This document shows, one piece after another, positions 1 to 64,000 of a stretch of DNA of 64,000 bases. The stretch is taken from contig NW_006921538.1 in assembly GCF_000340215.1 (NCBI RefSeq), forward strand, positions 3,450,372 through 3,514,371, read 5' to 3'. Position numbers and translations under genes: made by a program. Within the stretch, counting starts at the first letter, position 1. Each line of letters opens with the position of its first letter. The notes under the pieces were generated by a model, which was not told where the DNA came from, ran no database searches, and was given only the letters and a program-made list of their open reading frames with translations. Origin of the DNA: Pseudocercospora fijiensis CIRAD86 (Eukaryota; Ascomycota; Dothideomycetes; Mycosphaerellales; Mycosphaerellaceae).

Positions 1-1090
1 GCGGCAGCTGAGAGCCCAGAAGCGACTTGAGCTGCGAGCGTCTCCCATACCGAGGTCGTGTCTCCTGACCAGATCATCGAGCAGAATCTTTGCGAACCGA
101 TGTAGCCCGAGCGAGAAAGTGATAGATATTGCCACGGCTCGCCCATTTTCGTGCCCGTGGCGTTACGAAGGCCGTTTTCGATCGCTTGCTGATGTTCCCA
201 TGGGTAGAGCTTACCAGCAGAGGTCTGAGTGCCGGCGTAATAGAGCACGTCTGAGATTGGGTAGGGTGGTGAGTGGACAAAATCCGACATGCCATTATTG
301 CTGTATGCTTCGCCCAAGTTGCGGCCATCTGCTTGGTCGATGCAGAAATTCTTGATGCCTTGGTCGAAGTAGTTGGCTTTGAGCAATGACTAAAGATATT
401 CGCGAGCTTTGGGGATTGTTGCGTCGTAGTTGCGAATGTGTGAGCTAGCATCTTCCACACTCGGCCAGAGGGATGCCATAATTTCAGCACCGGTCAGCTC
501 TTTCACTTTCTGCACCATGCCCTAGAAGCGAAAAGCACGAGTGTCAGCCACTGTATCAAAAGAAAAGCTTGTCGGCTCTCAAAGCCAAGGCTGAGACCAG
601 CGTGATGTGTTTGATACGGCGACCGCAGCTTCTGTCATTCGGCGTAGTTATGCATTGCACCCTTTGATATACTTACCGGAACGTCAGGCCACAGATCGTG
701 CCCACGAATGATAGTCGATCACAAGCATCGAGACTGGAATGTCGTAATCGTGGAAGTTTTGAGCCAGCTGGATGAACTCGGTCTGGTTTTCATATCTGAG
801 CTTGCGGTGTAGATACCCCAGCGAAAAGTCTGGCGGTGTTGGTGCGCGGCCTGTGACTGCAGGCAGGCGACGCTGAAGCAGGTCATAGTCTCCTTGAGGT
901 GCTGACATCACCACATAGAATAGTCCACCAATGTGGTTGATCGAGATGTAAATCGATTCCTCAGGTAGCCAAACTCCATCTCCCCGGTGCTTGCAGAGTT
1001 CCACACGAACGCATAGCCTCTGCTGCTCATGATCGACCAATTCATTGCGGACGTTACCGATCAGTGGTTCGCTGGAGCGGCAGGTTCACC
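1..1090 (-). pseudogene. Broken glycoside hydrolase family 31 gene (alpha-xylosidase/alpha-glucosidase-like), 3' end outside the window
   Basis: Read on the minus strand, several GH31 blocks appear in order. They are an SSRGYAFVWN block near 1020, TGRAPTPPDFSLGY followed by KLRYENQTEF (about 860-760), a VIDYHSW strand (about 715), SLWPSVEDAS (about 475), an IDQADG segment that is the likely nucleophile loop (about 345), and SRSGYIGSQRF...WSGDTTSVWETL (about 105-20). The gene runs off the left edge. It is broken: the frame shifts between the GYAFVWN and TGRAPTPP blocks (around 900-930) and again just after VIDYHSW (about 700), and a TAG interrupts KAREYL*SLLK at 390-392. That TAG fits a CAG->TAG change. 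An intron with intact signals (522-676) shows it was once an expressed gene. GH31 enzymes hydrolyse alpha-linked sugars. The exact substrate cannot be told. Sequence error is a less likely explanation for three separate lesions. Confidence 0.8.
522..676 (-). other. Spliceosomal intron in the GH31 pseudogene
   Basis: A 155-bp intron on the minus strand. The donor is GTAAGT (676-671), a CTGAC branch site lies at 547-543, and the acceptor is TTCTAG ending at 522. Removing it joins ...HDLWPDVP to GMVQKVKELTGAE, which continues the GH31 alignment. Confidence 0.75.
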
Positions 1091-1750
1091 AGCACTGATG
1101 GTATGGCAATTGCGTCGTGGCAACGTCTTTATCGTCGCTGTTCCGTGCTTGTGAATCGTGCAAGAAAATCTACTCATGGCACTCTTACCCGCAACACCAA
1201 TCTTCCCAAGTGGCTGCAATCACGACAGCGTCATCTCATCCCCGGCGACATGAATCTCATCCGTGCACAAATGACAGACCTGCCTGCCGATGAGAAATAT
1301 GGCGCAATCTACCAGCTCGAGCAAGACAACACGCACCTGATGGAGGAAAACCATCTCGCCTCCAATGGTCTTCAGGGTTTGTACGCTGCCGTACGTATTC
1401 TCGCCACTCAGCTTCAACCACTTTGGAGCGCGCAAGCTCTTGATATGTGAAGCAGACAGAGAGGACGCCTTTATCAGATTGTAGATGAACGTAGCCTCAT
1501 AGTGCTAATACATTCCCAAACCACCTATGGTCTTCCGCATGAAATATGTTTACCCCAATATTTCTCTCTGTGGTCTTGTGCCACTGCCTTCTGTGATCCA
1601 ATACCGATAGCCCAAGAACGATGCATTGATCTTGCGACTGTATGGTGGCCCAGAGACCAATGACAAGGCGATGCAGCTGACTAGGTTGGATGGTGAGGTG
1701 AAGTATCCGTGTCACCGGGCACGTCGAATAATGTGGTGGGCATCTGAGCA
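1091..1750. other. No confident gene
   Basis: Short overlapping open frames occur on both strands, none with family motifs. The minus strand lies just upstream of the GH31 blocks and may hold the decayed N-terminal domain, but I could not follow one frame through it. Confidence 0.4.
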
Positions 1751-3886
1751 TCAATAGGACCGACGGACATAGTTTGGCCGCTTGTGGCAGCGCGAACGCT
1801 CATTGTTGAACGACTGGCTCTCCCAATGGACACAGAACAGACCGAGACAGAGTCGACGACCGCACATGTGACTGGCGACGAGGAGCATCTTACGGGCGCC
1901 GTCAATGAGATCCCGACGGCCATAGCGGAGTATAGCGATGTGTACCCAGTCCTGATGGGAAATGAGACCGCATCCGAGTTGTGCAAACATTGGCCAGCTG
2001 AGGGACGCACGCTCCAGCCCGTGAGGGTCGCAGTATGCGTCAAAGTCGAAGTAGCCAATGTTGATGTCGGGGTCATCGACATCGACATTGCGATCGCGTG
2101 CAGGACTGGACCACTAGACCGGAATGCAGCGGCGCAGGACATGATTAGGATCGGCGAGGACCTCTGGATTGGTATCGCAGATTGACTGATGGTATTTCCA
2201 TGGCTTGAGATGAGGACAGATCTGGCGCAACAAGAAGAACACGCGGTCGGCCAGCCAGGCACGGAACTTCCAGTCGTAAAAGACATCCGGGAGAGTAGAG
2301 ACGCAGCTCTTGGCACGCGAAAGACCACCAGGCACTTTAGGTTGGCGGTGCATGTCATACTTCTCGAAGTCGAATGGCAATTGGATGTCCCCAGGCACAT
2401 CATACCAGTCGCCAGGCGTGACAGCATGATCGGCCGAGCCGCAATATGGAAGTTGGGAGCTGGATGGATCGGCTGAGCCGCAAGATGGATCTGAGCATGG
2501 CTCTGGGGAGCCAGAGAACGGATGGGCCAAGCCGCAAGGGATGTATCCATCTCGAAGAGGCTTAGGTCGTGGGTACATGACACCTCCCTTGGTGAAGGCA
2601 CGAGCGAATTTTGTGACATTCCTGATAGGATGCAATGGAGCGCGGTGGAAGGAGCTGCATCCGAAACGCAAGACGGCATCATGGCAGAGTGTATCGGGTC
2701 TTGGACCATTGTTGGCGTTGCCCCAACTAAGGCGATTTGGGTCTCTTGAATGCGCCTCCCATATGATCCAGGTGTCCCGGAGATCAGACATAGGCACTAG
2801 GAGTTCAGCTTGTTGTCGAACAGGGAGATTGGCAATATCCTTAACGTTGCGGCGGCGGCGTGCCTGTAGGAACCAATCGCTCAACGTAGGCAAGATTTCG
2901 GTAGTACTGCCATGGTTGTTGAAATCCAAGAAGGTACGCAGTTCATCTCTCCAACCTCCATCAAGGACAACATTCCGATCATTAGAGTTACCAGGATTGG
3001 CTGGGAATATCGCAGGAGTCCAGACACTGTCGATGATCGGACGTGGTGGTGGGGCAAAATGTGCAACCAGCGTCGAGATCGTGAATGGTCCACGGTACGG
3101 CGACATGTCTGCTGGTGCAGCATGGTGACCAAAATTTGGTGGGCCTGGAGGAGGATCTGCTGATGCAGCATGGTGACCAAGACTTGGTGACAGAGATGTG
3201 ATCTCTTGGAACGAAGAGCTTCCTGGCATCCGATGCGCGCCGTAATGGAAAAGTGTCGGCTGTTTGAAGGTTGGCGCCAGAGAGCGATTGTTGCCACGTT
3301 GTTCATACCGAGTAATGAGCGCGTTAGCCTTCAAGCGGCGACCGACGACAGGGAGGTTCTCCTTTTGCCTGGAGACAGGTGACCGAAGGCTGCTTGGGTG
3401 TGCATTGCCTTGATCGGCCGTGGCCGCATGCTCAGTCCTGGCTTCGTGATGATCGGCCGTGGCCGCATGTTCAGTCATGGCTTCGTGGTGATCGGCCGTG
3501 GCCGCATGCTCAGTCATGGCTTCGTGGTGATCGGCCGTGGCCGCATGCTCAGTCATGGCTTCTTGGTGATCGGCCGTGGCCGCCTGCTCAGTCATGGCTT
3601 CTTGGTGATCGGCCGTGGCCGCATGCTCAGTCATGGCTTCTTGGTGATCGGCCGTGGCCGCATGCTCAGTCATGGCTTCGTGGTGATCGGCTGGTGCAGC
3701 ATGGTGCTCAGCATTGACCGTGGATCGACCAGCCATATTTGAAGTTCGTGAAGGCGCATCGACACCACAATCGGCTGAGACCAGATGGTCAGACGCAGGA
3801 GGAGCACCAGAGCCGGCAGTAGCTTCATGGAAGAGCGCATGTTGACGTAAGACATCTTGAAGGCTGATGAGCTTGCTGTCGATCAT
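1751..3886 (-). CDS. Unrecognised protein with a 13-residue tandem repeat; frame interrupted by one TAG
   Basis: An open frame of 590 codons runs from ATG at 3886 to TAG at 2114-2116. The same frame then stays open for about 120 more codons to TGA at 1751. Residues about 70-160 are 13-residue repeats of the type EHAATADHHEAMT, encoded by a 39-bp minisatellite. The middle contains short GHHAA(P/S)AD motifs. The C-terminal half (from about DGGWRDELRTFLDF) looks globular and is rich in W, C and H, with several CGSAD motifs. I do not recognise a family and see no signal peptide or membrane segment. The internal TAG could be the true stop, a CAG/TGG->TAG mutation, or hidden by a missed intron. The open frame beyond it makes a lesion plausible. 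The repeat number is likely to vary between strains (inference). Confidence 0.5.
3412..3684. repeat. 39-bp minisatellite, 7 units, in frame within the unrecognised gene
   Basis: Seven consecutive 39-bp units start at 3412, 3451, 3490, 3529, 3568, 3607 and 3646. Each begins gatcggccgtggccgc, and they differ by only a few substitutions. An eighth, degenerate unit follows. Because 39 is divisible by 3, gain or loss of units keeps the reading frame. Confidence 0.92.
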
Positions 3887-4758
3887 TTGCTGAATGAGTT
3901 CGACATCGTGGTCGGTGTGTTGTGGGCCCGCGGCCTCTGAGCAGTGGTGCTGGCCAGATCTGGTTGTTGCTCAAGTGTGAATCAGGTCCCCACAGCCGAA
4001 CCAGACTCAGTGCCAGCCCTTTTTTGTCGTTCCATTGTCATGATTCGACCATGCTTCGGCTTTGTTGACGTAGAATTGATATAAAGGCGGCATTAGGAGA
4101 TTGTGGGGTTCTTATTGCTCTCTCAGCTTGGAATGCGCTGAAGAGTAAGCGCTGTTGATTGATATCTGCTTAAGTAATTCCACTTCTCTTCAGCTCATCT
4201 AAAAGACTACTGCCCCCAAGGAAGGGTTGCAATGGCGTCTGCCGGGCTGTTGTCCTCGCATACCTGACGGCATGGGAGCTGGCAGGTGTCGTAGTCGACC
4301 ACCAGCGGCATCCGACCGTGGGTCTTGCAATTTTGGATTATCTGAGCGACACTTGGAGCAGGAGGTTGATGCGTGCTCTCCAGACCTTCTCAGGGATCCG
4401 TCTGGCGTGTGGCAGTGGCGATCCTCGCAGTCGACAGGGAGTATCGAGAGACTGAAGATGACAAAAAGTCTCTGGATGACGATAACAATCAGCCGTGAGG
4501 TGAGGCGAGGTGAGGTGAGGTGAGGTGAGGTGAGGTGAGGTGAGGTGAGGTGAGGTGAGGTGAGGTGAGGTGAGATGGATGATCAAGGTGCCCCGTAATG
4601 TTTGACGGACGTCTCTTCAAAATATTCAAGGCGATGACATGACGGGACGATGCACCTCCTTCAAGGTTTCCCGATAGACGCGTATAACGACCACACCAGC
4701 CAGACCACCAAGCATTATTAGACTCTGGCTCGACGCGCCAGATCGAATTCGAGCCAGG
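3887..4758. other. Divergent intergenic region
   Basis: This lies between the 5' ends of the minus-strand repeat protein and the plus-strand regulator, so it probably holds both promoters. A tataaagg sequence starts at 4080. It also contains a pentamer microsatellite. No convincing coding frame was seen. Confidence 0.5.
4495..4574. repeat. (GGTGA)n pentanucleotide microsatellite
   Basis: About 15 near-perfect copies of ggtga in tandem, with one ggcga variant near the left end. It lies in the divergent intergenic region about 190 bp upstream of the regulator's proposed start codon. Confidence 0.9.
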
Positions 4759-7003
4759 ATGAACCGGCACAATCAGCCTTGTGAGTGAAGTGAACTCAAC
4801 TCTTCCGCCTCCGCCATCTCGAGTCTTCTGACCGCAGCGCCCAGATCCTCCCTTCCCGCCGCACCAACAGCCCTTCGGCTACCAGACCGCGCCGTATCCA
4901 TACGCCAACCAGGTTCCGCAGCAGCTGCAGCAACAACAGCAGCAGCAACCACAGTACTTTCAAAGCCTGCCGCAGGGCCACACCGGAAACTCGAGATCCA
5001 CCGCGCAGCAGCAGCGACAGCAGCACAACGGCATCTTCGGCGATGCTCCCTCGCCTGTCCCCGAAACACCAGGCAATGGGCCTGGCGCTCCCCCGCCCGA
5101 GCCCAACTCGCCGCCAATCCACTATGAAGAGAATCTCATGAACGTGTTACGGCCAGAAAACGAGAGTCAATCAAATGCGAACGGCAACGCGAACGGCGAC
5201 GCGAATGATAACGACGATGACGACGACGACGATGATGGCGATGTTGACCCGGATGAGCCGGTCTTTCAGCTTCCGCCCCCGCCAGAAGCAGAGTATCGGA
5301 ATGAAGTAGAGCTCGAGGATGCCATTCACGCGTGGAGCAAAGAGCATGGCTACGAGCTTGTGCGGCGCGCCAGCAAAAAGAACGCCAAGGGTCAGCTGTA
5401 CAAGCGCTACTTCCATTGCAGCAAGCACGGCAAGGTCAGCAGCTCCAAGACGCCTCAGAAGGATCGTGTACGCATCAACCGCAAAAGCAATCGTATTGGG
5501 TGTCCCATGTCCCTCGCTGCCGTATCTGTGAACCCGCACGACCCTTCGGGGAACTGGCAGATCCGTCACAGGAAGACACATCACAATCACCCAGCTGTCG
5601 ACGCCATGCAGCTGGCCGGGCACAGGCGGAGGGCGCGTGCGGGAGGAGTAGAAAAGGCTGTGGATGGTTTATTTGCGATTGGCACCAAGACTACAGATGT
5701 GCTCAAGTTTCTGCAGCGCACGAATCCGGAGGGATTATTTCAGAGGACGGATGTTGCCAATATGAAGCAGAAGTGGCTCAAATATGGTACTTGCGCACAC
5801 CACGGTGACAGCACGGAAAAGCAGCCCCCTCAGATTCCCATCACGCCCGGCAAGACTGGTTTTCCGTCAGCATGCTCGTCTTGCCGTTCGAAGAAATCGA
5901 GATGCGACAGCGTGCGCCCGGTCTGTGGCACATGCGCACGAACTAAGACTGCATGTCATTACGACCACGACCCTCATCCTCGAGTGCCGCAGCCCGTGCA
6001 GAACAATGCGCCACGGAATAACAACAACAATCACCAACAGACGAGCGCTGGCGCAGATTCGATGCAGATCGACAGTGAGCAGCCTACCATGATTGACCTG
6101 GGCAATACGCCATTGAATCAGTCGCAGAATGCAGCTTCAGCGTCGCAGGCGCAGCAGGTCTTTGCGGCATTAGCAGCCTTCCAGCAGGAACACGTCAAGC
6201 CTCAGCGGCTGACACTCGAGCACAGCTCTGTGCAAAGCCTTGCCTCATCTACGTGCGGCAGCGGTGAAAGCTACAAGGCTTCAATACCACGACAATTTGT
6301 CATCGGTAATGATTGGCGCATGTATCGGGATGCATTTGAATCTGCTGCAATCAAGGAGAACTGCGCGGATGTGCTGCGAGGTGATCTGAAGGAGCCCACG
6401 AAAATCGCATCGCCTCCTGACGCCAGCGAAATTCCTGTTGAGGAGCACAATGAGTATGTCAAGCAGCTGGCCATCTTCAGACGCCGCAATGACATGCTCA
6501 AGCTTGGCTTCCGCGAAACGCTCAGTCCTGGTCTCTGGAATCGGGTCCGCCTATTGCACACCGCCCACGAGATATGGACAGCGCTGGAGGACATGTGCAT
6601 GCCGAGAGGTAGTGATCAAGCCTACGTCCGCTTCAACGAAATCAGCGGCATAACGCTGGCCAGCTGCAATAACAACCTGGATAATTATATTTTCACGCTG
6701 CAACTCAAAGTCGACGAGTACAATGCGCTGGCGCATTCGCATGAGAGTAGGAGGCCTGCGGCTGCTCTGAATCAGTCGAATGCGGAGGCGTACAAGCGCA
6801 AGATGGGGGGAAATGGGACGTTTCCGGAAGATGTACTGTGCTTTTTGTTCCTGAGAGGATTGGGCCCTCAGCATCAGAATCTTGCTGGGAATTTGACGAA
6901 GAAGCACAACATTGGCGGATTTGGATCTGGTGACAGAATTGGCTTCAAGGAGCTCACTACGGCAGTGAAGCGCATGATGGAGCGAGTCCCGTCGCGGGGA
7001 TGA
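4759..7003 (+). CDS. Chimeric regulator: FAR1/WRKY-GCM1-like + Zn2Cys6 + copia-Gag-like domains
   Basis: The main frame has an ATG at 5138 (621 aa), but it is open upstream to about 4830 and encodes Gln/Pro-rich sequence. A first exon ATGAACCGGCAC... (4759-4780) joined across a 64-bp intron gives a 726-residue protein that starts MNRHNQPYPPFPPHQQPFGY. Domains: Gln/Pro-rich N-terminus (1-100); an Asp run (about 130-140); a FAR1/WRKY-GCM1-like zinc domain (about 157-260), with C199, C227 and a final HNH pair (H254, H256); a Zn2Cys6 cluster (351-378) with spacing C-x2-C-x6-C-x6-C-x2-C-x6-C; an Asn/Gln-rich linker; and from about 490 to the end a region like copia-type Gag (UBN2 class), with HEIWTALEDM, NLDNYIFTLQLKVDEY and FLFLRGLGP. 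The first two domain types bind DNA, so it is probably a nuclear regulator. No lesion and no RIP bias are seen, so it looks functional. The Gag-like call is from motif order, not a search. Confidence 0.8.
4781..4844 (+). other. Proposed intron 1 of the chimeric regulator
   Basis: Donor GTGAGT at 4781, CTGAC branch site at 4829-4833, acceptor CCAG ending at 4844. Splicing here restores the frame (T|AT, codon 8 = Tyr) and removes an in-frame TGA just upstream of the Gln-rich segment. The alternative acceptor at ...CCGCAG does not keep the frame. Confidence 0.65.
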
Positions 7004-7199
7004 TGATAGGCAGCTGCATGGATGAAGTAGCATTTGCCCACAACTGCCTCTGTCGCTAGCCATGACTCCTGATCTCCTCTCCATACCGGATTCATCCATG
7101 AATGTTCTGCTAGGACCATAAGTCGCAAGATAAGGGGGAAGAAGGATAAAGAAAAGACAAATACAAAACAAAGACAAGATAAAGAAAAGATAGCTAGGA
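7004..7199. other. 3' flank of the regulator, grading into satellite
   Basis: This holds the likely 3' UTR of the regulator. From about 7130 the sequence becomes purine-rich, with degenerate gataaag units that lead into the 11-bp array. Confidence 0.5.
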
Positions 7200-7845
7200 G
7201 ATAGGCAAAAGATAAATAAAAGTTAACTAAAAGTTAACTAAAAGTTAACTAAAAGTTAAAGAAAGGATAAGTAGAAGATAAGTAGAAGATAAGTAGAAGA
7301 TAAGTAGAAGATAAGTAGAAGATAAGTAGAAGATAAGTAGAAGATAAGTAGAAGATAAGTAGAAGATAAGTAGAAGATAAGTAGAAGATAAGTAGAAGAT
7401 AAGTAGAAGATAAGTAGAAGATAAGTAGAAGATAAGTAGAAGATAAGTAGAAGATAAGTAGAAGATATATCGAAGATAAATAAAAAGTAAATAAAAGATA
7501 AATAGAAAATAAATAGAAAATTAATAAAAGATAAATAAAAGATAAGTAAAAGATAAATAGAAGATAAATAAAAGATAAACAAAAGATAAATAAAAGATAA
7601 ACAAAAAATAAGTAAAAGATAAATAAAAGATAAGCAAAAGATAAATAAAAGATAAGCAAAAGATAAATAAAAGATAAATAAAAGATAAATAAAAGATAAA
7701 TAAAAGATAAATAAAAGATAAATAAAAGATAAATAAAAGATAAATAAAAGATAAATAAAAGATAAATAAAAGATAAATAAAAGATAAATAAAAGGTAAAT
7801 AAAAGATAAATAAAAGATAAATAAAAGACAGGTAGAAGATAGGAG
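7200..7845. repeat. 11-bp minisatellite array (gataagtagaa / gataaataaaa), left border of the repeat island
   Basis: Two higher-order blocks are visible. gataagtagaa is repeated almost perfectly from about 7266 to 7465, and gataaataaaa with variants from about 7470 to 7830. The apparent long minus-strand frames here (FIYLLFIFYLS repeats) arise because 11-bp units cycle through all three frames. They are not genes. Confidence 0.93.
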
Positions 7846-7926
7846 AAAAGATCGAGAAAATTACTATTACGCTATCGAGGAAGTATTTTTTAGAGATCGT
7901 ATAAAGATCGAGAGGTCTTAGCATTC
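7846..7926. other. Unique spacer between satellite and element A
   Basis: About 80 bp of unique sequence. It ends in cattc at the element A border, and cattct is also found at the far border of A (21950-21955). Confidence 0.5.
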
Positions 7927-8126
7927 TTTATAAGAAGGGTTATATTAGCAGGTAGATAGGGTGGTAGTAGGTACAAGTAGTATTCGATAAGGAGCTAGGA
8001 GGAGAGGGAGGAAGGCAGGCAAGTTAGCCTATTGCTAAGCGCCAAGCCCTACCTAAGGCATTAAGACCCTAGCTTTACTCGAGCCCGGTTATATGCTAAT
8101 TACGTATAACCTCTTTGGTCCTAATA
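7927..8126 (-). repeat. Element A 3' LTR
   Basis: 200 bp, matching 21752-21951 base for base apart from a few changes, mostly transitions. Its start on the minus strand is TATTAGGACC, where the other copy has TGTTAGGACT. The TG->TA change is RIP-type. Confidence 0.9.
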
Positions 8127-8316
8127 TACGCTTCCCTTCTAAAGGCCGCGCCCTCGTAGCCGGTCTTTGTTCTAGTCTCAACCTCTATTACTACTAACTT
8201 AGTAGGTCTAATAAGCCGCTTAGTCCGCGCTAAATTAAACGCACAACCACCGATTATATAACTATATCAAACCTCACCTCTAAACAATACAATGTACAAC
8301 TCTAACTACGCTATCT

Positions 8317-8662
8317 TGTTACGGATCTAATTAGTTAGAGTCCTTATATAATCTTAGAGCGACGCTAAGACTAGTAGGCTAAGCTATCGCTCTATCTTAC
8401 TAGGAGCGATAGGAGCGGTCGAGAGCGATAGCGTCGCTCACGTCGCTTACGACTACAGACAAGATATCTCCTTTGTATTTAGGAACGCCGGAATGCCCTT
8501 ATAGCTCGAGGCGTTTAACTTATATTACCTACTTACTAATTGGAATTACCTTTGTACTAATTATTCTGTCTCTGCCTCCCGCTTATATTAGCCTCTCTAA
8601 AGAAGCCTCGGCTTGCACGTAATAAGAAGTCACTTAACGATCTGTCGCGAGTAACCGTAACA
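8317..8662 (+). repeat. Gypsy-1 5' LTR
   Basis: 346 bp, TG...CA termini. I compared the first 240 bases or so with the 3' LTR and saw seven differences. All seven are CpA/TpG versus TpA alternatives. Confidence 0.95.
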
Positions 8663-8799
8663 CTTTAAACGCCCTTAGGATAAGTGCCTTATTACAAGTC
8701 GGAAGGGGAACTCCCGCCCCTAGCGAGATAGGCAGTACTCGACGTACTACCTCTAGTGCTAGCAATGCACTAGGAACCTATACCGGAAACGATTCTCTT
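8663..8799 (+). other. Gypsy-1 leader between the 5' LTR and gag
   Basis: The primer-binding site should start at 8663 (ctttaaacgcccttag). I could not match it to a tRNA end. Confidence 0.4.
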
Positions 8800-9740
8800 A
8801 AGATCGGAAAGCTAGACTTTTATTACAGCGACCGAGACAAGTTCGATACCTAGGTTAGCTAGATAGATATGTATTTCATATTTAACTAGGTTTAAGATAA
8901 CTTAAAGCTAGTCTTCGCAACGACGTTTATGCGAGGTAGGGCTTAGCATTAGATTAAACTATTTCTTAGGACCTATCTAGATAGCAACGGGACCGATAAT
9001 TCGGATAGAATCTTCGCAAGCTACGAAAATCTCAAGCGTACGATAAAGAAGGTCTTTAGATCTTCTAACGAAGTTGCTACCGTAGTTAGGGTTATCTAAC
9101 ATTTAACTTAGAAGGGGTTATATGCCGATTACGCCGCTAAATTTTAGGAATACGCCTAACTTACGGATTAGGACGACGAAGCTCTTATAATAATGTATCG
9201 GCGAGGTCTTAAGGATAACGTTAAAGACGAGCTTATACGCGACGGTAGAAAAATAGATAATATAGGAACATTAGTTAAGGTTACGATCGATCTCGACGAT
9301 AGGCTCTACGAACGAGCTTTAGAACGACGTTACGATTCTAAGACTTCTAGAAAAGCTAGTTATACTCCTAGATACGATAATAGACGAAACTATAGTACCT
9401 ACGATAAACTAAAGGGGAACAACTACTACGGTACGTAACTAATAGAGCTAGACGCTACCTAGAAGGGTCGAGCAATTAAAGGAAGAAAAGGCAAGAGTTC
9501 GCCTAAGAAAGTAGGAAGATTGACTTGCTATACGTATAGCAAGGAAGGCTATATAGCACAGAACTACCGCGGCAAGAATATAGTGCGACGCGAACAGTTT
9601 AATATAATACAACGAAAGGACTCGGGTAGAGAAGGCTACCGAATAGTAGTAGAGCTATACTCTATTAATAACGCGCCGAGGACCTATATAGAGGTCGTAA
9701 AGAAAGAGCTACGACAAATCTATATAATAGTACGACGATA
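8800..9740 (+). pseudogene. Gypsy-1 gag remnant
   Basis: A Gag-type helical region (FYYSDRDKFDT near 8817, then FLRTYLDSNG, and YRRGLKDNVKDELIRDG at 9196 on) is followed by a basic stretch and a zinc-knuckle-like segment near 9526 that reads CYTYSKEGYIAQNY. In Gypsy Gag the pattern is C-x2-C-x4-H-x4-C. Here the second Cys, the His and the last Cys are all Tyr, which TGC->TAC/TAT and CAC/CAT->TAC/TAT changes would give. Gag packages the element RNA, and this copy could not. Confidence 0.85.
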
Positions 9741-10599
9741 AGAACCTATATATAGAACCCTTTACTAGAGATTCTGTTATAACGACTAATACTAAATTCA
9801 TTATTCTACTAAAGTAGAAGTAGGATTCTTCCCTTAGATTAGGCGACTCGTACGAGAAGATGCGAAATCCTAGTTAGAAGAAGAAACGATTAATAAATCT
9901 TGCTTAGATACCGACGATAAAGAAAACCGAGATCCGGAAGCTTTATTCCCTCCCGGGGAGGAGTTAGGAGCTATCCTAGAAGTACCGGAGTCCTCTTAGC
10001 AAGAGGAGGAACAGTAAGAAGATTTAGAAGGAAGTCTAGATACCGAGGAAGAAACTATAAATAAAGAAAGTAAAGACGAATTCGGGATTAACGACGATAC
10101 GATCCTTACGTTTACAATAGATATACCTATAGCAGCGCGAACAATCGCCTTATATCTAGTACGCAAATACGAGGAAATGTTTCTAAAGGTTAACGGATAA
10201 CGGAAGGTCGATCCTATCTAATTTAATTATTTCTAGATAAGCTTACGGGCAAAATTCTAGAATTACCCCCGGATACCTATAGACTATACGTACTATAACT
10301 TCATTACGGAGCGAGTACCGATAGGAAGTATAATTACGCCCTACGGATACGTCCTACCCGACGAAAGGACGATTATTACTTAAGATATACGTTAGACGGT
10401 CTAGCGATTAAATTAGCAATACCGAAAGGCTATAGTAGCGTAGGGACGGGATGTATACAACGATACCCTCGAGGAAAAATTATATACCGAAGAAGCACGA
10501 ACGACAGGACTACGGATCCGTAACTAGTTAGAACAACGTTAGGCTACTAATTAGTCGGGAAACGGACTAACTCTCTAGATTAGAGCGTTCTAAGAGAGT

Positions 10600-13500
10600 T
10601 CCTTAATACCGAAAGCGCTTAAGCATTAATAGTAGTCTTCCGTACAAAAGTTATCGTTAACGGGTACCCGACGAGTATATTAATAGATTCCGGAGCGAGC
10701 GGGAACTTTGCCTCCGAATTATTCGTTAAAAGCCGAGGGATCGCAACCTAAAGCAGAAGAGAAGGAGCGTATAAACTTATAGCAGTAGATAGGTTACCGC
10801 TACCTAGTATAGAACGAGAAACGATACCGTTACTACTAGCTATCTAATAGCACTTCGAGGAGATTGTCTTAGATATTACTAATATAGCTAGTTATAACAT
10901 TATATTAGGCATACCTTAGTTAAGAAAGTATAACCTAGTCGTAGACTAGAGAAAAGGAGTACTTACATTTAAGGAATGCGACTATATAATCGGCATTTAA
11001 CCTATATAGCGGCAGCGTTCGTAGGCAGATGAGATTAATAAACGTAGGGCGACTCGTAAGACGTTTGCGTCGATAGGAATTACGGAGAACCGTATTCAAC
11101 CCGGATCGACACTACCGTTAGGTTAGGAGGGTTATAATAATAATTACGGGAAGGATAGAAGTTATACGCTATCGAAGAATAAAACTAGAATCTCGGACCT
11201 AGACATTCCTAAAGAGTATAGTAAGTAGAAGCGACTCTTTAAAGAGGAGAGAGGTAAGGTAGCCTTACCTAAACATCAACTATAGGATTATAAGATACAC
11301 TTACAGCCTAGGAAAGAGCCTCTATAGGGACCCTTATACGCAATGTCTAAGAAAGAGCTTAAAACCCTAGACAAGTAGCTAAAAGAGAAATTAGAAAAAG
11401 GCTAGATACGGAAGTCGATATCCTCGGCAGCCTTACTAGTAATGTTCGTTCCGAAAGCCGGATTAGACGAAGGACGGCTAGTAGTCGATTTTAGACGACT
11501 TAACGACATTACAATTAAGAATCGGTACCTACTACCGAACATCGAAGAAATGCAAGACCGATTAACTAGATTAGACTAGTATACGAAGATTAACCTACGC
11601 GATGCGTTTTACGCAATACGTATAGTAGCTAGATACGAATAGATAATAGTATTCCGAACAAGATATAGGCTTTACGAATTCTTAGTTATGCCTATAGGAC
11701 TTATAAATGCCCTAGCGTTATATTAAGACCTTGTAAACGAAGTCCTCCGAGACCTTCTAGACGTATACGTTATCGCATATATAGACGATATCTTAGTCTA
11801 TACTAAGGGAGCTCTCGCGGACTATATACGAATAGTGTAGGACGTCTTTAAACGATTTACCTAAGTAGGATTTAAGACTGCACCTAAGAAATGCGAATTC
11901 TATAAGAAGGAAGTCAAATTCCTAGGATTTATTATTAGCACTATAGGAATTAGGATCGATCTAGAAAAAACTAAGTCAATATAGGAATAGCTAACGCCTA
12001 TATGCGTTAAAGACGTGCAATCATTCCTAGGATTAGCTAACTATAATAGAAAATTCATCGAGGGCTACTCTAAGACAGCGGCACCCCTTACGGAGCTTAT
12101 AAAGAAAGACAAGAAATAGAACTAGAGTACGAAGGAAGACGAAGCGTTTAGGCAGCTAAAGAAGCAATGCGTTTCTACGCTAACGCTACGATTATTCGAT
12201 AGGAGTAAGGCGGTCTAGATAGAAACAGACGCGTCGGATAGGGCTATAGGAGCATACCTTATATAGGAGCATAACGGGAAGCGATACCCGGTAGCCTATT
12301 ACTCGAGAAAGATGTTACCCGCGGAACAGAACTACGATATCTATAATAAGGAGCTACTTGCAATAGTTGTATTACTACAATACTAGCGAGTATACGCGGA
12401 AGGAGTACCAAGTCTTACGATTCTTTCTAATTATAAGAATCTAACTTACTTCACTACGACTAAAGTACTAACCCGAAGATAGGCCCGCTAGTCGGAGCTA
12501 CTAGGACAGTACAAGTTCGAAATCCGCTATACCCTAGGACGCGAGAACGGACGAGCCGACGCACTAAGCCGCCGTAGCGACTATATAGAGGGTTACGAAC
12601 TAGTATAGCAGCAGATATTAAAAGCAAACTAAGACGGAAGCCTTAGTACTAATACAAAAGAATTCAACTATATTATACGAGTTCTTTAGGATATAGAAGA
12701 ACAGTTTCTAATCGAATATAGGAAATACTAAGTACCTAAGGAACGAGTTACGGAGTGTATACGACAACACTACGACGGACCAGAAAATAGACACCCTAGA
12801 GTTTCAAAAACAATAGAACTAGTTAAGCGAAGCTTCGGATTCCTATATATGCGACAACGAGTTCTAGAATATATTAAGAAATGTCTACAATATTAGCGTA
12901 ACAAGGCTAATAGATACGCTAGATATAGACATATCCAATTTAGGACGCTACTAGATAAACTATAGGACGAAGTTACAATAGACTTTATTACGAAACTACC
13001 GAAGTCTAAGGATCCGGTTATAGGATATAGCTACGATATAATACTTGTTATAGTCGATAGGCTTACGAAATATGCACACTTTATTCCTACTAACGAAGCA
13101 AGTACGGTAGAGCAACTCGGATACCTTGTACTAGATAGACTTGTACGATACTACGGATTTCCAAAGACCTATATTACGGATAGAGACAAGCTCTTTACCT
13201 CAAACTACTAGAAGACGCTTATAGCGACACTTAGAATTAAGTACAAGCTATTAACGGCATACTATCTATAGATAGACGGCTAAACGGAAGTTAAGAATCA
13301 GGCCTTAGAGGTATACTTACGGCACTACGTTAATTACGCATAAAACAATTAGGTATCGCTATTACCTATAGCACAACTTGCACTAAACAACTAACAATCT
13401 GAGACTACGAAAGAGATACTATTCTTCGCTAATTTTAGGAAACATCTATAGCTGTTCGGGGAACAGTATTTATAGCATCTATACGCGGATAAAGCGATAG

Positions 13501-14010
13501 TCGCTTTAGAAGACTTAAAGCAGGTATATAAAGAATTGTAAAGGGCAATTGCCGAGTCTTAAGAAAAGATTACGGGACTATATAATGCTAAACGAAAAAT
13601 AGCACCTTAGCTAAAAAAGGGGGATAAGGTCTACCTCCTAACAAAGAATCTAAAAACCCGGAGATCGACTAAGAAACTAGACTACGTTAAAGTCGGGCCA
13701 TTTTTGATTAATAAGCCTAAAGGACTAGTTAATTACCGACTCAAACTACCGGACGACGCGAAAATCCACCTAGTATTCTATATTTCTACACTAGAACCTG
13801 TAGACGCCGAAACACCGTATTAAGAAACATTTCACTTCTAACCTAAGGAAGAAAATGAGTTTGAAGTCGAGGAAATCCTAGATTAGCAAGGTTAGAAATA
13901 CCTTATTAAATGGAAAGGATACCTACATTTAGAAAACACCTAGGAAATAAAAGAAAACCTGCAGAACTGTTAGTAGATAATTAAAAAATATCAAAACCGG
14001 ACAAAAAAGA
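10600..14010 (+). pseudogene. Gypsy-1 pol remnant (protease, RT, RNase H, integrase, chromodomain)
   Basis: The protease has LIDSGAS (about 10685). RT starts near GPLYAMSKKELKTL (about 11325), with FVPKAG, VDFRRLNDITIKNRYLLP and the catalytic YIDDILVY (11778 on), intact. RNase H has IETDASDRAIGAYL (about 12220). The integrase has a RYRHIQ...VTIDFITKLP block (about 12920-13005), YDIILVIVDRLTKYAHFIP and FPKTYITDRDKLF. The C-terminus has a chromodomain, YLIKWKGYLHLENT*E (about 13900), which in such elements guides insertion to marked chromatin. Stops are almost all TAG. Confidence 0.92.
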
Positions 14011-14868
14011 AATAACTAGTATAGGAATTAAACCTACGACCTCTTAGACCCTATCGATTATAGCGCCTTAGAGTTCTTAACGACCTAGGGTAGTGTAGCT
14101 CGAGGAGCGGGGACTCTAATAGCGTACCTAGTAACTATGTCTTTTATAGCTAAGAATTATACTACTAGACTAACTAGCTAGAAGATAAAATAGATAGGAA
14201 ACATTGAAAATATATACCTTTAGGACACTAGATTCTCGGCACTCCTACTAGGGATTTTAGAGACAGGCTAGGATATCCTATCTAGACGACTCTAGTTATA
14301 AGGCGACATCTATAATCGGCTATCTAGGGGAAACGGCTCGTTAGTAGGTAACGAGAATATTATCGGCTCTATAGGCGAAGAGCCTAGCTCTCTTTCGAGC
14401 TCCTCCGCCTATTAAATAGAGGCTTCCTCTACCTTAAGAGCTTGTATCTCCCGATCCTCCTTTATACGCAGCGACTTACGTAAGCGACGGACCTTTACGC
14501 GATGCTCGAAAAGCTTCTACGTAAGGAGGTCCTCCTCCTCTTCGGCCGCTTCGAGATCTTTAGCTATCTTTAGGCGCGCCTTCCGAATTTTTTTATGCTC
14601 TATACGAGTAACTTGTATATTATAGGACTAGCCGTATAGGGCGTACTCGGAGCAGCGACCGGAACGAAGATCGACTTTGTAGGGTTTACCGGCCTATTCG
14701 TAATAAAAGTAGCGGATCGGCATTTCGAGGCAGTCGGCGAGGATATTATTTGCGATATTTTCCTTACGCTAGCGAGAAGACAAATCCTTAGATGACTTTA
14801 GTATAATAAAGAAGTTGGAATTAGAAAGTCCCGGAATAAGGGACTATTCCGCTTAAGGAGGGGGATAG
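14011..14868 (+). other. Gypsy-1 3' region between pol and 3' LTR
   Basis: About 850 bp after the chromodomain with no frame I can follow. It ends in the polypurine tract at about 14855-14868. Confidence 0.5.
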
Positions 14869-15214
14869 TGTTACGGATCTAATTGGTTAGAGTCCTTATA
14901 TAATCTTAGAGCGACGCTAAGACTAGTAGGCTAAGCTGTCGCTCTATCTTACTAGGAGCGATAGGAGCGGTCGAGAGCGATAGCGTCGCTTACGTCGCTT
15001 ACGACTATAGACAAGATATCTCCTTTGTATTTAGGAACGCCGGAATGCCCTTATAGCTCGAGGCGTTCAACTTATGTTACCTACTTACTAATTAGAATTA
15101 CCTTTGTACTAATTATTCTGTCTCTGCCTCCCGCTTATATTAGCCTCTCTAAAGAAGCCTCGGCTTGCACGTAATAAGAAGTCACTTAACGATCTGTCGC
15201 GAGTAACCGTAACA
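14869..15214 (+). repeat. Gypsy-1 3' LTR
   Basis: 346 bp, the same length as the 5' copy. It retains TG or CA at several sites where the 5' copy has TA, and the reverse at others, so each LTR was hit independently. Confidence 0.95.
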
Positions 15215-16299
15215 TATCTCTATATATAATAAACTATAAAGTAATATATATCTATAAGAATTAAGGGCCTTCGACTAATTACAATACGAGCGCGTCTTCC
15301 CTGCTATAACAGGTAGACGTACGAGGTATTGTAGCCCTACCTCCGTTCTAAGTAATGTCGTACCGAGTTCTTTGCGTCTACTCCTAAAAGACCTAGCAAT
15401 GTCCGCTTCCGAGGGTTTGTCCGCTTCCGAGGGTTACTATTCTTGTTATTACGAGGACTATTATTTACTATCGTGGTTTTACTAGCCCTAATTAGTCAGG
15501 TTTAGCAGCCTTTAAGTGTTAACTAATCATATCTTTTCAAAAAACTTAGTTCTTCTAGTTTCTATAGGTGAAGGCTATTATAAGTATAGTAGTAGAGGTT
15601 CGCCTCGCTTAAAGGGTTAGATAGATCGAGGAGTAACCTATTGTCCGCAAGATCGACCCCGGCTAGCTTAGCTCTATAGTTTTGCCCTTAGTTAGTTAGT
15701 CTATTAAGCCACTTAATCCTTTTAAGCCTTAATATTTTGACTTAGCCTCAAAGTTTTGATTAAAGTTTTAATTAAAGGTGCCTTAGGCTCGTAGTGTAGG
15801 TAAGGTTGTGTCTATAGGCGTAGCGATAATAGCAAGTAATGTTAACAATAGCGGCGCTAGTCGTCTTAGCGCTAACTTTACCTTCTTTCAATTTCCTTCT
15901 TTAACTAATAACAACTCGGCAATACCGTTACTAATATAGCGGTATCCTTCCTTTCTTAAACAGTATACACTCCGTAACACTGTTACTAATATAGCCGCGT
16001 CGGCCGCGCCGTCCTCGCCGATTGTCTAGGCCGCGAGGCCTCGATAGAATAAGGGAATAAGAGGGGGACCTATAGGGCGCGTTAGTAAAGAGGTAGAGTT
16101 CTTAAAAGAGTAGGCAATTAGTTTACGCGTCGTAGCGCGCCTAGTATAGTCTTATTATCCTTTGTTACTAACAACTGCTCGCCTCTAATTAGTTAGCTAA
16201 TAGCACCCCGGGGGTAGCATTATTCCTAGGCCCTAATAGTAACATTATAGCCTCTTAGCCTTCTTCTTGTCCTTTATACTAGTCTAATACTCGTCTAAC

Positions 16300-19200
16300 A
16301 ACTCAGTTATATCCTTAAAAGAGTCTTCAGCCTCCTATAAGTCCTATTCTAGTAAATAGCCTTACTATCTTAGGAGGTACTCCTTCTTGCCTTATCTAGT
16401 CCGATGCTTTAGTATGCGCTCTATAGACTATAGTTCTTCACTATTAGCTAAGACTTCTTCTAACTTAGCAGGCGCTTCATCGCCTTCGCGCTAGTAGTAT
16501 AGTTTAAGGAGGGATATATAGAAGGTATTATAGATGGTGTAATAAGGTAGAAGCTACAACTAATAGGCCTGTATGCCCTTAGCCTCTCGAATGCGGAATA
16601 GGCTAATGTATCTTAGTGCGAGCTTAGGCCTTGTTTTGCTATTAGGTAATAGGTATTTGCGGATACGGAGGTTTTTCGTACTAAGTATAACTATATCGCC
16701 TTGTTTGAAGGTTATCGGTATATAGCGCTTATCGTAGTAGACCTTTTAATACTCTTAAGCCTTTGTCAGCTTCTTAGCTATCTTAGCATAGATTTCTCGT
16801 ATCTTCTAGACACGTTCTATCGCCGCTAGTGTCTCTAGTACTTAACGCGCTTCCCTTTCCTTACGCTCGGCCTCGAGCGATAGTAGGTCTTGTAGTATAG
16901 CAGCGTTCTAGCCTATTATAGCTATGTATAGTAACACCTTAGTCGATAAGTGGACACTATTATTGTATACGAATTTAGCTAGTTATAGGAGGTTAACCTA
17001 GTCGTTAGGGTTCTCGTTAATGTAACTACGTAGGTACTGCTATAGGGTAGCATTCTGCCTCTCTGTTTAACCGTTAGTCTATAGATAGAAGGCTATTAAT
17101 AGCCGATGCTTTAGTCTTAGCTGTAAGCAAATCTCGCTCTAATAGTAAGATGTAAATGTCGAGCCCCTATCGGAGACTATCCCCTTAGGGGTTCCCTAAT
17201 AGGTATAGAAGATGTTACTCTATAGCGCCTCTACTATATTAATAGTAGTCTAGTCTTTCCGCGCTAGGATGTATCGAGCGCCTTTAGTAAATCGATCTAC
17301 TATAATAAGGATAGTATTATATACGTCCTTGCTGCCCCTGCGCCTAGTAGGTAGAAGGCCTATAATAAAGTCTATTATTAGCTTAGTAAATGGCTTCTTT
17401 AGAACAGGGAGCGAAGATAACTCGCCGAATAGCAAGTGCTTCGGTGCTTTAACTCGCTAGTATACTACATAGGTCTGTATATACTCCTTTATATGCCGTT
17501 TACTATTTAGCTAGTAGTATGTGCGCGATAGTAGCTCGTGCGACCTCTCTATGCTATAGTAACTAGCGAGCTTACTATTATAGTGCCTCTTTAAAAGCTC
17601 TTGTCTAATCGATTGTTTAGCGGGGACATAGTATCTGCCCTTAAACTTTAAGTAACCTTTGTCGTCGATCGACTAATTACTCTTACTAGATCGAGTCGTT
17701 CGCCTACTTACAAGCCTATTAATACGCTCGATAGCAAAGGCGTCCCTCTGCTAAGCACGTAACAGCTTATCTATAAACGATTAACTATCCCTATTTATAA
17801 GGTTATTTAATAGCACCCTCGCTATTAAACGAGGTACGCATTATATGTATCTAATAGTACTAGTAGCCGGAACTACTACAACCTCTTCTATAGTACTGTC
17901 GCTATAGATAGCAATATCTTTAATCGAGTTATCGTAGCTCGAGCGATCTACGTCCTTCTTAACGTACACTAGAAGAACGACAACTCCGCTATAGTATTTG
18001 TTGCCGCCGCGGGGTCCGGAAGTCCGCTTATCCTACGCTTGCTTATTAACAATACGGGCTATAGTAATCTTATGCTACAGGGTTAGAAACAAAGAATTAA
18101 TGTGTTAGGTCTCGCTGTCGTAATTAGGTCGCCTCGATAGGCTATTAGCAGGGTTGCTTACGCCTAGCCGATATAATATATTAAAATCAAACCTAGCGAG
18201 GTAGACGGCCTATCTAGCCTATCGACCTATAACCCTAGTAACCTTAGTGATGCTACGGAGGTTGTTATAGTCTGTATAGACCTAAATAGTGTGCTATACA
18301 CTATCGAGATAGTGCCTCTAATACTTAAAGGCCTCGACAATAGCTAGGAGCTCTTGCTCGTAGGTCTCGTAGCGACGCTCTATATCGATTATCTTTCGTA
18401 AAAAGAAGGCAATTAGGTGCTAGTAATAGTCCTCATCTGATTGCTATAACATAATAGCCGATATAGCGAACTATAAAGCGTTAGTCTTAATACGGATCTG
18501 CTTGCTTAGTACAAAATAGTATAGTAAGGGGACTTTAGTAAATCGCTTCTTTAGACCGTCAAAAGCGGCTTGTGTCTTGTTAGTCTATTTGAATTCTCTA
18601 GACGGGTTAGCCTTGGTTTTAGTAAGCTTAGTTAGGGGCATTACATGCCGTGAATAGCCCTTAATAAAGCGGCGGTAGAAATTAGCGAAGCCGAGGAACG
18701 ATTAAAGCTCCTTAATAGACGTAGGAACAGGCTATTTAGTAATTGTTTTGATCCGATTAGGATTAGCCTTAACACCCTCGGTTAATACGAGGAAGCTAAG
18801 GAATAACACCTCTTTAGCAGCAAAGGTGCATTTAGAAGGTTTGCAATATAGTCTATAGGCTTGTAGGCGGTCGAGGACCTTACGTACTACGGCCTAGTGT
18901 TCTGCAATATTAGGTAAATGTGTATAGACTAGGATGTTATCTAGGTAAACTATACAGAGATAGTCTAATAGGCCCGAAAGGGCCCGATTAATACAGGACT
19001 AGAATGTAGTAGGGGCATTAGCTAGCCTAAATAGTATAACTAAGTACTCGAAATAGCTATAACGAGTGCGAAAGGCTGTCTTCTACTTATCGCCCTTGCG
19101 AATACAGATACGATAGTACGCATCCTTAATGTCTAGTATAGTATAGAAGTAGGCCCTAGAAAGGCGATCGAGGGTCTTATTAATAAGCGGAAGTAGATAG

Positions 19201-20015
19201 CGGTCTTTAATAGTAACAGCATTAAGTCTACGGTAATTAACGCATAACCGCAGGCTACTATCCTTCTTTAGAACAAACAGGATTGGTACACTAGCAGGGC
19301 TGTTACTATATCGAATGCGACTATTAGCTAGGTTTTCCTCTAGATACTTACGCAACATAGCAAGCTCTCGTTTACTAAGGTTGTAGAGGGGACCAAAAGG
19401 AACCTCTTTGCCCTCTATAATATTAATCTTATAATCCGTCTCTTTAAACATAGGCAATGTCGATGCTAAGTAGTGTTTGAACACATTAATGTAGGTCTCT
19501 CGAATAGGCTCTAGTATACGAGTAAGCTAATTAGGGTCTATGCTATTAGGGGGCATAGGCTTATCGTTATTACTACCGAGCAGGTCGGCAGTTAGATTAG
19601 CTAAGGCGGAGGCTAGTGTTAGGTTGCTAATAAACAGGACCCTAATATTATTAGGACACTCGCTAATATCGATGTGTTTAATGTCCTCTCTCCTAGCGAT
19701 TCTAAATCGCTATTGTTGACTACCTAAGTCTATAACTATAGCATAGTGTTTGAGAACAGGGTTGCTAATAACAATAGTAGCTCCCCTATGTAGGTTGTCT
19801 ATATCTACTACGTAGGCAGTGAAGTCTAGTAGGCGTTTATTTCCGAGGTCGTCCTTTAGAGCTATAGGGACATAGTAGGCCCTATAGGTTAAGTGCCGAG
19901 CGTCATTAAACCAAGCAAGGGTTAGTAGGTCAGTCCTAGGCAGTTGTCGAAGGTCTAATTGCTTAGCTAGGCGATAGCTAATAAGGGCACTAACTGAATT
20001 TCCTAGATCTAGCAT
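16300..20015 (-). pseudogene. Element A pol remnant (protease, RT, integrase)
   Basis: On the minus strand the protease starts LDLGNSVSALISYRL (about 20010). RT follows, with an open stretch 19484-19083 that includes VPILFVLKKDSS, NYRRLNAVTIKDRYLLPLI and YFYTILDIKDAYYR. The catalytic YxDD is YLDNILVY, with the second Asp changed to Asn. The integrase includes KPFTKLIIDFIIGLLP and TILIIVDRFTKGARYI (about 17400-17300). It is close to element B pol, and the residue differences I saw are explained by transitions. Confidence 0.88.
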
Positions 20016-20159
20016 AACCTTAGTTTAATAGCTAGTGCCCTTCGTATCCTATATAAGGTAGGAGCGTGTTATAGCTAGTATAATGTCGATAGTCTTACGC
20101 CGCACAAGGCTAACAGTTAGTGCGGCGCTTATTCTTTTTTCGAAGATTGGCCTATAGGG

Positions 20160-21500
20160 GTAGCGTTAGCCGCTAAGAGGTGCTTTCGGTGTTTAGCGGA
20201 AGCACGGTCAATTCGGGCCTAATCCTTAGGTTTGTCGTATTGGCCTAGTAGATAGCTAGTGCTATTACAATTAAAGTACTTTAATCCGGTTAGTAGACTG
20301 CCGTAGCTGTTGTTGCTATTATTAGCCGAGCGGTTAGTATTATAGGGATACGAGCCCCTTCTACGGCCCCTATCGCGGCCTCCTCTATATAGCCGTCGGC
20401 TACGGCCTCTTCTACGGTCGTTACTGTTCCTATTGTTAGCATTGTTGTTATAGTAGGAACCTTGGTTTCCTCCGCGGCTACTACGGTTGCTACGGTTAGT
20501 ACTAGTTAGTCGGATCCTCGATTCTAGTCGTTATTAGAGCTAAACAGCCCGTTCGGCTGTCTCTACTTCGACTATGAATTGAATACGTATTAGATTAGCT
20601 TATTCAAACACACGGCGACGGTCTAATTCGAGGATAAGCTCCTATCTGAGTTTTAGGCGTATCTCGGAGATCTATATAGAATTAGTCTTAGGCGGAAGGT
20701 CGTCTTTAAGGGTTTTTAAATAGGCCTCGAATAAGCGAGCCGATTAATTAGTCTTCTGTTTAGCTCGAAGATATAGGTCCTAAGCATGTTGTTGCCTTAG
20801 TATAGGGTTTCTAAGGGTATCTAGCATAATAGTTTTGTAGGTCTGCTACTAAACAGCGGTTTAATTATCGAGGGAATCGAAATAGTTATCCTAGGTACGC
20901 TTTAGGTCGCTATTAATGTACTGTATAGCGTAGACAACCAATAAATAGTCGTCTAGAAGAGCCCTTAGTACGTTTCGCTAGTTAAGCTTATAGTCGCGAA
21001 TATAGTCGTTATATTGCTTCCGACTAGAGCTATTAAATACGGTATAGTCCTTGAGTTTAGCATCCTTCTTCTAGACTAATAATAAGGAAGGTCCTACTAT
21101 TAGTTTAGCAGTAGTTGTTAGGGCTTCCTAAAGGCGACGGAGCTCGAGAAGGTTATCTCTTAGCTGTTATTCTTAACGTAGGGCAGTAAGCCTGTTTTAA
21201 GTAGCTTCTTAAAGTCTCCCTAATAGTTGAGGGCTAAAGGCTAGTTAGCTATATCGTCGATTAACAATGTTATTAAGAATGTCGCTAACAGGCAATTCCG
21301 GATTATTACCTAGAATTACAGGTTCTTCTTTAGCAGGTTCTCCGGTAGGCTCCTTAGTAGGAGGCACTTTAGTAGGTGCTCTAGTAGGCACTTTAGTAGG
21401 CACTATGCTACTAGCGTTGTCGTTGCTAGCGCTGCTAGCGGCAGCACGGTTGTTATTGCTTCGTAATAAGCCGGCTATTGTAATAGGGGGTAACACTAAT
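20160..21500 (-). pseudogene. Element A gag remnant
   Basis: The minus strand encodes a Pro/Thr-rich start (VPTKVPTRAPTKVPPTKEP, 21496-21245), then a degraded helical region and an Asn/Arg-rich basic segment near the C-terminus. It matches element B gag on the plus strand. At 20165-20172 it keeps, in single copy, the site that carries the hAT insertion in element B. Confidence 0.8.
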
Positions 21501-21751
21501 AATGTATTGTTAGCCCCTAAGATGCGGATATAGCGGAATTAGTAGATATTAGTCTAGTACGATTAACTTAGTGTAATAGGCCGTATAGAAGGCCTTGCTT
21601 AATAATTGGTACGGTTGTTTCGATAGAAAAGTACGTATAGGTCCCGTTCTTCGGGCGTAATATAGTTAGATTAGTCTTGTTCGTAGCTACACCGCTAAAA
21701 GCTTAAAATAAGGACTATCTAGCTGCTACCCTTAAAGGGTAGATCGAATAC

Positions 21752-21951
21752 TGTATAAGAAGGGTTATATTAGCAGGTAGATAGGGTAGTAGTAGGTAGA
21801 AGTAGTATTCGATAAGGAGCTAGGAGGAGAGGGAGGAAGGTAGGCAAGTTAGCCTATTGCTAAGCGCTAAGCCCTACCTAAGGCATCAAGACCCTAGCTT
21901 CACTCGAGCCCGGTTATATACTAATTACGTATAACCTCTTTAGTCCTAACA
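21752..21951 (-). repeat. Element A 5' LTR
   Basis: 200 bp, TG...CA ended on both strands (tgtataagaagg ... tcctaaca on plus). It is homologous to the LTRs of element B at 34612 and 51194, which read in the opposite orientation. Confidence 0.9.
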
Positions 21952-22003
21952 TTCTTAGCCTTAACGTAAAACATAGTAGGTAGTTATCGAGAACGACGAG
22001 AAG
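21952..22003. other. Spacer between elements A and C
   Basis: 52 bp, ending in the agaag target duplication of element C (21999-22003). It is part of the original locus that continues at 34536. Confidence 0.7.
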
Positions 22004-22191
22004 TGTTACGATATAACACTATTGCATGTACGATAGCAGGCAGCGGTTACTATCGACCGCTGCGGTCGCTATTGCTACTAATAGTAGGACTATTATATAG
22101 ATAGCTTGCCTCGCGGCACCTTAGAGAAGGCATTAACTTTTGTACCGCACAACCGTTACGATACCTTCGTACTATAACCGTATACCTAGCA
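22004..22191 (+). repeat. Element C 5' LTR
   Basis: 188 bp, TGTTACGA...CCTAGCA, with an intact TG start. Confidence 0.93.
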
Positions 22192-22699
22192 ACTTAGTAG
22201 CTTCGCTTAATACTTAGTTAGCTTCTATACTAACTACTAGTCCTCTACCCGAATCGACCCCGGTCGTTACGGCTACGACGAGAATCGACGCGATTAGCTA
22301 CGGGTCCTACCGATCTTCCGCCGATTACTACGATTTAACTCCTACCCGTTACGACGGTACCTATTCGATTTACTACCCTTCTGCACTATACCCTACCGAC
22401 GCGCGAGCGCCTTATCGGCGATCCTGTTAGTACCCCGAGGAGACAGTAGTAGTAGTTTCTACCTTTAGTAGCAATTGCCTACTATACCTAGGTCTAGGGG
22501 TAGCCGCTTTCCCTAGAGGGACCTGCCCGATAAGCTACGCTCCTCTACCTTTAGTCGGTTCTCTATTGTTGTCCTCCGTTTAGAGACTATCTCGCCTCTA
22601 CCCTCTTACTAATAGTTTACCCGCTTGCCGTAGCTCCTTCGGACTCGCTTCTAACTCCGGTAGAAGCCTCGAAATCAGCTAAGCTAGCGGTTTAACCGC

Positions 22700-25600
22700 T
22701 GCCCTAGTACTATAATCTCGGATTACTAGATATAGAGCCCTATATCCTACGCATCTATTCCTATATTTAGAACTACGTCGATTATAGCGAGAACTTCGCG
22801 ACCTAGCTTAGGGCAAAGTACGGCCGAATCGACTTGCTTGCCTTATACGTTCTATATTATTACCCGCTCGTAGGAAATCCGCCGCCTCTATAGGCCAAAA
22901 TCGAGGAACTCTACCTAGACGCCCTTAACGGTTATAACTTCCTAGGACAGTAGGTAGTAGATAAAGGAATCCTAACTAAATCGGTTAAGGAGCTTAAAAC
23001 CGCGCTCCTAACGGTGCGCGATTTACGCTATTACCGTTAATTCTACCTAGAGATCTATCTACTACCTATAGCAGAGCAGCGCCTACTAGCCCGACCGCCT
23101 CAAGTCCTACCGCGGCCTACGGTTTCGCCTATTACTACGGTAGAAACAACCGTACCGCCGGAATAGCGTCCCGGTTCGCCTAATAGCTCGCTTGAATCGG
23201 TTTTCTTACGGAGGCTACTTAAGCTACGATACCCGGCGGACGAGAATCCTTAGAAGCTAAGGGGGCCTCTGCCTAAGACTTCCTCTAAGGAACCGTTAAC
23301 CGGGCCTTCCGATCTGTCGACGTCGCCGTTCTAGGATATCGGTCGCGGCTAATTGCCTCTAATAAACGACGGCCTCGCCGACCCGTAGGCTAACGAGCCG
23401 CGTAGTCGTTTCTAATATCGTACCCTAGTAGATGCCTCGTAGATAACCGAGGAGATCGATAGGGCGAACATCGCCGTATAGCAAAACCGTTAGCGTCGTA
23501 ATTATCTTCGCGAATTAGCTAGACGGAGAGGAGTCTATCTTAACGAAGTCGTATTAAACTTTCTAATAGAACAGGCGATTTCACCGCTATCGGCTACGCG
23601 TAAGCTAAGTCCGCCCTAGCCGAACCCGGGTTAATACGATTACTAGTAGAGGGCAGACGTATATATAAATGCCCGTAGGTATAGCCGCTTGCGTCGGGGC
23701 GGGTTTGCGCTAGGCGATCCGCCTAGCAATCCGCCTAGTAATCCTCCTAGCAATCTACTTAGAAATCCTCCTAACGATCCTCTACTACTGCTACCTAGTA
23801 ACTTCGATCCGGGTAATTCCTCTCGTAAGCCGACGTAGGGTTAGCCTTTGCCCTTTCCGCTATTAGACTTATAGGGTCTACTATAGGAAGGCAAGAAGCA
23901 ACGCCGGAAACACCGTCGCTATAGGGATAATCCGAGCGAGGATAGATCTTTATCTAATAGTAAGGATTCGGACGACTCCGATTAATCCTCGTCGGATAAC
24001 AATAGCTCCTTAGATACTAGTTATTATAGACACGCCCGCCGTCGTAGACACCGTTAGCATTATCGGGACTACGTCGCGGAAGCGCTAGTTTCTAAAGCGA
24101 GTTATGTCTAGAGGCACTATGCCCGCCCCTAGCGGCTACGGTTCGATCTAGTATATCTTAGGTTCTTCGATCCTCTACTTAGCGTTACGGATTACGGCGA
24201 GGGAGACTACGCCTTAGTCGGGAACAAGATAATATACCGTTCGGTATATACTTTTATCGAAGCGGCTAAGGATTATACTTATATTGTAGGGCGAGAGACG
24301 GTTCGTCTTAACCTCTCCCTTTGCTTTCGAGGGGTAGCGCTTAGTTAGTATTATAGTTACCTTTCTAGCCGCAACCGAGTAAAGCTCCGCGGCGGATACG
24401 GTCTAAAGCGCTAGGAACGTTGTCTTAGTAAGAAATAGAAGGTCCCTCCGATAAAGGCGATAGATCTCCTTAATAAGTAACGCTACGACCGGTAGGATAT
24501 CGCTTTAGGGCGTTTAGTAACGGACTTTATTGTTAAGACGGTGCGACTCGCTAAGGATGCCGGCGTACGGAAATCGAACCGGCTCTTAGAAGCTTACCGT
24601 CGAATAGACCCGCGCCTCTAATTAAATATAGACGAGCTAAATCGTCGTACAAAGGTCGATAAGTAGGTTACGTACTACGAGAAGCAGGCATTAATCTAAG
24701 AGCATATACTTTCGTCCTCGTCTAATCGTCGCCTAGACGCTACGACTAGGAACAATAGCCGCGCTAGTAAGGCTGCCTAGTAGAACCGATACGAAGGGAA
24801 CGCCTCTTATGCCCTAGCGAGCTTCGCTCTAGTAAGAGCGTCCCCTAACTACCGGAACCGCGATATCGACCGACCGAACCTACTACGCCTTACTAACGCC
24901 TATTAGCAGAATCGCCTACCTAACGCCTCTTAGCAGAATCGCCTGCCGCCGGCAGGAAATAGTAAAGGACCGCCGAAGGGCAGTAGCTCTACCTTCCTCC
25001 TAAAAGACCTAAAGCGAGTCGATTCGCGCCTATTTAATCGATAGGATAGAAAGCGTAACGATCGAGCTCGTAAGTAGGCTAACTTTGCCGATAATAGTAA
25101 GAGAGCAGGCGATACCGTAAATAATACTAACTAAGCCGACGACGGCTATCGGGAGGATAGTTAGGAGGATAATAGGAGGACCGACGCGGATAATTATAGC
25201 TATTTTAGTAACGCTAGAGAAGACGCCGACTACTTTACCGACCCTTACGACTCCGATCCGGGCTTAGGAGCTTACTTTGCGGGCGTAGGCAATCGCTCGC
25301 TATTAGCGTTAAACTCGGTACTATAGGCTAAAGCGTCCCTGCTAGCGGCGATCTAACTATTTGCCTCTACGAAGCACGCTTGCAAGGTCTATAGGCGGCG
25401 ATTTAAGTTAGGTAACCTTCTATACTAGTATGTTCGCAAGGAGTACGCAGGGGCGACGACGCCTTCTACTATTATCGAACGCGTATCGGCAAACCCGGAA
25501 GTAATTCAGTCGAAGGCGCCTCCGTTAGCTTAGTAAGATTACGCGTTCCGGAATTGGCAATATATAACTTTCCCCCTTCGGTTGTTACTATCCGGTACAT

Positions 25601-26000
25601 CTATATAGGTCTGCCTAGATACTAGCTATACGCTTACTATTGCGGAAAAAGACTTCGTTTTAAGCTATCGCCCGGACGTAGAGGTACGCAAGCTACGCGA
25701 ACCGATCGAAATCGGCGGCATCGCTAGCGCGTATCGCTCTAGGGAATACGTTGTATTAGATATGTTTGTCCCGGTAGCGAAAACGGACGGTGCAGTCTCC
25801 CTAGTGCGAATAACTCGTAAGGTTTACCTGGTTCCTAAACTAAAGGCAAAAATCCTAGTCGGTATAGATACGATTGCTCTAGAGGGAATAAAGATCGATG
25901 TTCCCGTATAGACGGTTACCGTAGCTAGTTAGGACAACGCCCGCTTTAAAGTAGCCGTTAAGCGCAAGAAAGGGAAGTCGGTTTAGCGCCCCGTAAGGCT
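22700..26000 (+). pseudogene. Element C gag-like region and protease
   Basis: One frame, interrupted mostly by TAG, encodes a helical Gag-like stretch (LLALYVLYYYPLVGNPP about 22830, LNGYNFLGQ, KELKTALLTVRDLRYYR). After it come Arg/Ser-rich segments (PSNPPSNPPSN near 23730) and an Asn/Arg-rich region near 24900. A retropepsin-like motif CLDTSYTLTIAEKDFV lies at about 25615, where LDTS is the likely active-site triplet. I found no clear zinc knuckle. Confidence 0.7.
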
Positions 26001-26539
26001 AGCGGAGGATGTAATATTAGCGCCGCGTACGGTCGCCCTCGCGCTAGTCAAGTACGGCGGTAACCTCCCTAAGGGCCGGGATTTCATTCTTAACGCCGGT
26101 TTCTTAGTCTAGCTAACTAGCAATATATAGGGATTGTCGTTACAAGCTCCGCCTTTAGTAACGGCGTATAATTAGGTCGTAGACGCTAATTTTTCTTATA
26201 TATATATTCGTAACGATGCGACTACTCTAGTAACGATTCGAGCCGGATAGCTGCTCGGTTCGTTAAGTAATAGGACTATTACTAGGGCCTACTATATCGA
26301 CGTAGCCGACTACGGACTAGTAGGATTGAGTCCTAACGCTTTTACGGCTACGCGGGATATGCTAAATGCATAGCGGGAACACCGGTACGCGTTAGGCGTA
26401 ACGATCTACGGTGACGATAACTAAGCAGACTAAATTGCTACTACAGTCGAGCGGTACCCGGAGCTCTTTACTAATCGCTAGACGGTCGTTGATATTCCTG
26501 AGCACGATTATATGCCTATCCCAACCGTGCCAAATTACC

Positions 26540-28464
26540 TAGATCTGCTACCGCCCCCCCGTATAATTAACCTAGGTAAGAGGGATCGTAAAGTAGTAGA
26601 CAAGATATATAACGACCTATACCGCTAGGGGAAGATACAGTACACAACCGAGCCTACGCCTTTCGGCTTCCTAGTGTTTGTCGTATAGAAGCGCGTTGCT
26701 AACGGTAAAGGTAGCATAATTAATAAGCCGCGGGCGGTAGTCGATATACGCGCCTTAAATAAGGTAACGATCCCCGATAGCTATTAGATACCGCTCTAGG
26801 CGGACCTCTTCGCACAGTTAGTAGGGTGCTAGTATATTAGCACTATAGACTGCCTAACCTTCTTCTACTAATAGGGCGTAAAGCCGGAGGATTGTTATAA
26901 ATTAACGATTAATACTTATCGTAGCTAGGAATAGTATAAGGTCGCTATTATAGGATATTCGAACAGTGTCTAATTCGTATAGCGGAAGCTAGATTAGATC
27001 CTTCGCGACTGTCGCAGCTTTGCGCGGGCTTATATCGACGATATCGTAGTGTTTTCGAGGACGTTGCCTAAGTATCTCGATTATCTAGAAGCGGTCTTCT
27101 AGAGATTAGACGCCGTAAGGATTAGTATTAGTCCGAAGAAGACTTTCTTAGGCTTCCCCTTTGCGACCCTTTTAGGTTAGTACGTTAGCGGCCTCGGTCT
27201 AGCTACGAGTAAGGAGAAAATCGCAGCGATTACCTTACTTTAGTTCCCGGAGAACGTATAGAAGCTAGAGCATTATCTCGGTCTAACTAATTGGTTGCGG
27301 CAATATATCCTATACTACGCGTAGATAGCGGCGCCTCTATAGGCGGAGAAAACACGCTTGCTAAAAGGGGCGCTAGTTACCGGTAATAGTCGTCGCCGGC
27401 ACGTCGCCGTTACGACGCTAGGTAAGAACGATTAGCACCGTAACGAGCTAGTAAAAGCGTTTCGCTTATTGCAATCGATGTTCTACGAGCCCTCCTTCCT
27501 ATACTATTTCGACCCTAACCGTCGCTTATACGCTAATATAGATTCCTTAAAAGAGTTTAGCTATAGCGCGGTGCTCTACTATATCGATAGGGACCTAGAC
27601 CCTATTCTATCTAAGGGAAAGGCGCAGTTGTTTCCTTACTACAAGGTTTAGCCTATTTTGTTCTTAAGCCGAGGCCTAACTTAGGCGGAGATACGATATT
27701 AGCCGACAGAGCTCGAGTACTCGGGAATCGTATAGATAGTAAAGAAGGTAGGCTATTTAATGCATGCTTTATCGAGGCCGACAACTATCTTTATAGACTA
27801 CTATACCGCGGTCGGTCTTACTAACTCGGTATCGATAACTACGACTACCGATATAGGCAAGCAGAACCTAAAATTAGTAAGAGCATCGATGTTCCTTTCC
27901 TAATATCGAGTTAATATAGTTTACCGTCTAGGGCGGATATACCTAGTTCCGGACGCCCTTAGTCGACTTCTAGGGGATACGGAGTCGCCTAAGCTAACGC
28001 CGGACGAGGAGAACTTAGACCCGCTCTTTTACTATGCCGACGCTACGCCCTCCTCGGCCGATCTAGAGGAAGTGGCCTACTTCTATACGATATTAGTAGA
28101 GCTAGATCCGGATTTCCGACGTCGGTTAAACCGAGCGTACGATAACGACGAACATTAGTCTAGGGTTTTGCGACTAGTTCGATAAGCGTAGGCGCGGAAT
28201 GCTTTAGAGCGTCTCTATTCGGAGGGAGCTAATATGCCTTTAGTAACGAAAACGCTAGTTCGGTATAAGGGTGGCAAAAATCCGGACCTATTCGCAGATA
28301 ATAAGTTTAATAGTCCGCTAGGCATTCGATTCTTCGAGAGGGACGGCCTCTTATATTTCCGTAACTAATCTTTAGGGCGCGAGCGACTCTATATCTCTCG
28401 AGCCTTAATAGGCGAGATCTTCGAGTAGGCTTACGATAACCGTTGCTACTAAGGCTTTTAGCGC
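26540..28464 (+). pseudogene. Element C reverse transcriptase and RNase H remnant
   Basis: RT motifs run in order in frame 1: VPNYLDLLPPPR, TTEPTPFGFLVFVV*KR, KPRAVVDIRALNKVTIPDSY, YKLTINTYRS, and the catalytic YIDDIVVFS at 27031 (intact). After them come ISPKKTFLGFP and an RNase H-like block with NRRLYANIDSLKEFSYSAVL (about 27520). This block includes a 60-codon stop-free stretch (27469-27651). The frame ends in the assembly gap. Confidence 0.88.
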
Positions 28465-28564
28465 NNNNNNNNNNNNNNNNNNNNNNNNNNNNNNNNNNNN
28501 NNNNNNNNNNNNNNNNNNNNNNNNNNNNNNNNNNNNNNNNNNNNNNNNNNNNNNNNNNNNNNNN
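28465..28564. other. Assembly gap (100 Ns)
   Basis: Exactly 100 Ns, which by common practice marks a gap of unknown size. It removes the core of the element C integrase. Any reading frame drawn across it is an artefact. Confidence 0.99.
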
Positions 28565-29965
28565 CATCGCTCTAATCGATAGGCTTTGCTTAATAGATAT
28601 AAGTATGCCGGCAGTACTTATCGCTAATCGTAACCCTTGCTAGCTAAGCGACTTCTTTAAGGGCGTTTTCTCGCGCCTACGTACGAAGCTAGCTACGTCT
28701 ACGGCCTACTACCCTTAAACCGATAGTTAATCCGAGCGAACTAACTAAACGGTCGAGACGGCAATTCGTTACTAGTTAGCGGATTATCCTAGCGAGGATT
28801 AGACGACGTTTATTCTATAGCTATAGGCTACGCTTAACAACTCCCGCAATGCGACTACCGGTTAGTCGCCGAACGAGGTTGCTACGGGCGTAAGGACGAA
28901 TCTCGACTCGCTCGATGCACTATACGACTATCCGTATAATAGGGCGGTAGCGCGTAGTCGTATCTAGAAGGAAGTCTAGGACGCGATTGCTTAGGCGAAC
29001 GTAAAAATAAAGGAACGGTATAATAGCAAGTATAAGCCCCTATTCCTTAAGCTAGGCGACCGTATTATGCTTCGCCTATACCGTAGTTACGAAGTGCTAG
29101 GTTAGTCGTACAAGTTTGGCTACCGTTTTAAAGGGCCTTTTACGGTTCTCGAGAAGGTCGGACGACTAGCCTACTGTCTCGATTTGCCGCTATTAATACG
29201 TATCTATCCGGTAATATCGGTTTTATAGTTAGAAAAAGCTCCTAGAGACCTAGATCCTTTTAAGAGAACTGTTAATTACGAGCCCCCGCCTATCGTAGCT
29301 AAGGACGGTCTAGGTTCTAGCGACGAGGGCGATTCTTACGAAATCGAGCGCTTTCTTAGGCGACGGACCGTCGTCCGAAGAGGCTAGCCTGTTCTCTAAT
29401 ACCTAGTAAAGTAGAAGGGCTATAGGAGCGCCTATAATGTATAGTATAATGTCGACGACTTAATAGGCGCGGACGATCTACGTAAAATCTACGATAATGT
29501 ATACCCTCTAGAGGAGGAACCGCTATCCCGTACCCTCTATAGGGTAGTAAAGCGGACGAGAGCTCGCTAGCCTTTTTTAGAGGTTGCTAGCTCCGCTAAT
29601 AAAGGCGAGGCCGGGCAATCCCTCGCGGTTCGTCGCAAGTCGATACGACTTCGCGGCGCGACTCCTCCTTCGGAGTCGTAATCCGCCTAGGCGTGCCCTT
29701 ATATCGTTATCGTAACTACGTTACTTAGGCAACCGTTATACGTAGACGCGGGCTATCCCTTATTTAGCATCGATCTTTCCGGTTATTAGACCGCTATACT
29801 AGTGCGCCCGTTTACTAGCGTCTTACGCCGCGACAAAAGATCGGAAGTATCCGCGCTTAATAAGCACAGATCTCGGGCGCACTTATAGGCTAGAAGTTAC
29901 GTAAGTCTTAGCGCCAAGCCTCAGCCTGCACCTCTAGACTCTAATAGATATAGACCCTTCGTTTA
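28565..29965 (+). pseudogene. Element C integrase C-terminal half with chromodomain-like end
   Basis: The frame resumes in integrase sequence: KGVFSRLRTKLATSTAYYP*TDS*SERTN*TVE (about 28655) is the usual target strand segment. It is followed by a GPF-type subdomain (KLGDRIMLRLYRSY, FKGPFTVLEKVGRLAYCLDL) and a chromodomain-like YLVK*KGYRSAYNV (about 29400). Most stops are TAG at Gln/Trp positions. Confidence 0.82.
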
Positions 29966-32900
29966 AGGTTCCTACGCTCGCGGCTAAGCTTAAGAATATA
30001 GCGAACGGAGAGGATATAGCGCCTAGCGCTACGGTCGAGACACGTACGGCTACGCCTAAGCTAGAGAATATAGAAAACTCGATAAAGGATTCGGTAGGTA
30101 AGGAAGATACGATAGCAGATTAGATCGGCGAGCATCGTAGAGAGATAGATAACGCCGCGCTCGACCCGCAATAACCGCGGCTAGAGGAAAACGGTACTAA
30201 CCTAACGCAGACGATAGAAGGATTTATAATTCTCGCTACGGTAGAAGGCAATATCCGATAGATCTTTCGTAGGGCGCTATAGCTTATTTCGACCGACGGT
30301 AGTTTAAGTACTAGCGACGTTTAGACGGTATTAAGCTATGCCGCCGAGGATAGGCATATACGGCCTTTCCTAATATTTACTGAGGACGGATCCGATATAG
30401 AGCTATACTACGCGCTAATAGACGCCGGCCGGCAACTGTTGCAACGATACGCACCGTTGTTCCTAGGTCGTAGTCGCATTAACGAGACGCTAATAGCAAG
30501 CTTAGTACCGTTGCCCCCGGCTAATAAGGCAGACGAGTCTAATTAGGAATCGCTCGATATAATAGCTCGGCCGCAATCGTAGGGAACGCCGGGCAGTAAG
30601 TTTAGTACGGCGTAGCGTTAGACTATCGCTAACCTGTCGATAGTGCTTCCGAATCTAGACTGTCCGCTCTCCGATATTAGACGGTTTTTATTTCTAAAAT
30701 ATTGCGCACCGGCGGTTATCGCGGTAGTTAATCTAGACTACGTTTTCGATAGTAAGTCGTTTATATAGGCGGTTATAGCGCTCACTACGAAGAAGAAATA
30801 GTTAACGGAGTTAGCGAAGGTATTGTTAGGCAAGGGCCGACAGATAGGTCGGGCACTCTATAAGGCTATAGCCGACTATTTTATTAACAACGGCGACCCG
30901 CCGCTGCACTATTTAGGTAAATAGGAGTTTGTTTAGAAGGGTAAAGCGTTAGAGGTTAGGATTCCGGAGGCCGAGAAGCTATAGGACGCTATGCCTAGCT
31001 TCTTTGCCCTCTACCGTAACGCTACGGCCTACGCGTCTAGTAGCCCGGTTAACGGTACGGAAAGCGGCCCGACTACTCCCGTCGGCGCGCAGCCTCTTTA
31101 TATACCTTCGGCTTTAGAATCGGCACTACCCTTAACAATACCCGCAAACCGACCGGCTTCGCTAAAATTGCTATCTTTACTAGCGTATACCCTTCCTAAT
31201 TTACCGCTATTATAGGCACTAGCCTCCCTAACGTAGGCGCCGAGTAACGGCTCGCTACAAGCGCCCGCACTAGCTCCCCCTAAGCTACTTACTACTCCGA
31301 TCGAGTCGGTATACGAAGAATACCTAGACCCTTCCCCTAAAGAACTCAAGTTCGAGCGACGGCGGCTCCGAGGGTAGCGCTCGCGCTAGACTTTGATTAA
31401 TAAGCGTCTTCTTCGTACTAACGAAACACCCGAATAAGCGGCAATCCGGTAGTACGTAGAACACGAGGACTATAATAAGAAAGTCGATGTACTAATCGCC
31501 GCTAATCCTATAGAGCGCAATAAGGCTAAAGATATACGCTTTATCTAGGCCGCGAAACTCGTACGTAACGTATACGCTAAGGACGTAGACGGTCGACTAT
31601 CTAACCTCTTTCGCCTACGCCTACGTAAGCGACTCGTCGAACACTATCTAGTAAGGCTTTAGTATTACCTATACTATTTATACCTTACCGCGGGCGATCG
31701 GCGCTTCTAGATTCTACGCGAATTGTATTAGTATATAGGTAAGCTAGTTACCGATTTTGAAAGCCTACTCTTTACGCAACCGTGCTCCTTCCGAATCTTA
31801 AACGACGATTACGCCCGTAAATACTCTATCTTTAGGACCGACCTCTACTCGGACGGTTACGATACGTAGTAGGAGATTCACGCGATACGCTTTAGCGAGT
31901 ACGTAGCGCTTATAACTGCGGGCGAATTAAAGGAGCTCCCTAACCTAGCTAACCTCGATACGAATTTTCTGCTAACTATTACTTTCTACTACGCGAAGTT
32001 ATAGCACCGACTCCTAGCAAACATTACCTGCTTACGCGAGAACTTCCTTAGCTTAAGCACCTATACCGGCGACCTACGATTCTAGCTAGTACCGTCTCTA
32101 ATCCGTAATAGAGCCGTCGGTCTTATAGTACGCGCTATCTTACACTTCCTATAGACGGTCGACCTCGTATAAGAGTAGTTCTACCGCTTCGTCTTAAAAG
32201 AATATCGCGATAGCATTATAGTAGGCGGTTACCCGGTCCTATATAAGCGTAGCGAGAACGGTAAGGACGTATCCTACCGTAACTACGGTAAGGAATACCT
32301 AAAGACGGGTAAGCGACCTATTAGCGAACACGTCGGAGCGACGAAGCATTATAAGATCGACCTAACTACCTACGGCGAAGTCTAATTCTTATAGATAGTA
32401 GCTACCGGACGACTCTCGATAGTACGCCTACCTCTACTAGACTCCTAGCTTAAGGACTACACAGTTTGGCTACTACTAATCGGCATAGAACTTAGTGCCT
32501 AGTCGGCTATATAGCTCTATAAGTAGTACGAGTCGTCCCTTAATTCTAGTAGTCTACCCTACCTATACCGTCGCAACCTAGGTCGCCTAGCTATTACCTA
32601 GGACGTCGTCGCTTACACCTAGCGGTATGTTACGGTCCGCAACGCCTATACGCTTCGCGGTAAGGGCTATATATCCGCCCTCTATACTAATAAGGCGCTT
32701 GCGGACACGAAGGCTACTAATACGTCGCGTACGGAATAGTACGCTTAGCTTATAAGTAGCGGTCGATACTAGAACGGTACCTATGCCGCTAATAAGGGCA
32801 AAGGCATGCCTCTACTGCTCCTTAACCGTTAATGCCCGGTAGACTTTAGCCTAGTCTGCTAGCTAACTTAGATCGATCCGGTATACGCCTTATCTACCTT

Positions 32901-34143
32901 TATCGCCTATATCTAGACGCTTAAGGACGGCGCTATCCCTAATAGACTAGAGCCCGCGCTAACGCTATAGTTCTATAATTTGCCGAAGACGGTCTCTACC
33001 GATCTAGTCTTCGATCCTTTAGGCGTCTAGGAGCGTGTTATATAGGGCAATACTATTTTTAAGTACGATAAGATAGTAACGAATAAGAATTACTAGTAGT
33101 ACAATATCGACTATACTTAGGATCCTATAGGCGCATTCCTAGTGCCGTTACCCGAATACTCGCTAGACGAGACCGACCTTACTAACGCGTACCTCTTTAG
33201 CAAAATCTTCCCTTCTAAGCTCGCGACTCGGGCTAAGCCGCAACCTCCGGCCGTTGCCCCGCTAACTAAGGCGATCTAGCTAAACTCCTCGCGCGCATTA
33301 CTATCGACTAAGTTAAACACTCGCTAGAAGCTAACCGCTAGCCCGTTCTTAGCGCCTCGCCTATCGTCGAAGATACCGCTACCGTCTAACCTATTCTCTA
33401 CGCCTACGAAGGCTCTAGCTGCGGCTTAGCTACTACCGCCTAACAATACGGTTGCGTAGCTATAGCATAAGCTCCTAGCGCTTCCGATACGCTTGCTACC
33501 TTTGCCCGCCCTATAGGAAAATACTATAGGCGCCTACGGATAATACTAATACAATGCGACGGCAATTGGTATACGTACGCTCAACTTATAAGCTCTCTAC
33601 TATATGCGCTAGTCCGAGTTAGCAGCAACCGAGGTGTACTAGCTTTAACAGATACTAGCTAAGGCATAGATCCGCGAAGTAACTAAGCGCTAGATAGCCT
33701 AGCAGTATCGTCTTTCCGCTACGGTCTTAAAGGAGTCGCTTATACTATCGCTAACCTATCTATACTACGATTTCTTACGCGTCGCGCCGTAATAGGCAAT
33801 CCCTATACTATACCTAATTAACGAGGACGCTTTTAAGCTGCTCGGCGGCGTATAAGGCAATGCTACCGAGGATGAGATCGCTAAGCTTAACGCATAGATA
33901 GCCGACTACTTCAAGCTATACGGTGCTATACGCGACGCCGACACGCTGCTATTGCTAGGTACCGACTTCCCTAATATCCCTATCGATTAGTTAGACCGCG
34001 CTACTGCTATAGCGGACGCAGTTAATACCTCGCTATCCGATAACAAGACTATAAAGACCGTTACGCCTTAGCCGTAGCTAAAGGCGGTTCAGACTATACC
34101 GACTAGCTTACGCGACGCCCTTCGTAACCGTCGTAACAAGTAA
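29966..34143 (+). pseudogene. Element C extra 3' reading frame (about 1,390 codons), unrecognised
   Basis: From about 29962 to TAA at 34141-34143 a single frame (frame 1) can be read. Its interruptions are almost all TAG, rarely TAA, and I saw no TGA. It lies between the integrase and the 3' LTR and overlaps the end of pol in another frame. Stretches such as VLYKRSENGKDVSYRNYGK (about 32245) and ITFYYAKL*HRLLANITCLR (about 31975) look like a globular protein, and Pro/Ala/Leu-rich segments occur near 31100 and 33300. I see no signal peptide or membrane segment and no family I recognise. It could be an envelope-position accessory ORF, a captured gene or a second structural protein. Confidence 0.65.
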
Positions 34144-34342
34144 GCATAAAACCGACGCAGTTATTACTAGAGAGACACGATTCTGTACCTAGCATTACCG
34201 TTCTAGTATACTGTTTGGGTTTAGCCTTTGTGCGACGCTATTACGCTCTTTTTGCCTTAAACCTTCCTACGGTGCGGCCTACTAAGGACCTTTGTTTTAG
34301 GACACTATAGACAGTGCCGACCTTTTTTGTAGGGGGGGAGGC

Positions 34343-34530
34343 TATTACGATATAACACTATTGCATATACGATAGCAGGCAGCGGTTACTATCGACCGCT
34401 ATAGTCGCTATTGCCACTAATAGTAGGACTATTATATAGATAGCTTGCCTCGCGGCACCTTAGAGAAGGTATTAACTTTTGCACCGTATAACCGTTACGA
34501 TACCTTCGTACTGTAACCGTGTGCCTAGCA
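34343..34530 (+). repeat. Element C 3' LTR
   Basis: 188 bp. It starts TATTACGA (TG->TA) and ends CCTAGCA. Differences from the 5' copy are transitions, most at CpA/TpG. Confidence 0.93.
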
Positions 34531-34611
34531 AGAAGTCGAGTCGAATATAGCGTAAAAGCTTAGCATCTTAAAAGATAAATAAAAGATAAATAAAAGATAA
34601 ATAAAAGATAA
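34531..34611. repeat. Remnant of the original locus: unique spacer, then 11-bp satellite
   Basis: 34536-34566 continues the sequence left of element C. 34569-34611 is gataaataaaa satellite in the same orientation as at 7.2-7.85 kb. It ends in gataa, the 5-bp target duplication of element B. Confidence 0.85.
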
Positions 34612-34810
34612 TGTTAGGGCCAAAGAGGCTATACGTAATTAGTATATAATTAGGCCGAGTAAAGCTAGGGTCTCAGTGCCTTAGGCAGGGCTTGGCGCTT
34701 GGCGTTAGGCTAACTAGCCTACCTTCCTCCCTCTCCTTTTAGATCTCTATCGAATACTACACTAATTCACTACTACCCTATCTACCTGCTAATATAACCC
34801 TTCTTATACA
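34612..34810 (+). repeat. Element B 5' LTR
   Basis: 199 bp, TGTTAGGGCC...CTTATACA, intact TG...CA ends. Confidence 0.93.
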
Positions 34811-34949
34811 GTATTCGATCCACCCTTTAAGGGCAGCAGCTAGATAGTCCTTATTTTAAGCTTTTAGCGGTATAGCTACGAAAACTATCGATTTAACTAT
34901 ATTACGCCCGAAGAACGGGACCTATACGTACTATTCTATCGAAACAACC

Positions 34950-36389
34950 GTACCAATTATTAAGCAAGGCCTTCTATACGGCCTATTATACTAAGTTAAG
35001 CATACTAGGCCGATATCTACTAATTCCGCTATATCCGCATCTTAGGGGCTAATAATACATTATTAGTGTCGCCCCTTATAATAGCCGGTTTATTACGAAA
35101 CAACAACCGTGCTACCGCTAGCAGCGCTAGCAATAACAACACTAGTAGCACAGTGCCTACCGAAGTACCTACTAAAGTGCCTACTAAAGCACCTGCTAAA
35201 GAACCTGCTACTAGGCCTGCCGAAGAACCTATAGTTCTAGGCGACGACCTAGAATTGCCTATTAACGATATACTTAATAACATTGTTAATCGACGATATA
35301 GCTAGCTAGCCTTTGGCCCCTAGCTAGTAGCGAGACTTTAAGAAGCTACTTAAAACAGGCTTACTACCTTGCGCTAGGAACAATAGCTAAAGGATAATCT
35401 CCTCGAAATTCGTCGCCTATAAGAAGCCCTAGCGACTAATACTAAACTAATAGCAGGGCCTTCCTCTCTATCTGTTTTAGTCTAAAAGAAGGATGCTAAA
35501 CTTAAGGACTGTACCGTATTTAATAGCTCTAGTCGGAAACAATATATCGACTACATCCGTAACTGCGAGCTTAATTAGCGAAACGCGCTAAGGGCCCTTC
35601 TAGACGACTACTCGTTAGTCGTCTATGCTATATAATACATTAATAGAGACCTAAAGCGTACCTAGGATAACTATTTCGACTCCCTTACTAATTAGACCGC
35701 TGTTTAGTAGCAAGACTACAAGACTATTATGCTAGACACCCTTAGAAACCCTATACTAAGGCAATAACACGCTTAGGACTAATACCTTCGAGCTAAATAA
35801 AAGACTAATCAATCGGCTCGCTTATTTAAGGCCTATTTAAAGACCCTCGAGGACGATTTACTAGCTAAGACCGACTCTATCTAGATTTCCGAAATACGCC
35901 CTAAATTGCGATAGGAATTGGTCCTTAAATTGGACCGCCGTCGTATATTCGAATAGGCTAACCTAATACGCATTCAATTCATAGTCGAAGTAGAAATAGC
36001 CGAGCGGGCTGTTTAGCTCTAGCAACGACTAGAATCGAGGATCCGACTAGCTAGCACTAACCGCGGCAATCGTAGTGCCCGCGGAGGCAATAGCTAAGGG
36101 TCCTACTAAAACAACAATGCTAACAATAGAAATAGTAACAGCGACCGTAGAAGAGGCCGTAGCCGGCGGCTATATAGAGGAGGCCGCGATAGGGGCCGTA
36201 GAAGGGGCTCGTATCCCTATAGTACTAATCGCTCGGCTAACAACAGCGGCAATAGCTATAGCAATCCCCTAACCGGACTAAAGTGCTTCAATTGTAATAG
36301 CACTAGCTATCTACTAGGCTAATACGACAAACCTAAGGACTAGGCCCGAATCGACCGTGCTACCGCTAAGCACCGAAAGCACCTTTTAG
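34950..36389 (+). pseudogene. Element B gag remnant
   Basis: A Pro/Thr/Lys-rich start (VPTEVPTKVPTKAPAKEP, 35066-35305) is followed by a helical Gag region, an Arg/Asn-rich basic segment (about 36100-36250) and a zinc-knuckle-like CFNCNSTSYLLG*Y. In that motif the His and last Cys are Tyr, again the RIP direction. The frame is cut by the hAT insertion right after this motif. Confidence 0.82.
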
Positions 36390-36397
36390 CAGCTAAC

Positions 36398-36417
36398 TAG
36401 ACCCCGTAGTGGTTCGG
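36398..36417 (+). repeat. hAT left terminal inverted repeat
   Basis: 20 bp, tagaccccgtagtggttcgg. It is preceded by the 8-bp duplication cagctaac (36390-36397). Confidence 0.93.
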
Positions 36418-36537
36418 TTTCCGAACCACCAAACGTATATAGTTTGGTTTCTTAGCGGCGAACTAGCTCCCTAGTTCCGGTTTAGTTTTTTCGAACTATA
36501 TAGATTCCTAGTTTGAACTAGAGACTGTATTAGTTTT

Positions 36538-36842
36538 ACTATAAGGACACTCTTATTCGACTGCCGGCTACGATTGCCGGCTATAATAGTAACTCTGTTA
36601 CATTTACTACGCTCTTTTGCCGTTGCTAGGGCGTGGTTGTCGTTGCTAGGGCGTAGTTGCCGTTGCTAGGGCGTAGTTTTGCTATAAGGATACTCTTATT
36701 CGACTGCTGGCTACGATTGCCGGCTATAATAGTTACTAGGTTGTATTTACTACGCTCTATTACCGTTGCTAGGGCGTAGTTGCCGTTACTAGGGCGTAGT
36801 TGCCGTTGCTAGGGCGTAGTTGCTATTGCCGGGGCGTAGTTA
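36538..36842 (+). repeat. Subterminal direct duplication with 20-bp tandem units
   Basis: Two copies of a roughly 145-bp block (from about 36538 and from about 36682). Each contains gccggctacgattgccggct and then tandem tgccgttgctagggcgtagt units (three in the first, four in the second). In hAT elements subterminal repeats often bind transposase, so this is a candidate for that role (inference) or a promoter of the first gene. Confidence 0.8.
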
Positions 36843-36987
36843 CTATAGTTGCGAAAGCTTACCTATATAACGTTACGTAGGCGGCAATAATTAGGGCTTC
36901 GCGACATTCTTACACTTTTAACTTCTTCCTCTATACCTATACCGACAACAACTACTATACGCTACGCCCCCGCCCCTTTCCCTTATA

Positions 36988-38400
36988 ATAGCAAGAGAGA
37001 AGCGCGCCGCGCGCTAAACAGAAGATAGAACTAAAGATCGCGAGTTTATTTTACCTAAGCGTCTAACTAAAAAGCGTAAGACTAAAGAGGAGTACTCTAC
37101 GAAGAAGAATTCCGTACGAGACCGCGAGAGAAAGGAGAAGATAGATAAGGATAAAAGAGCTAAGGATAAGAGAAGAAAGGCGCGGAATAAGGCATTCTAT
37201 CGATAGTTAGCGTCTATAGAAAAAAGTAAAGGTTAGAATAAGAAGACAACCTAAGAGAAGGCTAAGAGGAGGAAAGAATTGCGGCTAGTTTTCGAGCGTA
37301 AAGTTCTAGCAGCGTAAGTTAATCTAGCTAGCGGCCGTAGCTAGCAGCTATAGCCGGTAGCCGTAGCCGGCAGCTATAGCCGGTATATTTTTCTTTAATA
37401 CGTTAACTAATAGCATTCAGACCTATAGCCGCTACCTCTATCGATACGACCGATAGTAACGGAGATGTTTAGATAGCCGAGAACAACAATACTAGAGTTT
37501 AGGATACCGCGATAGAGCTTAATACTACGAATAAAGGAACTGAAAAAAGCGAGGAGATACTATACGTCGATCTAGTAACAGGTACAGTCTTAGGGCCTAA
37601 CGCTATAGACGATAAGCGCTAGGAGTAGATCGAGTATAGTTAAAGAGACGAGATACTAGTAAAGGGCTAAGGCATAAGTCCTATTAATCTAGAAAATCAT
37701 AGTTAAAGCTACTACGAAAAGCTAGCAAGGATTGGAATCGAGACTAGTCGTCTTTATATCCTCGATATAGAGTAGAAGTTTCTTTATTAGTATTAGAGCG
37801 AAGCCTTTACGTCTATAAAGGCAAAGTAGCTTGCGATTAATACGATCGGGGCTAGGTATCTAGGGACGGCAGAAGTATTACTATAGGAGGAAGGGGTATA
37901 GGTAATTATTCTATACTCGGCATATATAGCCGGCGTTCGTAGCCGGCAGATACTAACAGTTAAATAGAAAGCGTTTCTCGAAGGCAGAGTGCTACTGCTA
38001 TATAAAATCTTTACTAAGGCAGAAAGGGCTTATATCCGGAATCTAAGCTGCTAGTAGGATAGGTTAGCGTTAGAATTCTCTAAATCTCTATATAAGCCTC
38101 CGAAGGATTACCTATTTTAGCGATACGGCTTTATCTCGACTACTCCGTAGGTACCCGAAGAAGCTCGAGCGCTCTTTAAGGTCTTTACTAAGAAGCGGAA
38201 GGAGTTCGAGGATTAGGATTAGTTAATAGAGCTATTAGTTAGTCTTAGGTTTCGTAGTTAGACTCGGCCTAAGCATTTGCTTATCGAGTGTCTTATACCG
38301 AAAGAGGATAGATTGAGACTGAAAACGAGCTTAGATTCGTTAGGTATAGTAGCTCGGTTCCGTTAGTAGGAGAGAGCCGCCGTATAGAAGGCAAAATTCA
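36988..38400 (+). pseudogene. hAT accessory gene: Lys/Arg-rich protein, unrecognised
   Basis: The first exon (about 36988-37313) starts at an ATA where an ATG->ATA change (TpG->TpA) would fit. It encodes a very basic stretch, with RLTKKRKTKEEYSTKKN, DKDKRAKDKRRKARNKAF and KAKRRKELRLVFERK. An intron (37314-37420: GTAAGT donor, TTAACTAA branch, ATTCAG acceptor) joins in phase to an acidic/polar exon that ends near 37901. A second intron ends TACTAACAG at 37959, but its phase is not resolved. The last part reads FLEGRVLLLYKIFTKAERAY... to about 38390. No family is recognised. The basic N-terminus suggests nuclear or nucleic-acid binding. Stops are TAG/TAA only. Confidence 0.6.
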
Positions 38401-38546
38401 GGTAGTTAGGGTAGCTAGGAAAGAAATTCTAGTAGTTAGGCTAGCTAGGGTAGCTAGGAAAAAAAATCTAGTAGTTAGGTAGCTAGGAAACAAAAAAAAA
38501 AGGTAGCTAGCTATTTACTACCTAGCTATTCCTAACGATACGATAC

Positions 38547-38554
38547 TATAAAAG
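38547..38554 (+). promoter_or_regulatory. TATA-like box of the hAT transposase gene
   Basis: tataaaag about 80 bp upstream of the transposase ATG (38632). Confidence 0.5.
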
Positions 38555-38631
38555 AAAGGGTGTTTCTCTATAGCTACTAGTATACATCTACTACTCCTAA
38601 GTCCTTACCTTACCGTACGAAACCTTAAAAC

Positions 38632-41600
38632 ATGCCGACCGACATTATATATACACTAGGCGCTATACTAGGAAGGGTAATAACGAGACGACAGTCGAAA
38701 CAGTCTAGTATACGAGCGAGATTGCGACAACGTCGAGAGGAGGTCGTATACTTACCTTCGAGCCTATCGAGTCCTAGACTACGATTAGGGCTAGATTCAT
38801 CCTCTCCGAATCCTAGTAGTAGGAATTTATTATAGGGTACTACTACCTAGTCCTTACCTTTACGGAGTCTAAGTAGAAGGTTGTTCGGAGATATAAGAAC
38901 ATCGAGTATTAACCCGGAAATCTTCGAAAAGGCTAGCTAGGCGTATCTTTAGAAACCCGAGTATATAGAGTAGTTCAATTAATAGGTCTATAAGATATAG
39001 TTCCCTTTATACTTACGTTCGAAAGAGTATAAACTCCGGAAGTACTCGATGCGATAGGGGAGTAAGGAGCGAACGGACACATTCTAGAAGTTCTTTATAG
39101 AGGGGGCATTGCACCGTTATACGACTTCTCGACTTAAAGGTTAACTAGTAATTGTCTATAACTTCTACGGTTCAATCTTAAAATACCCGAAACTAGGGGA
39201 TAGGAACTCATCGCCTACGAACTATCTCTATTCTAAACGGTGTCGGGAATCTTAAGGAGAGAGGAGAGTTGATATAGATACAGCGTTCTAGAAAGAGGTA
39301 TATCTTCTAAAATGCCGGCTATAGCTGCCGGCTATAGCTACCGGCTACAGATTCCGGCTACCTAAATTAACCGTAGAGATCTAGCTAATTATTATAGGCT
39401 ACGCTTAAGGAAGCTCTAGGATTAAAGGCTACCGATTTCTCCCCCGAAGACTTTAAGCAACTAGCAAACGAAATGCTAGCTATAAACGGTCTTCCGGAAG
39501 ACTTCTACGAAAGGGAGTCTATATAGAAGATATACCTATATCTTACAAACTACCCTCCCCTATTTCTCGGCGCGACAACCTAGCGTATTATATTCGAAAA
39601 GAACAAAGAGGCTACGTTAGACGACATTCGGGAGATCCTCCGTAATACTCGCCGAGTAGCTATTGCTATCGATAGCTAGTTAAGCCGGACTATAAGAGCC
39701 TCCTTCCTCTCGATTATACTATACTTTATTAATTCGGATTGGAAACTCTAGGAACTTATAATCGGATTCCCTGAAATTCTAGGTTCCTATACTAGTAAGG
39801 ATATAGCGAAGCTTGTCTATACGGCAATAGACAGGGTTAGCGTAATAACGAAACTAATCTCGATTACTGCGGACAACGCTAGTAATAATCGAACATTATA
39901 TAAGGCGTTGTATATACAATTCACTCGTATATATCTTTGAAATTACTAATTGTATCGATAGGGTCGAGTACGTAGAGGAGATTATAAGGTCTACAATCTA
40001 GCTTAATCTTCCGAATGTTAAGCTCGCTACGATTCCGGATACGCACGACAATACGCACGATAATAACGATAAAGAGGAGCCTATTAATAGCCCTAGCCCT
40101 ATTAAATCGGAGCCGACGTCGTTGCTAGTTGCATCCCTATAGAAGTTTCCCTACCTCGCTTATATAGTTTAAATCGCGATCCGAGCCCTCTTTAAGACGC
40201 TTAAAATTGCACTATTAAACGACGACTAACAGAAGATCCTAGATAAGGATAAAGCAAAGTCGAAAGTCGAGAAACTTATTATAGCAATAAGACGGGATAA
40301 GGCAGAGAGCCTCGCTCTCGTTTTATATAAGGTATAACTTTTGTCCGTAGCCGGTACCTATAGCTAGCAACCTAGTATAGTTCTAACTCTTTTTCTCTAG
40401 CTTCGTCGTCTAGCAATATATACGAACTCGAGCTTATAGAGATATAACCGATTCGAGGCTATTTAAAAGAACCTAATCGAGCGCCCTAAAACCGATGCCT
40501 AGAATATCGCATAGAATAAGCGATAGCAAAAGCGGCCTCCTTAGCGCCTACTCCGTTTTACCTAAGACGTTAAGACCCGGTTCGATTCGACTTTCTATAT
40601 AGTTACGAGGGGATATACTTTACGTACCGCTCTCGAGATCTATTAGAGTTCCGAGGGTATTAAGTAGCTCGGCCTTACCGCCGCCGAATAGCGCTAAGCA
40701 GAGTATCTCGTCGATATTAGTAAGCATTACGCGAAGGTTACTACTACGATTAGAAGAACCCGAGGACCGACGATCTACCTTGTCTTTACGTACTATAACT
40801 AGCTCTTTAACGAGCTCGAGGAAACCGTAGCTAAGCTAGCTAAGAAGAGCGTTCCCTAGAAAGTAGCTATAACGAAAGCTATAGACACCTCCTATACTAA
40901 GTTGTATAAATATTATAGTGCTACCTTTAACTCGTTCGGGGATATCTATAGCGTTACGTACTTGCTTAACCCGGTAGAAAAGGATATATACTAGCAGAGG
41001 CCGGAATAGAAGGCGGACGAGGTATAGCCGAAGCATTACTAGACTATTCTAGAAAAGATGTTCTACGAGCGTCGGAAAGAAACTAGTCTAAATATAGCTC
41101 CTATAAAGAAAAAGAAGGTTTAGAAGGCTCTAATATTATACTTGTTTCGTAGGTAGGAAGTAGAGGCAGAAGAGGAAGCAACTACTAAAGTAAATAAAGA
41201 AGAGTTCGATCTCTATCGGCGCGCGAGTAAGTATAAACCCGTAGGCTCGGAAAGAGGGCTAATAATCTCTAGATCTTACTAGTCTTCTAGACGAATTCGG
41301 AGACGATATTCTCGCTATATAGCAGCGGTTAGAGCCTAAGTTTCTAACGATAGCGTCGGTCGCTCGGGACGTCCTCGCTATCCCGAGCGTAGGCATAGGC
41401 TATAAGAGGTCTTTCAATATCGCTCGTTACTAGGGCCGCTTTAATCGAATATACTCGCCTACTACCTTCGAATCTATTATAGTATTCCGATACTATCTCC
41501 TCTACTAGAATCGCTAAGGCAGGTTACTAAAGATTATACTAAAGGAGTTAATCGAGGAATTAGAAAACCTTAAGATCGAAGAAACCTAGGAGCGCGAAGA

Positions 41601-41748
41601 GAATACGAAATTTAGTCTAAGCGAAACCCTAATTAGCGATAACGAAGAGGAGGAGGGCGGAGGTAGAAGGCGATACCGGATCGAGAAGCGGAAACGTATA
41701 CAGGCTTAGAGTAGCTTTAAGGAGACGAAGCGTTTACGTATAAGGTAA
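38632..41748 (+). pseudogene. hAT transposase
   Basis: The frame starts at ATG 38632 (PTDIIYTLGAILGRVITRR). Intron 1 (39298-39397) joins in phase to ATLKEALGLKATDFSPEDF. The catalytic core shows INSDWKL*ELIIGFPEILGS near 39735 and ITADNASNN near 39867, the typical hAT D-N-A-S-N-N block. After it come KFPYLAYIV*IAIRALFK and VKTRFDSTFYIVTRGYTLR (about 40570), and an insertion-domain-like LFNELEETVAKLAKK. The C-terminal dimerisation motif is VARDVLAIPSVGIGYKRSF (about 41360) and then ESIIVFRYYLL. Another intron lies near 40331-40399 and a short one near 39925-39960. Transposase cuts and joins at the terminal repeats. This copy is dead from many TAG codons. Its N-terminal zinc finger, if any, was not identified. 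Confidence 0.9.
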
Positions 41749-41916
41749 TATAGCCGGCGTATATAGCCGGCATATGTCCGAAATGTGTTTCGAATTCCTA
41801 GGACCTAAACAGACTAGTTGCTATAGTAACCGACCCCGCTTACCTACGGACTATTTCTAATTCTCTATTCGCTCTTCCTCTCCTTTTTCCCTTTCCCTAT
41901 ATTCTTAAAGATAAAT

Positions 41917-42751
41917 ATGCCTTAAGGATTCGGCTCTTCGGGCCTTCTTAAGCCGGCTACCTCCCCTTCCTTAAGCTACTATCCTTTATTCGAATCTAAC
42001 GATAACCTAATAAGGCGGTTTAATAGAAGACTATTTGTTCTAGAAGGCAAGAAGCATTAATGTCTCCTTACGATTATATACTTATTAATTTTCTAGGTCC
42101 TACCGATATACCCTCGTCGCCTAAACGCGTAGATAAATATCTTTAAAGGCTAAAGGGCAAGGGTAAAGCAAGCTAAGTATAGGGAGACCGTAGCGAGAAC
42201 GAGATATCGGAAGAGTAAGGCTCTCCGTAGTATATACGAAGGAAGGGGGTTCCTCGGAAAATAGTACCGAAAAACAAGAAGGCTATAGGTAGATAGGAGA
42301 AGGCTAAAAAGAGTAGGCGGACGAAGACTATTGCGAAGAAAAGTTATCTTTCTATTAAAAGAAAGGGAACAAGGCAGGACTCGACGATAAAGAAGCGGCG
42401 CTTTAAACTAGGTACTATTACCCTTCGCTAGATCCGGCTTTTCTAAAACAAAAGAGGGACCGAGCTTTTAATCCCTAAGACTCCCTTCTAGCGACTCGTC
42501 CGAGAAATTATATTAGATTTTCGGTCTAGTATACGATTTACGGCTAAGGCGATTAGTACTCTTTAGGAAGCTACGGAGGCATTTCTCGTAACCGAGCTTA
42601 AGCTTTTAAACCTCCTTGCTATCTATACGAAGCGGGTTACTCTTCAAAATAAAGATATATAGCTTCTAGCTAAAATTCGGCGTCGGTTTATAGCGGATTA
42701 GTTGGAAATTGTATTTAGTCGTTAGATTAACCTAGGAGGAGGCCCATTTTC
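41917..42751 (+). pseudogene. Divergent histone H3-fold gene in the hAT element
   Basis: Starting from ATG 41917, a first segment (MP*GFGSSGLLKPATSP) is probably followed by a short intron ending TTCTAG near 42090. The frame then has a long basic tail (about 42190-42395: RRKGVPRKIVPKNKKA, KKSRRTKTIAKKSY). It reads into an H3 histone fold at about 42396-42695: KKRRFKLGTITLR*IRLF, LLIPKTPF*RLVREI, RFTAKAISTL*EATEAFLV and LLAIYTKRVTLQNKDI*L. The EAFLV and RVTL features resemble CENP-A-type variants, but the CENP-A loop-1 insertion is absent. After ~42695 an unusual tail runs to a donor at 42752. An open frame at 42823-43250 (ALYIHPAIIETSYI) may be a further exon, but the splice phase is not resolved. 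Confidence 0.82.
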
Positions 42752-42822
42752 GTATCCTTTTGCCGGCTATAGGTGCCGGCTATATTTCTAATTTTATCTC
42801 CGCGCCGTCCCTAAATCTAAGG

Positions 42823-43260
42823 TACGAAGTAGAAACCTAGCGCTCTATATTCACCCGGCTATTATAGAGACGAGCTACATTCAGATTAGTTTCTTCGCAT
42901 ATCGCGACCTAGCGGGTAGTAAGCGAAAGGGCGATAGAACGTTTATAATACGTCTCTATTTAGACCTAAAATACAAAGGTCCTAAGGAGCCCTAGCATCC
43001 TAACTACAAGGAGATTCTTTAGCATTAGCACTTTGATCCTCTATACTACGAGGCAGATAGCAAGCCTACGAGAGAGAAACTTTAACGAGAAATTCTCTAT
43101 AATGCGTAGCGCTATTGCATAGCTATAGATACGTACTAAGTCCGGCAACTCGAAGAAGAATTAAGACAGCGTATTAGCGACCGAGGAAGAGATCGATAGT
43201 ATACTAGTAGAGTCGAGGTCTTATAAGCGAAGCATAAGATAATATAGGCTCTTAGTCGTA
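42823..43260 (+). pseudogene. Possible further exon or separate small gene after the divergent H3-like gene
   Basis: One frame with only TAG/TAA interruptions reads NLALYIHPAIIETSYIQISF, LAGSKRKGDRTFIIRLYLDL and a Glu/Arg-rich possible coiled coil VR*LEEELRQRISDRGRDR (TAA at *, probably Q). Function not recognised. Confidence 0.4.
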
Positions 43261-43840
43261 TAGAGTAACGTACTATATAAATAACTAGGCGTACTACTCT
43301 TATTCACTTACGACCTATATCCTAGGATACTCTTCTCGTACTTTTTATACTCTTTTCTAATACCTTACCTATAAGCGCTCCGCGATAACCGAGTGAATAT
43401 AAGCTATAGGGTTTCCGCTCGGTACCTTAGCCTCCGAGATAGGGCGGAGTTGAATTTAGAGCGATAGCCGGCACTCGTAGCCGGTATATAGAGACGGTAG
43501 TAGGCCTTTTCCTGCTAAATAACTAGCTTGTTTAGTATAGCCTACCTGATATTTCTTATATTTACTAGCAATAGGCCTAGGTTACTTATAAGATTACTAT
43601 AGCTAGTAAAGGTATTACTAAAGAATATCTATACTATAGTAAGATACTATTATTACGCCGGCTATTTATTAAAAGGAGGCTTTCGCCTATTACTATGCCG
43701 GCTATATATGCCGGCTATATTTCAAAGTCTCCCGTACCTACCTTTTTTAGCCGTGCCTGCCTTTTTTAGCTGTACCTGCCTTCTTTCCTTGCTCTAACGT
43801 TACTATAATATAGGCTTACGCGAAGCTTACTCTATTACCT
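43261..43840 (+). other. hAT intergenic segment
   Basis: No coding frame followed. It contains several GCCGGC motifs (about 43467, 43487, 43657, 43701 and 43713) and ctttttta-rich repeats before the H3-like gene. Confidence 0.5.
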
Positions 43841-44258
43841 AGCGATACCGCGACACTACCGCTATATTCAACCTTCGCATCGATACCTATACCTCTACGC
43901 TCTATATCTACTACCTCCGTAATACCCTCGCTCCGCGCGCGCCTTCGTACACCTTCGTAACGCACTTTTTTCCTTAATTCGACGACTTTTACAATAGCGA
44001 GTCTACTTAACTAAGTTACGACGCCTCGCAAGAAGGGACCTAGTGCTTCTACGGGTCGTAATAAGACCGGAAATAGTAGAACGAGTATAGTACATTAACG
44101 TAAGAGGGCTACTGCTACTACCGCTAGCTCCGGTACTAGAAAGGGCGTCGCGAGCAAGGCTTCGCGTAAGACAACGGCGGGCAAGGCTCTACGTAAGACG
44201 ATAACTAGCGCTTCTACTACTAGTAGCAATCGTACGAAGCGTCGATAGCGCCTAGGAA

Positions 44259-44337
44259 GTAAGTCCTATTTGTAGCCGGTAGCGTAGCCGGCAGCGTAGC
44301 CGGCATTCTTACTGTCTTTTTACTAATCCTTCTTTAG
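44259..44337 (+). other. Intron 1 of the H3-like gene, with three GCCGG motifs
   Basis: 79 bp. It contains tagccggtagcgtagccggc and a further agccggc repeat. Splicing gives G-T-V at the point where canonical H3 has RPGTVALRE. Confidence 0.8.
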
Positions 44338-44520
44338 CCGTAGCCCTCCGTTAGATTCGGCAGTATTAGAAGAGTTCTAAGCTCCTAATCCGTAAAGCTC
44401 CTTTCTAACGACTTGTTCGCGAAATTGCCTAGGATTATAGAACGGACCTTCGCTTCTAAGCCTCCGCGATAGGCGCCCTTTAAGAGGCTATAGAAGCCTA
44501 CCTAGTTCGTATCTTCGAAT

Positions 44521-44568
44521 ATATATTTCTCTTCTACCTCTTTTCGGACTATACTAATACTATTTTAG
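44521..44568 (+). other. Intron 2 of the H3-like gene, donor destroyed
   Basis: 48 bp. The donor reads ATATAT after T, as expected from GTATAT by a TpG->TpA change. ACTAAT branch and TTTTAG acceptor are present. Removing it gives IFE-S-VNLIAI, the same length as LFEDTNLCAI in canonical H3. Confidence 0.65.
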
Positions 44569-44877
44569 CGGTCAACCTTATAGCTATCTACGCGAAGCGT
44601 ATAACGATTATAGACAAGGATTTCAAAGCACTCGATTAGATTCTAAAAGGCTAGAATATCTATATTCGAGACGGTGCTAGGTAGGATAGATGTTCTAGTA
44701 GAAAGGATATTCGTAGTGTTATCTGCAAGCTTTTCTATATGCGAAATAAGCCGCTGTTATACGGCGCTACATACCGCGCTCTAAATACTCTCTAAGTATA
44801 TATACATAGTATAGTATGCTTTATTAGCCGTACGGAATAGAAGTCTCCTAAAATCCCGTTAGTACTAAGGAGTAAAA

Positions 44878-44948
44878 AGGCCGGCTACGCTGCCGGCTAC
44901 GCTGCCGGCTACGCTGCCGGCTACGCTGCTAGCTACGCTGCTAGGTTT
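44878..44948 (+). repeat. 12-bp tandem repeat tgccggctacgc
   Basis: About six consecutive 12-bp units, the last ones decayed to tgctagctacgc. It is the largest cluster of the GCCGGC motif scattered through the hAT element. A shorter cluster lies at 45758-45781. Confidence 0.85.
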
Positions 44949-45942
44949 TTCAAAGAACTAAAAGAAGATAGACATTCCGGTTGATTTGTATTAGTTTAGA
45001 TTTTTATAAAAAGAAAACAGGGAAAAATAAGGAAGGTTGAAGAGCCTAATAGTTATAGTTATAGGCACTATCCCTGTTTTCTAGAGCATATTATATACCT
45101 GCCTTCGCAACTCTACCTAATACTCCCTCTAAATATCCTTATACTCTACCTACTAGAAATTCAACTAGGTACCTAGACCTGTAGCTGCCTCTATATCTTT
45201 TACTATCTTCTATAGGTTGAAGGCCTCTTCTATAGTAGCCTCTACCTCCTTATATAATACGAAGTTACTACCTGCCCTACCCTTTATATCTCCTAAATAA
45301 CTAAGAGTTCTAAGGAACGAACTAGCATTCGGCCTTAGTATAGCGAGTAACTAGTGGAACGTTCTACAGAGCTGCCTTATAGCTCTTTTATATACTATAC
45401 CGATACCGAGGGAGGAGCTATCCTAGTACTTAATATTGTCGAATAGTTTAGTAGGAAAGTATATAAACTTCTTAAGGAGGAGGACTTCTAGGGAAATCGA
45501 TGAGTTCTGCCTAGATCTAGATAAAGACATTCTACTAAGCAGTTAGGGAATTGAACCGTAAACGAAAGGATGAAATTCATACCTAAGGAGTACAGTTTCC
45601 GAACTGAACTATAATGCCTTATATATATGTGTATATACTTTTGATTGGTTAGTGCCCTTAGCTGATTATCTATAGATTTGAGGTTATATAAGTACCTTTA
45701 TACAACTACGTAGCCTAAGTAGGATTCGAAAATTCTATAAGTACTAAGGACTAAAAATGCCGGCCACGCTGCCGGCTACACTGCTAAGTCTTACAAAGGG
45801 CTTGCTTGAAGCTACGTATACATTCGTACACTTCTTAAAAACCGATAAATTATATAGTTCGAACCAGCTACTTATATAGTTGCTTAGCAAACCAACCCAA
45901 ACTAAACTAGAGTTTCGGCTTAGCAAACCAAACTAAACTAAC
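44949..45942 (+). other. hAT right-hand non-coding region
   Basis: I followed no convincing frame here. It ends in clustered tttggttt / aaaccaaac motifs next to the right terminal repeat. Confidence 0.5.
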
Positions 45943-45962
45943 CCGAACCACTGCGGGGTCTA
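45943..45962 (-). repeat. hAT right terminal inverted repeat
   Basis: Reverse complement tagaccccgcagtggttcgg, followed by cagctaac (45963-45970). Further ggttcg- and tttggttt-type motifs occur just inside both ends. Confidence 0.93.
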
Positions 45963-46079
45963 CAGCTAACGCTACCCCTATAGGCCAACCTTCGAAAAAA
46001 GAATAAGCGCCGCACTAACTGTTAGCCTTGTGCGGCGTAAGACTATCGACATTGTGCTAGCTATAACACGCTCCTGCCT

Positions 46080-49000
46080 TATATAGGACACGAAGGGCAC
46101 TACCTATTAAACTAAGGTTATACTAGATCTAGGAAATTCAGTTAGTGCCCTTATTAGCTATCGCCTAGCTAAGCAATTAGACCTTCGACAACTGCCTAGG
46201 ACTAACCTGCTAACCCTTGCTTAGTTTAATAACGCTCGGCACTTGACCTATAGGGCCTACTATATTTATATAGCCCTAAAGGACGACCTCGGAAATGAAC
46301 GCCTACTAGACTTCACTGCCTACGCAGTAGATATAGACAACCTATATAGGGGAGCTACTATTGTTATTAGCAACCCTGTTCTTAAGCACTATGCTATAGT
46401 TATAGACTTAGGCAGTTAACAATAGCGATTTAGAATCGCTAGGAGAGAGGACATTAAATACATCGACATTAGCGAGTGTCCTAATAATATTAGGGTCCTG
46501 TTTATTAGCAACCTAACACTAGCCTCTGCCTTAGCCGACCTAACGGTCGACCTATTAGGCGACGATAATGAGCCTGTGCCCCCTAATAGCATAGACCCTA
46601 ATTAGCTCGAGCGTATACTAGAGCCTATTCGAGAGACCTACATTAATGTGTTTAAACACTACCTAGCATCGACATTGCCTATATTTAAAGAGACGGATTA
46701 TAAGATTGATATTATAGAGGGTAAGGAGGTTCCTTTTAGCCCCCTCTACAACCTTAGTAAACGAGAGCTTGCTATGCTACGTAAGTACCTAGAGGAAAAC
46801 CTAGCTAATAGTCGAATTCGATACAGTAATAGCCCTACTAGTGCACCTATCCTGTTCGTGCTAAAGAAGGATAGCGGCCTACGTTTATATGTTGATTATA
46901 GAGGGCTTAACGCTATTACTATTAAAGACCGCTGTCTACTCCCGCTTATTAATAAGACCCTCGACCGCCTTTCTAGTGCCTACTACTATACTATATTAGA
47001 TATTAAGGACGCCTATTACCGTATCCGTATTCGCAAGGGCGATAAATAGAAGACAGCCTTCCGCACTCGCTATAGCTATTTCGAGTACTTAGTTATGCTA
47101 TTTAGGCTAGCTAATGCCCCTACTACATTCTAGTCCTACATCAATCGGGCCCTATTAGGCCTACTAGACTACCTCTACGTAGTTTACCTAGATAACATCC
47201 TAGTTTACATACACTTACCTAATATTGCGGAGTACTAGGCTATAGTCCGTAAGGTGCTCGATCGCCTACGAGCCTATAGACTATATTACAAGCCTTCTAA
47301 ATGCACCTTTGCTACTAAGGAGGTAGCCTTCCTTAGTTTTATCGTATCAACTAATAGTGTTAAGGCTGATCCTAATCGGATTAAAACAATTACTAAATGG
47401 CCTATTCCTACGTCTATTAAGGAGCTTTAATCGTTCCTCGGCTTCGCTAATTTCTACCGCCGCTTTATTAAGGGCTATTTACGGCATATAATGCCCCTAA
47501 CTAAGCTCACTAAAACTAAGGCCAACCTAACTAGAGAGTTCAAATAGACTAATAGAGCATAAGCCGCTTTTGATAGTTTAAAGAAGCGGTTCACTAAAGT
47601 CCCTTTGTTACACTATTTTATACTAAACAAGCAGATCCGAATTGAGACTAACGCTTTACAGTTCGCTATATTAGCTATAATGTCTTAGCAGTTAGATAGT
47701 AACTACTACTAGCACCTAATTGCCTTCTTCTCGAGGAAGATGATTAATGCTAAGCGTCGCTACGAGACCTACGAGCAAGAGCTCTTAGCTATTGTCGAGG
47801 CCTTTAAGCATTAGAGGCACTACCTCGATAGGGCTTAATATACAATACAGGTCTATACAGACTATAACAACCTCCGTAGCATTACTAAGGTTACTAGGGT
47901 TATAGGTCGATAGGCTAGATAGGCCGTCTACCTCGCCGGGTTTAATTTTAATATATTATATCGGCTAGGCGTAAGTAACCCTGCCGATAGCCTATCGAGG
48001 CGACCTAATTACGATAGCGAGACCTAACACATTAATTCTTTGTTTCCAACCCTATAGTATAAGATTGCTATAGCCTATATTATTAATAAGCACGCGCAGA
48101 ATAAGCGGCTTACCGGACTCCGCGACGGCTTGAAGCATATTAATGCTCTTGCTATATTAATAGTACGTATTAAGATAAGAGCTAAGGACACAGACAGGAG
48201 AAGTTATAATAACTCCCTAGTCGATATCGCAATATACAGTAACAGCGATAGCACTGCTATAGTTAATCCGGCTGCTAGTGCTATTAGATGTATACAATGC
48301 GTACCTCGTTTAATAGCGAGGGTACTGTTAAATAACCTTGCAAATAGGGATAGTTAATCGTTTATAGATAAGCTATTACGTACTTAGCAGAGGGACGCCT
48401 TTGCTGCTAAACGTATCGACAAGCTTATAAGTAGGCGAACGACTCGATCTAGTAAGAGTAACTAGTCGGTCGATAACAAAGGTTATTTGAAGTTTAAGGG
48501 CAGATACTATATCCCCGCTAAACATTCGATCCGATAAGAACTTCTTAAGCGATACTATAATAGTAAGCTTGCCGGTTACTATAGTACAGAGAGGTCGCAC
48601 GAGCTACTATCGCGCACATACTACTAGCTAAATAGTAAGCGGAACATAAAGGAATACGTTAACACGTGTGCCGTATGCTAACGTATTAAGGCACTAAAGC
48701 ATCAGCCTTTTAGCGAGTTGTCCTTATTGCTAATCCCCTACAAGCCATTTACGGAGCTTATAATAGATTTTATTATAGGTCTTCCCCCTACTAAGCGAAG
48801 AGGAAGCAAAGATATCTTTAACGCTATCCTAGTCGTTATAGACCGGTTTACTAAGGGCGCTCGATACATCCCGGCGCGGAAAGATTAGACTGCTATTAAT
48901 ATAGTAGAAGCGCTGTAGAACAACATCTTCTGTACCTATTAGGGGATCCCTAAAGGGATAGTCTCTAACCGAGGCTCGACATTTATATCTCATTATTAGA

Positions 49001-49910
49001 GTAAGATTTGCCTACAGCTAAGACTTAAGTATTGCCTGTCTATAGCATTCTATCTATAAACAGATAGTCAAACCGAAAGGCAGAATGCCACGCTATAGTA
49101 GTACCTGCGTAGCTATATTAATAAGAACCCTAATAACTAGGTCAATCTCCTACAACTAGCCGAATTCGTATATAACAATAGTGTCTACTTATCTACTAAG
49201 GTGTTACCTTATTTCGCTATAATAGGAAGCAACCCTGCGCTGCTATAAGACCCCCTATCGCTCGAGGCCGAGCGTAAGGAAAGGGAAGCGTGTTAAGTAC
49301 TAATACCTAAGACACTAGCGGCTATTAAGAGGGTTCAAAAGATGCGAGAGATTTACGCCAAGATAGCTAACAAACTAGCGAAGGCCTAGGCCTATTAGAA
49401 GGCCTATTACGACAAACACTATACACCGATAACCTTTAAGCAAGGCGACATAGTTATGCTAAGCACTAAGAACCTCCGCATCCGTAAGCACCTATCCCCT
49501 AATAGCAAAACAAGGCCTAAGCTCGCACTAAGATATATTAGTCTATTCCGCATTCGAGAAGTTAAGGGCTCCTCCGTATAGGCCTATTAGTTATAGCTTC
49601 CTCCTTATTATACTATCTATAACACCTTCTATATATCCCTCCTTAAGCTATATTACCTGCGCGAGGGAGATAAAGCCCCTACTAAACACGAAGACATACT
49701 AGCGGATAGTAAAGAGCTGTAGTCTATAGAACGTATTCTAAAGCACCGGACTAGGCAAGGCAAGAAGGAGTACCTATTAAGATAGTAAGGCTATTTACCT
49801 AAATAGGACTTATAGGAGGCTAAAGACTCGTTTAAGGATATAACTAAGTTGCTAGATAAGTATTAGACTAGCGTAAAGAACACGAAGAAGGCTAAGAGCT
49901 TATAATGCCT
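46080..49910 (+). pseudogene. Element B pol remnant (protease, RT, RNase H, integrase, chromodomain-like end)
   Basis: Protease region at about 46080-46420. RT at 46648-47400 with a 133-codon stop-free stretch. The catalytic motif reads YLDNILVY, as in element A, so the second Asp is lost. RNase H has VYTDYNNLRSITKV near 47865, and integrase LIIDFIIGLPPTKRRGSKD and AILVVIDRFTKGARYIP lie around 48760-48870. The C-terminus, RILKHRTRQGKKEYLLR**GY (about 49735), resembles a chromodomain. Frames are broken by TAG. Confidence 0.88.
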
Positions 49911-51193
49911 ATAATGTCGCCTAGGAACAATGCTACCCCCGGGGTGCTATTAGCTAACTAATTAGAAGCGGGCAATTGTTAGCAACGAAGGACAATAAGA
50001 CTATACTACTATAGCGGACGCGCACTAAGTGTTAACGAGCGCGCTATAACTGTCGACCAATTCCCTGCCCTTTTAAGGAATCTACCTCTTTACTAGCGTA
50101 CCCTATAAGACCCTCCTTTTAACGCCCCCTCTTATTCCTTCCTTCTATCGAGGCCTCGAGGCCTAGGTAATCGGCGAGGACGGCGCGGCCGGCGCGGCTA
50201 TATTAGTAATAGTGTTGCGGGGTATATTGCTATTTAAGAGAGGAAGGACACGGCTATATTAGTAACGGTGTTGCCGAGCTATTACTAGTTAAAGAAGGAA
50301 ATTAGAAGAAGGTGAAGTTAGCGCTAAGACGACTAGCGCCGCTATTATTAATATCACCTGCTCGCTAACATTGCTAACCTTACCTGTTGTCGCTACTATA
50401 CTTACGAAGACAACTTTACCTATACTACGGCCTAAGGCCGGAGGCGCGCTATACTAATTAAGTTAAAAGAATAGCTATATTAAAGGTTTGATTAAAACTT
50501 TAATTAAAACTTTAAGCCGCTTAAAAGATTAAGCGATTAATAGACTAACTAAGGGCAAAACTATAGAGCTAAGCTAGCCGGGGTCGATCTTGCGGATAAT
50601 AGGTTACTCCTCGATCTTTCCGACCCTTTAAGCGAGGCGAACCTCTACTACTGCACTTATAATAGCCTTTACCTATAGAAACTAGACGAGCTGTGTTTTT
50701 TTAAAAAGATAAGATAAGATTAACACTTAAAGGCTGCTAAACCTAGCTAATTAGGGCTAGCGAAACTACGAACAACAAGAATAATAACCCTCGGAAGCGG
50801 ACAAACCCTTAGAAGCGGACATTGCTAGGTCTTTTAAGAGTAGACGCAAAGAACTCGGTATAATATCACTTAGAACGGAGGTAGGGCTGCAATACCTCGT
50901 ACGTCTACCTATTGCAGTAGGGAAGACGCGCTCGTATTATAATTAGTCGAAGGCCCTCAATTCTTATAGATATATATTACTTTATAGTTTATTATATATA
51001 GAGATAGCGCAGTTAGAGTTGTACATTGTGTTGTTTTAGAGGTAAGGTTTGATATAGTTATATAATCAGGTGGTTAAGTGTTTAATTTAGCGCGGACTAA
51101 GCGGCTTATTAGACCTGCTAAGTTAGTAGTAATAGAGGTCGAGATTAGAATATAGACAGGCTACGAGGGCGCGGCCTTTAGAAGGGAAGCGTG
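49911..51193 (+). other. Element B 3' region before the LTR
   Basis: No frame followed. The sequence matches the element A segment around 15.2-16.2 kb in reverse complement. Near 51000 it contains the uninterrupted form of the site where Gypsy-1 inserted in A. A polypurine tract, gaagggaagcg, lies just before 51194. Confidence 0.75.
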
Positions 51194-51390
51194 TATTAGG
51201 GCCAAAGAGGCTATACGTAATTGGCATATAATTAGGCCGAGTGAAGCTAGGGTCTTAGTGCCTTAGGTAGGGCTTAGCGCTTAGCGTTAGGCTAACTAGC
51301 CTACCTTCCTCCCTCTCCTTTTAGATCTCTATCGAATACTATACTAATTCACTACTACCCTATCTACCTGCTAATATAACCCTTCTTACA
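51194..51390 (+). repeat. Element B 3' LTR
   Basis: 197 bp, TATTAGGGCC...CTTACA. TG has become TA at the start, and 2 bp are missing near the end relative to the 5' copy. Confidence 0.92.
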
Positions 51391-51610
51391 GATAAATAAA
51401 AGATAAACAAAAGATAAATAAAAGTTAAACAAAAGACAAACAAAAGATAAACAAGAGGTAAGCAAAAGATAAGCAAAAGATAAATAGAAGATAAATAAAA
51501 GATAAATAGGAATTCAGTACAAGTTAAGCAAAAGCCAAGCAAAAGCTAAGTAAAAGTTAGGTGAAAGTTGAACAGAAGTTAAACTAAAGATAAACAAAGG
51601 ATAGATGAAA
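51391..51610. repeat. 11-bp minisatellite array, right border of the repeat island
   Basis: gataaataaaa and variants (gataaacaaaa, gttaaacaaaa, gctaagtaaaa), increasingly degenerate to the right. The orientation is the same as at the left border. Confidence 0.88.
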
Positions 51611-52336
51611 GCCGAGTATACGATCATGGACTAGACCCTGCGAGCTGCAGCATACGCCTCCGTAGCAGCAGCCGTACTAGTGGCAGACGCAAGGGCAAAG
51701 GCATGGATCCGGACTATCTCTAGAAGATAGCTCATCGCCGCGGCAGTCTTATGTAAGCTATTATATAGCTATGTTGATAGGTATTGTAGTTAAGTTACTA
51801 ATATTTCCTCGTCCCCTATTATATCGCCATTCCAAAAGACTGTCCGGCGTCTCTTACTATCCTGCCTTTAGTTTCTTAGGGCTTCGCCGATCCTTTTTCT
51901 CTGCTGCTTCTTTCTTGCGGCTTCGCCCATCCAATTTCCCTGTTTCTTCCTCTCTTGCGGCAAAGCTGATCCCATGACCATGGAATTCGACATGCGAGCC
52001 AAGATGGCGGCTCTTACTGCTGAGTATGTGACAGTGACAGCCTTGGCGTGAACACAACCCTAGTGCACGAGCCATTTGCACATGAATGCAGTGCGTATGG
52101 TTTCCAGCGATGGCTTCCGAAACACTTGAGGCGTCATCTAAAGCAGCGAGATCGAAACACTGACGTCGTCAGCAAGAACGTCTTGGGTTCAGCGGACGTG
52201 CGAATGTCTAGCAGACTTGGAGAGCATGCGATCGTGACAGTAATACCATTCTATTTATGCGTAAACATTATCGATGTGTATAGAAAGAAGTCGCGCGCTT
52301 GCAGAATGAACGACGGCATTTCTGTATTGTCTTCAT
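51611..52336. other. Intergenic region right of the repeat island
   Basis: Base composition returns to that of gene space, and CpA/TpG are common again. No convincing gene. It includes the 3' flank of the large surface-protein gene. Confidence 0.5.
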
Positions 52337-55300
52337 CTAGGCGCCGATTGCAGTGGTGTTGCTCCAACATCTGGCTCCGTCTGCCAATTGTGATGGCGGG
52401 CCGGTCACAATGAATTGCGATCCAATACCGTTCCGAATGGTGAACTTCCAAATTTGACCTGTGTTTCCTTCCGAACCGTAGAGGAAGCCATCGTTCGAAG
52501 CCCAGACAGCATTCCATTTGGCGTTGGCTACCGTGGTGCCGAAAGCACCAACGTTACCAACAGTAGCCCAACTCAAAGTCGACAGGCTGAAGCTGTAAAG
52601 AGTCGTTGCGCCGGTGCTATCTGAGAAAGGTGCAAACAGGTTCTGACCGGCACCTGGTACATATGCCCAATCCTGAATACCTCCATTGTTGGTGTTGAAT
52701 GGAGACGCAGGTAGCGAGGCAGTACCTGTTTGAACCACGGTGCTGTAGTTCGCAGTTCCAGGAGCGAAATTTACCTTGATCCACTGCCAGCCATTACTCT
52801 GCGACCCTGTCCAGAACGAGCCATCGGGTGTGAAGTCGCCGACGTAGAACTTTCGCCCGCTGGGTAAATTGAAAAGTCGTTGCAGCCTGCCGTCAAAGCT
52901 AACCCGAACCATGACTTCCGGGTCAACGCCACGAATGGTGGCATAAAGGTAGCTATCTAGAGGGTTTAAGGCCAGCGAATTGATACCATCGTTAGTACCC
53001 GAGTCCGTCGAAGTATAGACTGTAGAGTTCTGCCCAGTCGCCAAGTTCACGCGGTATAGCGTATTCCGCTGAGATAGATATCCTTCGACCACGCAAGGTG
53101 CCGTGTACATTGGAGTGGCGATGACCACTGTTGCCGGATCTGTGCCACTTGCAGAAATTGTTGTCGATGTGTGAGCCGTCGTGGTCGGACTTTGGGTGGC
53201 AGGATTGTACGGGCTAGTCTGAGTAACGGTTGTTGCCGCGGTAGTAGTAGTCGTTGTTGTAGTGCGAGTTGTTGTGAAGGCGTTCGTGATAACTGTGGCT
53301 ACGCTCGTACATTGCCTGCTGGTAGATGAGACAGCAGCTCCGCTGTATGCTCCATTGTAGTACTGGACCTGAATAGCCGCAACAAGACCGCTATTGGTAC
53401 CTTGAAAGTAGTCATTCGTCCCCCTCTTGAGGTAACAGAAATTGGATTCAAACACGTAGGCGAATGAAATGCAGTTTCCATAGTCGCCGCTCGAACACAG
53501 CCGGAAGCACGCATTCCACGATGTAGCGTACACGTTAGTGTAGGATGGTACGTAGGTATCGCGGCTGCATCCAAGAACGTACTGGACGCCGCAGTTGTCT
53601 TGAACGATGCGTCCATCCTGGTCGGGGCATGTAAAATTTGCTTCGGCTGTTGCTGTCGCCACCGCACCTGTGGTACTTGTGCTTGTCGTACTTGTTGTCT
53701 GCTCGAGGTTAGACAAGATCTTTCTTTGAATGGTAAAAGCGCTTTGCTTACCGAAGTCGTACTCGTGGTAGTGGTTGTTGAAGTAGTGGTTGACTGTACA
53801 TCTCAGTGAGTGGAGAATACCCGAGAAAATGCCCCGAATCGACTTACAGTTGTAGTAGTCCTTGTGGTTGTCTTGATGGTGTGGTGTCAGCTCTACAAAT
53901 ATGAACAAAGGTTGTGCAAGGTCCATGCATACCGTCGTTGTTGGTGTACTTGTCGTCTAGATATGCGTCAGCCTCACCTCAACTTTTCAAAGCCTCAAGA
54001 TTGCTCACCGTGGTAGTTGTGCTGCTTGTGGTAGTCTTCAAAGTGTTAGCATCGCCGTCTTCAGATATTTCGGCGAGTTTCAGCTCACAGTGGTCGTAGG
54101 CGTAGTGGTCTTGAACGCGTTAGTAGAAAGGATGAAAATTCGATCTGTGAGGCTTACAGTAGTGGTAGTAGTGGAAGATGTTGTCGTCTAATGCTTTCAT
54201 TAGCTTGCTGTAAATTTCTGGAGTCATAAGATTATACGGTAGTAGTCGGAGTCTGCAACATGTTAGTGGGAATACCTTTGATCCGCGACAAGAAACTTAC
54301 GGTAGTAGTAGTTGTAGATGTGGTACTTGTCGTCGTCTGTACTAGTCAGTCGAACACTCCAGATGTTACAAGCGGCTTGGCTTACGGTGGTAGTGGGAGT
54401 CTGCCGTGAGGTTAGCCACTTAACCAAATCGAGCTAGGAGAGTAAGAAAAGGACGTACTGTAGTCGTCGTCGTAGATGTAGTACTTGTAGTCTGCTTTGA
54501 TTAGTTATCAAGCCTACGAGGCGAAAGACGCGGTAGCTCGGCTTACAGTCGTAGTCGAAGTGGAGGTCTTTGCGATATTAGCAATAGGTTCCGAGCAATT
54601 GAGCTGCAAGTGCATTCGTAGAAGTTAACAGGCTGGCTTACTGTAGTAGTAGTTGTAGAAGATGTTGTCGTCTGTATTAATTAGAAGATGAACCCGTACA
54701 GCTTATCATTTAAAAGCTCGACTCACAGTCGTTGTAGGAGTTGTAGTCTCGTAGAAGTCAGCTGCTAAGTATCTGTCACATTGCAAAGAGAGCTTACCGT
54801 TGTCGTAGACGTCGTACTTGTGGTTGTCTATATAGACGGGATGGTTAGCTCTCGAAGCTCACTTTTGTGTATCGCGCCAAAGCTTAGCTTACTGTCGTTG
54901 TCGGAGTTGAAGTCTTGAATGCTGTTAGTATCGGCTACACTCTCGATATATTCCGGCGACTTACAGTTGTAGTAGTAGTCGATGATGTTGTGGTCTGATT
55001 ACGTTAATATCTTCGTGCATAAGACGCCAGATTCCGCTTACAGTAGTCGTTGATGTCGAAGTCTTCAATGCGGTTAGTAGAAAACTCGAACAGATTTCCA
55101 ATTAAGAGCGTACCGTAGTGGTTGGAGTTGATGTCGTCGTCTTCTCACCGATTAGCATTTGAATTTGCTGCGAATGCAGATTTAGCTACTGACCGTAGTG
55201 GTAGAAGTCGTCGATGTTGTTGTGGTCTGTTGCCGGTTGTCAGTGATCCCTCTTCAATATAAAGTAGTCGCCATGCAAAGCGGTGCAAGTGCAGTGCAGT

Positions 55301-58300
55301 AGGGCAGGCGAGAGCAATGCGTAGTCATCAACTTCGCCACGTTCGTGGCATCAGACCTGTCGTGACATTGCATTCTCAATTTTGCGGAAGATCGCAGATA
55401 TGAAGATATAGCAGCTATCGAAACTTACCGTCGTACTACTGGTTGTCGTAGAAGTGGTCGAAGTTGTCTTCGGAGAAATGTCAGCATGGCTGTTCGCGAG
55501 CTAGCTCGAGGAGCTACTAGGAAAAACTTACAGTAGTAGTTGTACTCGTGGTAGTAGAGGTCGTAGATGTCGTGGAGGTCTATATTTGATGTTAGCGCAA
55601 TATGCGAAGCGGAAAATGCTTAGCCAAATCTTACCGTGGTAGTTGCAGGACTCGATGTAGTTGTGGTCTAGATACATGTACTAGTCAGTATGTTTCTAGG
55701 GAATTTGAGCGTTCGAGCGTTGGTCACGCTTGTCGAAGGAGTGCTTGTCGAAGAGCTGCTTATTGCAGAGGTAATTGTTGAAGAACTACTTGCCGAAGAT
55801 GTGCCTATTGAAGAGGTACTTGTCGATAAGGTGCTTGGCGATGAGGTGCTTGGCGATGAGGTGCTTGGCGATGAGGTGCTTAGCGATGAGGTGCTTGGCG
55901 ATGAGGTGCTTGGCGATAAGGTGCTTAGTGATGAGGTGCTTAACGAAGAACTGCTTGATGAAGAGCTGCTTGTTGAAGATGTACCTATCGAAGAGGTACT
56001 TGAGGTGCGTAGCGATGAGGTGCTTGTCGAAGAACTGCTTGATAAAGAGCTGCTTGTTGAAGATGTACCTATTGAAGAGGTACTTGAGGTGCTTGGCGAT
56101 GAGGTGCTTGTCGAAGAACTGCTTGATGAAGAGCTGCTTATTGAAGATGTACCTATCGAAGAGGTACTTGTTGAAGCGCTGCTTGTTGAAGAGCTGCTGC
56201 TTGTTGAAGAGCTGCTTGTTAAAGAGCTGCTTGTTGAAGAGCTGCTTGTTGAAGAGCTGCTTATTGAAGAGCTGCTTCTTGAAGAGCTGCTTGTTGAAGA
56301 GCTGCTTCTTGAAGAGCTGCTTGTTGAAGAGCTGCTTGTTGAAGAGCTGCTTGTTGAAGAGCTGCTTGTTGAAGAGCTGCTTGTTGAAGAGCTGCTTGTT
56401 GAAGAGCTGCTGCTTGTTGAAGAGCTGCTTGTTGAAGAGCTGCTGCTTGTTGAAGAGCTGCTTGTTGAAGAGCTGCTTGTTGAAGAAGTACTTGGCGAAG
56501 ATGGAGCACTACTTGCTGAAGGTAGAGTGCTTATTGAGGACATGCCAGTGGTTGAAGATGATGTGCTAATCGCAATCAAAGAGCTTGTTGAGGATGAAAC
56601 AGTGCTTGCTGGGGTTGAAATGTCTTCTGAGGATACACTGCCTACTGCAGTGCCGATCCTTGTCGAGCCCGCAGACGAGGCGAAGCTGGTCGAGCTCGGA
56701 GACCCATTCGAAGGGTCGCCAGCCGAAATGAAGCTGCTAGAAGCCACGGCGCTGCTTGAGGAAGTGGAAAGGTTGAGAGAGTTCTCTACCGAGCCAGTAG
56801 AGGAACCTGTAGTCAACGAGGTAAAAGAGGTTCGCAAAGACGAGCCACTTCCAATTGATGTAGTGATCTGCTATCCAGTCAGCCAAAGCTAATGTATACT
56901 GCGGTTGCACGAAACCCACCGTTGTAGTTGGCAGGAGACCTGAAGAGCTCGAACTGGTGGAGGTCGAAGATGTAGAAGATGCAGTGGATGTCGTCTTCAT
57001 GTATTAGCTTTTTTTCGATTCAGGGAGAAGGTATGATGCTTACAGTCACCGTGTCAAGCGATAGAGACGAGGAGGTGCTCGAGGAAGTAGAGCTCGAGGA
57101 CGTAGTGGTTACAGGAGGCTGGGTTTCTATTACAATTGTTCCAGGGTTGCCATCGGAAGGAGGGATGGTCGTGACTGTTGTCAGCTGCGCAAGAGTCGAG
57201 CTTCCAGTCCATTCTCTCGTTGACGTAACGTAATACGTGTAAGTTGACGCCGATGAGCTGGATGAGCTGGATGATGAGCTTGCCGTAGAGGTCAGCGGAG
57301 CTCCAATCACAACCGTTGCAGACGCTGATCCGCTAGCCGGGACAGTTGTTAACGTTGTGGTTTGAGGATAGGCGCCATATGTAGTTGATGTCACTGTGCC
57401 TAATGAGAGAGAAGAGCTTGAAGAGGTCGGGGACGAGGTCGAGGTCGAAGATGAGCTGGAGCTTGATGTCGTAGATGTAGCAGGGGCCCCAACTATTACA
57501 GTCCCTGAAGCCGATCCGCTCGCAGGAATGGTGGTCAAGACCGTGGTCTGAGTATAAGCGCCATACGTCGTTGAAGTGACTGTGCCCAAAGACGAAGATA
57601 AGGCTGATGAACTTGAGCTTGATGTCGTGGAAGTGAGGGGAGCACCAATCACTACAGTACCAGATGCTGAGCCGCTGGCTGGAATAGTGGTCAACGTTGT
57701 CGTTTGAGAGTAAACGCCATAAGTCGTCGAAGTCACATAGTATGTGTAGGTGGACGAGCCAGAAGCTTGCGTTTCGATGATCAGCGTGCCCGGCTGAGTA
57801 CCACTTGCGGCGATCGTGCTCACGGTAGTGGGCTGTGTGATCGAATCTGCCCCAGTATAGGGCCTGAAAGAGGTCACGTAATAATTGAATGTTGATGACA
57901 AACCAGAGCTTGGTGTCTCGATGACTATGGTCCCTGGTTGACTGCCACTTGCCGGGATCGTGGTTACAGTTGTGGGCTCGGAGATCGGAGTTGCGCCTGT
58001 GAACGCGCGCGTGCTTGTCACATAGTAGTCAAAGGTCGAAGTAGACGCCGAGGCTGGTGTGGCTACCACATAAGTTCCAGCTTGGCTTCCACTGGGAGCC
58101 ACGGTGCTGACGGTAGTTGCTTCAGTGATCGGCGAAGTGCCCGTCCAAGCAATCGTGGTTGTCACGTAGGATGTTGAAGTGCTTGCGCCCGCGGTTGAGC
58201 TACTCCCAGACTGAATTGGAGCAGCCGGTACAGCGCGGCGTCGCAGTGCGGACACTACATTCGATTGAGGAGCACTGAAGATCGGTTCGCCTGTACTGTT

Positions 58301-61170
58301 GCCTTTGAAGTAACAAGTGCCTGGCGCAGTGCCATTGACCACTCCTAGATAGGTGAAGCCCAAGCAAGAAGATATGCCATCGCAGAGTCCAAAGCAGTCG
58401 TTGAAATTGGTAGGCGCGTCTGCCTGGCCGGCGCTTCCGGCTTCTGTGTTGACTGCACAACGGAGCTCATAGACATTACCGCTAGCATCCGTTACGTTCG
58501 TGCCGTCGTTTGCCGCACAGGTGAAATTGTTCGAAGTTGTGGAAGCGGTTGGTGCTGCAGATGTGAAGGAGGTGGAAGCTGAGGTTGGGCCGTCAATGGA
58601 AGCAGTCCCAGTGTAAGGTGTCGAGGCGCCAACCGAGCTGCTAGAAGGAGGATATTCCACAATGTACGTCCCACTATTGGCTCCTGATGGAGAGACGGTG
58701 CTGACAGTAGTCGCTTGCGTCAGTGCTGCCGTACCTGTGTACGGCCGTGAGCTGGTGACATATCCACTTGCAGATTGGGGAGCTGGAGTTTCCACGTAGT
58801 ACGTGCCCGAGACGGTGCCGCTGGGGAAGACTGTGCTGACAGTTGTTGCACTCGTGATCGGGTTCGTGCCAGTATATGGCCCTCTCGTAGTTGTCACCCA
58901 TCCTACAGTCGCAGTACTGATCACGCTGTACGAAACTGCTTCTCCGTCCGTACTTTGAGCAGCTGGCGGCGTGGTGTTGACGTCTTCCGGTTCGACATAA
59001 TTGGGACGTTCGGCAGCGGCCACGCCTGAGGCTGGTACACTGCGCTCTACTACATCAAATATTTCGCAGTTCCCATCCCCGTCAGCAGTGCCACCGTAAA
59101 AGTTGACAGCAACACAACCTGGAGTGGCATCGCAAGCAATTAAGCATGAGTTTGTATCTCGTGCAGCAGCTCGCCTCACAATGTTGCCAACGTATCTTGT
59201 TCCGCAGGTGACATTGAAGCTGTTCCCGGAAGTGTTATCGCATACCGTGGCATTCGTTGCGGCAGCTCCGCACGTCACAGCTGGGCAAGCAGCTAGTGAG
59301 GGTGTAGAAGTTGGCACTGGTGTCGTTGTCGAGGCACTCACGAATGAGAAAGAGGCCGTGTATCCTGATGGCGTCTGCAATATCACTGTTCCTGGCCATG
59401 CCCCGGAAGGTGGGATAGTTGTGTATGTGATCGGCCCATCGATGGAAGATGTTCCTGTGTAAGCCTCGTAAATGGTTGTGTAGCTTGACCCTGCATTGTA
59501 GCCAGGAGGTGTCTGTATCAACACAGTCTCTGCATCAGTGCCACTGGCAGGTATGGTAGTTGTGATTGGGCCCGAGATCGAAGATGCGCCTGTGTACAGA
59601 GTGGTGATTGTAACCGCGTCGTAGTCTGCAGGAGTTTGAATCAAGACGGTAGCTGGGTTCGTGCCACTTGCCGAGATAGTAGTCGTGATTGGGCCAGAGA
59701 TTGATGAAGTACCAGTATAAAGCTGCGTGGTCGTAACAGTTGAGGCAGCTCCGTATCCGGCTGGCGTCTGGATGACGACGAAGCCTGGTTGGGTGCCGGA
59801 TGGTTGCGAGATTGTAGTTGTGACCGGAGCCGTGATCACTGGACCGCCGGTGTAGAGAACTGTAGATGTGATGTAATTTCCGGGCTCATTGCTCCCTCTT
59901 GGGGTCTGAATTACGACAAGTCCTGGTTGTGTGCCTGATGGCTGTGCCACAGTGCTGGTGATCGGAGCTGTAATCAAAGCACTGCCAGTGTACGGCTGCG
60001 TTGAAGTAATATAGCTGACAGGCCCAGCATACGGACTTGGCGTTTGAATTATCACCAAGCCGGGCTGCGTGCCCGATGGCTGCGAGATAGTGCTTGTGAT
60101 GGGAGCAGTAATTGCAACGCTACCTGTGTACGGCTGTGTTGAGGTAATATAGCTCCCAGGCGCGACGATATACGTTCCTTGTGTGTTGCCATTTGGAGGA
60201 ATGGTCGAGATCGTGGCCGGAGCTGTCAAAGGCGAGGTGCCAGTGTACGTGGAATACGACGTCACGTATGGCGGAATGTATACCACCACAGAACTGCCAA
60301 GGGTCGTTGTGAAAGGCTCGGTAATTGCTGACGTTGCCCCGTACAGTGAAGTGACGGTGGTCAGGCCAGTGGCAGGAGCGTTCGTAATGCCGACTGCGGT
60401 GGTAAAGGCTGTAGTGTACGTCACTCCGCTCGACTCATATGTGTATGTTCTCGTCACATCCGAGTATAGAGTGGACTGTGCGGGGGGCGGCGTTTCAATG
60501 TATACCGTTCCAGGGTCGCTTCCCGAAGGGAAAATGGTTCGCACCGTCGTCGGCGCAGTCAATGGAGCGGTGCCGGAGTATGCGTGAGTCACGGTCACAA
60601 ATTGCGGCGGGTACTGCACGTAGTATGTACCTGGCGCATTCCCGGACGGAAGCGCGGTCGAAAGCGTTGTCGCTGCTGTCAAAGGCACGGTGCCTGTGTA
60701 TGGCTGGGTTACGGTCAGGTAGGATATCGTGGGAGGCAGCTGAACGATGATTGTGCCCGGAGCTGTGCCTGAAGGTGGGATTGTGGTCCGTGTCGAAGCT
60801 GCTGTTAGCGGTGCCGTACCCGTGTCATACGAATATACCGTCGTGTACGAAGGCGCGGCAGAGGTGGCCGCGGTGATGGACGCTGGGAGGGAAGATGGGT
60901 ATGGGGCTCCATCTGTTGTGTTCGCCGGAGCTGGCTTGCAGGTCAGTGCGCTGCCATCTCATCGTTTCCATGTCGCTCACTTGTCGGATAGTCGAGGGTG
61001 GTTGGAAAGCCGACGGGGACTCCGCATGATTGGTGAAGGACGACCGTCACCACGCGCACTGCACCGCATGTCAGTGTGTATCACGGCGATTCCAGCGCTG
61101 GCCTTCACTTGCCGCGCTCTTGTGCTGCGGCCAGGGCCAACTGGCCCAGCAAGAGTGCTTTCCACGCCAT
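52337..61170 (-). CDS. Very large secreted or surface protein: YTG/PSG repeats, PAN/Apple-like modules, Ser/Thr stalk and DUF6923-like propeller
   Basis: Proposed model on the minus strand. Exon 1 (61170-61113) encodes the signal peptide MAWKALLLGQLALAAAQE. The main exon is 60930-57044, then 56994-56920, 56870-55728, 22 microexons (55667-53752) and the last exon 53698-52337. All junctions I checked are in phase, giving about 2,381 residues. The main exon holds many 30-40-residue repeats of the type YTGTxPIT..TTVSTIPPSG..PGTxxVETP. It also holds two Cys-rich PAN/Apple-like modules (near 59300-59000 and 58540-58200); a third lies in the last exon (near 53640-53360). The C-terminal 250 residues (YRVNLATGQNSTVYTSTDSG, then SLALNPLDSYLYATIRG) resemble a DUF6923-type propeller. 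Exon 1 could instead use a GTGAAG donor. I see no GPI signal. Likely a cell-wall or extracellular adhesin-like protein (inference). The fusion of all exons into one transcript is unproven. Confidence 0.72.
53752..55667 (-). other. Array of 22 phase-0 microexons encoding a Thr/Ser stalk
   Basis: Exons in plus coordinates: 53752-53793, 53848-53871, 53933-53956, 54009-54035, 54089-54109, 54158-54187, 54238-54252, 54301-54336, 54386-54400, 54459-54491, 54547-54567, 54642-54671, 54727-54747, 54798-54827, 54893-54913, 54965-54994, 55042-55062, 55114-55140, 55194-55226, 55429-55467, 55532-55579, 55635-55667. Lengths are 15-48 nt and all divisible by 3. Each is bounded on the minus strand by AG and GT, and each starts and ends on a codon border. 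Together they give 207 codons, nearly all Thr and Ser with a few Pro. Short (15-27) and long (30-36) exons alternate through the middle, suggesting duplication of a two-exon unit. Confidence 0.82.
55820..56490 (-). repeat. 15-bp coding repeats of the Ser/Thr stalk
   Basis: Plus-strand units gaggtgcttggcgat (about 55835-55925) and gaagagctgcttgtt (about 56160-56480) repeat in tandem. On the coding strand they give TSSPS and TSSSS pentapeptides. Long plus-strand frames over this region are mirror artefacts of the repeat. Confidence 0.9.
57044..60930 (-). repeat. Protein-level repeats (YTG...PSG...GTxxVETP) in the surface protein
   Basis: About twenty copies of a 30-40-residue module (for example VTSTREWTGSSTLAQLTTV and VTSTTYGAYTQTTVLTTIP) cover most of this exon, split by two Cys-rich modules. 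The copies between 59800 and 60200 are the most alike at DNA level, which implies recent tandem duplication. Confidence 0.8.
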
Positions 61171-62283
61171 TTCGCACTCGCCCACGGATGAGGCGCAACG
61201 GAAAGTGAAGTGAACGCGGGAGGCGCTGTTTTTGGGATTGTGATATTTTTCGCATGTCGCATTCCTGTCACGGCGCAGTGCTGTGTGCTCTGCAGCCATG
61301 TGTCGCCACATCCCTTTCGTAGGAGATGTGATCTCGTCGCCATGGAGACTTGGGACATGCGCCACGTTCTGTATGCAACGACATCGAGGCAAGGCAAGGG
61401 GGGCAAGGCGTCGCTGCATTCCTCTTTCAGATTGGGCTCATTTGAGAAGCGACGTGAAGCACTGCGCATCGCATCGGTGAGGATGCCTCGAAGTGGAGAT
61501 TTCGCGCTATTCCGCAGTGGATAGGATGCTGTCGACCTCGATATCCGCTTCGATGCACTCGAGCATCGATTTGATTTGATGCACTCAATCGTGGCACCCG
61601 TCATCTACGGCACGGCAGTATATCCGAGGCCACAAAGCCGCATCTCGTTCCGATGGTATGGTATGGTAAGTCTACATTCCGAGCTCATGCCTCGCCTTGC
61701 GTTACTGCTTGGCATACGGACTTGTGGCCAGAACAAGGGCAAAGCTGCATCACGCGTAGAGGCGACGCGAAGGAAGCTGACGGCGCCAAGCCACCGCCAC
61801 GACCGGGATGTCTGTCATTGTGTGAGCGAGCATCGGAATGAGCTCCGGCAGTCGCGTCAGCAATCATCTACACCTACACTGAGCCTTGCAGTTTCCGCCC
61901 ACTCTCGCGTGGAAATAGTGTCGATTTTCGGTCGAGCCTGCATATCCAAACTCATCTGCCCGCCCATCGCATCGAAGAAGAGGCTTGTGCTCCGTGGGAA
62001 AGGAGCATGAATACGCCGACTGCAACTGGGGAAGCATCAGGAGCAGACAATGGAGGCTGAAATTCGTCAGGAGCATGGGGATGGCGAGTCGACATGAGAG
62101 TATCTGCTGCCTGAGCGGGCTGACTCCCACAGCATTCTGCGCAGCTCAAGCTCCCTCTGGCCAAGTGCAGCGAGCGATCGAGAAAGAAAAAGACAACATG
62201 GCGTGAAGCAAGAGCGAGGCGGAAGGCCATTATTTTCTCATTTTCTCCCACTGCTCTCACGTTGCAGATAAAGTTACTGCAGC
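61171..62283. other. Divergent intergenic region
   Basis: This lies between the starts of the surface-protein gene (-) and the 265-residue gene (+), so it probably holds both promoters. The short frames on both strands lack motifs. gatggtatggtatgg occurs at about 61651-61667. Confidence 0.5.
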
Positions 62284-63081
62284 ATGTCCGTGGTCAAAAC
62301 GCCATTTCCGATAACCCTGCACCACATTTCGCCGGCTCACTTCCAGCATTGTGCCCAGCTGCTCCTTCAGAAGTTCAAACTTCAGATACAGCGTCACCAC
62401 TGGTCCACTGGGCTGCAAAGTGCCGTCGGCATCATGGTCAAGAGAAAACGTTCGGAAGATGTCACTGCTGCAAGCACACCACTAGTCGACCCTTTGCAGC
62501 CCAGTCCAAAGCAGCGCAGAGTTGCAGGTCCCGCCTCACTGCCTGTCAATGGATCTTCGTCTAGCGTCGAGCGAGCCGACATATCAACTCTCTCGTCGCC
62601 GGAACCGGAAAAACGACCGCAACAGTCCATTTATGCGGTGACGTACAACTTCAAGGACAGTTCCGGCATTCGCAGCAAATCGGAACTTGCAGGCGTATAC
62701 ACCAAAGTCTGGGACGCGAACAAGGCAGCCGCAAAAGTTCTCCTTCGAAAATTGGCCGAGAAGACACACTGCTCAGACCTCGTTTTCTTCGATACTTCTT
62801 CGCGCTCCTCCCGATACCTTATACCAGAAGACACCACTCGTCTGGAGAGAAATGTTGCAATTGCGAACATGTCTGGTCGAGGAGGAATAGAGTACAAAGT
62901 CAGGTTGAAGCGGGAGGGATTGATGCAGGTCCGAGTAGAACAGAGGAAACTGAACGAAGAGAGCACGGAAAGTGACGATGAATACAGTGACTCTGAGCTG
63001 CCGTACTTGAAAGCAGAGGAGTGGGTCGATTGGTACTCGTACCGCATCGTGAGGGCAGCAGACGACCAAATTGAGGCGTGA
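62284..63081 (+). CDS. Unrecognised 265-residue protein
   Basis: The frame opens at ATG 62284. A second ATG at 62434, which begins MVKRKRSEDV, is an attractive alternative start (215 residues) because the first 50 residues are atypical. The N-terminal part is Ser/Pro/Lys-rich with a possible nuclear signal (KRKR) and QPSPKQRR. The C-terminal half is a mixed alpha/beta region (SIYAVTYNFKD, then AGVYTKVWDANKAAAKVLL) that ends in an acidic Ser/Glu/Asp stretch (ESTESDDEYSDSELP) and WVDWYSYRIV. I see no signal peptide or membrane segment. Codon use matches the other host genes, with no RIP bias. Function unknown. Confidence 0.7.
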   Translation: MSVVKTPFPITLHHISPAHFQHCAQLLLQKFKLQIQRHHWSTGLQSAVGIMVKRKRSEDVTAASTPLVDPLQPSPKQRRVAGPASLPVNGSSSSVERADISTLSSPEPEKRPQQSIYAVTYNFKDSSGIRSKSELAGVYTKVWDANKAAAKVLLRKLAEKTHCSDLVFFDTSSRSSRYLIPEDTTRLERNVAIANMSGRGGIEYKVRLKREGLMQVRVEQRKLNEESTESDDEYSDSELPYLKAEEWVDWYSYRIVRAADDQIEA

Positions 63082-63501
63082 TGAATCAGAGCTGAAAGAG
63101 AACCAGGAGTGCTACAAGGCCACTTGTGGCAAAAGTCGCCATTTCTTGGCGGCCAACCGTCTTTCTCTTTCTCGCTCGTGACCGCGGCCGTCACTTTCGC
63201 CAGCAATGTCTCAGTCTGCTCGAGCGAGCGGACGACAGCTTCGAAGCTTCGAAGTCGCCACTGGTTTGGGCAAAATTGTGCTCTGCCTCCGCGATTTGAA
63301 GCTTCAACATGACTTGGTTGATAGTCGCCATTTTGATGGGTGATGGTTGTTGATTGGGTTTGACAGACAACCGGAAGTTTTGTTGACAGTCTGAAAGAAT
63401 ATCGTTGCGATTTCGAGAGAAGACTAGAAGTACGCAGCAGTGCTAGCCGTACGTATGTGCCTCAGGCACCGTAGCGGAAAGGCGGTCCATTTAACATTAC
63501 G
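63082..63501. other. Intergenic region between convergent genes
   Basis: Flanked by the stop of the 265-residue gene (+) and the stop of the partial gene (-). I see no gene in it. Confidence 0.5.
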
Positions 63502-64000
63502 TTACAGACCACGAACCGCCACGCCTACACTGCCAGTCTCAAAGAGCTGTAGGTCGCCGGTCCCTACGCATTCAGCCAGCAACCACTCGCCATCGAGTCC
63601 GTGAAACTGCTGGAACTTGCGTGTTTGCCCTGGCAGCACGCCAGTCCAATCACCCCGCAGGAGTTTTGCCTTGCTCGCAGGGTCGTTAGGAACATTGCCG
63701 TTCCATTTTTCTATGAGCATGTCCCATGCAGCCTCCTTGTACCGCGGCGAAAGCTGCTTGAGCAAGAAAAGTAACCGCGCACGCCCTTCAGTCATAAGCT
63801 TCAGGTAGGCGCCCATGGAGGGTAGACTGAACATCATGACTTCTGTTCGCAGCGCCGCGGCGGATAGTCGACTCTCCTTCGTTGCGAGCATGCTTCCACC
63901 TCCTCCGCTGTCCTGAATAGCAGCATAGCCTCCGACCGCAGCAAGCGAGCCGGTGGCAGCTGACGACCCAGCTCTCGCAATTGCACCCTCGGCAGCTCCA
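63502..64000 (-). CDS. Unrecognised protein, C-terminal 165 codons; 5' end outside the window
   Basis: On the minus strand a frame is open from the window edge to a stop at 63502. It reads GAAEGAIARAGSSAATGSL, a Gly-rich linker (QDSGGGGSM), then TKESRLSAAALRTEVMMFSL, LLFLLKQLSPRYKEAAWDML and a C-terminus with GDWTGVLPGQTRKFQQFHGL and GEWLLAECVG. The internal Met at 63891 is not needed as a start because the frame stays open upstream. No family recognised. Confidence 0.6.
   Translation of the reverse strand, partial: GAAEGAIARAGSSAATGSLAAVGGYAAIQDSGGGGSMLATKESRLSAAALRTEVMMFSLPSMGAYLKLMTEGRARLLFLLKQLSPRYKEAAWDMLIEKWNGNVPNDPASKAKLLRGDWTGVLPGQTRKFQQFHGLDGEWLLAECVGTGDLQLFETGSVGVAVRGL

Follow-up and report, generated by a model that had tools for sequence, protein, structure and literature searches.

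The window, a 64,000-nt stretch of the Pseudocercospora fijiensis genome, holds on its forward strand a 9,565-bp element (positions 36398 to 45962) that has undergone repeat-induced point mutation (RIP) and carries two genes resembling histone H3, designated H3-A and H3-B. The element begins with a 20-bp terminal inverted repeat (TIR), TAGACCCCGTAGTGGTTCGG (36398 to 36417, + strand), and ends with its near-inverse (45943 to 45962, - strand). Directly outside both ends lies the 8-bp target-site duplication (TSD) CAGCTAAC (36390 to 36397 and 45963 to 45970), the two copies being identical. Terminal repeats and an 8-bp duplication flanking an H3 gene had been recognized in the initial annotation; both are indeed present, but they bound the whole of 36398 to 45962 and not the H3 stretch alone.

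The end pattern occurs at 692 places (342 plus 350) in the genome searched (73.9 Mb, 30 contigs); the reversed-pattern control gave 0. Among the first 100 of these places, twenty TIR pairs of 9-10.3 kb on contigs C1 and C2 were selected on the basis of their ends. Their spans range between 9,385 and 9,989 bp, one including a nested MITE; longer pairs, a 5.2-kb pair and 373-bp MITEs were set aside. Both H3-A and H3-B lie inside all 20 pairs, that is, in 20/20 full-size elements. The initial claim that an H3 gene is carried within a hAT transposon is thus upheld, H3 being an integral part of the element, and the check suggested for it, finding several copies with H3 between the same ends, gave a positive answer. 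A separate set of 20 genomic copies, selected on H3 score and therefore uninformative on H3-less copies, was aligned to the window element. All of them stop at one common right end. Compared piece by piece, 17 are 93-97% identical to the window (main type), and the other three (L010, L017 and L023) form a divergent subfamily with about 74-86% identity. Of eight full-size copies tested at both ends, seven have identical 8-bp TSDs (the exception being L041/L042), and the TSD of a divergent-subfamily copy is likewise identical at its two ends. Both H3-like genes accompany the element in its two sequence subfamilies, over hundreds of copies. The initial annotation had considered that copies lacking H3, together with a separate insertion or an assembly join at 43.3-45.9 kb, would speak against its claim; all 20 pairs have both genes, and insertion or join is ruled out by this result and by the common right end of the aligned copies.

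A 362-bp stretch that is single in the window copy (43092 to 43453, + strand) is tandemly repeated in 11 of the 17 main-type copies; this duplication, checked in L009 and L019, would explain the 9.5- versus 9.9-kb size classes. Short TAGCCGGC-type repeats recur in the element at 41747-41774, 42761-42786, 43694-43726, 44272-44313 and 44879-44943, and are found also within the first intron of H3-B. A family of 373-bp MITEs has the same TIRs as the H3-carrying element. The two members read (L045 and L046) are both flanked by exact 8-bp TSDs, and the same 373-bp span is present also at C1:8896685 and C1:10656734.

A region resembling a hAT transposase, broken into several frames, extends from 39386 to 41700 (+ strand; about 39.4-41.6 kb), the approximate frames being 39404-39910, 39951-40250, 40563-41090 and 41302-41560. 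Weak matches to the dimerisation domain PF05699 (Dimer_Tnp_hAT) came from 12 of the 14 copies scanned, with E values up to 1 (best E 0.0034); two of the 14 were read in the wrong frame and had 28-31% identity to the first. In the window copy, the score of 14.1 bits is below the curated cut-off of 21.4. DUF659 was matched weakly in one of 15 copies (E 0.12), and unrelated families are weakly matched in the region as well, e.g. SelB-wing_3 in 14 of 15. Dhillon et al. 2019 (PMC6710886) detected DUF659 in their element but no dimerisation domain. Altogether, the element has ends of its own with short TIRs and 8-bp duplications that fit the hAT superfamily, a transposase region with weak hAT resemblance, and two H3-like genes.

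H3-B is the gene seen in the initial annotation, whose three exons were borne out. Exon 1, encoding the tail, spans positions 43994 to 44258 (start codon inferred), exon 2 positions 44338 to 44520 and exon 3 positions 44569 to 44654, up to a TAG at 44652-44654 taken as the end (all on the + strand). The proposed histone-profile check also agreed: with TAG and TAA read as Gln, 44025-44654 matches Pfam Histone PF00125 with 81.3 bits, mainly from exon 2 (cut-off 26.4). Intron 1 (44259 to 44337, + strand), with the edges GTAAGT...TTTAG, holds 12-bp repeats and measures 79 nt in the window, 103 nt in L010 and 91 nt in L023. Its excision yields GTVALR, as in host H3, whose own intron has the same phase and lies one codon earlier. 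Intron 2 (44521 to 44568, + strand; 48 nt) has a TACTAAT branch-like site, a TTTTAG acceptor and a RIPped donor (ATATAT); its excision restores the H3 alignment, and nothing equivalent to it exists in the gene for host H3. Since RIP converts TG to TA, this donor was predicted to have read GTATGT before RIP, and other copies agree. Elsewhere in the genome, the pattern TGTATR, in which the donor reads GTATGT or GTATAT, was found at 94 places and the RIPped form TATATR at 198 (controls 0); an intact GT donor is therefore present in 94 of the 292 exact-match H3-B intron-edge places. Between the window and L010, intron 2 differs, by eye, at two transitions and lacks transversions; exons 2 and 3 show 30 transversions in 254 columns, and the intron looks the more conserved.

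The initial annotation had a single H3 gene: H3-B is real, but a second gene, H3-A, lying about 2 kb upstream, had been missed. H3-A (42108 to 42702, + strand, ends approximate) combines a long divergent tail with a core devoid of introns at about 42393-42702. Read in the same manner, 42300-42760 matches PF00125 with 87.0 bits (cut-off 26.4). The core pattern is found at 332 genomic places at two mismatches or fewer, the reversed-pattern control again giving 0. H3-A and the metagenomic protein P0001 have in common a two-residue insertion in the first helix and a terminal RRRF, both of which are lacking in H3-B. P0001 groups with H3-A in the best tree (94/90, not starred); its branch is long, and its loop 1, in contrast to that of H3-A, is lengthened. 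Together with P0099, a Sphaerulina fragment, it was among the 114 proteins retrieved in the first protein search with H3-A. Over 72 columns, P0099 is 57-61% identical to H3-A, 49% to host H3 and 40% to H3-B. As for viral relatives of H3-A, none of 114 pattern matches in viral contigs was confirmed. Searches with an H3-A alignment and with spliced H3-B (8,000 candidates scored in each, of which 7,995 and 7,985 passed) gave no transposon-named relative among the matches listed (120 each). They were dominated by H3 proteins of unusual length (about 220-350 aa), chiefly from plants and animals, one of which, P0232, holds two H3 stretches.

Both window genes are interrupted by TAG and TAA codons. 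RIP, a genome defence of the fungus, converts CAA and CAG to TAA and TAG, and its signature covers a large block of the window: in 2-kb bins between 8 and 52 kb, TA/AT varies between 1.63 and 2.22 and (CA+TG)/(AC+GT) between 0.24 and 0.63, against 0.30-0.53 and 1.39-1.60, respectively, in the first 6 kb. Because of this contrast, the stops are read as RIP damage, and no other genetic code is needed; an alternative code is ruled out, as the stops lie within a RIPped block flanked by normal sequence. Reading TAG and TAA as Gln, as in the initial annotation, does give the Pfam match, but RIP as the source of the stops had been missed. Genome-wide, 772 first-look histone candidates were collected and 150 were scored, the 150 listed being all above the Pfam cut-off; together with the 332 places of the H3-A core, this speaks against chance matches. 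Stops are present in 148 of them, and the remaining two are host H3 and host centromeric H3. Neither window gene has the open frame of a functional histone gene; both are dead, and no histone can be made from the window copy as it stands. The scored repeat copies of the H3 genes are likewise dead.

Other features were observed in and around the RIPped block. RIPped reverse-transcriptase stretches of retrotransposons are found at 21055-28500 and 46246-49000 of the window; the hAT element adjoins one such stretch, and 45965-46010 has a match in opposite orientation at 20170-20125. Bordering the block, an intact frame of 621 aa (5138-7003) combines a FAR1 DNA-binding domain with a fungal Zn2Cys6 cluster. 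Arrays of an 11-bp AAAAGATAAAT-like repeat lie near both block edges (7250-7850 and 51390-51600).

The host H3 gene lies at C6:1692026 and the host centromeric H3 gene at C5:606601. H3-A and H3-B have the histone fold in common with both, and their tails differ from that of canonical H3. Over 93 core columns, identity to host H3 in the window copy is 64.5% for H3-B and 54.8% for H3-A; between the two element genes it is 52.7%. The order is reversed in the divergent subfamily (L010 and L023), with 52.7-53.8% for H3-B and 55.9-57.0% for H3-A. A centromeric (CENP-A) origin is unsupported for either gene: centromeric H3 has a longer loop, whereas loop 1 of H3-A and H3-B has the length found in H3, and in the best tree both lie outside the CENP-A group (90/98). 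H3-A and H3-B stand apart in this tree, a single clade not being rejected (p-AU 0.09); a grouping of H3-B with canonical H3 is absent from it and is not rejected either (p-AU 0.17). The tree comprises 25 of the 34 aligned rows, P0007, P0012, P0018, P0032, P0033, P0035, P0071, P0099 and P0226 having been omitted. On these comparisons, H3-A and H3-B may represent two distinct lineages of histones. With less confidence, we infer that H3-A derives from another H3 lineage and that both cores were under some constraint in the living element.

No hAT family with an H3 gene was known to the initial annotation, yet two had been published. The first case, reported by Manning et al. 2013 (PMC3538342), is a hAT of Pyrenophora tritici-repentis with a transposase and an H3-like gene, H3L, between TIRs, as in the window. 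There, H3L is presented as neither true H3 nor CenH3; and, unlike the window element, the Pyrenophora elements measure 5.6 and 2.3 kb, form a group of 26 very similar copies and have ESTs. Dhillon et al. 2019 (PMC6710886) reported little RIP in the Pyrenophora element and no similarity between it and their own element from P. fijiensis. For the latter, they described a 20-bp TIR, an 8-bp TSD, a size of 9.5-9.9 kb and one to two H3-like copies, counting 471 elements and 784 H3-like sequences, in a RIPped state; they noted H3 amplification in five related species, placed host H3 on scaffold 6 and concluded that a transcript or retrocopy had been captured. The window element agrees with theirs in TIR, TSD, size, H3 copies and RIP, and, compared by description, is the same element as far as can be told. 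In our analysis, the host H3 gene is on contig 6 and the first-look candidates number 772, which fits their scaffold 6 and 784 sequences. However, their account has no introns, one capture and a 16-residue mutation, whereas we find two introns in H3-B and an H3-A that is maybe of another lineage. No later literature on the H3-B introns was found among the titles and abstract openings covered. The H3-carrying hAT is already known; what is new are the H3-B introns, which favour capture at the DNA level, together with some indications of two H3 lineages in one transposon.

We consider it very probable that the window holds a RIP-killed copy of the published P. fijiensis element, in which H3-B was captured as genomic DNA, spread with the element and was then hit by RIP. 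An ascomycete H3 gene would have entered the element as genomic DNA, for example by being captured between its ends in gap repair. It would have multiplied with each transposase-driven move, and RIP would then have mutated the repeated copies. The gene structure makes it probable that H3-B was taken up as genomic DNA, which the initial annotation had proposed, since the gene has two introns, one of them a codon away from the host H3 intron; the intronless structure of a retrocopy is not what is found in this gene. Intron 2, having no counterpart in host H3, would have been gained later or would come from another lineage; intron 1 might also be a later gain, given that it is one codon off the host site. 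Further points weigh against this account: the H3-B of the divergent subfamily is no closer to host H3 than its H3-A is, and the tree neither rejects a joint clade of the two nor, in its best form, unites H3-B with canonical H3. H3-A, with its intronless core, could be a retrocopy.

Transversions are not made by RIP, and their distribution among codon positions was scored. In the two H3 cores, window versus L023, positions one to three have 12, 8 and 21 (21 of 41 in third position, p 0.014); in the transposase blocks, window versus L010, the numbers are 26, 15 and 36 (36 of 77, p 0.010). No skew is seen in the H3-A tail (7, 5, 6) or in H3-B exon 2 alone versus L010 (6, 6, 7), and in H3-B exon 1 the skew is reversed (7, 14, 4). 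Relative to host H3, third-position skew in H3-A (21, 15, 23) and H3-B (18, 10, 25) is far weaker than in host centromeric H3 (16, 15, 44). The codon-position signal is modest and gives a hint of use; strong purifying selection is unsupported, the signal being absent or reversed in the tails.

We lean slightly towards the notion that the histone genes were passenger cargo, pieces of host genes trapped between transposon ends, without a role, amplified and later destroyed. Trapping of this sort, known as transduplication, is an already described process (PMC3538342), and stops in all but two of the scored histone matches are what it would lead one to expect. It accounts less well for the fact that two subfamilies have kept both genes and for the modest constraint at the codon level. 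These observations fit better with the idea that the H3 genes were kept because they were useful to the hAT, e.g. by forming nucleosomes hard to silence or easily opened by the transposase: the divergent subfamily keeps both genes, whereas its intergenic spacer and the sequence on the right of H3-B are absent or substituted by other DNA, and the third-position excess in the H3 cores is similar to that in the transposase. Still, we regard this second idea as unlikely in view of the lack of skew in the H3-A tail and H3-B exon 2, its reversal in exon 1 and its weakness relative to host centromeric H3. When still active, the element may have used its histones to shape chromatin, as the initial annotation envisaged; this is no more than a possibility, the scored copies carrying stops.

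A more elaborate scheme, to which we give little credence, has two H3s with different origins, H3-A coming from an ancient, divergent lineage and the intron-bearing H3-B acquired later, the two maybe pairing in odd nucleosomes on the DNA of the element. Both have a Tyr where host H3 has a His, in the helix by which two H3s contact each other, and so H3-A and H3-B may have paired. If this were true, H3 would be a working part of the transposon lineage and not caught debris.

The reading of Dhillon et al. 2019 (PMC6710886), a single capture of a host H3 transcript or retrocopy about 100 million years ago followed by a mutation adding 16 residues, appears improbable to us. The intronless core of H3-A would suit it, as would the deRIPped, hand-edited sequences of that paper, which cross both exon junctions intron-free. 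However, fungal splice signals mark two introns in H3-B, and the "16 AA insertion" of the second H3 copy is the 48-nt intron 2, 48 nt being equal to 16 codons, whose GT donor survives in nearly a third of the exact-match places. The helix insertion and RRRF end that H3-A has in common with P0001, and not with H3-B, also speak against it. For H3-B, transcript capture is already contradicted unless the introns were later gains.

In conclusion, these results correct one inference of the published work: the gene most likely entered this fungal DNA transposon as genomic DNA. H3-B was retained with its splice sites through two subfamilies. The presence of two H3 genes per element makes it testable whether transposons retain chromatin genes for their own use.
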